Of a stretch of DNA of 64,000 nucleotides, positions 1 through 64,000 are shown in pieces; positions within the stretch are counted from its first letter, which is position 1; the number at the start of each line of letters is the position of its first letter. This stretch comes from Atriophallophorus winterbourni. Its lineage: Eukaryota > Platyhelminthes > Trematoda > Plagiorchiida > Microphallidae. The notes below the pieces were generated by a model. That model worked only from the letters and a program-made list of their open reading frames with translations, was not told the DNA's origin and did no database searches. Where the stretch lies: positions 1 to 64,000 of the forward strand of contig JACCGJ010001846.1 in assembly GCA_013407085.1 (NCBI GenBank). Reading direction: 5' to 3'. The translations under genes and the position numbers were made by a program.

Positions 1-119
1 ACAAAACGAGTGTATAATGAAAATGCAACACAGCCAAAATTTCAATGAGAGTTCACATACAAGTACATTTGCGGTGTGGCCAATTGTTGGAATGCGAAAC
101 GTTGAGCCCTTGGCGGAGA

Positions 120-680
120 ACAAACATTCAATAATCAATGGATATCATCATTCAGAAGTGTAATTTGAAGACGAGGCCTGGTGATAGTTGTTGATGTCCA
201 TCCACGATACGTTCATGATACAACGGATACTTCCTAGATGGAAAGCATTTAGCTTCCGTTCATGTCTTGCGTGGGTGATCCAGGTTTCACTGCCGTACAG
301 TGAAGCATTTAGTACGCACGCGCTGTATCCCATCATATTTGTCTTTACAGTCAGCTTGCGGTTACACCAAACACGAGGGTACAATCGGGACAGAATGACA
401 GCTGCTCTGCCAATCCGCTTATCAATCTGCGTGTCTAGCTTGTCCACAATGGTTGAACCAAGATATGTGAAATGATGTACTGGTTCAAGCTGACAGTTTC
501 CAACAGTGATGATTGGATTCGATAAAATCCCTTGACCAAGGACTTTGCCAAGCTTATGCAGATTGTTTGCCCAGTCTTTGCATGTCGACGAAAAGCAGTC
601 TATTAGCGACTGGATGTGTTCTTGGGATTGAGCAATAATGGCTGCATCGTCAGCAAAAAGCAGGTAACGGTTTAGCACAT
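120..680 (-). mobile_element. Non-LTR retrotransposon reverse-transcriptase fragment
   Basis: A single open frame (about 678 down to 148) starts in the palm of a reverse transcriptase. The catalytic box reads LLFADDAAIIA near the start, where the two Asp of the F/YADD motif lie. It is followed by the thumb-like block HFTYLGSTIV and the stretch LYGSETWITHARHERKL, typical of the C-terminal part of RTE/CR1-like non-LTR polymerases. The 5' part of the element (endonuclease, fingers) is missing and the frame ends soon after the thumb, so this is a 5'-truncated dead copy. The class is inferred from motif style; RTE-like is the best guess. Confidence 0.75.
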
Positions 681-699
681 ACGGGATATTTTACTAAAT

Positions 700-3600
700 A
701 CAAACAATGCATGCAACGTTTGAAAGTTGTTCCAACTTATTTGTTTTACGCGTTCCAAAACAGTGAAGTCAGCGAGGCAATCTCAGAGAAGAATATTAAG
801 TTAATCATTCATGAGGAGCGTCACTTGTCTCGTTCATGAGAACTTTAGGTGGCTAAAGTTAGCCAATGCATTACGTTTTACTTCGCGTTGCGAATCCTGG
901 CCGGGTGGTTCGGCATAAGAGGGGAGCTCTAAGGCGACTGGTCTGGATGGACGTGTTGAGGAAGGCGATGTTATCATATACACCATCATACACACAGTTT
1001 AATATTTCCTATTAGGCATGGGAGACAGAACACTTTCCCCAGTCTTGGGGAGAATCAAGAATCATACCTATTATCAAGAAAGGTGGCCGAACTTCAAGGA
1101 AATCACAGATTCGAGAAAAACAAGTAACTTTTCAATCGCCAAATGCGTACGACAATGGTGTTCCGTTTCGTTACTCATCCAATATTGTAATTGATGCTAA
1201 TTAAAGGCCTGTATTGCAGACATCCCGACATCCGGAATTGAGAGAGATTATGGTAAAAAGCTTTTCGATTTGAATGTACTGAAGACTTAGTTCTTCTCTT
1301 CTATTCTAACACGGATTCTCACGCTCTTCAGGCAGACTATGTATTTTACAATCTTTTTGAATGCACTTTGCAGAACTCAGAAATTATAAGAGAAAATTTC
1401 TGATACATGATTTAGATCCGGCAGTGACAACCTTGGAACTCTTTTAAGCGCCCTTTTAAGCGCTATGCAATCATGAGTACTTTTCGAGCTTATATTCAAA
1501 CATTTGCTTGTGTTTGTTATTTAGGTTATTCGTCTGGGTAGAGTAAGACAATATAATTGTATTATACCTAATTCATTTTCGCACCAGCATCCCTAGTTTA
1601 TTCTGTTTGATTATATTATTAGAGAAAAGATGTTTGCTGACCTCTTCCATTCAACGCTATTAGCGTCTGTTGATTGTTTGAGTTCAGAACCTTTCTGCTT
1701 AGTAGATATCTTCAATGTAGATATCGTGTTACCTATAGGCCAAGATTCGTAGTTAATGTGGTTCCTATAAGCTCGACACGTTGCGCTTTGTGAGGCCGGA
1801 ACGAGTAGTTTGTGTTGCCTCAATCAAACACATTGGTACCATCGCAGTTTCCGATTGAAATGTTATAATTTTTAATCACTCTATTCAACAGTTAAGGTCA
1901 AATTCATTAAACTGACGACGAATCACGTACCGCGGAATACAATCCAGTTAACCTCCGGTTACATACTCTGTGATCGCATGAGAATCACGTAGCTGTCCTG
2001 AGTTGAACGACAATGCCATTGAGAGGTGAATACACGTTTGATGTTAAATGATTTGTGATGTAGTGGTTGATTTTTCAGGTAGTGGTGATATTAGACATGA
2101 TGAGGAGCAGTTGATTCACGAAGGAAGTATATGCATCGCACAATCGAGTATTGTGATTCACTTAAGTCCCACTCACATTCAAGTGGGAGAGTGTGAAGCT
2201 GGAGGCGCTGTAAGTGTAATTTCACACCAACTCCAATCTCAAATGTTTTATCAACACAAGCAATATTCATTGTTACAATATAAGCTTTTGTGCGCTCTTC
2301 GTTCGCGTGTTACGTTGCACCTGGAATACATGTTGAGGACTTAAGCAATTTCCGAAGGTAAATATTCGACTTAGCATCTCAAGAAGAAATGAAATAGCTA
2401 AAAACGATGGATAGTATCATGTCTGATCAATAAATAGCGTGGAACGTTTAGTCAAGTGAAAAAGTCGAATGCAAGCAATACTATAAAATGTCAAGCAATG
2501 AGTAACTATGTTTTTCTTACACCCCTCACATTGCCATGATAGCGTGGGCTTTTTTCTCTACCTTTAAAATGTTCAATCCCAAACTTATTTTTGTTGGTAT
2601 GGAGAATGTTTACGGTATAAAATTATGACAGTCATAGTGATGATGAAGCTCATACCGCACATATCGTCGATTCTGCGATTGGTTGAGATTGTTCATTCAG
2701 GGAAACACTTCCACATTCGGTTATGCATAGCGTCTCGTTTCAACGTAGGAAAATTGACACGCGACTTTCGTCGGATTTCAGACGGTTAGCGGTGAGCAAC
2801 ACCTGGTATGATTTTAGGCACAAGTGCAACATTTGCACTGCATGTTAAACTGGATATCGACGCATGCTGATAGGCTATCCAGTTGAAAGTTTCCCCACCG
2901 GAGAAAGCGGTTGTATATGGGGTGTAATAAAATGTGAACCTGGTCGGCTGATGGATCGTTATTAGGAACAGCAAACATTAATGGCCAACAATTATCAGAG
3001 TGTAAACAGATGGGTTTATGGAATAATTTAAATTATTATGGGTGGAGACGTTAAACGTACGCGGACCAGGTTTGTAGAGTATATATGAGATGCGCACCGT
3101 TAGTGCAATTTCGGAAATGTGAGCTTATTCTCAAAACAACTCTGGCTATCACAACCTTAAAACTATCACGTTATATACATATATCGCTTGGACTCCGATG
3201 ATCTAAACTATGCTATTTCCTCTTTGTCTTCAAAAATGTATTGAAATTAACAGGAAATGTGCTCTTCAGCCATTCCTATGCCCGATCTGGGGTAGCTTAC
3301 TCAGCGAGTGGTCAAATTTAACGTCGGCGTTCAAAGAATTAAGCATTGAAGCGGTAATGCCCGTTCCGGTTCAAGACTAATCGCAACCAGTATTCTCAAT
3401 CGTCTTCTCCGATTTTCATGACAATGTATAGGCACTTTTATTCACGGTCTGCATATGTTTTGCTACTATTTGCTTTAACAATTTTAGGCCATCCTACTTT
3501 AGTTTGTCCGTGCCATTGCAGATTTTGCGTTATTCTATAAAAAATATTGTTTATTGGCTACCCAAACATTTTAAGTAAACCGTTGAACGAAACATTGCTA

Positions 3601-6500
3601 TTTCGAATACGATCTGGACTTTAAGTCGTCGACATAAATCTATTCTCAAAAAGCTCGAGTGTTTTTGCACACCCCAGGGCACGACTGATTACATAAAAAG
3701 CGATAATAGTTGAAAACAACATTGTGATTGGATTCTCAATGACAGTGTTCTGCTCAAAGAATATTTCGGAGCATTGATCGTCGTTAACAACGCATCGTCA
3801 GCTATAATCGTCTTGAAGTTCGAACCTACGAGGTGTAAACTAATCACTTCATTGACTAGCCTTACTGTCGATACAGGAATCCGGTAGATGGATGCGTGGC
3901 ATATTCCAAAACATCCCGGAACTGTCTTCGGCTTTCGAATGAGATATCTGTGAATGGTGTTGATAAAAAAATTACACAGAAGCACGTCGATTTAACAATT
4001 TAAAGATGTTAAGTAGTGAACAAAAATAAAGCCATGCGCAAGTAGACCGTTTTCGCAATATGGAATGTGACCCTCTGGGGATCTAAATGTTTTCTTGCCG
4101 AGGTTGTTGACTTCGAATGATTATCTCCGAATTTTACAGGTGCTGAAAGTTCGCCAACTGGATGGGGTTTGGGTGTATCGTACTTCACTTTACGACTATC
4201 TTCAGTAACAATTTTACAATTGGATATGACGGAAAATATAATGAAAAGGTGTGTAAGTCAGATCAGGGTTTGAATGTGTTGTACAACCGCACATCACGGT
4301 GATCCTATTCCAAACAAAGGAGGACAGTCTGGAACGTCATCGGTCAAGATATAGTTCAAATTTTAAAGTGAAACATTCAGAATTCACCGCAAAACATTGG
4401 ATCCAATGTGATTTTCTTGTTCTAACTTCGAATCGGTTTAAGCCGATCAGTTGTAACAGACAAAGTGGATTACGGTAACATCAGTCAGTCCAGATGACTT
4501 GGTATTCATTCCTAATCAGACCACAGAACCCGCGTTAATCTCGCGTCCAAAGGAAAGTCGAACTTCCTAGCTAATGTGAAACTGCAGCCATTATTATATT
4601 GCCAATGAATTGAGTAACAATGTGACCCCTTCTATGTATGAGACATTAAAGGATTACGAAAGAAATCCAGTTGCCAGTAAAGATGTGATCGCATGTTCAA
4701 GCATATTGCACAAGCATAGTTGGTTACTCCAAGAATATTCAGGATTAACGATCTGGTACGAAAGCAGGTTTTCAGCGAAAAACAGGTGTTTACTTAGCAC
4801 GCAAATCGAGCGAGGGTACAGTTTAACCACTTTGAAAGACATTACGATACTTTATATTATTTTCACAGATGATAAAGTATAAATATTGATAAATTTCTGG
4901 CGGATAGCGTAAGAACTAGTTGTGAGTTGAAAAGTTGTCATCATATCCGTCTACCAATGGGAGCAACGTGCAACTAACCAAAGAAAAAATCAACATTGAT
5001 CGAACGAAATGTAAACTTACGTGGAAATTTGACTTCATCTGTTGGGAATAGCTTTTCTTCATCTTTCGGTTTGGCCTTCCAATCAATTATGGTCTGCACC
5101 GTACTAGGTGTGTTCTGTAGAATAGTCTTACAATACCGATCGTGCATTAAATGTGCTCTGGCCACACCAATCATAATGCGAGATGCTTCAACTGTCTCCT
5201 TGTAAGCGTCTGCTTTGATTGTCTGTTAAATAGTGATCAAAAGAATATAACATAGGCTGAAAACTTCTAAGTGTCATTTTCAGATGTAGTAAATGTCAAA
5301 AAATTAACCTTATTCAGATTAAAAGATATATTTTACGATTGTTCAGCTCGACGATTACAAATTAATTGTTATTATAAATACTATATTATATACAGACACC
5401 AAAAGTAATGTTCGAGAGCCTAGTTTTAACACAGGGTTACTTTAAAAACCTGCCATCTATTGTTTTGACTCGCTTTTACTGGAAAACAATCTAAACGCAA
5501 CTCAAATTGCTTGTTTCACGAGGAACAAATAAAAATGTTATCAGATATATAGTTTGTTATATACCTAACTCGGGAAAACAGGAAAGTGCCACTAGACATC
5601 AACCTTGCCATAGGAATCTTGATTTCGAAATGAGGTTAGGTTTAAATGCTCTCTGAGTGCAACTTATGTTCACATATCTGCCTGTGCTGCGGAATACCAC
5701 GACTCTTGGGTAACATATAATAACGCATTTGTTGTCTGACACAAATGCCTTATTTGGTACTTGAAAATATTATCGTATCATGCGACAAGGTTGCTTCAAC
5801 TTTCGAATTACACATTTTTTCAAGCCCTGTGATTCACCGTTTAGACTATGCTTACGACAGGATTATGCTTTTCAACTCACGCGCAAATGCAGTGCCTATG
5901 CTATAATAACAAGCTGGTATTCCATCTGTATTTGGAATGGTTTTCGCACACATCCAAGTGCACGACATCGACTTCTCAAACAGCAATTTGCTACTTGGTA
6001 AATAGGTTTTTAAAAATGTAGATCGCATCAGCTACCTCAGCAGCTGTATCAATGTTTCGGCATCGCTGGTTGGACAGAATTCGGCGTGTAGTTGTAAGGT
6101 AGCCGCAGCATTCCACAAACTAGACCACTTATTGTGTTAATAAGAGCAGTCATTGGCACTCGAGGGTGAGAAATTTAAATTGATCTGCCAGACTTTACTA
6201 ATGTAAGTGTGTAAAAATCATACTTTACGCAAAAATCACACGCGAAGTTTCAAAGTATACGACAACCGTTGTCACCATAACATCATGATTGCTATATGGT
6301 ACCAGCAAAAGCACGGAAACCCTAACCATAATAAGATTTCTAGTAGAAAAATCAATATTGAAACTAAATCAACCTGCATGCATTATGCTAATTGGGTCAC
6401 AATTTACTGATGTCGGACTATAGACCTATGCATCTGATCCTTTTTACTTCGCCGCATACAAATTGGCACAATACCCAAAGTGGCCTATCGCCACGTGGCA
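700..6500. other. Stretch without a recognisable gene
   Basis: I see only short open frames of chance length, AT-rich sequence and no domain, tRNA or clear splice-bounded exon here. It lies downstream of the TTC29-like gene and could hold 3' sequence of that gene or of another, but nothing in it supports a call. Confidence 0.4.
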
Positions 6501-6512
6501 TAGACAGCTGGA

Positions 6513-6587
6513 TCAACATAAACTCGGTGGAGTCGGGTTTTGATCTGCATGATCTAGAATCGCGACGCTGTTGACCCTCCAGAATGC
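6513..6587 (-). CDS. Possible terminal exon of the TTC29-like gene
   Basis: A TATTTAG acceptor at about 6588 opens a frame of 24 codons (begins AFWRVNSVAILDHAD) that ends in TGA at 6513. The phase (0) matches the donor of the exon at 7295. I cannot match the residues to the family, so this is only the nearest phase-compatible ending. Confidence 0.2.
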   Translation of the reverse strand, partial: AFWRVNSVAILDHADQNPTPPSLC

Positions 6588-7294
6588 CTAAATAAGCAGG
6601 TTCAGTGGCTATGAGCATCTTATTAGTTTGTTCAAGTAATCCTATGCTTTTTCAAGCGGGGTAAAGTGGAAAGCTTGTTATGAGGTCTGACAATAAGAGC
6701 CGCAAGAAAGCTGTCATCCTAATGACGGCCGCTCATTCGCTGTGCAAACGTTTCAGAGTTGTAGACGCCTTATGTATATCTCAGATTAAAGTGTACATTC
6801 CATATCGTTTCAAGGGTCCCTTAACTGTGTCGTGAATGCATGACGGTCTTATCAACTCATTACTGTAATTGATTATGCTGGTGATTATTAAACAAATGTG
6901 ATGTTGTGATAAAATATGTGAATATTTCAAAAGACTTGGTACTGATGAGTAGTCGCAAAATGTAAAGAACAAACTCTACAAACCCATTAGAAGTGTATAA
7001 TATTCATCCCGAAATCTTTTAAAATATATTCAGCTATAAAGTTTTCAGTATTGATAATCAATGGCATATTAACGAAGGTCATGTTTACTCGAGTTGGTAG
7101 TGATAAACCTCAATTGAATGGTGATCGAAAAATCTAGAGCTTTTAGACATGGTTGTATAAACATTTGCTTAATTGAGTGAAAATAGAGACCGATGAAAGT
7201 AACCCTACATGATCTTTCATATGAACATTTGATCAAAACCGTTCTTAACATCTTATTAGAATTAGGAATCGAGCAGGTGATTGACCAAACTCAC

Positions 7295-7481
7295 CTGTAT
7301 CATTTGAGGTAACGTGTATGATTTTTTTATCCATTTCAAAGCTGAGGAATGCTCTCCTATTTGATCATAGGCAGTGCCAAGCATTTGGCATGCTCTGCCG
7401 AGTTCAATCCATTGACCGTGCCGTTCACAAGAGTTTGCAAATTTCTGGAGATATTGAATGCATTCATCCATTTTATTCATC
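7295..7481 (-). CDS. TTC29: TTC29-like exon, TPR repeats (C-terminal part)
   Basis: The acceptor is TTTTTTCAG and the donor CAG|GTGAGT. One leading base completes a Lys codon with AA from the previous exon. It encodes about 62 residues with two TPR helices: CIQYLQKFANSCERHG, then LGRACQMLGTAYDQIGEHSSALKWIKKSY. The pattern of Gly-x-x-Tyr and Ala-Leu at TPR positions is plain. The exon ends in phase 0 with LPQMIQ. Confidence 0.85.
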
Positions 7482-10398
7482 CTGAAAAAATTGTATTTGA
7501 TTTATTGTGATTAGTTACTTACTGAATTTCAGTAGTTGAGTTGACGGAAAATATAAAATATCTAGCGTATCGTCAAGACCGTCTAGAGCATAAGCCAATC
7601 TACATTTTCCACTTTTTGTTGAATATATAGTTACTAATGAAACAAATTTGTATACTGCTGCTACTAACAGATATTCACTGTTCAGAACGGAGCTTAGTAA
7701 TAATATTTAACCAAATGTCGTCTCGCTCTAAATCAGCGAGTTGATTGGACAAATTCCAAGATTTTCAAGTATTGTTGAACTTTTAAATCATAAGTAAGCT
7801 TAGAAATTGGTGTTCAATGAACCTAATCTTTCTGAGTCCATCTGATGATTGGAAGGCGCTAGGTAACTGGTTGTAGTGTGTAAGTCCGCGGAATGTGAGC
7901 AACACTACGCGTGAAGAAAAGGACTCGCTCAATTCGGCATAGTTTTAAATTGAGATGAATTAGCAAGTAATCTTGGCTGCAACGTACTATATTATATAGT
8001 TACGATGTACACATAACACAACATTCTTTTTTATGAAAATACGAATATACACAACTGAGTAACCCAGGCAAAACACGTGAACAACTCTGATGCTAAAACG
8101 CTAAATTTAATTCTAATGAACTCTATTTATAAGTGAGTCAAAATTTTCTTTTGGCGGTACTAAAATTTTAGGAAAATATCATGAATATTTATTGATTGGG
8201 GGGTTAGAAATATGCACAAATAAACGTTGATATATCTTTTAGATTCCATCAGTGCATCTTATGTGTCAGTGATATCGAACACAATAGCAACAGTCGAGTT
8301 GATTGTGTATCTTCAAGTAGAACATGTTTTGTCTCAGCTACATTTTTATCATTGATGCTTTTGTATATAAGACCGTTTTTTTTAAATCGAAATTTTATAT
8401 GTTGGAATTAAGAGGAAACGCTTATACACATGTTGAACTCGGTTACATATGTCAACCATATGGAGCGATAGGAAGGGTATCTTGAGGTACAATTTAACAG
8501 TCCTTCTGCACCCACTGATTTTGAGAATACGGAACACTACTCCATGGTCCGTTTCCCTTGAGGTTCTCACTCAATCAGAGATTTACAATTTACTCCAGAG
8601 CCTTAAGCGCCATCGGGCATCAGGTGCTGATGCTTTAGTGCTGTCATTGTTCAAAGATGGCGGTTTCGCTTTAGTTTGCGAAATTCAAGCGCTGTTCCCC
8701 AACATATGGGCTGAGGAACGAGTTCCGATCCCTTGGAGAGAAACAGTAATCGCTTCGGTTTACTAAAAGGGACGGTGCGATTCTTGTGAAAATCATCTGG
8801 GTATCAGTCTCATTTCAGTAGCTCATAAAATACTGGCTTCCATCCTGCTTCACCGATTGAGTACCAAACGGAAGAGCAAATCCGTGAGAAGCAAACTGGG
8901 TTTCGTGCCGGTCGAGGGTGCATAGATCAAATCTTCACACTCCGTCAGTTACTGGAGGAATGCCACGCATTTTTTAGACCAACTATCGTGGTATACCTTG
9001 AAATCCGAGTGGCATTCGATTCAATCGATCGCGAAAGTCTTTGGAACTGTCTTCTGAGACATGAAGTGCCCGAGAAGTATGTTTGGATCTTGAAAGCATT
9101 ATATTTCCAAGCCTCATGCAGGGTTAAGTGTATGGACAATTGTCGTCATCGTTTAATATCTCCAGTGGGGTGCTGCAGGGCTGCCCTATCTCGCCGTTAT
9201 TTCTTAACTTAGCGATCGACGATGTCCTAGGGGAAGCTTTAGTTGGTCTGGTAGGCGCAGGTGTTGAACTTCTGCCGGGTGAGAGAGCTACCGATCTATA
9301 GTATGCGGATGACATCGCACTTCTGGGAGATAACTATGATATAATGCAACAAGCCTAAGACCACCTGGCACTTGAAGCTTCGAGGTATAGAATGTGCTTT
9401 GCTGCTCCATTGCACCGATTGTGGGACTTAGCTTAGTCCCCACATGAAAGCTAAATTTCAATTTGCAAATGAGGATTTATCCTCGAATTCGCAAATGTGC
9501 TTTGCGCCTAAAAAGTGTAAAACACTTACCCAGGACTGGAGCGGCTCTCTTCCAAATGTAACCGTGTGAGATGTCAATCTTGAATTGGTCGACAGCTTTG
9601 TTTACCTTGGCAGTTGTATCTCTCTCTGTTGGTGGTTGTGTCGCGGACGAGATCTCACAACGTGTACGCAAAGCGGGTGTAGCGTTTGCTAACCTTCGTC
9701 ATTTTTGGCGAGGACGCGATGTTCCACTCCATACGAAAGACCGAGTGTACAACGCAGTGGTGCGTGCTACACTACTTTATGGCTGCGAAACCTGGTCTAT
9801 CCGAGCGGAAGATGTCCGTCGACATTCTGTTTTTGACACCCGTTGCCTGCTTAGGATTGCTCGCACTCAGTGGCAGCATCGCGTTACAAATATACATGTC
9901 TACGAGCGGGCGTTAGTACCATGAGGCTACTGATTAAGCGAAGTGCTTATGCTTGCTCATTTGCGATGGTCGGGACAGGTTTCAAGAAGGCTTTAACACC
10001 GTTTACCATACCGCGCATTATTTGTCGAGCCTGGTAGAAGCTGGAATAAACGATCGGGTGGCCAGTCCATGACTTGGCACGTTGAGATGAAGAAACTCGC
10101 CGTAGCCTTAGACTCAGTGGAGCGTATGGGGCCCAAAAGCTTCACCTAATAGTTGGCCGGAAACCTTACGAGATATGGCTGCAAACCGAAGTCAGTGGCG
10201 GTAGTGTATTTTATTATGTGTGTCATACTTTTTTATTCGGTATTATTTTATATAAAAACAAAAAACCAAAACAAGCTGCTTTTGCGCATTTGTTTTTGCA
10301 TATTCCGCTTGCCTGCTTTCCCTTTTTTCACGCGCTTGCATATCTGCTTTTCCAACTTCATATTGCTTGGCACTTTGTCGGCTCCAGACTTGTGCTTC

Positions 10399-10444
<46 letters not shown>

Positions 10445-12330
10445 CGTGTCACCAAAATAATCCCGAATATTGTGTAGCTAGAAGGAGATCTCGTCGATAA
10501 ATACAGTTAACGAACAAAATGTTGACTTTTGCTGCATTCATTTGCCTAATAATGTTGCAAACTTCATCAGAAAATTGTCGTCAATGTAACATTCTCATTG
10601 ATGACTAGATTAAGGGAAGTGAATTAGATGAAATCTCACTGTAATCTCAGGAAATTCAGCGGTGCTTAGCCAAAGAAATCAATTCAAACCATAAAGCACA
10701 TTCAACGAGACCTACTCAAAATCGGTGATGAAACCATTGTTGACAAGTAACAGGATTGCTGGTCGGAATATGGTTTTGTCATTTGTTTGTGCAGGGGCAC
10801 AAGAATCGACGTGTATATATTCCCTTTGCAATAGGGTATTTTAAAATATATTACGTAGTCATCACAAGTGATCCTGGGATGAATGTTTCCGAATACCGAT
10901 CGAATGACTCACTTCTTGCACAAAGTCGCGAGCGCTTCCGTGACCTTCGCCAGTGTCACGTAGTCACCCCGATGGCACGCCTTGTCGAAAAGCCCTTTGT
11001 AAACCTGTCCATGGAAGACGAAGAAGAATGATGGTGAACACTATTTGGGTTCATCGTGAAAGATACTTGTACGCAAACCCACCGTCAAAGACTCTTCGAA
11101 ATTGCCAGCAGCGAACAAAAGATCACCGAGTTTCAGCCACACCTTGGCCAATATTTCCCAATCACCACCTTAAAATAAACAGTTGACAAAAATAAAATAC
11201 CTTTGAGATGCATATGTATATAACAAGCAAGAAGAATGGTATCGTGTTAGATTGGCAAAATTTAGTGATACCGATTTAATCCCTTGCAACCCACTCACGT
11301 TCCGTTGCAATGTCATAGGCCTGACGGCACAGCGCGATACGGTCTGAATGATATTCCACGGGACAGTCATCAATGCGTCGCTGGAAATTTTCCACCAAGT
11401 AAATTGCCGCCACTTTTTCCAACGTTTGCCCCTCGTCATCTATCCACAGCTTGCCTCGCGTAATTTTGTAGAAGTTGTCCAGAATTTCAGCAGCGTCGTC
11501 CAGAAAACCTGTGAAAGGATTGTAGGGGAGCGCTTCATAAGGATGGCGAATTTTCTGCTGGCGAAGAAGTTACTTGTTTACGAGTTTACGTTACGAAATG
11601 AGCATGTATAAATAAAATACGTGAGAGTGCGGGTGACCATAAGCTGATATTCGATATAACTGGGAGCGAAACGAACATTCACCTGTTTAGATTTACAACA
11701 TATATAACGGGATGGACTTTGTACACATCAGCTCATAAGGTTTAAACCATTACGAAACCGCAGCAAACGATTTAAAGGCTATCTGACCGGGTCTCTCTGT
11801 AGAGTTCACAATTGGAATGTTGAAACAAGGTTGTATTAAAGATTCCAGTGCATCTTCGACCAGGTCATCGTGAATTTAATTTGTTCCAATTATTTGTCTA
11901 ATAGTATTTTCGCTTACCAAGCTCTTGCAGCGTTCGTCCGTAATGCCGATAAGCCAGAGCTAACTTCAGTCCATCATCGCCTTTAATCATATGAGCGGCC
12001 TCGTATGCACGCTTGAAAAAGTGTTCTGCTAACCACAAGTCATCGGGAGAATCTTTACATCGCAAACCAAGCGTCAGATAGGAGGAGAACAATGTGTGCG
12101 CATCATCCCTTCGTGCTGCCGACTCGGCCTCAGAGAGAAAGCGTGCGATCATTTCCATTTTGTCTTTCTGCTCTGACAACGGTGGGATATACCAGAGTGG
12201 GGATTCTGGGCCGGCAATCCGCCTTTCTTCGTTCTGGTGCTTGTGTAAGGCGAACATTTCGGAAAACGAGTAGTGATATCCATTCTTTAAGAGCTCCTCG
12301 CAGATTAATTCATAGAAGGGTAGGCGAACT
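7295..12330 (-). CDS. TTC29: TTC29-like tetratricopeptide repeat protein (gene span, partial)
   Basis: Five exons on the minus strand (12330-11918, 11508-11299, 11168-11083, 11004-10913, 7481-7295) join in one frame at every junction and give about 330 residues. The product resembles tetratricopeptide repeat protein 29, an axonemal protein needed for intraflagellar transport and sperm flagellum function in animals. The first exon carries the family block GYHYSFSEMFAL and the later exons are TPR helices (LGDLLFAAGNFEESL, LGTAYDQIGEHSSALKWI). The family is about 475 residues, so N-terminal and C-terminal exons are missing or not recognised. Intron 5 spans 7482-10912 and contains an RTE-like retroelement in the opposite orientation. 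Identification rests on remembered family features, not on an alignment. Confidence 0.8.
7813..7912 (+). repeat. Degenerate family-B hammerhead repeat
   Basis: It shares the order of family B: a block like TGAACCTAATCTT, CTGATGA, GTAGTGTGTAAG and GTGAGCAACAC. The GAAAC core and the ACCGGT palindrome are eroded, so no ribozyme activity is expected. It lies in intron 5 of the TTC29-like gene. Confidence 0.6.
9415..9500 (+). repeat. Short structured repeat (family E), copy 1
   Basis: About 80 bp nearly identical to 21762-21838. It contains a hairpin from GTGGGACT to AGTCCCCAC and a second one, GAGGAT-TT-ATCCTC. It interrupts the RTE-like coding region. Its class is unknown; a small foldback element is possible. 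Confidence 0.6.
10399..10444. repeat. ATG trinucleotide microsatellite
   Basis: About 15 perfect ATG units. Open frames across it read as runs of Met, Asp or His and are artefacts. It follows directly on the 3' region of the RTE-like element and is probably its tail. Confidence 0.9.
10913..11004 (-). CDS. TTC29: TTC29-like exon, TPR helix pair
   Basis: The acceptor is GGACAG and the donor AA|GTGAGT. It encodes VYKGLFDKACHRGDY and then VTLAKVTEALATLCKK, which is TPR-like. It starts in phase 0 and ends in phase 2, fitting both neighbours. Confidence 0.8.
11083..11168 (-). CDS. TTC29: TTC29-like exon, TPR helix
   Basis: Acceptor TTTTAAG, donor ACG|GTGGGT. Two leading bases complete Arg, then it reads GDWEILAKVWLKLGDLLF and AAGNFEESLT, a clean TPR helix pair. 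I chose the GTGGGT donor because it alone keeps phase with the next exon. Confidence 0.8.
11299..11508 (-). CDS. TTC29: TTC29-like exon, central linker
   Basis: Acceptor CTTTCACAG, donor GAAC|GTGAGT. It encodes about 70 residues, including LDDAAEILDNFYKITRGK and KVAAIYLVENFQRRI. The FYK-(L/I)-T-x-G block is typical of TTC29. It starts with two bases of a Gly codon and ends in phase 1. Confidence 0.85.
11918..12330 (-). CDS. TTC29: TTC29-like exon, N-terminal TTC29 block
   Basis: Acceptor TTTCTCACAG, donor CTTG|GTAAGC. It encodes about 137 residues. ELICEELLKNGYHYSFSEMF is the conserved start of the family, followed by the helices MIARFLSEAESAARRDD, LWLAEHFFKRAYEAAHMI and LALAYRHYGRTLQELG. 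This is the most diagnostic exon. It begins one base into a codon, so at least one upstream exon ending in phase 2 is expected. I found no convincing one, although a frame at 12.51-12.71 kb (SDCFYESIEMSMQ with a GTAAAT donor) is a possibility. Confidence 0.88.
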
Positions 12331-12339
12331 CTGTGAGAA

Positions 12340-13940
12340 ATTGACAATTCAACATAGAGTAAGTTGCTGTTTAATTTATGGGCAAACATCAAATCAGATG
12401 ATGCCCTGTAATAAGAGATAAATATACTTTGTCGGATGTAACATAGTAAATAATAACAATTCATACAAGCTGAAAAACCGTCTATTATCTTCCTGTATCA
12501 GTAACTCCAATCAGCACACGGATTCTTGAAGGACGCGAATTGCGCGAAACGGTTGTGGCATTTGGGGAAAGCGTGTAAATATAAATATTCTGTTGATTAT
12601 TTGAACTTGAAAACAAGTTTGATTTACCTGCATGGACATTTCGATAGATTCATAGAAGCAATCACTGCCAGCTCGTAATTGAATTATGTTTTGTAACTTA
12701 GTCATCAACACTTAAAACCATCGACAATGTATAGAAAGCAGTAATCATTATTCACAGGAGGATGAAGCCTTCATTCATGATGAGTCAGGAGGTCCAGGGT
12801 ACTAGTGAATCAGTAATCACACAACCGGATAGGCCAACAATCTATGAAAGTTTTAAGCTAAACTAACTTTCTTTGGTATGTTGCATCTTCGTAGGTTTCG
12901 CTCAAGATCACATGGTGAGATCGACTTTATCTTGGAGGTCATGAATTGTACTTATTCGGAGGGTTGAACGGAGAGAATGACTATGCTCACGGTCGCACAA
13001 TCTTAACCTCACAATGCGAGGGAAGGGTTAGACGGAAGTTGGAAACCAAAAATGGATGTACATAGTTGTGCTGTTCCGTTGTTTGGTGTTATTTAGTAGC
13101 CCAAACTTAGTAGTGAGTATACTGGCGTGGATTAAAATCTCCACGAACAGGAACGCGCTTCCCTCATGAGATTTTGGAAATTTCCTACCACAACAATGGG
13201 CACCGTTTCGTTAAATGCAAACATATTTCATCACATGGCTTTCATGTGCAATTTCGTTCTTTACAGCTGCACTTAAGTACATTTAATCTGTGTATGCGAT
13301 TAGCCTGTGAAGTAAACGAACTAACTTAATCGTATACCTGATTATCAAATTAAAATGTTTTTCGAGGGTGGGGTCCAGGTTAATCTTTGCTTAGCCAACA
13401 CCGGTTGGGCCCAAGTCTAAACCATTATGGTACGGGACATGTTTGATGTGACTGGTCGTTAAGTGTGGCCTTGGTGAGTATTTAATGAAAATTTCGCACC
13501 AGGCAATCGTTAGGAATATGTGCAGTGGGTTGCAAATTTAGTCACACACTTCGTTCGCAGATTCATTCGATGGCGGGAACGTGCAAGATTATAGTTGGCT
13601 CTAGCTGCTAAATCTGTTAAGCTGATGCGCTTTTCACTTCAAATATTAACGAAATATTTCACAATAGATAGCAAATAGGAAAACGGGATAATCTGATTCT
13701 GATGATACCACAATTGATTAAAATGAGCTCTATTTTGAAACCAGGGAACCGCTTAAATAATACTTCATCCAATATGCCACTTTCTGCTTTGGGTATGTTC
13801 CGTTCGAGGTGTAGGCCCCAGTTTATTTGTGCTTACTCTCCGGTAAATTCCGTTGCTATTTAAGTCCCATCCTTCCCAATCTTTCAAGATGTAATTATGT
13901 CATGGTTGTACGGCAGTTGGGTATTTGGTACCGGTGCAAT
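12340..13940. other. Stretch without a recognisable gene
   Basis: It holds the expected 5' part of the TTC29-like gene, but no exon I can defend. Sequence is AT-rich with short chance frames. Confidence 0.35.
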
Positions 13941-13946
13941 TCGTTG

Positions 13947-13949
<3 letters not shown>

Positions 13950-13999
<50 letters not shown>
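13950..13999. repeat. GAT/ATG trinucleotide microsatellite
   Basis: About 16 perfect units. Poly-Asp and poly-Ser frames across it are artefacts. There is no element 3' end visible beside it. Confidence 0.9.
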
Positions 14000-14661
14000 G
14001 GCTATTTGGTGATTCATCAAACTGATCGGATTCAAAGGTTTAAAAATCAACTGACAAATCGATCGGTACGACTTAACGAATGATAGAACGGAGAGTTTAA
14101 ATGGGACTAATTCCCTTACGGTTAAGTTAACTTCTACTGTTTCGGAATTTCGCACATCATTTTGGTGCCTCCATTGGATGAATAAAAATAACGGCCTCGA
14201 AGGACAACTCATGAGCAAGCAAGTAAAAAGAAAGACTTCGTGGGATTTTTATATCAATAGCTATCAATATCGTCAAGACGTATTGACTACAAATTCGATT
14301 TTATGAGTATTGATAAATATGGATTTGTTGTTATACGTTTATTCTTATGCACCCTGAGAGCTTCAACACAATTTACATTTAATGACGTCGCTAAATTTCA
14401 CAGATTTTGAGTAAGTCATCTTGCTTTAAATATAAATAATAGAATGTCATTTTATATAACTGTAGGATAAATGGTGGTAAATCCACATGTCTTGTATGTA
14501 ACTGTTGTTGTATTAGCATTACAAATAAACTGCTAATTGATTTTATTTAAATGGTGTGTTTTCGTGCCATATTTTATAGTCTGTTGCCTGAACTACCTTA
14601 AAAGCATAAATCCAAACCAGTCAACGGCCGATAATTGTTAGTTTGCATGATGATCGCTTAC

Positions 14662-15005
14662 TCATCAACGTCTCTTCTCGTCAAATGTGGCACTTCAGAG
14701 CGCAACCGCAATTTCGTCGCCTCATCATTGATCGTACGGTCCAAAAAGGCACAATTCAATGGTGCAAGTTTCACCGAGGTAAGGTTCGAAACGTTACATC
14801 CAGAAGGGCATTCGAACGGCGGGTCCCGGCGATTGACAAAATTCTTGTTTATACTGATGCCTTGTGGACTAAACCCGCTATATCCACTCACAACTGTGGC
14901 TATAGTATTCTTCCCTCCGTAGCAAGTTGAATAGTGCGTCGTTTTATTCGCATTATTATTTGCTTCCAACGGAATTGATAAATAAGATGGATTAGTGCCG
15001 GGCAT
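14662..15005 (-). CDS. Unidentified gene, probable first exon
   Basis: An ATG at 15005 opens 114 codons, then a donor GATGA|GTAAGC just before an in-frame TAA. This suggests a spliced first exon rather than a complete gene. The residues look like real protein: a Tyr/Asn/Thr-rich first half containing VSGYSGFSPQG, then a conserved-looking Cys-bearing block PPFECPSGCNV and the basic stretch DEATKLRLRSEVPHL. A Gly-Tyr-(S/T/A)-Gly-(F/Y)-x-Pro motif occurs in several microtubule inner proteins of cilia, so a ciliary protein is one guess, but I do not recognise the family. The next exon, expected at lower coordinates and starting one base into a codon, was not found with confidence. Confidence 0.45.
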
Positions 15006-15484
15006 TGTGATGATTCAACGATAGTTTGATTCGCATTAAAACAACATGTTATGCGACCAAGTGTATGCCTTCGTCAATCGATTTTTTTAAACGAAGTTAG
15101 GCTGGGTCACGTGTCACTCTTTCATGCACTGCGGACTATGCGCATCAAAGTTCACCTCTGTCGTTAGGATTTAATGATGTTGTGTGTGGAAATGGGACAT
15201 CTTTTCGATCAACTTAACCGAGCACACTTCGACATCGCTCTTCTTTGAGAAAATTACTGGCTTACCAAAAATGGTCAACTGATCGTGATCGTAGCATGTT
15301 GCTTCACACTTAAAACTACTAACGGTTTTCAGTTGAGACTTAGTTTCAGGTAGCCTTGATTTAGCAAATGATTCGAGTAAGAATTGAATACCTTGATTCT
15401 ATGAATGGTGGTGAAAGTCAACGCCTAGACAGCTCAGTGGTGCGATCTATCATTATGTATATTGGGTTGACTGGTTAAACGATC

Positions 15485-16310
15485 AATATTACTTACTTTA
15501 CTTACTTTACTTTTGTGCGGCTGGCTCCACGAGTGGATTAGCCGGCTTCATTGATGTCTCGGATCGCACCAGCCCACGCACGTCGATCGGAGGCGAGATC
15601 GTTGCAGATCGTGATCCAGTCTCGTTCCCACCTGCGAACTCCGTAGACGGTACGCAGACCCAGGGTGTCTACATCCTCTTTCACAGTTGACAGCCAGGTT
15701 TTCACTTGACCACCTTGCCGCCGACGCCAGGTGCGAACGGGTTTGGGGTCGATGACGAGTTTTGGAAGTGCTGTGTCTGTTTTTCGGAGGACGTGGCCAA
15801 ACCATTGCAGCCTTCGCCGTTGTATGTGAGCGGAAAGTGGAGATAGTCCGCTGCAACGCTCTCGTACGGCTGCGTTAGATACTCGGTCAGTATATCGGAT
15901 GCCCAAGATTACCCTAAGGCACCAATGGTCGAACACTTCTAATGTGCGTACATCCTGTGACCTTAAAGGCCATGTCTCGCATCCATAAAGCAGTACAGGC
16001 GGATCGCTGCTTGATAAACACGCGTCTTAGTTTTTAGGCTGATCCCGGGCTTGCGCCAAAGGGTGCCTTTCAACTGCAAAAACGCATTACGAGCACGATC
16101 GACCTTAACTTCACTTCATCTTTCGCCTGACCATTGGGCAATATACTTGAGCCGAGGTATTTAAAGACTGGAACGTATTCGATCGGACAACCCTGGACGC
16201 GAAGTGGCTGGATGCCTGGTGTGTCGGAATAAAAAAATGCCTTGGTCTTAGCCGCGTTTATCTCAAGACCGACTTTCGCGGCAGTGGCACTAATGCGGTT
16301 TTCCATCAGT
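15485..16310 (-). mobile_element. Non-LTR retrotransposon 3' end with tetranucleotide-like tail
   Basis: Two frames give the C-terminal part of a reverse transcriptase. At 16306-16070: ATAAKVGLEINAAKTKAFF and VFKYLGSSILPNG. At 15936-15538: LRVILGIRYTDRVSN and LQWFGHVLRKTD, ending in RAWAGAIRDINEAG. The WFGHVLR block is a hallmark of CR1/RTE-like polymerase C-termini. A frame change separates the two. Beyond the stop, on the element's sense strand, lies a short tail of repeated AAGTAAGT-like units at 15490-15515. It is 5'-truncated. Confidence 0.8.
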
Positions 16311-16780
16311 TTCCTCTACAACAACTTTTGTGCTCAGAACACCTAGTTGTTCTTCTTGCCATCATTGAGCGATCTCTTGAACCTTCGTCAATAAGAAGAC
16401 CATTTGAAAATTATAAAAACACGAGAGAAGATAAAATGCAAACAAATTTGCTGTGTTATTAGTAAAACGGTCGTTGAACGTTAATCTGATTTGATTGGTT
16501 GTACGACTAATCATAAAGTGAAATTAACACTATGATTATAGCCGTTTATTTGAACTGAAAAACATTTACCGACATCGTTGCATTGCAGTTTACTTCGTAG
16601 TTCTACACACGCATCCATGTTTTATAAATATTTCGTTCGTATTCGTTTTTATGAAGATCGATATGATCATGAAGTAATAAATAAGTAAGTAAATTGCCCC
16701 ATTTATACACGGATTCAATGCCAAATGCAATATACACTTTTGCATGCATTTCGATCGCGCACACACACAGACACCTCAAG

Positions 16781-16820
16781 ACCGGTTTCGTACTATTTGC
16801 ACTCTTCAGGTAGGGACTGG
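16781..16820 (-). ncRNA. Hammerhead ribozyme-like core, family A
   Basis: Reading the minus strand: CTGAAGA (16809-16803), then stem II GTGC, loop AAATA, GTAC (one G-T pair), then GAAAC (16789-16785) running into the palindrome ACCGGT and C. CTGANGA and GAAA are the invariant hammerhead core. Stem I is weak. A TG-rich block and ATGCATGC follow, as in the copy at 19.9 kb. Confidence 0.65.
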
Positions 16821-19095
16821 GATCAGCGTGCTCTGGAACAATGTGATCGTACATTGTTATGATTGGTTCATTACTTCACAGCATGTATGTTTATAGTTTC
16901 CTATAAGGTCAGTTGACACCGTTGAATTAGTACTTGATATCATGACAAAATATAATCTTTTGCTTCCCTTTTGTTTTTTGATATCCGTAGAATCATGAAA
17001 CTACTTACTACGCGTTCGATTCTGGTTCTTACTCACTGGTATTTCATATTATTCTGTAATTTGCGTCATTATTATTTAAAGATTTTTCTCCAATTTTCCT
17101 ATCCATTTTGAAAAGCGGTATGGAAAAATACTATTATCTGAAAGCATAAGCATGCGATATAATCACGTGTAACAAATCGCGTATAACCTGGATTTTTGAC
17201 TTCCCAGGAACTTGAAAATGTTTTTTCTTGTGAGTGGAAACCATCCACTTCATTCTCAACTGCTTAAACAGTGACACTGGCACGCTAAACGTTTATTCAT
17301 TTTTTATTCGATAACTGTCTAGTGCTGTTAGAGACCATGTGGTGAGTGAGCTTATTACTTTAAATTGCCACGTTCGTTGCAGTTACCAACATGACTCGGT
17401 AGCTCGGGATTTCATTCATACCGTATAATTGTGCCGCCCTCAAATGGTTCTTCGATGCTAATAAGCGATGCCAAGAAGCGATGCCCAATTCTGCCTCATA
17501 AAGATGGACCGAACTTTGGCCTCGTGCTTGTTTGCAATGCAACATCTAACACGTTGGCAGCGATTTCCGATTATGTAGTTTTTCGCTGCGGGCGGCATGT
17601 TCTGACTTTTATATCTTCAGTGTTAAAGCAGTCAGCGGAGTGGGAAGTTGTGTGCGGCTTCTCGGAGGTAAGTTCTATCAGTGTATCAGGTAAACTCTGT
17701 GACAATATTTGGTTCACTTCGCTCACGATGATCGCAGTCTTTATTACTGGCGGTGTGCACCAAATAGAGCCACGCCAACCGTGTAGGCGTGTACCAAATA
17801 TGTACACATCGCGTTTTTGCAAAGTTCGCCACGTACACATATGGCGCACATCGCGGCCAACGTGTTAAGAACAACAAGCGCAACCTGACTGACACGGATA
17901 CAAATAATTCGTGCGTACAGGAAACGAAACTTGCGTCAGCCTGTCCAGCTCTCAACTGGTCAACAACCAATCACGGGATCGGATTAATTAGCTGGCTTGT
18001 GATTGGTTAAGAAACACCCCCTCCCAACCAAACACCACACCACCGCAAACTCGATGCCTCCGCTACAGTCACACCCAAGTGAGCGCGCGTGGGTGTGAAT
18101 TAAAGGGGGGCTACGAGAGCGAATGAACTGGCAAGTCGCAAAGTGCGTTCGTGGTCGCAGTCGGAAGTGATCCAATGGGGCGGATATCTGTCACGCGAGA
18201 CGGCGCAATTACGAAATCCACGTTGGTGATCAATGCGAATGCCGATCCATGTAAGTCGATTGATGACTGCTGCTCTCCTACTTTATTTAACGTACGACCT
18301 GTAAATTTATTTATTTATTTAAAAAAGTTTTATACCAGCACGACACAGTAAACAAAATTACTATTGGGATTGAATTTGGCAACCTATTTTCGCATAGAAG
18401 ATGCCCTTAACTGCTTTCCTACGTTGTTGCAAATCACTTGCAAACACAGTACTTGAAGGATACATGTTATCACAAGGGAAATATTTGAGTATACGAATAT
18501 GTTCTAGCTTAGAAACCTCACCTCAAACTAGCCTATCTTTCATACTTACTCAAATGAGTAGAAGAAAATAGCCTTATTCCTATCCATGGATTTCCATCAA
18601 TCAAACTAGTTTCGCCAAGAATTAAGGGACAATGACAAGGAAGTCTTTTTTCGTCAGGATTCAATCCGTCAGGTGCATCTTAAAATGCAAGCATCCTTTG
18701 ATTTGCCAAACAGATAACGATAAGTTATGTAAAGTTGGCTTTGTGTGAAGGAGATTGATCTTGAGACAATAAGGATCTCGTACAATGGGTGTGTACCAGC
18801 GGATTAATGGATTCTGATCAAGCTGTCACATTCACAGAAACGTCGATCAAAAATCATATCGTTAATGCGTAGATGAGTCGAGGAAAAGATTGACTAATTT
18901 TATATCGAAAAATTCCCTGAATCATAAATATACACCTGAGGCAAGTAATGAAATAAACTGTGCATGCATGGCCTCCATAGATGGTGAAAGAAATATTTAT
19001 GCACACATGCGTACTCTTAACCAACTTATCTATGGAAGGAAATAAATTTTTGATGCAAAGAAATTTGACTGCAATCGGTTAGATCAGTTTTTGGG

Positions 19096-19104
19096 TAACG
19101 TTTC
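19096..19104 (-). repeat. Remnant of a Penelope-type hammerhead 3' tail
   Basis: On the minus strand GAAACGTTA is followed by a block shared with the PLE tails at 31.3, 31.8, 40.1 and 54.0 kb (ACTGATCTAACCGATTG). The CTGACGA half is not preserved. Confidence 0.45.
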
Positions 19105-19874
19105 ACTAACCACTCTAAACGATTGCATACTAATTTCTTTCAAACATGACTTAACAATCGGCCTCAAACATATTCAGATCAATTACCTTATCCGTGAATA
19201 AACGCTGATAGTGCTTCATTCTCGTTTAAATTGTAGGCATTTATCAGACTGTGTCTGTTTTCCTAGAACACTATATCTTCTAATGCTACTGGCTTATGTA
19301 GCATGCATGATTTCAAAATCATGAATCGTTACACACAGCGGTACGTTTTACCCGTTACTTATTTCAATTATCATTATTCAATTGTTGTGATTTAGCAAAA
19401 TGCTTTTTCAATCATTATAAACCATGAATGACTTTGAATTATATCTATGATTCATGAACTCTAGGACAAATCCTTTTTTCAACTTGAAATTTAACTTCAT
19501 GTGATCACTAGACGAAGTCCCACAATCAGTGCAATTTTTGCACAGTCCAATAACAGCATGATGATTGATTTTGGTTTGAAGGCAAATAATGCTCATGTGT
19601 AGATTCTGACTTCAAACGAAAATTACCTCGATAGAGCAGAATCTGTGCCAAGGTATTTGGGATCATGGCACAAAACAGTCGTGTGCACGAGGAAAATGGA
19701 AGTAAATAGGGATTTTCGTGTAAACCCAGAGGTTTAACCATCTACTTGTGTGTGTACATGGGACAGAATAGGTTGGCCGTGTTAGCCTTATCTAACAGTA
19801 ACTTACAAGCTCAACTTCTTTACCATTCCTCCACTGTTTCAAGCGCATTCGGGTCCTGATCGTAGTGTCCCTAC

Positions 19875-19899
19875 CTGATGAGTGCAAACAGCATGAAAC
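19875..19899 (+). ncRNA. Hammerhead ribozyme-like core, family A
   Basis: CTGATGA (19875-19881), stem II GTGC/GCAT (one G-T pair) with loop AAACA, then GAAAC (19895-19899). The ACCGGT palindrome has decayed to ACTGCT, so activity is unlikely. Flanks (GTCCCTAC before, TG repeat after) match the other family-A copies. Confidence 0.6.
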
Positions 19900-21292
19900 T
19901 GCTCCTGCGATGTGTGTGTGTGTGTGTGATAGAAATACACGTAAAAACGGTTTTTTGCATATACTCACGCGTTTCCAATATGCAAGTGTCTGGGCACAAG
20001 TGATTGAACAGGTTCATTGTGCCAAACTTAAATCTACTTTTCAACACTTACCATTTTCATCACAGATTCAATGTGGTGCTCTCGCATCACTACATTAAAG
20101 GAAATATCATCACCTCTTCGATGAGGAAATGATTATACTAGACCCATAGGTGTTGTGTAATTCATTGTATTTATTTGTGCTTGCACTGAGCCCTGTTCAC
20201 TTTCGAATTTGGACGCGGTCTTTGCAGGTACAAATCATTCTGCAAGTCGTAATCATGCTTCTCTGTCGGTGACATTTGCGTACTCTATTGCATCGTGTGA
20301 CTACCAACCATCAGCCATACTTTCACCGGACGTTCCTCGATTATAACTGTGATACAAATTTAACTCCTGGATCGACTCTACCTCCTACTGATTCGCAGAG
20401 CGAGCTACATTCCAGTTGCAGTGGATCACAATTGTAAGCACTTGTTTGTTCTTTTTGTTTATTTATTGTTATTTGCTCGCAGCATTAACCACCACGGTGT
20501 TACGCGGCAGTGGTAACGAGTAATCGCAGCTCGATTCCGGTCGCCATCACGAAGCACCAGTCTGGAGACAGACAACGTGTCAAGCCTCATGACACACGAA
20601 ACACAGAAGGGGATTGTCAGTGCTATCGGATATTTAGGGCTAATATTCATAATAGCATATTTTTGATTATTATATTGTATTTCACAATCCCTAGACCGAA
20701 ACGGAGTCAACTAAACAGCAGCTAGCTTCTGACTTGAGCGGAAAAGACGATGGACCTAACAACTTAGCGAAATGTTTTTCGAAGCATTCCACCTCCCTCG
20801 TTTAGGGTTTGCATGGTGTGATCTTGCAATGGATACTCGATCTCAGATATGACTAAAAATGCGATGCCTTGTTGCTGGCATCTTCTTGGAATGTTTGTTT
20901 GATTTATAAGTTGTCAGGCGATGTTATGTTGCATAACAGTCGAACCGCAAAGAATCCGTCGTGTTGATATCCCTCTAATCGTTCACAATATTCGGTTATT
21001 TTTTCTTGTTTGTTATTTAAGATGTAGCACATGATCACTTGTGTTTTTGCACTGTTATTCAGACGCCGCAGTATTTAAAGTCCTTCACTTCTTATCTCGT
21101 TAAGATTTAATCGTATCATGGTTTGGGGCTGTTATTTGATACTGCTAATCGTTATGCTGTCCTTTCTAACATAGCGACCGTAGTTCATGACTAAACTGAT
21201 ATAATTTGACAACTGACGGGCATTATTTAAAATTCCAATGATTCTCTTTTAATCTACATACTCATTAATAAAAATCTTTCTTCAAACAAAAA

Positions 21293-21735
21293 TTGATCAT
21301 TGTGCTGTTATTGACATCACGACGCGGCGGATGTGACTCGCCGCTCCAAAAGTCACTGACCCTTGTCCTATCCAAGGACATTGTATGGTGCACAGGCAAA
21401 AAAGTCACCAACCTATCAACGGGGTTATCGGGCTCCGAACTGGAAATTCCCAGAAAAGGGCGTATGAACCGCTTCGTCGGTCACCGGCCACCGATAGGTG
21501 CGAACCTCTCTCGCTCCACTGCCTTGTGGGTAAAGGCTAGGGGTGGGACCCCCTAAACGAAATCTCCCCTACTTCGGTGTAGGCAACCGGGTAGTATCAT
21601 GCCTACGTTCAACGATGCCGATGACAACGCTTTGTACCCCCCTTCTCGCTTTGTACATCTCATTGTTTATGTTGAACGGCACTATATCTGTATCAGATTG
21701 TGCAAATATAATAAATAATAATAATATTGGAATGT
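21293..21735 (+). mobile_element. Unclassified retroelement 3' region with AAT tail (family D)
   Basis: It shares with 29.1-29.3 kb the block CCCCTACTTCGG followed by GGCAACCGGGTAGTAT, and both end in (AAT)n-like runs. The open frame across it (21293-21556) shows no domain. The shared ending and simple tail suggest the 3' end of a non-LTR element or a non-autonomous derivative. Confidence 0.5.
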
Positions 21736-21761
21736 GGAAAAATATTCCAAAGAGTTACCGA

Positions 21762-21838
21762 TTGTGGGTCTTAGCTTAGTCCCCACATGGAAGCCAAATT
21801 TTAATTTGCAATTGAGGATTTTTTTCTCGAATTCGCAC
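21762..21838 (+). repeat. Short structured repeat (family E), copy 2
   Basis: Nearly identical to 9415-9500: TTAGCTTAGTCCCCACATGG, then a GAGGATTTTT run and CTCGAATTCGCA. It lies just after the AAT tail of the family-D element. The first hairpin is less perfect here. Confidence 0.6.
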
Positions 21839-22097
21839 ATACCTATCTACCTGGAAGTAAACAAAGTAGCGGTTTAGCTAACACATTTATAGCCCTTACG
21901 CCAATCATGTGACTTTTGTGAGACTATTTCAGTATGTTTAAATAAGTCATACTCGCTGTTTCAGAAACGAAATCTCAGCAACACTATCCCCAGTAGGCAA
22001 ACAATGTCGTAATGGAAATGAAATATCTTATTAAAGACAAAAGATATTCTGTTTGTCAAGTGACGAAGGTAAAATCGTCAATTAAAAATGCAAGGTG

Positions 22098-22247
22098 TTA
22101 ATTCAAATAGAACCCAGTTTGGCACGTTGCAGCCAGCAAATAGGTTTTCAATTCATCCGCGGTTCGATATTCCGGTAGTTTCAGATAATGCATGCACGTG
22201 TTCACACTAGGAAACGGCCCGCCCGTCAAATTATCCTTCCTGGCAAC
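22098..22247 (-). CDS. HECTD1: HECTD1 last exon, HECT C-lobe with catalytic cysteine
   Basis: Acceptor CATTCACACAG at 22248; 49 codons then TAA. It reads VARKDNLTGGPFPSVNTC, where the final Cys (codon at 22196-22194) is the ubiquitin-accepting residue of HECT ligases. MHYLKLPEY and the terminal AATCQTGFYLN follow. The ending Gly-Phe-x-Leu-Asn is the usual HECTD1 C-terminus. The exon is too short to show in a simple open-frame search, but phase 0 matches the upstream donor. Confidence 0.92.
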   Translation of the reverse strand, partial: VARKDNLTGGPFPSVNTCMHYLKLPEYRTADELKTYLLAATCQTGFYLN

Positions 22248-25200
22248 CTGTGTGAATGAGACAATGTGGCATTAGTCCTGGCCTCTTGGGCGATGCTCAC
22301 CAACACAAAATACAATAATAACAATCTGGGATTGACCCGTTTTGGGAGTGTACGCATCCACTGCTCTTACACACCACTACCGGCTTCTGGCTGTCATCAT
22401 GCGGAGACAATACGATTAGGTTCAGTGAGAACTCAAAAACCGGACTTTTGCTCTGATTTGATCGGTTGACTTTGATCAAATGTGTGGATGGATCATTTTA
22501 AGTATGGCTGTGTCAATCTGATTAGCAGTGGCTTCCAAGTATAATTTTGTTAATAATCTGAGACTTTTTCCAGAAGAGTCCCACTAAAATTACCTCCACC
22601 GGTGCAATAAACGAAATCCTGCAGCCTGCAATCAAACAGACACACTTAACGGAATTTCAACCTCCACGAAAATTCGCATATTTCGTTTTCTACCATAAGA
22701 CTACGCGTGTCGCTTTGCGCTTATTACGACCACGTCATGAATAAGGACCGAACATGGCACCATCGATTCCCATTCCCACTTGATCTAAGGTTTCCTTCGA
22801 TCGGTTTGGCACTGTCTGCAAAAGCATACATAGTACTTTTACTTCAGACGCTTGATACCAATAGAATGAAGTTGGGATTGATTAAACAATGTCTCACCAA
22901 ACTAACAAGGGGCATATCAAAGAAAGACACCATCGTCATCATCAACAACATCAGGGATAGCACTGCACTGGTAGCAAGCACCGAATGCTCAAATTCCCCC
23001 GAAAAACATAACAAGATTGAACTATAATAGATAGAGAAAAGCGGGCCTGAAAGAACTATGCAATTTATAAAAGAGTAGGCAAAAGCAAAGACGTTTGCAA
23101 AAGAGATATGAAACCTCTTGGAATCGACCCCGCGGGTTGGGAAGAACTTGCTCTTAACCGTTCACATTGGAGGCATTGTGTAAAGCGTCTTCTGCAAGAT
23201 GGGGAGGAACAAATACAGCTCTTGGCTGCTGAACGCAGATCACGCCGCCGGCGTGCAACTGACGCCCTACAACCAATTTCTGACCATCGTTGCAAGCGCT
23301 GCGGGAGATATTGTTCCTCCAAAATCGGACTGTTTAGTCATTCCAAAAGCTGTAGAACATGAACGTTCATGCGATTGTGATGTACATTCATGGTCGACAT
23401 CGACCGAAGGAGGCCAGCAACAACAACAACAACTGTCAAAAGCAAGCTGGTATGAGGTTCCGATACCTTTATTTGAACACGCAAACTAGCACCATTCGTG
23501 AACGAGTAGAGTGATATCAGCAAGACAACTTCCATGAGGTTTTCACTGAAATGCAGCATAACAAAAATTTCAACTCACTTCACTTGACAACATACGAGGT
23601 TAGGCATACACTCCAAGATGCTTACTGAAAACTCTTTCGAGACATGGGCTCAACTCACTTTCAGTTTTGGATACAAATTTTTCAAGCCACCCGGTGGCAA
23701 TGTGGGACAGCCAGTGACAAAGCGAACAAAGGCCCGGCGTTCTGCGGCATCAAAGCTGACCATAGTCTCGATCAACATATTGAACACAGCCGAGTTCCTA
23801 TCGAAGCCAGAAACAGGTTCACAGTGGGTCCATATCTCCTGGGCAGTCCAAGTAGGGCAAGCATCGCCTGCGATCATCAATCTCAGTTCACTCGGAGTGA
23901 ACATCGCCAATGTATGCATGGGAATCAACCTTTCGAATCCAGCTGCAAATAATCGAAATGAATTTGATTAAAAATTGAACAACCTAAGTGATCTTGGAGA
24001 AATGGGCGATAAACTAAGAGTATGTATAGCCTTTGGGTTAATGCTGTCTATTCGTAAGGCAAATAATGGCTAGAAAATGAGAATTTTAGATTAAAATGGA
24101 AACTCTTGTAGCGATCGATCTAAAAAGTGGATCGTATCAAAGAAATAAAATCAACTGAAATGACCTGCAGATACGTTTCTAACTCTCTATTATTAAGGGA
24201 GATTGTAAAACAACAGATAGTAGCAGAGGCTGCTTTATTAATCTGATTCATTAGTTATCTCGCGTTTAACCTTGACTACCTCCTCCGGTTGAAGCCCACC
24301 ACGGGCATGCATCTAGAGTTTTATGCTTCCTTGTTGCACAGTCACAAACTAACATACCTCAAATTCAACATGAAAGGGGATCGCATCCAAAGAAACGTTA
24401 TTTGAGCAACCGAGTACTGACCTCGAAAAGCTTGCATCTGTTTGGCAATACCGGTGTTCAGGGCGAAATCAAGTGACCGTTTCACAAAGCTGTCGATGTT
24501 TGCCTCGGTGAGGCATTCGTCAACATCCACGGATTCAGCGTTACCGAGATTCTCGCCAATTTGTGGTAAGGGAAATTCAATATGCCCAAAGCGCTGAAAC
24601 AGTGAGTCGAAGCGTATGTTGAGAATTTATATTTCGGTTAATTGAAAATTTGATTCAAATGCTAACTTTTGAATCCTGGTTGTTTCTGACAAAAAACGGG
24701 TGGATTAACCTATTAACCTCATCAAGAAACAAGTGTGAAAGAGTAGCATGAAAGAAGCAATGCTTCAAAGACATTGTCGTGCAGCGAGTATTCAAAGCTT
24801 TAGGGATTTACGGTAATAGAGCGAACGCTTTGGAGTACCGCGAGATTACGTTAGGAATGAAAATAAACAAGTACGTGCATCTCAAACAAATTTTACAAAA
24901 ATGACGTTATTTTCCATTTATGACTTTACAAGTCATCATCCGTGGAGGTAGAGAATTTCAAAGTTAGCACGTACGGCAAGGAAGTGGCGGTGGGCAATCA
25001 ATGCGTGAACTTGACACAGAAAGAGGTAGCGTAAGCCCGAGTGTCACAACACACTTGACAAGTGTTGAAGCCATTATCATGTATAAATACATGCCTAAAT
25101 GCTAACTAATTCAGACTGACTGATGCCTACAAAAACTGAGAAAGACACGTAGCAAATTACGCACTGTGAAAAACCTAGGATATGTTAGGGTGAGATAACT

Positions 25201-28200
25201 CAAGCTGAATAGGGGTAAGCAAATCATGCATTTTGTTATTTTAATGCTCACATGGTCGTTGAGATTCATTGACTCGCCGCTTATCTCCGGTTCTCTTAGC
25301 AGGAAGCTATACCGGTGATACGATTGTATCTACTAGACAGGACGCTAGGCTAGGCTAGGCTAGGTTAGGTTTTCTGACTATATCGGTAACTAGTTTACAC
25401 ATAGATATGGTGGGAAAATGTGGTAATCAATTGCGATTTGCATGCCACCACATGAAGTGGTAAGCAGCGGTATCACGAGAATTTCCCCGCGATGCAGCGT
25501 CACATAAACCGGAACTCACAGTGCGAAATGGCACGGCAAACCCCACCATGCATAGCGCCAACACTGTTAACTGCATACACGAATGCATAAAATAACCAGT
25601 GAAGTCAGCTCAGGTAGCTTGCTCAATGTGAAAACTAGACACGATTTATACAACACTACTGAAAACCAGGTGCATCAGCAACTAGGGATGATGAAAAATG
25701 CTCCATGGTAAGCAAGGATTTAAAACATGTTGGACGCTTCGGTAGATCATCACACGCATCGGTACGGTTTTCAAAGTAAAATATTCGTGCCCCAATTACC
25801 AAGATCAAGAATGAATTTAGGTTAAATGACATGCACCAATGGTTTCCGTGATTAATCTCTAGCAATCAATATATTAATGAAAATTTGAAAATCTATTTCG
25901 AATGCCACCTGTCACATCAAGCTGTCACCACCACAACATCATGCACACTGACAAAGATGATGACCACCAATGGACACTCATAACAGATTATGATTTTATA
26001 TTCGAAAGCGTTTTGTATGGCCAGGAGGTCAAATACGAGAGCAACAAACTCTCCACAATGCGTTGATATACATTTGACGGCAGATCATCGTGGCATGACT
26101 ATCGTTCAATAACCGGAAACGACACTCGCTCTTACGTTGTTTACGATAGGTGTTTCCGAATTAAGTCCCAAAGCGATTGGTCGTAGGGTGATGTGGTGAA
26201 GGTGCGAAGTGCATCAGCGAAGAGCGCTAACCACGAGCTTCCGAATGAGCGGCGGAATTCTACACTCCAACACAACACAAGAGCAAGATTCGCCAAAAAA
26301 GATAAATGACGACAATTGCGAACTCGTAATATTTTGGGTTTTGGATTGATTGCATTCGAATAGTCCAAGCGACAACATCATCGGAAGTATGAAAAGATGG
26401 ACAACGTCAGCCGCAATCGAACGATATGCAATTCGTCAATGTCCGTCAAACGAGCCCTATGTGGCGAGGGCTTGAAGTCTACTGACTGGCATCACAAAGA
26501 CTTACAAATCAGATCAAGCTGACAACCGCAACAGACACGTTCAGGCTCACGGTTGTGGCCTATTTATGATAAGATTGTGTTTTGTTATTTGTCTTGTGTG
26601 TAATAAACGCCTTTGACCAATGGACTTTCTCTTGTGCTGTGTGATTCGTGGGTGAACGGGATTAGTGTTGGATGAATCGAGACACAATCGATCTGCGGGC
26701 ATGCCACGCTGGGGGTGACGTGTTTAATGTGGCCAGATCTGTGCCACATGCCGTATTGACCTGAGAAGACCTGACGCGATAATTCCCAGTCTGTTTCTCT
26801 ACCCCCACGCAGCTACAATATGATGACAATGCGAGTGCGTTTCGCGAGGAACACTGCAGCGGAACCTCGAAACTAAACCTCAAATTCGTGAGATGCAAAT
26901 AGTATAATCATTTAACTGATCATCGAATTAAGCCAAACTCAAATCATTTTACGTCAGTATACAAAGAACGGTTCATCAAGATCAAACGTTTACATTATCA
27001 CTATAAAACAAACTCAAATAATTTACTTTAGTCGACGCTGGAAACGCCATTGGAATGCACAGCGATTCGAGATCTACGGAAAATATCTGCGTTTGCAAGT
27101 CACGAAACACATCACAATCGGTACACCCAGTCGATTGTAACTTGTTCCGTTCGACAATGAATTTCATGCAGTTGTGCAAGAACACGCTTCGTTCGGGAAA
27201 TATCGCGCGGAAATGCTCCAAGCCCAAGATGCCAGCGGGCCAAGGTGAGCAATTTGATGGTTTGGCTTGGCACATCAGTTCTAGAAAGGCCTCTGACAAG
27301 GGAAGGTCCATTTGCCGCTGGTCCTAAATAATATTAAGTGGAGAACAATGAAACAGTGAACGTGGTAGCGAAATAATGAAAAAAAAAATTGATTCCCGAT
27401 TCATGCTAATCGGAAACAATGTGAACGATGGAACGGCAAGTGGGTCTTTGAGTATGTGCTGCACATTGCTAAAAGCAATCAGTAGAATTTGTGTGTTTGA
27501 CGAAATACCAAAAAATATTATGTAATGAAGTGCCCGGTAGATGCAGCAAGAAAAATATCAAATTTCGCATTGAAATCTAGTGCTGTCTTTACCAGGAATC
27601 GAACGTGTAAATCACTTATGAATATTCCTGGAAATAGCACATCTAGCAATGAAGCAGTGCAGATATACGTGCGGCATCAAAATATGTAGCAATCATATCT
27701 GATCAGTAGATGACACATTATTAACGCCACAAGATCGAATCCCAGAATCAATGTAGCCGTTTTGCTAATCATCAAAGTCGAGTGGGAGTCTAAACTTGGA
27801 ATTCATTTAAAAAAATTGTTCCTAACATGAAATCCGTATTGTAAGCCTGGTACGACCAATCTGTTCAATAACCTACCCGCAGACATGCGAATGGATTAAA
27901 CCCTAGAGCTAGAACAAAAACCGTATTTTGTACATTTCCATCACGCAATCCACGACAGGTTTCACTCTGTTTGTTAGGGAGATCAAGTTCAGGATCCGCA
28001 CATGTGATTGAAGAGGTTGGATTCAACGATTCACGGTTCAAAAAGTTAATACTTTGCTACACCACAGGATTACGGTATGAATGAAAACGTGAAAAATATA
28101 ATAGTATAAAAGGAATAGGGAATAACAAATGTAAGACTGACGAATGATCTTTTGCATGTATAAGTCCAATTTCGCTTTAAACACCGCCAGGTAAGTAGAG

Positions 28201-31200
28201 TCCACCACATGTTGGGATAGGGAATTCCAAAGAAAAATGGCGACAATTAATATGGGAATTGGCGCGAAAATGGATAAGGTATATCCGTGTGTCACTTTCC
28301 CATCACACACAACAAGCAAGTGTTTTAGTGGATGTCCTTCGGTAGACACAATTCCATAGGCCACAATAATATCGCGTCGTATCCTCCTTTGGGTAAAGTC
28401 ACATAGACCCAGACGTTGCAATCTTTCGGTGTACGGAACATTGCGAAGACCCATCACTAACTTTGTTGCTATGTGATAGATTTTATCAAAGAGAGCAATA
28501 TCTTTTCGCAGTCCAGGAGCCCAGACCTCTACCGCATACTCCATCGTATGGCGAAGGTAGATGTTCATTAATCTTGCCAACGTTACCAGCGAGAATATTC
28601 CAAATATTGTTCGAAAGATACCTAACAATCTGTTGGCACGTCGTTATATATTCTGGCACAGCCAGGGGTGGCAGTGGGGATGATCTCCCACTATGTATAA
28701 AATGCTCCCATATGGCGTGGGTCTCAAACAGCATCTGACAACCAAAGCCCAGCTCCTGGCCTGCACGTGGCGGAACTGCTTCTACTGACCGGAGAAGGAG
28801 CGAAGGCGGATGACTGGCGCCCCAAAACCAGTTTGCTCCGGGCAGATGGAGCTCGTCAGCCTGGGAGGGCAGTCCATCTAAGGGAAGGAAAACCCTGATT
28901 CCAAACCTCCACTGTCTTGCGGCATACCCGATTGCGAGAAAGGCTTCGGGAGTGAACCCTGAGGAAAAAAATCCCTGCTGCCATACAGGTTGCACCTGGT
29001 CGTGCAAAGGCTAGAGAGGCGTACTCGAACAATCGCCGAGGCACTTCAAGAGAGGCGAAAGAACCCTCAAAATCGTCACCGGCTCTCGCGAAGGAAAAAT
29101 AACCGCTGCCTCGCGGGAAGACTTTTGAGTCAAAGGATCCGGGTGGGGTCCCCTAAGCTAACCCCCTACTTCGGCCTTGGCAACCGGGTAGTATGTCGCC
29201 TTCAACAAGAACCATGGAACCTATTTCAACTTCATCATGTACCCTCTTCATGGTTTACTTGTTGGCACATCTTCTGTAAAGACTTGTGTAATAATAATAA
29301 TAATCCCAATCGATATGTCCAAGGAATATTCTAGCCAAGGTGGAGCATCTTACTTTTCGGTATGTTGAATGTCATATCATTCATGGCCGCCAAATTTGAC
29401 ACGTTGTCCAAATCCATTTACAGTTTCTCACAATGCTCTGCAGAACTTGTTGGCGTCCAAATTTTCAAATCATTCGCGAGCAGGACCATTTTGGATTATA
29501 TGAGGGGGGTAAATCGTTTATGAATATTAGAAAGAGGAGGGGGCCTAGTGCGGATCCGTGTGGGATTTCGCTGATGGTTTTGAACATTTGGGATAGCACT
29601 CCGTTCACTTTAACACGGGCGTGGCGATCTGACAGGTAGTCACACGACTATGAGAGGAGCGGTTCACCTATTCCTAAACGTAGCAGTTTTTGAAGAAGCA
29701 AATGTTGATTGACTCTGTCAAAAGCTTTAAAATGTCTAAGTAACAGACGTGAATGCAAGAACTTATATTCAATTTCTTCGTCCAGTCGTCATAACGCTAT
29801 GAGAAGATTTGTGAAACAAGATCGGTGAGATCGAAATCCATGCTGCGCTGGCGAAAACAAATTATGAGATTCAAAGTGTGCAACCATTCTTTCCGAGACT
29901 ATACGTTCCATGACGTTACCAATAACAGACAATAGTGTGACGGGACGATAATTTGAAGCGTCAGATCGGTAGCCTCCTTTGAAGGTAGGTGTTATCACGC
30001 CGGACTTCCAATCTTTCGGTACCACTCCCTTAAGCATCGAATTGTTAAACAGGCTGGAAAGTGGTTCACAAAGCTGACGATGACAGAACCTGAGCACAAT
30101 TGGTGTGATGCCATATGCACCTGGTGATTTTCTTACATTTAGTTTGAGCAATTGACTTGCGACAATCTCTGGATTTAATACACTTTCGCCCAATGTTTCG
30201 ATTCCTGAGTCGACAGAATACTCACAACGTTCCACTAAAACCTTTGGCACGAACACTTTAGAACAATAAGTCGCGAGAGAATTTGCGGTTTCCAACGCGG
30301 TCTCAGTGAATTTTTCATTATTCAAAAATACCTGATTTGAGTTTTGCTTTCGCGTTCATGATTTTATATAGTAACTTTGTAACTTGACCAAAACAATTCA
30401 ACATGAAGACATAAGAACCGAAAATTCACCCCAAGTATCAGGCGAGTCAACTTACCACCAGGCATTTGGCCATTGCGATTCCTAAGACATAAAATCGAAA
30501 TTCTGCACCGGGTGGAAGAAATTCAGCAGGCCAAGGTGCAGGAAAAAGCCCGTTTTCGGGGTTGACGTAAAAGTCGATTTGGCTCGCACGAGATTTTCCA
30601 TTCGATATCACTGCACATTCTTCCGTTGCGATGACCATGGATTCATCGGTTACCGCTTCACACGTCGGCCCGCTGTGTGCAATTCTGTCTTCGCTGACCC
30701 ATAATCCATGAGAATGTTTTCTAACAAGCGATAGGCATTCAGACAAAAGAATAAGGTCTTACTAACAATGAAGTAAGATTGGCGCGTGGGAATAATCTAG
30801 GTGAATTTCTTACTGAGGCAAAAGGAGCTTGATCGTTTGCAATTGCTGTTACACCACACAATATCGTTTTCTTGCTGCGTAGCGGAGCGTATGAACAGGT
30901 TTGCAATCCAATAAACAATTAATAAGTGGCTTGGACTAAACGGTTTAAATTCGAAACCACCTTTATATATGGTACGTGCAACGAACCTGGGTATTGGAAA
31001 ACAGAAGCGCGTGAAACTGATTACTTAGATGAAGAACAGCTTATGTGGAAGATGTGTGGATTATTTACAGTGACGTTACCACTTCCTACAGTACTGAATC
31101 ATTAATCACATCATTAATCGTGGTAGTATACGATATACATTTTAATAGTTAAGCTTTATGACATAGATAATTACCGTGTGAAAATGTTATCGTTAGGGAA

Positions 31201-34200
31201 TACGCATTCGTTGAAAGAGCGTGCACAAGGGATATGTTTGGGACCGATCGTGTATTCTTATTGGAAAGAAATTTGTGTGCAATCAGTTAGATCAGGTTTT
31301 GGGTACGCTTCACTTCTGATACAGAAGCTTCGTCAGACCAAGGGTGATAGACAGGATAGAGAACATGACTAAGTAGCAATTAACCCATCACCTCTGTTTC
31401 TACTTTACCGCAAAACAGTCTATAATCACGTCACTTAGGCATGATCGGGATGAGCGGTCGACTTGCCTACTACGGTGTGTTTGCACCGCAATCAACACAA
31501 GTGAACACGGGTCAAGGTTAGTTGACACTGTGGCCAACATGCGTAACTAATCGCGGGAAGGTTAAACGATTGTTGAATGGAAAGAAAAGAACTAGTTAAC
31601 TATTAGGTATTAGGTGAATAAGAAATATTTACGTTCGCATCAATATTGCGGAGAATTCTACCCTATCTACCTTATTGACTGCCAGTCGATCTGTCTTAGC
31701 AATTTCGAACGCCACACGGTCTAATAACGCATCTCAACACTTCCGCATTGTGTAGATCGTCGTTGTGACCTTTATCTATCACACTTGGTCTGACAAAGTT
31801 TGTGTCAGAAGCGAAACATTGCAAAATACTGGTCTAAACGATTAACGGTAATTCAATTACTTCAGCTGCCAAATGGCGATTGATTTCGTCTGAGGACAAT
31901 GAATAAACGGACTAGCAGACAACAAGACAATTGCAATAACAGAGAATGAGCACGTACAACGTTGCAAACAGGTGGCAACACGCATTCTCACTTAATAATA
32001 TTTCACAACTGGCGCACCGATTGTTTGAATGCGTGAAAGTGAAAAATGACAAATTAGGTGGCACGTTACAAGATTATTTGACGGACACGGAATGGAATTC
32101 CACTTAATGAATTTTAAAATCCTTGACAAAGAGAAACACACTATGCCGTCGTAATCTGTGGAAAAATTGGAAGCTTTGTGCTATATCCCTTTACATAACT
32201 TCAGTGACCACAACGGAGCCTCGGCATAAGCATGAGATAGAACTAATCACACAAATGGAACAGCCCCCCCCCAATTACCTTAATTCTGCAGACAGCAAGG
32301 TGTAGAACTCCATGGTTGGACCCAACCCTGTTCCTTCTTCGCCATTAAAACCAACTTCCAGTTCCTGTTGTTTATCAGCATGAGACAAAAGCAACCGGAC
32401 GGCGGTATCCCAAAAACTATCACCCCCGGTGAACGTGGAAGTGCACGAATGAAGTTGGAATGGGAAATTTTCGGTCGCTTCGCCAGACTCGGCCAACAAT
32501 TCGGCGGATTGCGGACGTGGCACCCGAGCAACGTGACGTTGGATTCGACCGAGATTGGACAAAGGGGGGCGATTGGCGTGTTCAAACCCGATAGCCAGGC
32601 TGTTGAAACTTGAAACGTGGCTTCGTTGAAGAGTTTCATTGATGAAATTTCGATGCCCTTCGGGAAAACGGATCGATTAACGATATGTTTTTCACATAAC
32701 ACAAGTACTATTGATTTTTACCAGAAAAAGTAGCTTGACCAGTGCGTGATGTATATTTTCCTTAAAACTTTCAATACAAATAACGATTGCAATATAACGC
32801 ACTATGAAATGAGCCCACGAATATACCTTTCATACACGTTGAAATTAATCTTGTGAAACGAAATAAGGTATCGATAAAGTGGGAAGACCTGACACGGAGG
32901 TCTGTTCGGCTGGGCGACCACAATAGATGTTGCTGGCTTCTTCTGGACTGGCCGGGCAAACAAAGCTACTCAAATGTGCCAGTCTGGAGAACAGTTCATA
33001 CACGCCTAATTGCGATCGGTCAAACGGTGGACTTTAACTCAAGTCGTTAAGGCGTGGTACTACAATGGTGATGGTCGGGGGTTCGAATCCCACCCGAAGC
33101 GGAGGATATGCACTACCGATGAGCTAAAATAAGAGCGAAACTCGAGTCTAGTGGTTCCATTATGGACCGTCGTGATCAACTTTGTGAATGGTTCGATGGG
33201 CTTGGTACGGATGAGTAGCGATAGATAAACAACACATTCTCCAAATATCGCTTAAAATGAGTTCCATTTTCGTTCACACCATCGGAACCCCTCGAAATCT
33301 TTGAAGCGTCAAGCAGCTTACGATAGGTAGTCAAACGAGAGGGTATTGTAACTGATAGATTTAAGATTATGGACAAAAGTATTTTGTTCTGGTTCATTTT
33401 GTGTTAAGAGTAACATAGGTTTGTTGATGATTGGATTGACCTAATGGAAAATCACAAACATGTGCAATTCGATGGGTGAGGATAGTTTTCTAAGTGCTCT
33501 TAAACGTAAAAGATCCCATCCAACAACATGGTTTGAGAACGCTAATTTCACAACAATCGTATAAATGCTACGGAAAAGACATTTAGTAGGGACATGCATA
33601 CAAAGAAAGTCACTACCCATATAATTTTAATCCTAAGGAAATTAATCGGATGCAAGCCCAGCTTCTTGGGCTTGCATCCGATTAAGTACGTGGTGGAATT
33701 GGTTTACAAGGCAAGGCGGGCCCACATTGGCACCCGAATCAAAGAAAACAAGTGGAGATGATAAGTAATCAAGTTTCGAAACAATGTTGATAGAACGACC
33801 GCATTATTACACAGGAAGAACTGGGAAACACATGTTGATCACATTCTCCGCACCCGTACACAAAAACCGGTTTCAACTCGTTTTCGTTAATGACGTGTCC
33901 CTCAATTCAGGAGGATTGATTGTTTACCGAAGTAAATTACAGAATTTTACCAAAAATTCGTATATGCATGCATTTCTATGAAGCTTCCCATGACTGGTTT
34001 TGTGCTGCATTAGGAAAGGAGAGTACGACCAGGATCCTCATGCACTTGAACAAGTGGAGAAATGGTAAACAAAGATTAAACTTGTAGGCTACTGCTGGCA
34101 CAACCCATCTGCATGTGTATCCACACACGCGATTGAACAGGTTGGTCGTGTCAGCCTTATCCAACAATGGCTTACGATTTCAATCGTTGCCTTCATAATT

Positions 34201-37200
34201 GTGTTTTACGAATGTTCAACTTTAGTGAATGAGCATAGGCGGAAATTTGATCGTCACTACTAATTCGTATCTCATTATGGAACCAGCAGGGAATATACCC
34301 AAAAGTTTAAACGAGTAACAAGTTTGGGCTTCATCAATAAAAACTTTTCTAAGAATAAGCGGAAAGCCATCCATGGTCGACACCGGCCGATGGAGGCCAA
34401 CAACAACAATCTGCAAGGGAAAATTTAAAACATTGTTTCAAGCGCATGCGGATCATGCTTGTACTGTCCCTACCTGATCCAGGACGAAACAGCATATGCG
34501 GTGTGTGATGGAAATATATGCGAATGAGCATTAAAGCACATGGAAGTTAGCGAATATCATTGCTAGCAGAAGATAACTCCAATCAAGCGGATAGCAAAAA
34601 AAATCAACAGGTACAATACCATTTTTAGTCGAAGTGATAACAGACGGCGTCCACGAAAATCGATGTCCAGGAAACATAGGTCTGAAACCGATTCGATCTT
34701 TGATTGAACTTAGAGTACGGTCGGAGGGGGAGACTGCCTCAGAGGAGCCCGCGACTAGCTTTTGTAGCCAGGTCACTGCCCTGAAACAACGAAAAAGAAC
34801 CGTTCAAGGCCAAGCTCGTCTTATCAAGGTATGGCGGATCAATATCTAGATCAGATCACGTTACCTGCAAATTGTATAAAAAACCAATCACCGTTTGTGT
34901 GCCAGATATGAGTTTAGAAATTTTTCACTTGAAAAGTTGAAACCATCACTGGATAACACTGACAGAGCCAACAATTGAGTTAAAGTTTCAACTTAGTCTA
35001 CCATTCTTCAAATTTTGTTAGGCACGTGGATAATGATCCAACTGGCCAAGCCTGATGAGTGGAGGCAGCAATAAAGAAAAGCAAAAATCGACCGCAGATA
35101 TGGGGCGAAAACCGGTGTTTTGAATAGTACATCGGTTTTCAAAAAATTATCTTACCGTTACTACCTTGGACATTTCACAACCGTGCAGTCTGAATAGAAT
35201 AATAGGGTTTATGAGCCATAAACAGGCTTCCTCCTAAATAGGTTAGGTCACTGGATGTACAATTCCTACTATTGGTGGTAAGATTCCTGCGTCTATAAAT
35301 GATTAAGCACGCTCTTAGATAAATTAATTTCTCATTGAATGGGTCAGACTTGCAATTAACCCCTCTGAACAGGACAAAGAATACTATCTGTTTTGGTTTG
35401 AAATATGCTTAACCAATGAGCTACCTCCGAGCGAGACTACTATGTTCGGATGCAATATGTTAATTTTTCACTACTAGTCAGAACAATGAAAAGCGAATTA
35501 AGCGACATTAGCGGTTGCTCAAATTGTATTTTCGTGACGATATCGAATGTCTCACTTGCTTCTTCCTAAACTGGATACGCGCCAACAGTTCAACCGAGTT
35601 TCGAAGGGAAACAGGAAGTTCATGCGAACTGGAAAATCAACCACCCAAGGTATTTCCGACGCACTTATCGAATCCCGACGAGAAGTAAAGTGCAGGTTGG
35701 ACAGAACCGACCAGGCGTCTTTCACATACAGTGACAGTTTTTTTGTTAAACGAGGAGAATAAAAGTGATCTCGAAATATTGAATCAAAAATTGGACCACA
35801 ATTGGTAGAACTATCGCAGGAGCATTCGCAATTGTCCTGATGGAATACGGAAGTGCGTGATTGCTCGCGAGTGAGGTATACATTCAGCAACTTGAGCAAT
35901 TCGAATATATTTTCGATGCAACCCGGGTATGTGAATACGTTTGACTTTTTCTCGAACTGGATTTCTGGAGTCTGTAAATGGATACATTGAAAGTTTAGGT
36001 GTAACAAGTAAGAAAATCCAAGTGCAATTACATAAAACCCAATAATAGAAAGCAGAAGCAAACGACGTTGAACTTTAGAACCACTGTTAAATGGAGTTCG
36101 TACAGCGAATACGCTGTTCGAATACAGAATCAAAAAGTGATTCTTTACCAAGCGCTCAAGACATTTGGAAACAACCAAAGTATAGTGTTGCGCACATCCC
36201 CCGCACTTACACATCAGAACCGGTTTCTGGTTGTTTACCACCATCAGGTGGAGAAAGAAAGTTTAGGTTCAATGAACCATGTAACAGTGGAGAAGTGGTA
36301 AACATAGTTATACGTAAATGCCACTGTTGAATAGAGTTCGTACAAATCATACAGAATCAGTGATTCTTGGCCAAGCGCTCGAGACGCTCAGAAAATGAAA
36401 AAACGTATAGCGTCGCTCAAATCGCGCGTGCATAACCAGAAACCGGTTGTTGTGTGTAAGCATAAAATTATACATTTGAAAGAAGAAGCCTTCAAATTTA
36501 AAACTGAACACAATTCCCGGATCACACAAGATAATTTCATTGTCACCAAAGCATAATCTAACGAAATTACCCAAGTTCATCATTAAGCGAAAACTTCCAA
36601 TTTTGAAGATTTTTCAAGAATTCTAACCGTACGGTAGAAGCAGTTTAAAGTTGCGTCGACGAAGTGCAATCAGTTTACCTGCTTCCACAGAGCTCTTAGA
36701 TCTCACCGTCTCAAACGCGGAGACCACTGAGTTTATATAGTATTTATTATACGAAGGAATAGAAACAGAATTATCCGAATCATTTGCTTGAAACGTTCAA
36801 AGCATTTAACGGACGACAAGTCTCTCATAGTTGGCACTAATTACGCGATTCAATGGAATGCCAACCGGAATTCAGACGGAGTTTCACCCGTTGATTGAAT
36901 GGATTGATCTGCTAACATCTAACCAAGAGTGTACAAAAATTAGCTCCTGGTGCATAGGAGAGTACCGAAATGACCGTATTCATTAACATGACACCTCAGG
37001 ATTTATTTCGAACTCATTATCACAGCTTCAAAGTGAGGCAAGTCAAAACGAATAGTCTTGCGTTTTATCCCCTTTAGGACAATAAATTGCCTACCTGTAG
37101 TGGTGTATCATGTTGTACAAATCCATCTGAGCAATAATCCAAACAAATGGTTCGATTCCACAGTTTGAGCAGTGTGGTTTTGGTCGGAGTGAGCACTCCG

Positions 37201-40200
37201 CTGCCGGGATATTCCTCTACCAAGTTCGCCTTTCGCTGGGAGTAGAACATGAAATACTAGATAAGCAGCTAAAATACAAAAGAGCGCGGGTTGCCAGCTT
37301 GAATTGAATGTTTCGACGCTAAGCAAAGGAATGTGGATAAGTAAAAAAGGAAGACATGTGTTAGAGTAAACTGGACACAAAACAAGTGTAGTACCGGGTT
37401 TGAACAATTAATTAATACAGATGAAACAGTTAACGCAAAAATCGAGACTAACTCAAACTTAAAAAATGCTTCTTGTATGTTCAAAATTTTGAGACACTTT
37501 CTATTATGTAAAAGAATTGTTTGAATCATAGTGTGCAGAAAAGTAAAGAACACAATCAAGCGTATTCCACATTTAACCTAAATCAAATGCTAAATGATGA
37601 CAAGTTTGGCTAGAAGTTGAGCAATGCTCATTCAGAGGGCTCCAAAACAGATTATAGCTTGAGTAAAAGAATGCTGTTTAATGAACCAAATAGAATAACG
37701 ATGAGTAACTAGTAGCACCAGTTTGAAGAGAATACAATTCATCACAGGCGATTGAAGCAACAGAGGAGTGATGATGTAAAAATAAGATAACCTCGAAAAC
37801 GGACCATGTTATTCGAAGTATAACAATGAAACTCACCATAATATAATGGAAAACAAACGCATCCGGACAATCTAAGCTTGCTGCATTGGTTCTATTCGTA
37901 TCATGCAAGGAGTTTGAGTGAGAATGCGTTGTATCGGTGCTGGATTCCGAATTATCTGAAGAGGACACGCTTAAATCGATGGAGGTTGACAAAGGTAGTG
38001 GTCCAACAATGGGATACCTCAGATCTTCCGCCAGCTCTTCGAACCGGAGATAAAGTTCCATCGTCTTGCTAATTTGCTCCGATGTCACAACAGATGTGGG
38101 ATGCACAGATACCGACGCGGGTATGGGAAATGCAACAGTATTGGGTAGATTGGAAACACCGGAACGAACATCGAATGGGGGAATTAGACCTTCGATGCGT
38201 GCATCAATATTTTCCAATTTGATACGACCTAACTGTTTTGCAGTACGAATGGATTGATTGGTCGGTTTCGTTGATCGTACCCTCTCATTTATAGCGGGTA
38301 AATTGGATGAACACAGTCCTGTTTTGCTCAATGGTCCAGCACTTTCCAGCTTGGAAACCGGATCATTGCGTTGCTTTTTAAGCAAGGAAAAGAGTGTTTC
38401 CGGATGACTGGAATCCGTATCTGTGTCGACTGTGATTTCGCTCTCCTGCAGGAACGACGCATCTGATGATTTTGAACCGTTCATATGTAATAGAATAGAG
38501 CTATCATTCGCAGACTGTGACTTGGATATATGTGCCGCGACTTCGTCAATCGTGACTACCGTGATATGCATGCTTTGATCAATTACCTGTAGCGAAGAGG
38601 AAGAAGCAAAATGAATCGCTGCATACAAAGCAGGGATCTAAGCGCGACTAAATAGGGAGCCGTGTTGATGACGCAGAGGAACATACACCACATCATCAAC
38701 ATACAGCTGTGTGTGTAAGTGGCCACAAGAAAATTGGAACAATTAGTTAAAAACAACGACTACCTTAGCCCAAATCCTATTCAGAAGTGTAATTGTGCAT
38801 CGTTGATTAATAAAAAACATGAGTCGTAAAAAATCACCCAAAGCTAAACAGTAAAGTTACATTGAATAAGTGGTATACAAAGTTATACCTGAATGCCACT
38901 GTTGCAATGGGTTCGTACAACGATGTTCAAACACAGAATCACATAATGATTCCTGGTCAAGCACTCACAGCGCTTAAGGATGTCCACAGTGATGTGTTGC
39001 TCACATCTCCCGAACTTACGCTAACTGTACCTAATCTTACTGTCTCCACCTGATGACGACAAACAATCAGAAACCGGTAGTGGAGTGTAAGTTCGGGGAT
39101 GTGAGCATCACATCATTTTGGTCATCCATGAGCGAATTGAGTACTTGACCATGAATCACTATGTGATTCTGTGTTTGAACATCGTGGTACGTTGTATGAA
39201 CCCTATGCAACCGTGGCATGCGAGTATAACTTTGTTTATCACTTATCTACTGTTTCAAGGCTAACTGAATCTAATCTTACTGTCTCCACCTGATGACGGC
39301 AAACAACCAGAAACTGGTAGTGAGTGTAAGCTCACCGTATGTCAAAAGCGTCTCCGAAGGAATAAGTCGTATCTTGAATAACACAAGGGATCAGAGTAAC
39401 ATATAAGAGGCAGAACGCCCCGCTACGCATTAATGCATCTCAAATATAAAACTCATTTAGGTTGTGCGACCAACTGCATCTACAAAATTAAATGCAAGGG
39501 TTGCGCGGTTGTTTACATTGGACAAACATCTAGAGAACTTTGCCCTAGGGTAAAGGAACATAGTAAACGAGTAAGAAAGCAACCCCGCAATCCCAGTGAA
39601 TATCAATCATTGATTCGGGATTCTGCCCAAGCTGAACACGTGCTAGACACTGGTCACAGCGTGGATCTTGATAACGTGGAAGTGATAAGACGGGGGGTAA
39701 AATCTTATAGGGAAAGACTTCACGCTGAGGTAGTTGAAATAACAAAGGCTAGGGTGAATGCGGTGAACAAGGTGGATGGGGCGGATATCTCAACAGTCTG
39801 GCGTTCGGTTCTGCAGCGGGTAAGGATTAACGTGCATAACACCTAATGTGCACATGGATTACGTAAGCAGTGGGTCAGTGGATGCTGTTCGCATCTGCAC
39901 ACAAAATAAACAATTTAGGGAATAACACAGCATTTAGGGAGGGTGATCAACTGTCTTGATCTCGCCTGTCTAGCTTAGAGAACTCAGGATTGGTCAAGAA
40001 AATGCCATTGAAACCTGAACACTGTTCGTACCGACACCCTTGGTCTGACGAAGCTTCTGTGCACAGAAGCGAAACGTTATAAAAAACCCTGCTCAAATCG
40101 ATTCACTGCAAACTTTCTTTTCATGATTATGGACTCCCGATCGGTCTCGGATATTTTTAAATACCTTGCTAAAACATGGGCTGTAAAATGATCACCCAAA

Positions 40201-43200
40201 GCTGAACAGTAAAGATACATTGGATAAGTGGTAAACAAAGTGATACTTGAATGCCACAGTAACATAGGTTTCCTTCAACGAACCACGAAGTTCAAACACA
40301 GAATCACATAGTGATTTTTGGCCAAGCACTCAAGGCGCTCACGGATGACCAAAGTGATGTGTTGCTCATATCCCCCGAAATTACACTCCACTACCGGGTT
40401 CTGACTGTTTGCCGTCATCGGGTGGAAACAGTAAGATTAGGTTCAGTGAACCTTGAAACAGTGGATAAGTGGTAAACAAGGTTATACTTGAATGCCACGG
40501 TTGCATAGGGTTCTAACAACGAACAACGATGTTCAAACATAGAATCACTTAGTGATTACTGGTCAAGCACTTAAGGCGCTTATGGATGACTAAAGTAATG
40601 TGTTGCTCACATCCCCCGAACTGAAACTAATCTTACTGCCTCCACCTGATAACGGCATACAACCAGAAACCGGCAGTGGAGTGTAATTTCGGGGTGTGTG
40701 AGCAACACATCACTTTAGTAAAGATACATGTTTAAATACCACGAAAAATGAGTGAAGCACTTGATCGACGACATCAGGCTTAAGCGATTATCTAAATACA
40801 CATTACTACCAGATTGTTTACGGTAGTTATGAATAAGCAGCTTGTGTAGATGTATGTTGGAAATCACAAGCCTGATTCCGACACGTGAGTTAATATAATG
40901 TCGGGTTGTCAAGGTATAGAATGAAAATAGAAATGACAGTGAGAGTCCAGGGTGTTTCCAGATGCAGCTCACTGCCGGTGCCGAATCAATTTCGCACGGT
41001 CTTAGCTGCACGATTACACACACCGTACAAGAACGGTAACGAGAGCGGAACTTATCTTGTCGATCGATTACAGACAAGCATTCGTGTAAACATTTGTTAC
41101 CACGAATGCTAGGAAAAACCATTCAAAAGGGATCTGATATCAGGGCGTTAATAAAATTAAGAACTTGACAAAATGAACTGTTTGTTGGTCGAATTCTGGA
41201 TAAAACAAGTACACGCTGGTAATACAAGCAATGGAAATCCTCTAATCTGTCTTTCTTTTGTGGCTTCTCTCAATACGTGCTTGATATTCTCTTCAACGGG
41301 GGTTGTAACTTTAATAACAACCGCTTCGTGGAGCCTTATCTGAATTCCACTCTAAACAATGGAATCGAATGTGAACTGATTTGCTATAGATGAATGTAAA
41401 ATGATGAATTTAATTTAAGCATGGATTAGAAATAAACCGGAACCAGGTAAAGACAAAGATCAATAGTTAAACGACGACCATTCAAGCTTATTCAAAGCCA
41501 GGTGTATGAATGCCAACGATTCGAATGTCGTTAATCGAAGCCCCGCTTCAATGGAAATCGAATGGGGATGGAGAAATAAGAATTTGATTTAAAGTAATGC
41601 GTTGCTCGCATTCCCCGCACTTACACACCACTACCGGTTTCTGGCTGTTTGCCGTCATCAGGTGGATACATTTGATTTACTCTTATGTCTTTGCAGACTG
41701 CTACACAAGATAGTCATCACTGATATAGTGCCGTTCACACAGACAATTTAGAAACACTTACTGTTTGACCGCTGATTGGATCCTTGCGTTCCCATGCATC
41801 AAATCTCGGAAGCTTAGGAAGCGAGGGCTTTTTCGGAACATCGCGAAGCCATACACTTGAGTCTGACGGTACTTCCGTTCGATTTGCTAAGACATTCAGA
41901 TCTAGCGCTCGTCCAACAATTTCCAATTCAGGATCCTTGTCAAGCGGAGGGTCAGTTGGATCCAGTTCAGCTTCTTCGGGTTCGCGCTCCTCTTCATCCA
42001 ATTCCGTATCGATCAATTGTTCAACACGATTTAGCGATTGACTAAATTTGTCTTGGTCAGCTATTGTAGCAGAGGCTGGCCGTCTAACTTCAGATGTTTC
42101 ATCACACTTTTCAACAGCTCCCGATATGGACACACAAGACGCAGCAGTGATCTCAGTATCATTCGGTTGCACATTCGCGAGTGGCGTCTGATAAAGTTGC
42201 ACGACAACAAGCGAATATCATTATGGCGGAATGTTTTAACGCATAGAACAAGGAAAAATTGCTTTACTTCGTTAATATATTTTAAACCGTCGCGATAATG
42301 AATTAGAAACCGCACACAGGATACCATGAGATTGGTGGCAAACAATGGAATTTTCCAGTAAAACACCTGGTATAGAATCACGGAAGTGCAGAGATAACCC
42401 AGTGCTTACAGTGTAACATTTACACCACTTGACTGAAGAACGTGTTACCGAGTCATGAAAGCGTCGGGTAGCCTAACGCATTAGGTTTGCAAAGGATTAG
42501 AGAGGAACAAATAGGGTAAACACGGCAACCTGAAGACGTAAGACCTAGGTAGAAGTTTCTTACCACTAGCAATCGACATGATATGACGTACGACAACTGC
42601 GTGTCGTGCGGCCGCATTATTTTGGGCTCCCGATTAGAGGATATATTGTTCTTACAATTACACCTACGTGGATAAATTATACTTTATTGGAATACTCTCG
42701 AAGTTCAACGAACACCAAATGGCCAGGACCAGACAGGATCAAGGAGTATTATTATGCTCGATGTTCCCGATGACAAAACGGTTTATGAAAGAAAAGAGTA
42801 CGATCATAGACAGTGGCCATTCATTGCTGATGTCATCGGTTCCCGAAATTCTGTGGTCGTCGAAACGCAGAGAATATCTTGTTCACTGAACTATCAAGGA
42901 AAAGGCTCAAAGGAAAATCCACTCAAGATTACATTTTCGTCAAGAAGCGTGGCGGATAATATCTGCTCTTAACTGACACTCTATAGGAACAGATTACCTG
43001 AAAACGTTAGAGTGTGCAATCCAAAAGCCAATGCGGAGGGAAAATTAGCATCTTTCCATAGCCAAATGATCCGCGGCTGACACAAAGTCGCCAGCAAAAA
43101 TACCGCAAATTGTTTCGAAAACGACTAGGGTACGATGTCGACAGCGTCAGACCAATAAACACGGTTACTGACTCATTGATACATGCAAAACACTCACTCA

Positions 43201-46200
43201 AATGTCTTTAAACGAATGCCAACGTTTGTTTAATAAATTGGCCGAACTAACTGAGTTGTACAAACCATACTCATCCGACCTCCTCGCTGTTACTGAAACC
43301 TGGTTTCAATCTTGTATGACTGAAATCGAACTGTCGATCCCCAACATAATACTATCACGCAAAGATCGCCACGATGAGATGGTGGTGTTGCTCTATACTG
43401 TCACAGGAAGCCTTCAGTCAAACATATATAAACATTCATGATTTATTAATGGACGACTGGGAAGCGACTTCCGTTTTACGCTTCGTAGTTGCACGAAAAA
43501 ATGAATAGGACAACGCAAGAGGACGAAGGAGCTAGCATTCACGCTGTCTATCTAGATATGACTCAAACTTTTATTGAGTTGATGACTTTCTTCTACACAA
43601 AAGCTGCATCACATGGGTAACAGCAGACAGCTACGTTTATGGCTTAAAAGTCACCTCACTGAACGCAAGAAAATTGTGCGAATGAACGACCTACCAGAGA
43701 CGCTCTCATGCATTTGATTCTATTTGATGATGATATTAAAATTTGGACGCGGATGAAATCTACTGCTGACTGTGTACAGCTGCAAAGAGATTCGGATTCT
43801 CTCCACAAATGTTCGGTAAGTTATAACTGCCATTCAATTCTCCAAAATACAAGGTGCTGCAAATTGGTAAGCCATTCCGGTACGAATGTCACATTGGGCA
43901 TGCGATTTTGAGCTGGACCGACTCGGAAAAGGATCTTGGAGTCTGGGTATGCCGCAGCATAAAGAACAGCATGCATTGTGAGGTCATTTGCAACGGTGCT
44001 TCCAAGCTTCTAGGTATGCTGCGACGGATTTGCAAACCTTCTCACCTGGAAGGTTGCCCACAATCATGATAAACTACTTCATTTCAACTATGGAGCATGG
44101 ACTCTATGATTTAAGAGCGATATACATCTGCTTGACATAATATATCATCACGCAACAAACTCTTAAGTGGTGTCCGGAACCTAACGTACAAGGAACGATT
44201 GCAAAAACGGAGACTCCCCACCTCTTTCAAATAAATCGTCGGAGTGATGCGATACTTATATACAAAGTACTGTATACCCCACATCATCATTTCAAAATTT
44301 TATTCGAATACCGTAAGTCACAACATACACGCAGCCACTCGGCGACAGTACAAATTCCACATTCCGGTATTAGCTGTCGACGATATTTTTATTCTGTTCG
44401 TACGAAAGTAATGTTACCGTACCCAGCGTTAAAACATTCATTCAAAATTTGGACACGTATTTGTTGCATAACGATTGGACGATATCTGCGTATTGACTCA
44501 CGGTAAGTATTCAACTGGAATACACGTGACATGACATGATTACTTGTTATTTCTTTTTCATGAACGAATATTTACTATGCTATGGTAATTGTGAAGCGAT
44601 GTACTTTTTGTGACCATAAATTATTGAATTTTAATTTATGCTGACGGTTGGTACCTGCCGGTGTAACCCATCCCATAACCGCGGAGTTTCGAGTAGGCTT
44701 CTTCGATTGAACTAGTGCTGAGGTCAATGTGTTTGTCTGCTAAAAAGGGCACAAGAGTTCCACCAGTATGTTGAAACATCGCAAACAGTGTGAGTGAATG
44801 ATCACTCACTATCAGGAAGAAGACTACGAGACACGCATTTCAGACAGCGGGACAACGAGATATCAGAAAGAGACGACGTGGCACCTACCATTTTTCGAGT
44901 CACAACCATCCCTAGAGAAAGTCAAGACTCGGCTTTACGTATGTAGATTATAAAGCTTGAGTTCGCATTATCGATTGAATCACGTGTATTATATCACTTA
45001 GTGACTTGAATAAAACATATATGAAAAAGACTTACTCGATTTAGTCCGGTGCTCGGTTCAAGGGAACAAGCCGCCTGGTTAGACAGTGGCGATTGGTTAT
45101 TCTGAGCTAGAATGCGAGAAAAGTTAGTTCAAAATACCCGCCCTTGCACGGCTTTCAATTGCACACAACTAATGACCATTTTCGTACTGTTTGCACTCAT
45201 TATGTAAGGACAATACTATCAGGACCTTGTGAACCGGAACAGCGGAGAAATAGCCGACAAAAGGTTTCTACCTTTTGTTTAAAGCCACCATTGGGTTAGG
45301 CCTAGAACGCTATATATGCATATGTATACTAAATATGAGAAGTGAATAAACAAAGTTAGACTTTTAAGTCACGTTCCGTACAACGAACCAAGATGTTCAA
45401 ACAAAGAATCAAAAAGTGATTCTTGGTTGAGCACTCAAGATGCTTATGGATCATCCAAGTAAGGTGTTGCTCATGTTTCGGTGGTATGTAAGTGCGGAGG
45501 ATGTGAGCAACACATTACTTTGTGAAATAAACAAGTTTTACGTTTTGATATAAAGATTTATAGAATCTGTATCGTATACTCCTATAAGTATGTGGATTGT
45601 TCTTATTTAACAATTTATATTATATTTACTCATCATCCAGCGATTTAAATTTTAGTTAATTTTCCAATGTAGTTTGGCAGCTAATCAATTGTTTTTAGAT
45701 CTTAGCCCATTACCTCCCGGCGATCGTATATGAGATCACTTACAAATAACAGATTTTTTAATTATCTGTCTGTATATAAGCATATATAACCTTCACGCTA
45801 TATCTATTAGGTATATTTCTCTGATATGCACATGAGATTAAAAAAATTCGCTTTAAATTAATTGATATACAAGCTTGAATATATCGAAATTGTACTCATG
45901 AGAACTGTTATGGGAGGTAATGGGTTAAGAAGCAACGTGGTGGACTGGGATAAAAATAAAAAAAGTTTAATTACGATGAAATGATATGTACAGAAGATTG
46001 GGTTGGTTGCGGGTTGTACTGAAAAAAACTATCAGTCACTTACGAGAAGACATTCTTGGAATTAGCATCGGCTCCCGTATCATCATGGGGCTACATGATG
46101 CGAAGAAGATGGGAATTCTCCTAATGAATGTGGGAAACATGGTTGCATTCAACGAATTCTGGCTCAACGGTAGCAAATACGAGGGAAGTGGGTTGAAAAG

Positions 46201-49200
46201 TGTAGTCCAGACGCAGTCCTGTGGAACGTTTTTAAAATCCAATATCGTGGATTTGATGATTGATTTGACGAAAGTAAAACAACAATAGCATATCCAACAT
46301 TTACTAGCCAGAGCATATTGAACAGAGTCGAGAGTTGATAGGTAAGGAAGTGGATATCATTATCTCGTCATTCTTATTGGGTGCATCTGTATGTGCAATG
46401 CTTGAGAACATACAGATATCTGAATATCAGATAATGCACAATAATTTAATTCTAGATTGAGGACAAATGACTGTCACTTTGCCCCCTGCGAGATTTTGGT
46501 TCGTACATCAAAGACAAAAGTAGTATTGATTACTTTTGAAATTCTGTGTGACCAGAGACTTCCCACTAAGGATCACGGGTATGGTCCGTGAAGACACAAC
46601 AAGATTGGTTTTACCGTACGAATATGAAAATGAGATCTTGTGGAAAAATCAAGAAATCTGAAGGTCTTAGATAATCTCTTTATTCACACCCATAATTAAC
46701 TGGTACCACCCCATATGCAACACAAATTTCAGTACCAGACTTTGGGGCGAACACAGTAAAAAGCCATGAGGATTTACACAAAGTCCTATTGTGAACCATG
46801 GGCGATGAACGATAAGCCAACGTGTAAACAAAGCGTTCTTTGTCCGCTCCAAATTCGAATGACATCGCCTCAAAAATGGTCAGTCACTGACTTGGTTCGA
46901 TCAGATTAGGCACTTTACAAAGATGTATCTTATTGGTTAAAATGATCGCGATCCGAGAGCATGCTGCGGATTAGGGCTCACAACCTTCTTCTTCGGAAAT
47001 CTTGGTGTAGATTCATTCTTGAATGTTCGGACTAATCCTTCATATGGTCGAGTGTAGTGGCAGCATACAGTAGTGTGCTTTCATGGTGGGAGTTATAATG
47101 GCCCACGAAACTTGACTGAATGCATACGTCCAAATGTTGGCATTTCGAACCAGTGTATGTGTGTGCGTAATATGCAGCGGATTTCATTGCTTTGAATGCT
47201 CCTTCCTCCAACTATTTAGGAGTTTTTTGTCGTTTGTAAAGGATATTTAATTATTGGCGCTTGCGATTGGCTTGATACTACCATTGATGACGCAGATATA
47301 AGCTATGATGGCATGAAATCACGGCGGTAAAAAATTATGAGATAGATGCGAAGGACTGAACACCCACTGGCATAAATTACGTACGATTGCGTTAATAAAA
47401 CGCTATTGCTCATCGTCATTATATGTTCAAAGTGCCCAATGTATAGCCTAATATAAACGGTTGCTGAAGTGCGGCCGCATTTTGACTGTTCTGACACTTT
47501 TGATCATATCTCCACTAAAATCTCTCCGGATTATAACCATTCTAAAAATTCTGTGTTACTCTTGACGATAGCTATCGGAATTCATACGTTTTTATAGTGT
47601 GAGCCGATGTGCAGCAAAGTTGCTGTTTCGACGAAAATATCTGAGTTTGCTTCCGCGCGTAGACGTTTTCTCACAGCTTGCTATCCTATGATTTTTGCTA
47701 TTGTGGTAAACATCACATCGAGCTACGCATTTTGATACCTCGTTCTATGTTCTGTCTTGTGTGGTTAACGAGTTATCGTGGATTATTTGCTAAATGACGA
47801 AATCAGGAGTTCGAACGGAGATACATTGACCAGTCGACCATCTGTCAGTCGGCTAGCGCATTCAGGCTACCAACATGTGAGACCGCCTCAAGAGATCCAA
47901 CACAGACAAGAAATCGATCGATCAAGATGTGACTGCGAGGATGGTAACCCAACAGCGACATGGAAACAACTTGACCTTTGCGCCAAGGGCCTGGATCCAG
48001 TGATAGTGATTCGGTTAATGTACTTTTTGCGAAGTACACCTGCACGTGACTTGCGATGAGAATTAGACCGATGAGTGTGTAAGGCTTGTGAACGATAATG
48101 AATATCCTAGAGGGACGACATACCTGGAGTTTGTCAGTTAATTCATAACTAACTCAGGTGCCCCAAATCCTATCGCTGACGCGCTAACTGCAATAGGTAT
48201 TATAGAGTTATCATCCTCCATCGACTTCAGCGAAACCGCTGCAATGTAAGCTAACGATGCCGAGATCGCACAGCTCAGGGACTCCTCTTCTCTAAATATC
48301 GCACCTCACCCCATGTCCGAAGGCTTAGGCTATATTCTTTGTATCGTATCGCAAAGGGATCCTAGACCACTTAGCCCGTCTGCGTTCAGGAGGGCGTATA
48401 TTTAAACCCAACACAATTTTACCATCCTGATATTCTTGCCAGCGTTAGGCTATTCACGGGTAGATTTGTGTTGTTTTGACATTGACCCGGATATTAACCC
48501 GGTTAACCTAAATAATTGAGGTGTTTTTAATATATTCGATTGCCTCAATTGCTTTGTTGATAAATCCTCGTTGGGTTGTGATATACATGGGAATTTTGGG
48601 CGTCACTCAACTTGGGACGTTCGGCATGACACTGTCACGCCAGCCGCAACATCTACGGTAATAAGCCGTTGTACATAAAGCGTTTACACACAATCCGCCA
48701 TCTCCACAGCGATTAGGCGCGCACTCTCCGATTATGTAATGGGTATTTATCAGTTGGTGTATTCCGGTACGTGTTTTGTACATCATCCTTATAACTCAGT
48801 CGTAGCCTTAAACCCAAGCACCAGAGACATTTTTCTTATTCTCCCCCCTCAGGTATAGATGCACTCTTCCCAAAGATACAACCGTGGCACACGCCATTCA
48901 CGGGACATCAACGCTTGTCGCCAACTAATCCGTAGCCCCAGCCATCAACCATGAGCACTCACTGTCCAACACGAAATCTATCAGAAAAGTCCCTTATTAG
49001 TCCGACTTGGCACGCCACTCAGTATTTTCCAGGCGAGGCCGTTTGCCATCAACCCTGGGGATGCAGGAAAGCATCAGCAGGGACTGTGTTTACGAGGCAC
49101 CTGATTCTTTGTTGTCAAGCCTACGGATGCCCCTACATCTGCTCCTAATATATGTTCGTAATAAGACACTGCCAGACGGGCGATTCCCGCAAGAAGCGCG

Positions 49201-52200
49201 TTCACCCCATGTGAGACGTCACGTGGCTTAGTCCATGGCTGGTTCATCTTGTACCATGCCCCGGTCACCACCAACAATCGACCCATGCAGATCAAGTGCC
49301 TTGGCTGACTTCGGAGTGACTGGTTGCTGAGATACTCTGTTTCTGACTGGAATGACTTGGCACCGCTTGGCCCATTCGACTGTCAATTCCTGATCAGAAG
49401 TCCCCCTTGACCAGACATCTTGAATGAGGGCTCTGTAACAACTGTGTTTTACTGGATTGAAAAATTGACTTCTCTTACGTTCACGCGTGCTACGTGACTG
49501 CTCTTCTGTACAGTTGTACACGTTTTGGCTACCGCGATAATAATCTTCACCGCCCTGTGTTTTCTCACACATTCGTGGGACGTTATTGTAGTAGTAAGTC
49601 TACTACAAATAGGTGAGCCCGACGTGATACACGCATCCTTCGTGTACTACCATTGGTAAGCTCTGTATACACGCACCCTTCATGTATTTTTCAGCTAGGT
49701 CAATTTCCCGATTTATGTCTGCGTTATTTCTTCAGATGCCACCGTTGCACACGTTTTGGCTACCGCGATAAAATCTTCACTGTCCTGTGGGTTCTCTCCT
49801 ATCTTCGTGGGACGTTATTGTAGTAGTCAGTCTACTACAGGATCTCTCTACCCCCACATGTCATTTGTGCATCAAGCCTGAAAATGTTTAAGGCAAAACT
49901 TGACAAGTATATGTTGACCAAATCCAACCTCGCACCTCAATACACAAGCTGATTTTCCATATTGACAAAACATATTTGTTGTTTTTATACATTCCCTATA
50001 TTTTTAATCTATGGTTACTGTAAAGTATTTGCTTTTAGACCATAAAAACTGTGGATTACTCTGAATTAGTTAGCAAACGAAGACTTACTTGTGCCACTAG
50101 TTCCGAGGTAGTTGAGGCGATGCATGCCATCTGACCACATTCGTTCGGACGTTGCGTTTCTGAAGAGTTTGTTTCTATCGAAGAAGAAGACGAAGTTGCT
50201 AATTCCATTAGCGCAGAATATCAAACTCACTTTTCTGATTCACGTTAGGCGAGTTCACTTGATCCAGAAGTTTTTGCCGCAAGAGTACCTCTTCAGCAGA
50301 TGGTATACGCAGATCGAATTGTTGCTAGAACAATAAAACGCCACACGAGGAATAAGTGAACACCGCAAAATATTACAAGATAAGAATTGAGGAATGCAGT
50401 ATTGAGACAAGGGGCATAATTTGCGAAGGACAGTAATTCGGTAGTCTGTAAATGTTCAAACTAGTGGAAAGATAATAATAAAATTATCTTCAATTTGGCA
50501 AACCAAGTAACGAATTTCATTACTTTCGGTTTTTTGGTATTGATAACCTTCAGCATCAAACAGAGCATGTTTACAATCTCCATGCCCCTATTTTTGTTTG
50601 ATATATCACCCCAGAACGGGGATAGATGACAGCGTTCAAAATGGAAACACTTTTGTGCAGCGTTGGGTACAGATTATTATTGTTAATTATAGTTTCAGAA
50701 CTGCTGATGCGAATCTACTTGTCCCTAACATTAGAAACTGTATTGTAGCTATCAGCAAAAACTTCGCGGTCACATGCAAATGTTACAACAACAAACCAGT
50801 AGTCAGTAGCCATTTGGATCGGCAAGTGCCAAAATAAAGAGAAACAGGAGAATGGAGACATTCGGCAAATAAATCGAAGTCTAATGGGAAACAGTCTGAT
50901 GACAAGAAATAAGCGCATTAAGTTTATCCCATTTTATTGAGGAAAAGTAAATGCGGAACATGAAACACGCCCTCTTTCAGAGAACTATAGGCTTCGCCAT
51001 TCTATCTATCTAGCTTTGGGAGACCTGATAGTATCCCAGCTGATGTGCAGTTTAAGACTGCGCGGCACTTTGCCTGGCTCAAGGTTTGTAAATGAAAACC
51101 CCAATCTTTTACAATATATCTGAAATTCTCTACTGATTAACAGTTAATAAGCATATCGTGCAGCCTTCAAAAACGTTATCATATCGGAGGTCATATATCC
51201 CATTTGCTTCAAGATGCCTTTGTCAAAAGGAACTGCTTATTAAGCAATTACGGTCCCATTTAACTCGTTGATATTGTGCACATGTTCTGCGAATATTTAT
51301 GTGTAGTTTGTGCAATATCCATAAAAAAGAAAGTTTGTAGTGAATGAAATTAAAATCAATTGATGCAAGCACCCTCACATACTGTATAATCCTTTAATTA
51401 ATTTGATTATGTGCAGGTGTGATTGACATCCGGTGGGAGATCAGCTTGATTGCGTAATACGTGCGCACATTAGGGGTCATATACCTTAATGTTTATTCTG
51501 AAGCCAGATTGTGAAGATGTCGACCTTGCTTACCGCATTCATACCAGTCTTTGTTAACTCAACCGCCTCAGCGTCAAGACGTGCAACGTTATCAAGATCA
51601 ACGCTATAACCTGTGTCCATCATGTGTTCAGTTAAAACTAAATCTTTGATCAGTGTTTGATATTCACTTTAGTTGCGTGTCTGCTTTCCGATTCGCTTTT
51701 TGTGATAATTTATCCTAGTGCTGAATTCTCTGGAAGTTTGCCCGATATATACTCCGTGGCAATTTTCGAATACAACTTTGTCCTTCTTATTACAAATAAA
51801 ACGGCGCCAAAGTATCCAATTTAAGACAAATCAGCTAATTGCTCGGAACTGTATTAGAGTTAGTTAATTGTTGGTTTTCAGTTTGCATATTTGAATCAAT
51901 TCACGGGAAAAGCAGTCAAGTGACTACAGAGAAAAAATCAAAAGTTATTTATTTCGTTACATACTTTCGCTCCCATCGCATATAAGATTGGGGATATTTT
52001 TGAACCGGGACATTGCGTTGAATCTGCCCACTGAACCTTCACATATCCTTTACGGTATCCTCGAACAACTTGACCTAATAGCGGCACGGTGTCACCAAGG
52101 ATCTTGCCAGGATAACTAGCGAACCGGGCTTCTGGTGGCCAAAATTCATGGAGTATCGAGCGGTTGGAATGTAGATCTTTTTCGCAAAAATTGGCAACAT

Positions 52201-55200
52201 TCGGAACAACGAAGCAACCGCATCGTAGCTGTGCTAGGTAGTTCAAGGCCTGATCGCGAGCTTCCTAAAAACAAATACAGCTGGAAGCATACTTGGAATA
52301 TCGTGTAACACATAGCAGGTGAAAACAGTTGCTGGCCAACCTCTTCCCAAAAGTTATATTCTTGTGATTTTATCAACAGATTGAGACTAAAACAGACTTT
52401 CAAGTCGTGAAGATAAACGAAAGTGAATAGCAGGCGATGGATCAACCAGAGCAAACTTGCAGCTGTTTGATATATAAATTTTCGGCCATAGCATGTATTT
52501 CATACACAGTACAAAAACCAAAACATACATCGAACTCTGTGTTAATCGCATTATTTGGTGTGAAAAAGCGGATTGATCGTGCCAATCTTCTGCTTCGGCA
52601 ACTGAAATTTCGTTTCCTTATATTTTTTGTGCGTAAACAAACCTACAATAAGCTGTTCATTATACATTTACGAAATTGACATTTTTTCTTTTACGTCTTG
52701 GAATTTTGATTATCATGCTTTATGTTCCTTGACAATTTGTCTGATGCCAGAACTGCTCACACACATAAAGGTGATGTTATGGTAGTTTAAGGATGAAGTA
52801 GGGCACCCAAAGAACCATTAACTGGTATGCGAAATGATACAATCCCCTATCACCACGAAAGTTTCAGGACTTCAAATTAAATCAAGAAAGACTGAGTGTC
52901 GGAACTGGAATAACGCTCAGTCAGCGGTAGTTTACGCTTCGAATTGGTTATGAATTGATTGGCATTTATTATTGAGAGTATTGTTTAATATTATCGCTAA
53001 AAACACAGGAAATTTCGTTCATTGCATGTTGTCTAACAATTATTCCCTTATTTTGTTGGGATGAATTACAATTTAACCAGCCTTTGCCACCATGTGGCCG
53101 ATGCGACATTGACAAAGAATCCTACGCTAAGATCAATTATCAAAAAAACAGATCTATTGGGAGTATTTACGATGAGCAGCCTTTACTACTACAATCTAAT
53201 TCAAAAGCCATGATTGCTGTGAAGAGACACAATACCAGGTAAATAAGCTATTTAACGACTATGTCATCACAAAGCTCTAATATTTGAATATCCACCACTT
53301 AGATTTCACGGAATAGAAGAAATATGCTATTGGAACTGACCTTGTCTCGCTTATGGAACACCTTGGTTACCGTACCGAAAAATTCCACAGCATTCAGCTG
53401 TAATTGACGAGTCTCAAGGTGGCTTTCCAAATCGCTTGAGTTCGCACTGCACAACACTTGAATTCGAACGAATCGCCATTCACGCATCGTCGAGTTTAAA
53501 GACCACAACTTCATTCCTTGAGGACCCCAGTAAGACTTTGGATCACCGTCAGGGTTGATATGATGTTCTGCGATGAGTGTCCACTCCAAACTGTTCCGAG
53601 ATGCCTAAATAAACAATACGGATATTTGTGTTACAATCTCGACAATATGACACTCAGCGCTGCGACGGAACAATATTGATCAAGGTTAGATTTGCGCATA
53701 ATTTTTATAACATTTGTCTCACATGTAGCCGTGCACAGGGGAACCACAATGTTAATTGACCGATATCACGCTGTGCTGGCTAAATAGGCCACTTGATGCT
53801 GTCTTCGCCCACCCGATTTAACAACCCTGGGATTTCGATAAGCTGTTTCGTGATACGACCAATTCGAAGTGGTGAGTGGACTGCTGCATAATCACGTTCC
53901 TTCTTCTGACTAACAAACTTGACCCGACGAAGCTTCTGTGCTAGAAGTAAAACGTTACCTAAAATTGCTCTAACCGATTACTTTAGAATTTATCTTCATG
54001 ATCATTACTACTCAATCGGTCTCAAAAATGTTTTCAACGTGTTTTATAAAAAATACTATATTGCTGCACTCAACGGTAAAATTGAAATGAACGAACTTTT
54101 GCTTCCATTTTTGCACCTTACGTGTATCCTACATTGACATTGATCTAATGCTTGATATTGATCACATTCATTGCTCATGTTTCACTTTTCTTATACGTGT
54201 ATTACAGAGCTTGATGTGAAATACCGAAAAGTATATCCTTCTCTCCATTTTGTATCCTACGTTGATGGAGAAAAATCAGTTAGTTAATTTCTACGCTTTA
54301 CACAACGTAAACTTTGAATATAAGTGTGAGACGAAACACTAATTTCGCTTTATAGCAAATCAGGATATTAGAGGGTTTTACATCAAACGTTTATTATCAA
54401 GTAAAATCGCTTGAATACATAGATTGAGATTGGAGAAATTTCAGAGTTACACTATTAAAGCGAGGCACGTGACGGTAAAATATATGTCGTCCACTTCAAG
54501 ATTTATTGTAAAAAAGTTATAGCTTATAGGATATTCGTATAAGGAAAATAAATACATACAAAAAATGAGGCATTAGGAGGATCGACAGATTTGGTAGTTA
54601 GAAAATAATGTTGTATTGTCAGGGTATGATGGAAAAATATTCGTTAGGATAAATATCGTTTGAACTTGCTCAATGAAGTTATATAAACGGGCAGTAGGGT
54701 GGAATTACAAAGCATAAATCTATCCAGTTTGTTTCTGAAAATCCTTTCAATAGATGATTGTAAACCGTCCGACGTTAAGGAGTTCCGTAAGAAACAAACG
54801 CGCACAGAAAGGAAGAACCGACGGCAATTACGGTGAGAATGTGGTATATTCAATGCTAAAGCGTGAGTGCATGACGTATAGCTTGAATCGTAGACGAAAT
54901 AGACGTCTCAAAGGACGAATCTTTGAGTTTAGTATTTTATAGGTGGGGACTAAATTCAATCGAACTCGTCTGTGAGCCAGTGTATCCAAATTAAGATGCA
55001 CCAGTCGATCCTCATAAAGGAGATCGCGAAGACAGCCCACCATTTTAATTGCTCTGCGATAAATCCTCTCGAGCACCTAGATGTATTTTTTACAGCAATT
55101 GTGCTCGAGCTTGCACCTAGTAATCAAACACCGGGTTTATATACGTATTTAGGAACAGGGGGAATGTTGCGAGGGAAAACGTCTACAAAAACGTCGGAGA

Positions 55201-56994
55201 GTACCTAGGATGCGGCAAGTTTAGTTCGTTCACGGCTTTGCATTGCATGCTGGTCTTCAAATTTCCACTAATCCAAACGCCGATGAAAGATAATACATGG
55301 CTTATTTTAGTTCTTTCTTCGGAAACCAGCATCAGGTCCATGGATCATGGAAGGCCGAAAATTGTATTTAAAATATCTACGCATCTTCAAAATGTCAGTG
55401 AATCTTTTCCCATACTATCTGATGAGCATTATAAGCTTAAACATCTACACTGAACGTAGAGGCACAGCAGATGGAGGATTTTTACATTTCGTCTCGCCAG
55501 AGCCTCCGTATCAGAAGAAACCGTATACATGTAATGAATATGAAAATGCCTGTATATATTGCATGTACGCATGTGCAATAAATACCGCTTTACTGTATGA
55601 GAGCGAATATTGGGCTGTTCAGGCAAGACACAAACCAATGCTTAATGTTTTACAACCAAAGCGAATTGGATGATAATAACGAGCATAGAAATATGGCCAA
55701 TACGGCATATTCACCCTTCTATGACAGAATTATCTAAGTCATATCGACAGAATAACAGTCATGCTAATGGCGGAACTCAAAAGTAAGCGGCGGACAAACT
55801 GTACCGGCGGTATGAAGACATTAGTTGTTGTTGTTGGCCTCCCCCGGTCGATATCGACCATGGCTGTACATCACTATCGCATGAGTTTTTCATGTTCCAC
55901 AGGTTTTAGAATGACTAAACAGTCCGATTCGGGAGGAACAATTTCTCCCGCAGCGCTTGCAACGATAAGCAGAACTCGGTCAATCGGCGTCAGTTGTACG
56001 TTGGCGGGGTGCTGTGCGTTCACCAGTTAAGAACCGAATCTGCTCCTCCCAGCTTGCAGACGACGCTTTACACAATGCCTTTAATGTGAGCGGTCAAGAG
56101 CAAGTTATTCCCAACTCGCGGGGTCAATGCCAAGAGCTTTCATATCTCTTCTGCAAACGGCATACAAATGATATTGACATCGATGGTGCACGAAAACAAA
56201 TGGCTTGCAATCAATCAATTTAGAGATGGTGGGGCGTCAGTTTCAATGTGGATGACTGGGAATGCTGCTCATGGACACTGGGCTCAAGCTGCAGAAGAAC
56301 CAAACAAACTGTAGGGGGGCGGATTCTGATCAGGCTATTAAAATGGTAGGATATGACGATAATCTGTTTCGCACTACATCGTCAAGGGAAACTTTGACAG
56401 TAAGGAAGACAAACAGTATACACAAAGGAAAATCGAATGAAAATGAAAAAGATTATACAAAAAATTCATGCGCTTGACAGAAAATAGTATATTACAAGTC
56501 AAAGATTGCTTACTTGTAACTGCCAATTCGTCAAACGTGGCCATTTGTTGTGTACAAGAGGAACTTGTATCATGTAATGCGTCAACCGAATGAGTACTCC
56601 TAGATCAATAACGATCCAGGAACCAGGGTTCACCTCGAATGGATCCGAGTTTGGCGGATTAATACAAATCGATAGATGCGGGTCCGCGACAAGTTTCAGT
56701 GCACTCGATCTCCGACGCCCACAACTAGTGGAGGCGATCCGGTTGACGCGTTTCATGCCTGGCTGGGAACAGTACAAGAGTGAGCCAAGCAATTGGGGAG
56801 ATCGATTTAACGTGGAATCCGATGTGGTGACACGCACGAGTCCATGGAGACGGAGTGGATTTGCCCATTTGTTTTCTCGACCACCATTCGTTCCTAACCA
56901 AGCGAAGATGCCCCCAGTAAAATGTTTGCTTCCGTCGTTATGGACCGAATCCTTATCGAATGGAAGGAAAATAACAGATGGAGGCATCCACGAG
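22098..56994 (-). CDS. HECTD1: HECTD1-type HECT E3 ubiquitin ligase (gene span, C-terminal half)
   Basis: Fourteen minus-strand exons give about 1470 codons ending at TAA 22098-22100. All junctions agree in phase except one end I could not fix (34.65 kb) and a possible missing exon between 51.97 and 42.19 kb. Domain order is that of HECTD1: discoidin/SUN-like domain (56994-53341), an MIB/HERC2-like block (52264-51965), a long acidic and Ser-rich linker (42187-37837), a conserved pre-HECT region (37256-34.65 kb), and the HECT domain (32599-22098) with the catalytic Cys in PSVNTCMHYLKLP. HECT ligases accept ubiquitin from an E2 on this Cys and pass it to substrate lysines. The HECT blocks fit HECTD1 better than TRIP12 (ERRAFVRFVTGCPTLPPGGL; EVGFNGEEGTGLGPTMEF). 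Human HECTD1 is about 2610 residues, so the ankyrin-bearing N-terminus lies upstream. No alignment was run. Confidence 0.85.
22340..22440 (-). repeat. Degenerate family-B hammerhead repeat
   Basis: On the minus strand it keeps GTCTCC, GATGA, CAGCCAGAAGCCGGTAGTGG and TGTAAGAG. The loop of stem II is deleted and GAAAC reads GAAGC, so it is a dead copy. It lies just beyond the 5' side of the last HECTD1 exon, in the last intron. Confidence 0.65.
23090..23435 (+). mobile_element. RTE-like retrotransposon 3' end with C-terminal zinc finger
   Basis: The frame at 23108-23362 reads GIDPAGWEELALNRSHWR, then an Arg-rich stretch, then HRCKRCGRYCSSKIGLFSH ending at Cys, a C2H2-type finger (C-x2-C, then H-x4-C). 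This layout is the known C-terminus of RTE-like polymerases in flatworms. After the stop comes GGTCGACATCGACCG and a (CAA)n tail. Homologous ends occur at 55.8, 62.9 and, as a bare tail, 34.37 kb. Located in the last HECTD1 intron, antisense to the gene. Confidence 0.75.
23659..23942 (-). CDS. HECTD1: HECTD1 exon, HECT domain
   Basis: Acceptor ATTTGCAG, donor AAA|GTGAGT. Two leading bases complete Ala, then GFERLIPMHTLAMFTPSEL, the block CPTWTAQEIWTHCEP and the highly conserved FVTGCPTLPPGGLKNLYP of the HECT C-lobe. The WTAQEI and GGLKNL blocks fit HECTD1 rather than other HECT subfamilies. Phase 0 at its end. Confidence 0.93.
24422..24593 (-). CDS. HECTD1: HECTD1 exon, HECT domain
   Basis: Acceptor CTGTTTCAG, donor CGAG|GTCAGT. 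It reads RFGHIEFPLPQIGENLGN, then VDVDECLTEANIDSFVKR and TGIAKQMQAFR. The Gln-Met-x-Ala-Phe-Arg ending is a standard HECT N-lobe/hinge block. Starts in phase 0, ends in phase 1. Confidence 0.92.
27027..27323 (-). CDS. HECTD1: HECTD1 exon, HECT N-lobe
   Basis: Acceptor ATTATTTAG, donor AAA|GTAAAT. It encodes 99 residues: DQRQMDLPLSEAFLELMC, matching the conserved DLP-(I/L)-S block of HECT domains, then ILGLEHFRAIFPERS and DLESLCIPMAFPAS. Human HECTD1 has a longer acidic insert between these blocks that is absent here. Confidence 0.9.
28030..28640 (-). mobile_element. CR1-like retrotransposon, 3' part (split by insertion)
   Basis: The frame 28628-28038 reads NIYLRHTMEYAVEVWAPG, then KIYHIATKLVMGLRNVPY and LQRLGLCDFTQRRIRRD, the C-terminal region of CR1-like polymerases. 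It continues the reverse transcriptase at 29.34-30.33 kb and is cut from it by a family-D element. Sits in the 27.3-30.5 kb intron of HECTD1, in the gene's sense orientation. Confidence 0.8.
28640..29310 (+). mobile_element. Family-D element inserted in the CR1-like copy
   Basis: About 670 bp in the opposite orientation interrupts the CR1-like frame. Its 3' part shares the CCCCTACTTCGG ... GGCAACCGGGTAGTAT block with 21.5 kb and ends in (AAT)5-6 at 29289-29304. No coding domain is clear, so it may be a truncated or non-autonomous non-LTR element. Confidence 0.6.
29340..30330 (-). mobile_element. CR1-like retrotransposon, reverse transcriptase part
   Basis: The frame 30325-29789 gives the fingers domain: LKLNVRKSPGAYGITPIVL, VPKDWKSGVITPTFKGG and SNYRPVTLLSVIGNVMERI, then SPAQHGFRSHRSC. 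Further frames down to 29.35 kb give FKAFDRVNQHLLLQKLLR (catalytic Asp in the first block) and LLANDLKIWTPTSS, where the F/YADD box has decayed to ANDD. Stops and frame changes make it inactive. Confidence 0.85.
30456..30720 (-). CDS. HECTD1: HECTD1 exon, HECT N-lobe
   Basis: Acceptor CGCTTGTTAG, donor GTG|GTAAGT. One base completes Arg, then KHSHGLWVSEDRI. It continues to the block YVNPENGLFPAPWPAEF and FRFYVLGIAMAKCLV. The NGLFPxP and LG-x-x-x-AK-C blocks are the standard HECT N-lobe pattern. The middle part (TCEAVTDESMVIATEEC) is not conserved. Confidence 0.92.
31304..31336 (-). ncRNA. Penelope-type hammerhead ribozyme, decayed
   Basis: Minus strand: CTGACGA (31336-31330), a GCTTCTG stem closed by CAGAAGT, then GAAGCGT in place of GAAACGT. 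The tail ACCTGATCTAACTGATTGCA is shared with the other PLE tails. Confidence 0.55.
31790..31819 (+). ncRNA. Penelope-type hammerhead ribozyme, decayed
   Basis: CTGACAA (31790-31796; expected CTGACGA), an imperfect stem ending CAGAAGC, and GAAACATT where GAAACGTT is expected. Two core changes suggest loss of activity. It lies about 500 bp from the opposite-strand copy at 31.3 kb. Confidence 0.5.
32279..32599 (-). CDS. HECTD1: HECTD1 exon, start of HECT domain
   Basis: Acceptor TTTCAACAG, donor TTAAG|GTAATT. It encodes LAIGFEHANRPPLSNLGRI, RHVARVPRPQSAELL and, near the end, the HECT signature ELEVGFNGEEGTGLGPTM followed by EFYTLLSAEL. The signature is the start of the HECT N-lobe. The middle is less conserved. 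It needs an upstream exon ending in phase 2. Confidence 0.9.
33050..33110 (+). repeat. tRNA-like sequence (pseudogene or SINE head)
   Basis: A perfect RNA polymerase III B box, GGTTCGAATCC (33080-33090), is flanked by GTCGGG and CCCACC, as in a T arm. GTTAAGGCGTGGTA lies upstream, as in the D arm of class-II tRNAs. I cannot close an acceptor stem or a full anticodon arm, so it is probably a pseudogene or a tRNA-derived SINE. Confidence 0.35.
33642..33685. repeat. Perfect 19-bp inverted repeat, 6-nt loop
   Basis: The left arm TTAATCGGATGCAAGCCCA (33642-33660) is exactly complementary to the right arm (33667-33685), with loop GCTTCT. It lies in a HECTD1 intron between the exons at 32.6 and 34.7 kb. 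Confidence 0.9.
34360..34412 (+). repeat. Solo 3' tail of the RTE-like zinc-finger element
   Basis: CCATGGTCGACACCGGCCGA followed by a (CAACAA) tract matches the ends at 23.39, 55.83 and 62.9 kb. No coding part remains. Confidence 0.5.
34440..34500 (+). ncRNA. Hammerhead-like family A copy, deleted core
   Basis: It shares GCGCATGCGGATC, TGTCCCTAC and CTGAT with the copy at 19.9 kb, then jumps to GGACGAAAC, lacking most of stem II. Dead copy. Confidence 0.45.
34650..34780 (-). CDS. HECTD1: HECTD1 exon, pre-HECT region
   Basis: Acceptor TTGTTTCAG. The leading G completes Lys with AA of the upstream exon, then AVTWLQKLVAGSSEAVSPSD, matching the SRAI-x-WLQN region that follows the LFPFETR block in HECTD1. 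The 3' end is uncertain: the next exon needs phase 2, and no strong donor in that phase was found; about 34650 is a guess. Confidence 0.75.
35556..35971 (-). CDS. HECTD1: HECTD1 exon, pre-HECT conserved region
   Basis: Acceptor CATTTACAG, donor AGCAA|GTGAGA. It encodes 138 residues: TPEIQFEKKSNVFTYPG, IENIFELLKLLNVYL, a divergent Cys/Ser part, LTKKLSLYVKDAWSVL and the diagnostic FLFPFETRLNCWRVSSLG. This Phe-Pro-Phe-Glu-Thr-Arg block precedes the HECT domain in HECTD1 and TRIP12. The longer open frame extending to 36244 is intron and repeat sequence. Confidence 0.9.
36080..36460 (-). repeat. Family-B hammerhead repeat, more than one unit
   Basis: One core on the minus strand (36253-36215) has CTCCAC, CTGATGG (last core base changed), GAAACCGGT. 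Unit landmarks recur about 242 bp apart (GTTCGTACA at about 36094 and 36336). A second, plus-oriented piece CAGAAACCGGTTGTTG lies at about 36430-36450, so the copy ends in an inverted junction. Located in a HECTD1 intron. Confidence 0.7.
37095..37256 (-). CDS. HECTD1: HECTD1 exon, pre-HECT region
   Basis: Acceptor CTTATCTAG, donor CAG|GTAGGC; 54 codons, phase 0 on both sides. It reads YFMFYSQRKANLVEEYPG then TTLLKLWNRTICLDYCSD, corresponding to the YYVQKLL ... KLRRIWEPTYTI region of HECTD1. The SAM-like segment that follows in the human protein was not found here and may be absent. Confidence 0.85.
37837..38586 (-). CDS. HECTD1: HECTD1 exon, Ser-rich linker
   Basis: Acceptor CGCTACAG, donor ATG|GTGAGT; 250 codons, phase 0 both ends. 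The middle is low-complexity and divergent, with VDTDTDSSHPETLFSLLKK, GLIPPFDVRSG and MELYLRFEELAEDLRYPI. It ends CPDAFVFHYIM, which joins the next exon to give the FHYIM-YFMFYS block. Gly-Leu-Ile-Pro-x-Phe-Asp matches LVPAFDPRPG of HECTD1. Confidence 0.82.
39044..39085 (+). ncRNA. Hammerhead ribozyme, family B (best copy)
   Basis: CTCCAC (39044-39049) lies directly before CTGATGA (39050-39056). Then comes a short imperfect stem II with loop AAACA, then GAAA (39070-39073), whose last A starts the palindrome ACCGGT (39073-39078), then A39079 and GTGGAG (39080-39085). CTCCAC and GTGGAG pair perfectly as a 6-bp stem I. In the hammerhead scheme ACCGGT is stem III without a loop, which would require a dimer, and cleavage would follow GTA at 39079. 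Stem II is the weak point: C-A at the first pair. Confidence 0.75.
39284..39324 (+). ncRNA. Hammerhead ribozyme, family B (second unit)
   Basis: CTCCAC, CTGATGA (39290-39296), stem II GGC/ACC with loop AAACA, GAAAC, then ACTGGT and A. The palindrome has one change and the 3' arm of stem I has lost a base (GTGAG). Confidence 0.65.
39430..39846 (+). mobile_element. Penelope-like element, GIY-YIG endonuclease domain
   Basis: One open frame of 137 codons reads NCIYKIKCKGCAVVYIGQTS, where VVYIG is the second half of the GIY-YIG motif. Then RELCPRVKEHSKRVRKQ holds the conserved Arg and His, and AEHVLDTGHSVDLDNVEV follows. This is the C-terminal endonuclease of PLEs, which nicks target DNA for reverse transcription. 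The upstream reverse transcriptase is missing. A PLE-type hammerhead lies 200 bp downstream at 40.05 kb, the usual order in these elements. The stop is at 39844-39846. The frame is intact and may be the youngest coding element here. Confidence 0.88.
40045..40078 (+). ncRNA. Penelope-type hammerhead ribozyme
   Basis: CTGACGA (40045-40051), a 7-bp stem II GCTTCTG/CAGAAGC with loop TGCA, GAAA (40071-40074), then the palindrome ACGT and T. All core bases are intact. Small hammerheads of this form are known from the pseudo-LTRs of PLEs. It follows the GIY-YIG frame at 39.4-39.8 kb. Confidence 0.8.
40386..40427 (-). ncRNA. Hammerhead-like core, family B, mutated
   Basis: Minus strand: TTCCAC, CCGATGA (T changed to C), stem II GGC/GTC around AAACA, GAACC where GAAAC is expected, then CGGTA and GTGGAG. 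Two core changes make activity unlikely. Confidence 0.6.
40640..40681 (+). ncRNA. Hammerhead-like core, family B, mutated
   Basis: CTCCAC, CTGATAA (G changed to A), loop region GCATACAACC, GAAAC, ACCGGC, A, GTGGAG. Stem I is perfect. The core change and the lost T before the cleavage site argue against activity. Confidence 0.6.
41628..41667 (-). ncRNA. Hammerhead ribozyme, family B
   Basis: Minus strand: CCAC, CTGATGA (41661-41655), stem II GGC/GCC with loop AAACA, GAAA, the palindrome ACCGGT (41638-41633), A and GTGG. All invariant core positions are present, and stem I has 4 bp. It lies 95 bp downstream of a HECTD1 exon end, inside the intron and on the sense strand of the gene. Confidence 0.72.
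41762..42187 (-). CDS. HECTD1: HECTD1 exon, acidic linker
   Basis: Acceptor CTTTATCAG, donor ACA|GTAAGT; 142 codons, phase 0 both ends. A strongly acidic run (LIDTELDEEEREPEEAELD) corresponds to the Asp/Glu-rich linker of HECTD1. RDVPKKPSLPKLPRFDAWER follows, and this Phe-Asp-x-Trp-Glu may stand for the RTWDDD region. Assignment to this gene rests on strand, order, phase and acidity; the sequence itself is divergent. Confidence 0.72.
42740..44520 (+). mobile_element. CR1-like retrotransposon, decayed, with ORF1, endonuclease and RT pieces
   Basis: At 42754-42972 a frame reads PDDKTVYERKEYDHRQW and later PLKITFSSRSVADNI, the RNA-binding ORF1-like pattern of CR1 elements. At 43202-43441: YSSDLLAVTETWFQSCM, the apurinic-type endonuclease block. 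At 43708 on: LILFDDDIKIWTRMKS, where the F/YADD box is FDDD. At 43890 on: LSWTDSEKDLGVWVCRSI and GASKLLGMLRRICK, then HSFKIWTRI near 44.45 kb. Large deletions lie between blocks. It sits in the largest HECTD1 intron, antisense. Confidence 0.75.
45175..45210 (-). ncRNA. Hammerhead-like core, family A, mutated
   Basis: Minus strand: CATAATGAG in place of CCTGATGAG, stem II GTGC/GTAC with loop AAACA, GAAA, then ATGGTC in place of CCGGTC. GGTCCTGATAGTATTGTCC precedes it as in the other family-A copies. Confidence 0.5.
45330..45525 (-). repeat. Family-B repeat lacking the ribozyme core
   Basis: It keeps GTGAATAAACAAAGTTA, TTCAAACA, GTGATTCTTGG and GTTGCTCAT in minus orientation, then switches to plus-oriented TATGTAAGTGCGGAGGATGTGAGCA. 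The core between is deleted at the inverted junction. Confidence 0.55.
49511..49607 (+). repeat. Direct repeat ending in a palindrome, copy 1
   Basis: CACGTTTTGGCTACCGCGAT through CTTCAC, then CGTGGGACGTTAT and the hairpin TGTAGTAG-TAAGT-CTACTACA (49587-49607). Repeats at 49743-49839. Unknown class. Confidence 0.65.
49743..49839 (+). repeat. Direct repeat ending in a palindrome, copy 2
   Basis: Same landmarks as copy 1, offset by 232 bp. The loop is TCAGT instead of TAAGT while both 8-bp arms are conserved (49819-49826 and 49832-49839). Confidence 0.65.
50089..50198 (-). CDS. Possible HECTD1 exon, Ser/Thr-rich
   Basis: Between an AATTAG acceptor and a CAA|GTAAGT donor lie 110 bases reading TSSSSIETNSSETQRPN and GQMACIASTTSELVAQ. 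It ends in phase 0, as the exon at 42187 requires. HECTD1 has a long Ser-rich tract at this place. It needs an upstream exon ending in phase 1, not yet found. Confidence 0.35.
51490..51810 (-). mobile_element. Penelope-like GIY-YIG domain, decayed copy
   Basis: Shifting between frames on the minus strand gives GVYIGQTSREF, then HKKRIGKQTRN, SEYQTLIKDLVLTEHMMDT and GYSVDLDNVARL, closely parallel to the intact domain at 39.43 kb. Frameshifts and stops interrupt it. Confidence 0.75.
51965..52264 (-). CDS. HECTD1: HECTD1 exon, MIB/HERC2-like block
   Basis: Acceptor TGTTTTTAG, donor AAA|GTATGT; 100 codons, phase 0 both ends. EARDQALNYLAQLRCGCF resembles the helix after the SUN-like domain. LGQVVRGYRKGYVKVQWAD followed by YAMGAK resembles the second half of the MIB/HERC2 domain (V-x-W-D ... 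Y-x-M-G-x). The usual WKW-x-DQDG half is not seen, so the domain is divergent or shortened. Confidence 0.78.
53341..53604 (-). CDS. HECTD1: HECTD1 exon, discoidin/SUN-like domain, second half
   Basis: Acceptor TTTATTTAG, donor AAG|GTCAGT; 88 codons, phase 0. It reads ASRNSLEWTLIAEHHIN, the block WGPQGMKLWSLN, REWRFVRIQVLCSANSSD and LNAVEFFGTVTKVF. The W-R-x-V-R-I and E-F-F-G-T-V blocks are those of the HECTD1 F5/8-type fold. Confidence 0.9.
53924..53957 (+). ncRNA. Penelope-type hammerhead, decayed
   Basis: CCGACGA in place of CTGACGA, stem GCTTCTG/TAGAAG, then AAAACGTTA in place of GAAACGTTA. The tail GCTCTAACCGATTACTTTA and, later, ACTCAATCGGTCTC match the PLE tails. Confidence 0.5.
54640..55080 (-). 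mobile_element. CR1-like retrotransposon C-terminal fragment
   Basis: The frame 55076-54828 reads LERIYRRAIKMVGCLRDL, YEDRLVHLNLDTLAHRRVR, and a second frame 54853-54644 reads NSLTSDGLQSSIERIFRN. This parallels the end of the CR1-like copy at 28.0-28.6 kb. It lies in a HECTD1 intron, sense orientation. Confidence 0.7.
55560..55680 (+). mobile_element. Reverse-transcriptase thumb fragment
   Basis: NTALLYESEYWAVQARHK resembles the LLYGSE-x-W block of RTE-like polymerases. Too short for a class. Confidence 0.35.
55810..56170 (-). mobile_element. RTE-like 3' end with zinc-finger region, decayed
   Basis: On the minus strand it matches 23.09-23.43 kb step by step (GCATTGTGTAAAGCGTC, CAACTGACGCC, CGCTGCGGGAGA, CAGTCCG region) and ends with CATGGTCGATATCGACCGG and a (CAA)n tail. 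Stops break the frame. Confidence 0.7.
56514..56994 (-). CDS. HECTD1: HECTD1 exon, discoidin/SUN-like domain, first half
   Basis: Acceptor CGATAGCAG, donor CAA|GTAAGC; one base then 160 codons. It reads SWMPPSVIFLPFDKDS, GIFAWLGTNGGRENKWANP and GLVRVTTSDSTL, then PGSWIVIDLGVLIRLTHYM and LTNWQLQ. The first blocks match FYALGTQG ... EWKNP ... GLV-x-V-x-S of HECTD1, and I-D-L-G is the strand common to F5/8-type domains. Starts in phase 1-base remainder, so the upstream exon ends in phase 2; the candidate at 60682 does. Confidence 0.9.
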
Positions 56995-57099
56995 CTGCTA
57001 TCGTGTGCTGTGGCTATAACAATTTTTTTACTGCAGCGTCACATTTACAAAAGAAAATGCTATAACGATACGGTAGGTTACCAATAACTGCTAATGTTT

Positions 57100-58930
57100 A
57101 ATAATGCAATGTGTTAAAAGACACCTTTCGGATGGATTCCAAGAGAACTCTATCGAAAATCTTCCAATTCGTGTGAAGAAACGAATTATCATTTGAATAG
57201 TGTAGTGATGTCGAGAAGAAAACGGAGTAATTTCTTGCAGCATAATCTCGAACAGCTCATGGAATTAGAGTCCACATAAATTCACACGTGTAGGTTCTAG
57301 CATATAGTGACGCGCATTGATATAACACACTAGTTCGTGAAAAAAATGAGCACCTGACACCAGATCAACAAATTTCTCGCTGTAAGTCACCATTCTCTAA
57401 ACAAAACGCACTCCAACGGTGTTCTTAGACCATGATAAAGTACCCACGTGTCAGAAATGATCGCAGAATCTGGTGCTATTGATACACACATCATTTGATA
57501 TAAGAAATCATACGATTGACTAGACAAAGCGTACATGAATACTTAGTTCACTTCTGTAAAGACCGTTGAAATTCCAGGGAAAAGGATGGATTATTCTGAC
57601 GTTATTTTGGTAACGAGAAATCATAGTTTTGTCAATCGCTGCATGTAATCCTTCACTACCGATATCATTATTCTTATTAAGTAAGGAGAAGGAAATGCTC
57701 GTCAGTTGTCGTGGTCAACAATAAATGAAAAGTATCAGATTTCGAAAATTCAGACTTGATTTTATCAACCATGTCGCTCCGAAATCCGATCTGTCGACAG
57801 CCACGTACGTTGCACAAAGACAGATCGGCGTTCGAATGTCAGGTCACGGATACACATACCTAATTAGCGGTAACAGCAGCGAAACCGGTCGTATGCTTGT
57901 GTCCTGCTTTTCGAACGTCATATACTACTTATTAATAAAAATCTGGCTTCAAAATAACAGCCTAGAGCACAAAACCTTTGTAGAATTCCGTTCTTTGTGT
58001 TTCATCTCGTAGACTTATAGGAATCAAAGATCCGACCTTTTGTGGAATACTCAGCCTGAGGGAAACGGCGATGTTGTCAATCACCAGACACGGAAAACAG
58101 ATGTAGAGGAAGTCCTCGAGAAATGACGCGAACTTTCATTTCAATTTTTTCTTTCAGCTTATTTAGCGTGCCACTTAAAGCCTATCGCCAACTGTACAGA
58201 AAAGAAAGCCTTCTACAATTATTTTTCTGTAATAAGAAAGCGGAGTCATGCCAAGCCCGCCACAGTGAAACCTCGAGAGATGCATTGTGAAAACTTAGTA
58301 GGGGAGTTCGTGGCTTTTGACGATCATACCAGAACGCTACCTTCATGAGCGACAGCATTACACCGGTAGCAAGTACTGAATACTTGATTGTCATAAAAAT
58401 CATGACACAATAAAATCCTAAAAAGATGGAAGAAGTTGTGAATTTAGAGACTAGGAAATCTATAGAACAGTTGACACAAGCAACCCGAAATGCGGTGCTG
58501 GCACCTCGAAGGGAACATGAATGCGACTGTCTATGCTATGAATCATAACTCTCATTCCTCGTCACTCCATTCGATAACAGACCAGATTATACAAACAATT
58601 CAAAAATTGGTTACAGATAAAGTGATCAGCCTACTGCTGTCTCGTATGTCATGAAACATGATTAACTTCATTTGTTCCCAAACCAGATTATTCGCGCGCA
58701 TAAATCATCAGTAAAAAGTACCTTAGCTTATCATACTACATCTAAATGCCTCAGTCTGGCAAACAGAAACTAAATCGAAAATTCTATGAAAATGCCAAAA
58801 GAAAAAACAATAAAATTATTCGAAAACCTATCGCGGAACAGGATGTGAGCCCCACAATATATTGGTCATTTAAATGCGCCTCGAGTGCTTGGCCAGGAAT
58901 CGATTTGTGTATCTGTATTGGAACATCGTA
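57100..58930. other. Intron or unassigned sequence
   Basis: A short plus-strand frame at 57.73-58.01 kb and a minus-strand one at 58.18-58.40 kb show no recognisable domain. If the exons at 60.7 and 62.6 kb belong to HECTD1 this is intron. Confidence 0.4.
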
Positions 58931-58939
58931 GTTCTTCAT

Positions 58940-59100
58940 AAGAACCCTTTTCTATAGTGGCATAGAAGTATAACATTGTTTACCACATTACCACTGTTTA
59001 AAGGCTCACAGAACCTGATCTTACAGTCTCCACCCAATGACGGCAAACAGCCAGAAACCGGTAGTGGTGTGTAAGTGCGGGGGATGTGAGCACCTCAATA
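58940..59100 (+). repeat. Family-B hammerhead repeat
   Basis: It reads GTATAACATTGTTTACCACA, CCACTGTTTAAAGGCTCACA and CTGATCTTAC, then the core at 59028-59067: CTCCAC, CCAATGA (expected CTGATGA), loop AAACA between GGC and GCC, GAAAC, ACCGGT, A, GTGG. One unit with a mutated core. Confidence 0.7.
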
Positions 59101-60238
59101 TACAAAGAAATAAATTATTCGAAAACCGTTCACGGACCAAGATGAATTCTAACAGTCATAGGGCATGCTTCCGACGGGGAGTGTTGGCCATAAACTGAGA
59201 TGGGACACGAACTAGAACAAGGCAGTCAAATAGACAATAAATGGTGACTAGTAGATACGTTGGATATCAGCCCAGAACGCGAAAAGATCGAAGTCAAACA
59301 ATATCACAGCCTTGTATGCAGAGGAGAACGATTTTTAGGTGGATAAAGATGCTTATTTAACAAAATCACTACGCCAACCTTCACACCGGCTATACTGAAA
59401 AATACATGATACCCTACGAAAAAGCCATCGAATGATAAATGACAAAATTTGTGATAATCTGATGAATCAAAAATTAGAGCAACTTACTTGTGAAATTTCC
59501 GAAGGAACAAGGTGAACACAACTTCCCGGGGGGCGTAAGTCGTACACAAAACCCATATCTTTGAGATCATCATTGTACCTAGATTAAAGCGGGGTATAAT
59601 ATCGTTAAATCCAAGAGAAAATAAACGATTTGCAAGATTGCATGCAATTTTATTTTAAAAATAAATGTAGGACGTTATCGAGAAGGGATTTTATCTATGG
59701 AAATAAACCTAAAATATTTAATTTAAGGCTCAAAATCTCGATAGTTAATCGTGGGCAAAGGAAAAGTATTCATTCGTTGATCGTACTAAACCAAATAAAC
59801 TCTCAACCTACTTTCCGCAGATACGAATAATAGCACGGTAAATTAACATAAACTAATCAAGAAATCAACAGAACCATGGATGTAAAAGGTGGTACATGAT
59901 CATCTATGGCGGACATTGACAGGACGAAGCCAACAACAACACATTAATGTTCACTGTAACCACATTTCCTATTTTCTTTCTGGCACAGGCTACGCTCTTT
60001 TGCGGCTTGGAGATTTGCATTAGCCCACGATGAACCACGAAAATGTTCTCGTCGATCCATTCAGGTTTGTTCAACGAGGACTTCCAGAATATGGTGACGT
60101 TCACTATCACTTTGCAAGATGTCAATTAATCTATCTTGCAAGAGAAATCGAAATCAAAGCTTCATAACAATAAAACACGACGCTCGCGTATGAAGAAAAA
60201 TAATTGTAAATCGGCATTATCATTCTAGTGTTTTGTCA

Positions 60239-60239
<1 letters not shown>

Positions 60240-60288
<49 letters not shown>

Positions 60289-60290
60289 GG
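60240..60290. repeat. TA and GA dinucleotide microsatellite
   Basis: (TA)n from 60240 to 60269 followed without a break by (GA)n to about 60289. Confidence 0.95.
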
Positions 60291-60484
60291 CTGAAGTGTA
60301 CCAACGAGACAAACTACATTTTAAAAGCGACGGTCAACCAACAGTAATGGTTTAACTTCGCATGAACTTCAGTAGCAAATGAACTGTATCATAGTGAAAA
60401 ACGGTTCTGTTGGATTTTTATGCTTGCTAATCATATATAAGTAAAAACGGTTGAAAATAAAATTTAGAACGATTGCAAGTAATG

Positions 60485-60590
60485 TATTGTGCTGCTCACA
60501 TCCCCATCACTTACACACCACTACCGGTTTCTGGCTGTTTGCCGTCATCAGGTGGAGACAGTAAGATCAGGTTCAGTGAGCCTTGAACCT
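60485..60590 (-). repeat. Family-B hammerhead repeat
   Basis: Minus orientation, one partial unit from GGCTCACTGAACCTGATC through the core to GATGTGAGCAG. It ends within about 90 bp of the putative exon at 60682. Confidence 0.75.
60518..60557 (-). ncRNA. Hammerhead ribozyme, family B
   Basis: Minus strand: TCCAC, CTGATGA (60551-60545), stem II GGC/GCC with loop AAACA, GAAA, ACCGGT palindrome, A, GTGG. All core positions are intact. Stem I is 4 bp. Confidence 0.72.
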
Positions 60591-60681
60591 TGCAAGTAAA
60601 CTTTGAATGTGACTGCCGCGTGAAAATAGTGATATCAGATGTGAATAAAGCATTCTCGTTAAGTGCCGAATGTTTACGTAC

Positions 60682-60914
60682 CACGGAACTTTTTTCACCG
60701 CGTTGACGATCCATTTTTGCAACTGTTCGACGGTGACCAATGGTTGTACACATAAATGATAACGGTTCAATTTAACTTTCCGGCTAAAAGGTCTCGTCTT
60801 GGAAGTTTTATCGTGGTAACCGCTTTTCGCCGTCGGGCGAAGTTGCAAGCCTCTCGTTAACAAGTGTTCGGATAAGGTGGTGAAATGGGCGGTTGGCAAA
60901 GGAAACCGCTCGAC
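60682..60914 (-). CDS. Probable upstream HECTD1 exon
   Basis: Acceptor GTTCATCAAG, donor TG|GTACGT. It reads VERFPLPTAHFTTLSEHLL, a basic stretch, then LCVQPLVTVEQLQKWIVNAV. It starts in phase 0 and ends in phase 2, exactly what the exon at 56994 needs. Strand and order fit. I do not recognise the sequence itself, and an alternative donor (AAA|GTTCCG) exists. Confidence 0.5.
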
Positions 60915-61479
60915 CTTGATGAACGAAAGATAGCACAGCGATATTTTCAGAAATCAATGTTATTCCGTCCTGTATTTCGCAAGGACGGAGATAAACGAAA
61001 TCAGATTATGCGTGGGCTATAACGGAATATCGTGACACATGACCAGCAATAGGTATAATACTCACAGACGAATAAAAGATGAAGGTAGTAAATGGAAGCT
61101 CATACTTCAATAACCAATAAACAGACAAACAACAACACTTAGCAAACAACGAATTGCTGCTTTTGCTATGTTATTACTGTATTCATTTCGGGAGAGAGGG
61201 TAACAATTGACACACAATATAGGCAATAAGGCACCGTTATCAGCCAAAGGAATAAGAGAACATGATATGTGCATTAGATATTCACCATTCAACGCCCAAC
61301 GAAAGATCATGGTCCTACCATATAAGAAAAATATTAACAAATTTTGTACCTGCTACCGGTCTTCAAATGCAAATTTTATTCAGTTACGAATCCCTAGACG
61401 CAGCATTTCGCAAACTTCGACCAAAACAAACGTATGCAATATGCAAATGCACAAAAAGCAGCTTGTTTTTGTAGTTTCA

Positions 61480-62218
61480 CTGCATGCGATTTTTTGGTTT
61501 TTTTGTTTTTTATGTAAAATAATACCGAATAAAAAAATTATGACACACATAATAAAATACACTGGGGCGCCACTGACTTCGGTTTGTAGCCATATCGCGT
61601 AAGGTTTCCAGCCAACTATTAGGTGGAGCTTTTGGACCCCACCCAGGCAAACGAATACGCCCAACTGAGCCTAGCGCTACGGTGAGTTTCTTCATCCCAA
61701 CGCGCCACGTCATGGACTGGCCACCCGATCTTTTCTCCCAGCTTCTGTCAGGCTCTGCGAATAAGGCGCGGTACGGTAAACGGTGAGTAGGCATTCTTAA
61801 TACATGTCCCAACCATCGCAAACGAGCAAGCATCAGCATTTCTCTCAGTCCGTGGCCACCTGGTCCTAACACCCGCTTGCAGACATCTATATTTGTAACA
61901 CGATGCTGCCACCGAATGCGAGCAATCTAAGCAGGCAGGCACGGGTATCAAAAACAGAAAGCCGACGGACATCTTCCGCTCGGATAGACAGGTTTCGCAG
62001 CCATAAAGGAGTGTAGCACGCACAACTGCGTTGTACACTCGGCCTTTAGTATGGAGTGAAACATCGCGTCGGCGCCACAGGTGGCGAAGGTTAGCAAACG
62101 CTGCACCCGCTTTGCGAACACGATGTGAGATCTCGTCCCCGACACAACCTCCAGCGGAGATACAACTGCCAAGGTAAACAAAGCTGTCGACCAATTCAAG
62201 ATTGACATCGCACACAGT
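61480..62218 (-). mobile_element. RTE-like retrotransposon, 3' half
   Basis: Frames 62215-61748 and 61872-61510 read NLELVDSFVYLGSCISAGG, VRKAGAAFANLRHLWRRRD and RVYNAVVRATLLYGCET, then LARLRWLGHVLRMPTHRLP and LRDMATNRSQWR. It is the same family as 8.5-10.4 kb and shares its 3' region (TATTTTATTATGTGTGTCAT). It is better preserved, with one main frameshift. It lies between two putative exons, sense to the gene. Confidence 0.85.
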
Positions 62219-62520
62219 TAGGTTGTTATAAGATCAAAGTTTACCATGATGAGGGCACTACAAATTCATATTCAACGAAAACGTATTTCAGATCTTAATG
62301 TCATCACTTAATCTAACTTTCAGATAATTTCTAACTGCCAAACACAACTCCAGAGAAAAATATATTTCAAACTGATAGGTATGCTAAAACTTGGTATTAC
62401 GTGAAAAAAGTTTGAGACAAATGAGATGTAAAAAAAGATAAATAAGCTATAAAGTTTAACATTTATACTTATTCGTCGTCAGATAAAACGTTTGATGGTC
62501 GAAAAAAGAACATCACTCAC

Positions 62521-62685
62521 CAATTCTAACGCCAAAATTAGCTTTTTAACTAAGGCTGAGATAAACTTCTTTTCGCTGAGGAATTTCAAAGCGGTCATTC
62601 CGTTGTTGTCGGCTTCAAAGAACGTAAGCGATTTGTATGACGAACTGTTAACATCATCGAGTGGGTACAATTTGCTGAATCGCTC
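62521..62685 (-). CDS. Probable upstream HECTD1 exon
   Basis: Strong acceptor CTATTTTTCACAG and donor TTG|GTGAGT bound 55 codons, phase 0 at both ends: ERFSKLYPLDDVNSSSYKS, LTFFEADNNGMTALKFLS, EKKFISALVKKLILALEL. Codon structure and sites are convincing for an exon. Its place upstream on the same strand, with compatible phase, suggests the same gene. The family is not recognised. Confidence 0.5.
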
Positions 62686-62889
62686 CTGTGAAAAATAGTC
62701 AAAAACTCGCGATATGGAGAGGTAACAAAAGTTTACAAGCATCACAAATAACAGTCTTCCCATTCATAGAATGTACCGCGAAACCGAAGCATACAAGTAA
62801 CATTTAAACAAATGACCTAGAGTAGGCGATAAATTACCTAAGCATATCGACCACTTAAACATGTCGAAACCTTAAATACGGGGAGATTT

Positions 62890-63220
62890 TGTTGGTGGTG
62901 GCCTCCTTCAGTCGATGTCGACCATGGCTGTGTATCATAAGTGAATGTTAATTTCATACTCCGCGGGTTTTCGAATCACTAAACAGTCCGATTCGAGAGT
63001 GACAATCTCTCCTGTAGCGCTCACAGCGATAGACAGAACTCCGGTGATCGGCGTCAGTTGCACGCCGTAATTTGCGTTCAGCAGTAAAGAGCTGTATCTG
63101 CTCCTCCACAGCATGCAGACGATGCTTTATACTATGCCTCTAAATTGAGCGGTCAAGAGCAAGTTCTTCCCAACTCGTTGGGTCAGTGCTTAGAGCTCCC
63201 GTATCTCTTTTACAAAAGTC
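62890..63220 (-). mobile_element. RTE-like 3' end with zinc-finger region, decayed
   Basis: The minus strand matches the copies at 23.1 and 55.8 kb (GGCATAGTATAAAGCATC, CAACTGACGCCGATC, GACTGTTTAGTGATTC), ending GGTCGACATCGACTG and a short CAACAA run. Confidence 0.65.
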
Positions 63221-63229
63221 TTTGTACCG

Positions 63230-63970
63230 AAAGAGCGGTCTTCCACAAGGTCAACTTCCTGATTTCAACGCACAATAGAGTAGATCTTTCGGAATTTGAC
63301 CAATTATTATTCTGCTCACATGACCCTACCTCCGCAGGCGGTGCTGTCGTAGTAAGGTGAAGGTGCTCTGTAGACCAGCTTTAGAAAGCACATCAGCACG
63401 CTCTCTTCATTTGTAATCATTTTGTGTCATGGTTCCCATAAGTGATAAAACAGTTGCAAATTGTTTGAGAGAGAGACTGTGGGAGTAGTTTTGTAGCTGA
63501 TAAACTACATTTGATTGGACACATATGGAACAATGTGCCACGTGGCTACATACTTGAATTGCCATTGCGACTGCTAGGAGAAAAATGTCGGTAGACAAAA
63601 ACCCAGAAGTTGCTGTGAACGAGGCTCATGACCTTCAATAGAGATTGTCTGTATCAGCCATATCACCGGACAATTAGCGGAAAACCGTTTGCACCTTTGC
63701 CAGGAACATGTTTTTGCATAAAGTTTTCCAAGCATCGCATTTTACATAATAATATAACATTGCCGGAAGAAAATAAACTAATTAAATCTCTATTAAAAAT
63801 TCAAATCAGAATAATATGGTATATGAAAACAGCTAGGGAACAGTCGGCTATGACAAGTGCTTTGAACGCTTTGAACATGCAAAACAAGCTTCGGTAGAGA
63901 AAGGGTATACAAACGAGCAGGAAATTAGATCAAGTATCAAAATATTCATTTGCATGCTTTTCCGTCACAA
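63230..63970. other. Unassigned sequence
   Basis: The plus-strand frame at 63628-63897 (89 codons) shows no domain and no clear acceptor or donor. Nothing else is recognised. Confidence 0.3.
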
Positions 63971-63980
63971 AACGCCCCAA

Positions 63981-64000
63981 GACCGGTTTCGTGCTGTTTG
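63981..64000 (-). ncRNA. Hammerhead-like core, family A, cut by window edge
   Basis: Minus strand from the window end: loop AAACA, stem II strand GCAC, GAAA, then palindrome ACCGGT and C, TTGGGG. The CTGATGA half lies outside. Confidence 0.5.

Follow-up and report, generated by a model that had tools for sequence, protein, structure and literature searches.

The DNA analyzed here, a stretch of 64,000 nucleotides from an Atriophallophorus winterbourni contig (referred to as the window), contains a dispersed repeat, family B, in which the motifs CTGATGA and GAAA are flanked by complementary segments. This raises the question of whether the repeat contains a hammerhead ribozyme and, if so, in what kind of element it resides. 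We consider it very probable, on the basis of sequence analysis, that family B represents a small hammerhead ribozyme of type I, located in the pseudo-LTRs of a Penelope-like element (PLE), for which cleavage is predicted. An earlier note had proposed a hammerhead within a dispersed repeat, and the order of the parts, their pairing, the covariation seen in comparison with a sister family, and the Penelope-like nature of the host agree with this reading.

Hammerhead 1 (39036..39091, + strand) was defined by a strict descriptor, by its pairing, and by a score of 90.9 bits with a local model that itself contains hammerhead 1. It is composed, in this order, of CUUAC, UGU, CUCCAC, CUGAUGA, CGAC-AAACA-AUCA, GAAA, CCGGU, A, GUGGAG, U, and GUAAG. 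These segments correspond to (i) stem I, in which 39044-39049 (CUCCAC) pairs with 39080-39085 (GUGGAG), (ii) the core, at 39050-39056 (CUGAUGA) and 39070-39073 (GAAA), (iii) stem II, in which 39057-39060 pairs with 39066-39069 to enclose the AAACA loop, and (iv) a predicted cleavage site after A39079, within the triplet GUA. The bases listed in the earlier note for 39044-39085 (CTCCAC/CTGATGA/CGAC AAACA ATCA/GAAA/CCGG TA/GTGGAG) were found exactly as given. Two parts are additions to that description, namely, an outer stem I, formed by 39036-39040 (CUUAC) with 39087-39091 (GUAAG), and the UGU/U internal loop that separates it from stem I. Stem III is minimal and has no stable loop. Its sequence, A15.1-C-C-G-G-U16.1, is the palindrome ACCGGU, which is present in the family B consensus, and because this palindrome is loop-less a monomer is unable to form a normal stem III. 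The self-duplex of ACCGGU, with six pairs between two copies, has a computed energy of -8.3 kcal/mol.

To define the family B repertoire, we built a profile from six copies and ran it over the window. Ten copies were retrieved with E values below 1e-11, together with three weaker matches (E 1.9e-6 to 1.1e-4); the match following these thirteen had an E value of 0.18, and the best match in ten shuffled windows had one of 1.2. The previous count of eight copies thus has to be raised to ten, since 22400- and 7842+ are additional. The family B consensus is in full agreement with the hammerhead core, CUGANGA and GAAA, located between stem I and stem II. When the alignment was read by eye, the strict core (C3, U4, G5, A6, G8, A9, G12, A13, and A14) was intact in four of the ten copies. 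These include, apart from hammerhead 1 (39050+), the copies 41661- (41612..41672), which is without outer stem I, and 60551- (60502..60567), for both of which retention of the invariant core had been correctly noted before. The fourth is hammerhead 2 (39290+; 39276..39330), in which one base of stem I is deleted and which does not satisfy the strict descriptor. Core changes were observed in 40421- (40372..40437; U4C and A15.1C), 40646+ (40630..40695; G8A), 36247- (36198..36263; A9G), and 59034+ (59018..59083; U4C and G5A). The remaining copies, 22400- (22358..22416), which was retrieved with the profile and the local model, and 7842+ (7826..7892), are decayed. The family B copies in the window look like old insertions.

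The strict descriptor demands CTGANGA, GAAA after a gap of 8 to 16 nt, four contiguous stem I pairs, and a T followed by a non-G starting 4 to 12 nt after the start of GAAA. It identified three sites in the 64 kb (39050+, 60551-, and 41661-), as compared to a mean of 0.07 sites in 400 dinucleotide shuffles, none of which reached three (the largest number was 2). The motif CTGATGA alone was not enriched in the window, with 15 occurrences versus 10.2 expected, and 10 of 100 shuffles reached 15. Two motif patterns had no match in a viral sequence collection. A search of a genome collection returned a single match, namely, 25 bases of the ribozyme core in a Psychrosphaera gene (L001 1961-1989) that we take to be GGDEF-like, the domain having been named by eye. 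This coding match was judged a coincidence. It scored 15.4 bits with the relaxed Rfam hammerhead search and 22.6 bits (E 0.0028) with the local model, and it illustrates that a hammerhead consensus can be matched by chance, an alternative explanation of family B. However, the bacterial match covers only positions 17 to 46 of the 66 in the local model and is without stem I, whereas all ten family B copies, which form part of that model, score at least 56 bits. Together with the shuffles of the strict descriptor, the covariation counts reported below make a chance origin of family B extremely improbable. In hammerhead scans, the Psychrosphaera match can usefully serve as a negative control. Four further fragments (63961-64000-, 57850+, 34461+, and 36402+) had weak local-model scores (E 0.0098 to 0.78); given the E value of the chance bacterial match, the evidence for them is a sequence profile rather than the local model.

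At the gathering cutoff, the Rfam hammerhead families RF00163, RF00008, and RF02275 had no match in the 64 kb, and a relaxed search (E up to 10) of 36000-42000, which includes six copies, returned three matches, none of them a hammerhead. When short stretches were searched, 39050+ scored 17.2 bits, a match obtained only in a search restricted to 91 nt, and 60551- scored 13.1 bits. Since the chance coding match scores alike, we set these values aside. The check by covariance model that the earlier note had suggested is hence neutral to negative for family B: nothing at the gathering cutoff, and short-stretch scores no better than that of the chance coding match. The Rfam evidence is better for a copy of the sister family described below, 16804-, which matched Hammerhead_1 with 22.3 bits (E 0.0013; 96-nt search; below gathering); another sister copy, 19875+, gave a weak match in the relaxed search (15.1 bits, E 0.58). 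Because family B scores below the Rfam thresholds, annotation that relies on those thresholds would miss it. Free folding did not favor the active fold either, with z-scores of -1.06, -1.84, +1.19, and +0.65 for four copies. The hammerhead fold without stem III was above the energy minimum in all six copies tried, which include 40646+ and 59034+, with their core changes, and 39290+, in which the deletion spoils the register.

The window contains at least three copies of a sister family that is set apart from family B by compensatory stem changes, namely, 19875+ (19859..19924), with the cleavage triplet CUC, and 16804- (16760..16823) and 45200- (45164..45219), both with GUC, the latter copy being decayed. 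They keep the layout of family B, with a CCCUAC-like 5' strand of stem I, and stem I mismatches are present. In stem II, GUGC stands with GCAU in 19875+ and with GUAC in 16804- and 45200-. The second pair of stem I is C-G in all three sister copies; in family B, it is U-A in three of ten copies and mismatched in six. Similarly, the second pair of stem II is U-A in all three sister copies and G-C in eight of the ten family B copies. Over the 13 copies of the two families, standard pairs were present in 79.1% of 201 cells, as compared to 75.1 ± 1.2% after shuffling. Slid registers yielded 31 to 43% standard pairs, a control that is biased in favor of the structure since the latter was derived from the same sequences. 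In 11 cells both sides had changed, versus 4.2 ± 1.7 in shuffles, a number reached by none of 500, and the covariation score of 0.176 was reached by 1 of 500. Two weaker measures were the number of pairs in which both sides had changed (6 versus 3.6 shuffled; reached by 44 of 500 shuffles) and the number of further pair types (15; reached by 197 of 500).

This covariation between families is better evidence for selection than conservation among copies, on which the argument for selection on the RNA had originally been based. Our conservation count comprised 13 rows, 10 of which span the core; the three sister copies were left out, and five of 21 rows were dropped (40648-40458, 39062-38859, 36457-36284, 33897-33833, and 31025-30915). 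Agreement with the consensus across the ten copies was 83 of 90 cells (92%) at the nine strict core positions, 112 of 126 in stem Ia, and 60 of 80 in stem II. For the downstream repeat, it was 816 of 999 cells, or 822 of 1,010 with a slightly different choice of columns (81 to 82%), and the comparison of the core with all other columns resulted in a P value of 0.049. The core is thus more conserved than the downstream repeat, but its conservation is equaled by that of the outer stem (94 of 100 cells; 94%) and of the upstream flank (83 of 89; 93%), so that the weight placed on conservation of the copies is not fully justified. Because transposon copies record the sequence of their source, conservation among them is weak evidence for selection, and the copies in the window, taken alone, support selection on the RNA only weakly. 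One might also attribute the conservation to a protein, if the ATG within CUGAUGA were the start of a PLE open reading frame (ORF), and from this ATG the frame indeed has no stop up to the end of the 229-nt consensus. We regard a coding origin as very improbable. Past the cleavage site, substitutions at codon positions 1, 2, and 3 amounted to 0.122, 0.200, and 0.162 (13 rows), i.e., there is no excess at the third position, and the covariation of the stems would be left unexplained. A start codon within a ribozyme would, in any case, not rule out the ribozyme.

The most unusual feature of family B is the first pair of stem II, which had been described as C-A in all copies. It is C-A in seven of ten copies (seven of the eight counted initially); 36247- and 7842+ have U-A, and 22400- is without that part. 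The canonical pair at this position, G10.1-C11.1, is absent from the family B copies, and in the sister family G-C was observed in two copies (16804- and 45200-) and G-U in one (19875+). There is no CpG depletion in the window (observed/expected, 1.02), so CpG decay is no obvious cause of the U at this pair. According to Perreault et al. (PMC3088659), the first pair of stem II is the most conserved one of the hammerhead consensus, aside from 15.1-16.1, and a natural U-U mismatch has been reported at this position. A C-A mismatch need therefore not kill the ribozyme, and we infer that it may lower activity without necessarily abolishing it. Another interpretation is that family B is a former hammerhead that persists as a relic of the repeat, with C-A marking an inactive subfamily and the motif being retained through a recent common source. 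This would fit the about equal conservation of core, outer stem, and upstream flank, as well as the distribution of C-A (seven of ten copies), given that the first pair can form in two divergent family B copies and in the three sister copies. In turn, a relic is at odds with the compensatory differences between the families, and the natural U-U mismatch (PMC3088659) suggests that a mismatch at this position need not be lethal. We therefore consider a relic a rather unlikely explanation, though the most serious competitor of an active ribozyme. A more elaborate version of the ribozyme reading, in which we have little confidence, is that a PLE subfamily has fixed the C-A pair, possibly in a protonated form, and that the outer stem I and the internal loop compensate for it by touching the AAACA loop; the outcome would be a hammerhead that acts as a dimer, may depend on protein or pH, and cuts at a selected stage of the retroelement cycle. 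A single 64-kb window thus offers natural C-A, U-A, G-U, and G-C variants of the most conserved stem II pair, and their presence in otherwise similar ribozymes makes a direct comparison of activities possible.

The putative host element lies at about 38814-40719. It comprises (i) an inverted pseudo-LTR segment S (38814..39022, - strand) that is head to head with a direct copy, (ii) a pseudo-LTR segment S' (39095..39256, + strand) between the tandem hammerheads 1 and 2, (iii) the degenerate, 5'-truncated GIY-YIG endonuclease end of a PLE ORF (39400..39846, + strand), indicated by Pfam and by a protein match, (iv) a segment S after this ORF (40171..40387, - strand), which is 81% identical to 38814-39022, and (v) a second, tandem segment S (40455..40628, - strand), identified by repeat comparison. 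The S segments at 38814-39022 and 40171-40387 are inverted relative to parts of 39095-39253. The endonuclease remnant scored 15.8 bits with PF01541, below the cutoff of 22.6, and is 41% identical to the metagenomic protein P0001 over 94% of the length (E 5e-28). A search with both sequences aligned retrieved one more distant relative (E 1.9e-8), and no relative of the remnant was found among solved structures at an E value of 1. Upstream of the remnant, in other frames, there are linker-like residues that presumably correspond to the PLE region between reverse transcriptase and endonuclease. The reverse transcriptase domain of the PLE was not found among the Pfam-scanned ORFs (10 of the 20 listed, of at least 130 aa). 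Three of the four hammerhead copies at this locus are in sense with the ORF remnant and one, 40421-, is antisense. From these sequence features, the repeats look like the pseudo-LTRs of a 5'-truncated, decayed PLE. The layout at 38814-40719 is much like that of rotifer Penelope elements, for which PMC3846280 describes 5' truncation, partial tandems, and pLTRs on both sides of an ORF, with an inverted pLTR adjacent to them.

Segment S is complementary to S', and 38820-39256 could fold back into a long hairpin that carries the hammerhead at its tip, in competition with outer stem I. A relaxed Rfam match to MIR868 at 38955-39151 (27.2 bits; cutoff, 200) reflects, in our reading, this S/S' inverted repeat.

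The tandem arrangement suggests how the missing stem III might be supplied. The copies 39050+ and 39290+ lie on the same strand at a spacing of 240 nt and could pair their ACCGGU palindromes on one transcript. In the mechanism that we propose, two tandem copies would thereby share a 6-bp stem III and form a double hammerhead, each hammerhead of the pair would cut after GUA, and multimeric element RNA would in this way be trimmed, in the course of the retroelement cycle, to units whose ends are defined. The tandem unit length of about 240 nt also fits retrozymes, since those of animals are described in PMC7229834 as units of about 170 to 400 nt that contain type I hammerheads and are often arranged in tandem. 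The repeat might hence be a non-autonomous, retrozyme-like or SINE-like element of about 240-nt tandem units that uses the PLE machinery and moves as circular RNA. We consider this quite improbable, since one locus has a PLE endonuclease remnant that is flanked on either side by the repeat, together with inverted segments of the kind found in PLEs (for the copies elsewhere in the window, the check for a linked ORF covered the list of ORFs of at least 130 aa). Furthermore, invertebrate retrozymes are characterized, according to PMC7761336, by a helix III that is stable and by cleavage as monomers, whereas stem III of family B is loop-less; amphibian retrozymes without a clear helix III are mentioned in the same review.

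The window contains several other features. A third hammerhead-like motif is located at 33110-33154 (+ strand), downstream of a tRNA-like box, GGTTCGAATCCC; it matched Hammerhead_1 with 23.0 bits (E 0.0011; 151-nt search), below the gathering cutoff of 34, and has U4 changed to C. Motif and box together look like what we assume to be an SMalpha-type SINE, a family distinct from family B. A reverse transcriptase fragment at 29789-30355 (- strand; RVT_1, 25.6 bits; cutoff, 29.6) is probably derived from a LINE, and an ORF at 61748-62233 (- strand; DUF6451, 28.8 bits, just above the cutoff of 28) looks LINE-like. A possible exon of the host, weakly similar to TPR, was observed at 11898-12497 (- strand; TPR_12, 18.8 bits; cutoff, 30.1).

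Small PLE hammerheads have reportedly been described by Cervera and De la Pena in 2014 and by Lunse, Weinberg and Breaker in 2017. Family B resembles them in its type I order, the almost complete lack of stem III, the tandem arrangement, the probable location in PLE pseudo-LTRs, and the predicted dimeric cleavage; two reviews (PMC6155905 and PMC7761336) likewise describe minimal type I hammerheads that occur in tandem in PLE pseudo-LTRs, may cut as dimers, and lack typical tertiary contacts, and the latter review refers to their role as unknown. As judged from these descriptions, family B differs in the C-A pair (7 of 10 copies), in the outer stem I with its UGU/U loop, and in the GUA site. 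The hammerhead of an Anolis PLE (Poseidon, PAc) cut in vitro only with the PLE protein, according to PMC11167929; host and sequence differ from those of family B, and the element in the window is truncated and decayed. The SMalpha and W-element hammerheads of Schistosoma mansoni share with family B the type I order and the occurrence in dispersed repeats; three of five tested W-element candidates, which have an extremely short stem III, cut in vitro. In PMC8490949, they are described in SINE-like and W-elements and not in PLEs, whereas family B is probably PLE linked. The newt satellite 2 hammerhead, as summarized in PMC6155905, is cleaved as a dimer via an elongated helix III, as proposed here for family B, but is located in satellite DNA and not in a PLE. 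Judged by its sequence and layout, family B thus appears to fit an already published kind of PLE hammerhead, of which the C-A pair and the outer stem I are modest variations, and since such small hammerheads have been published for PLEs, it is much less novel than initially suggested.
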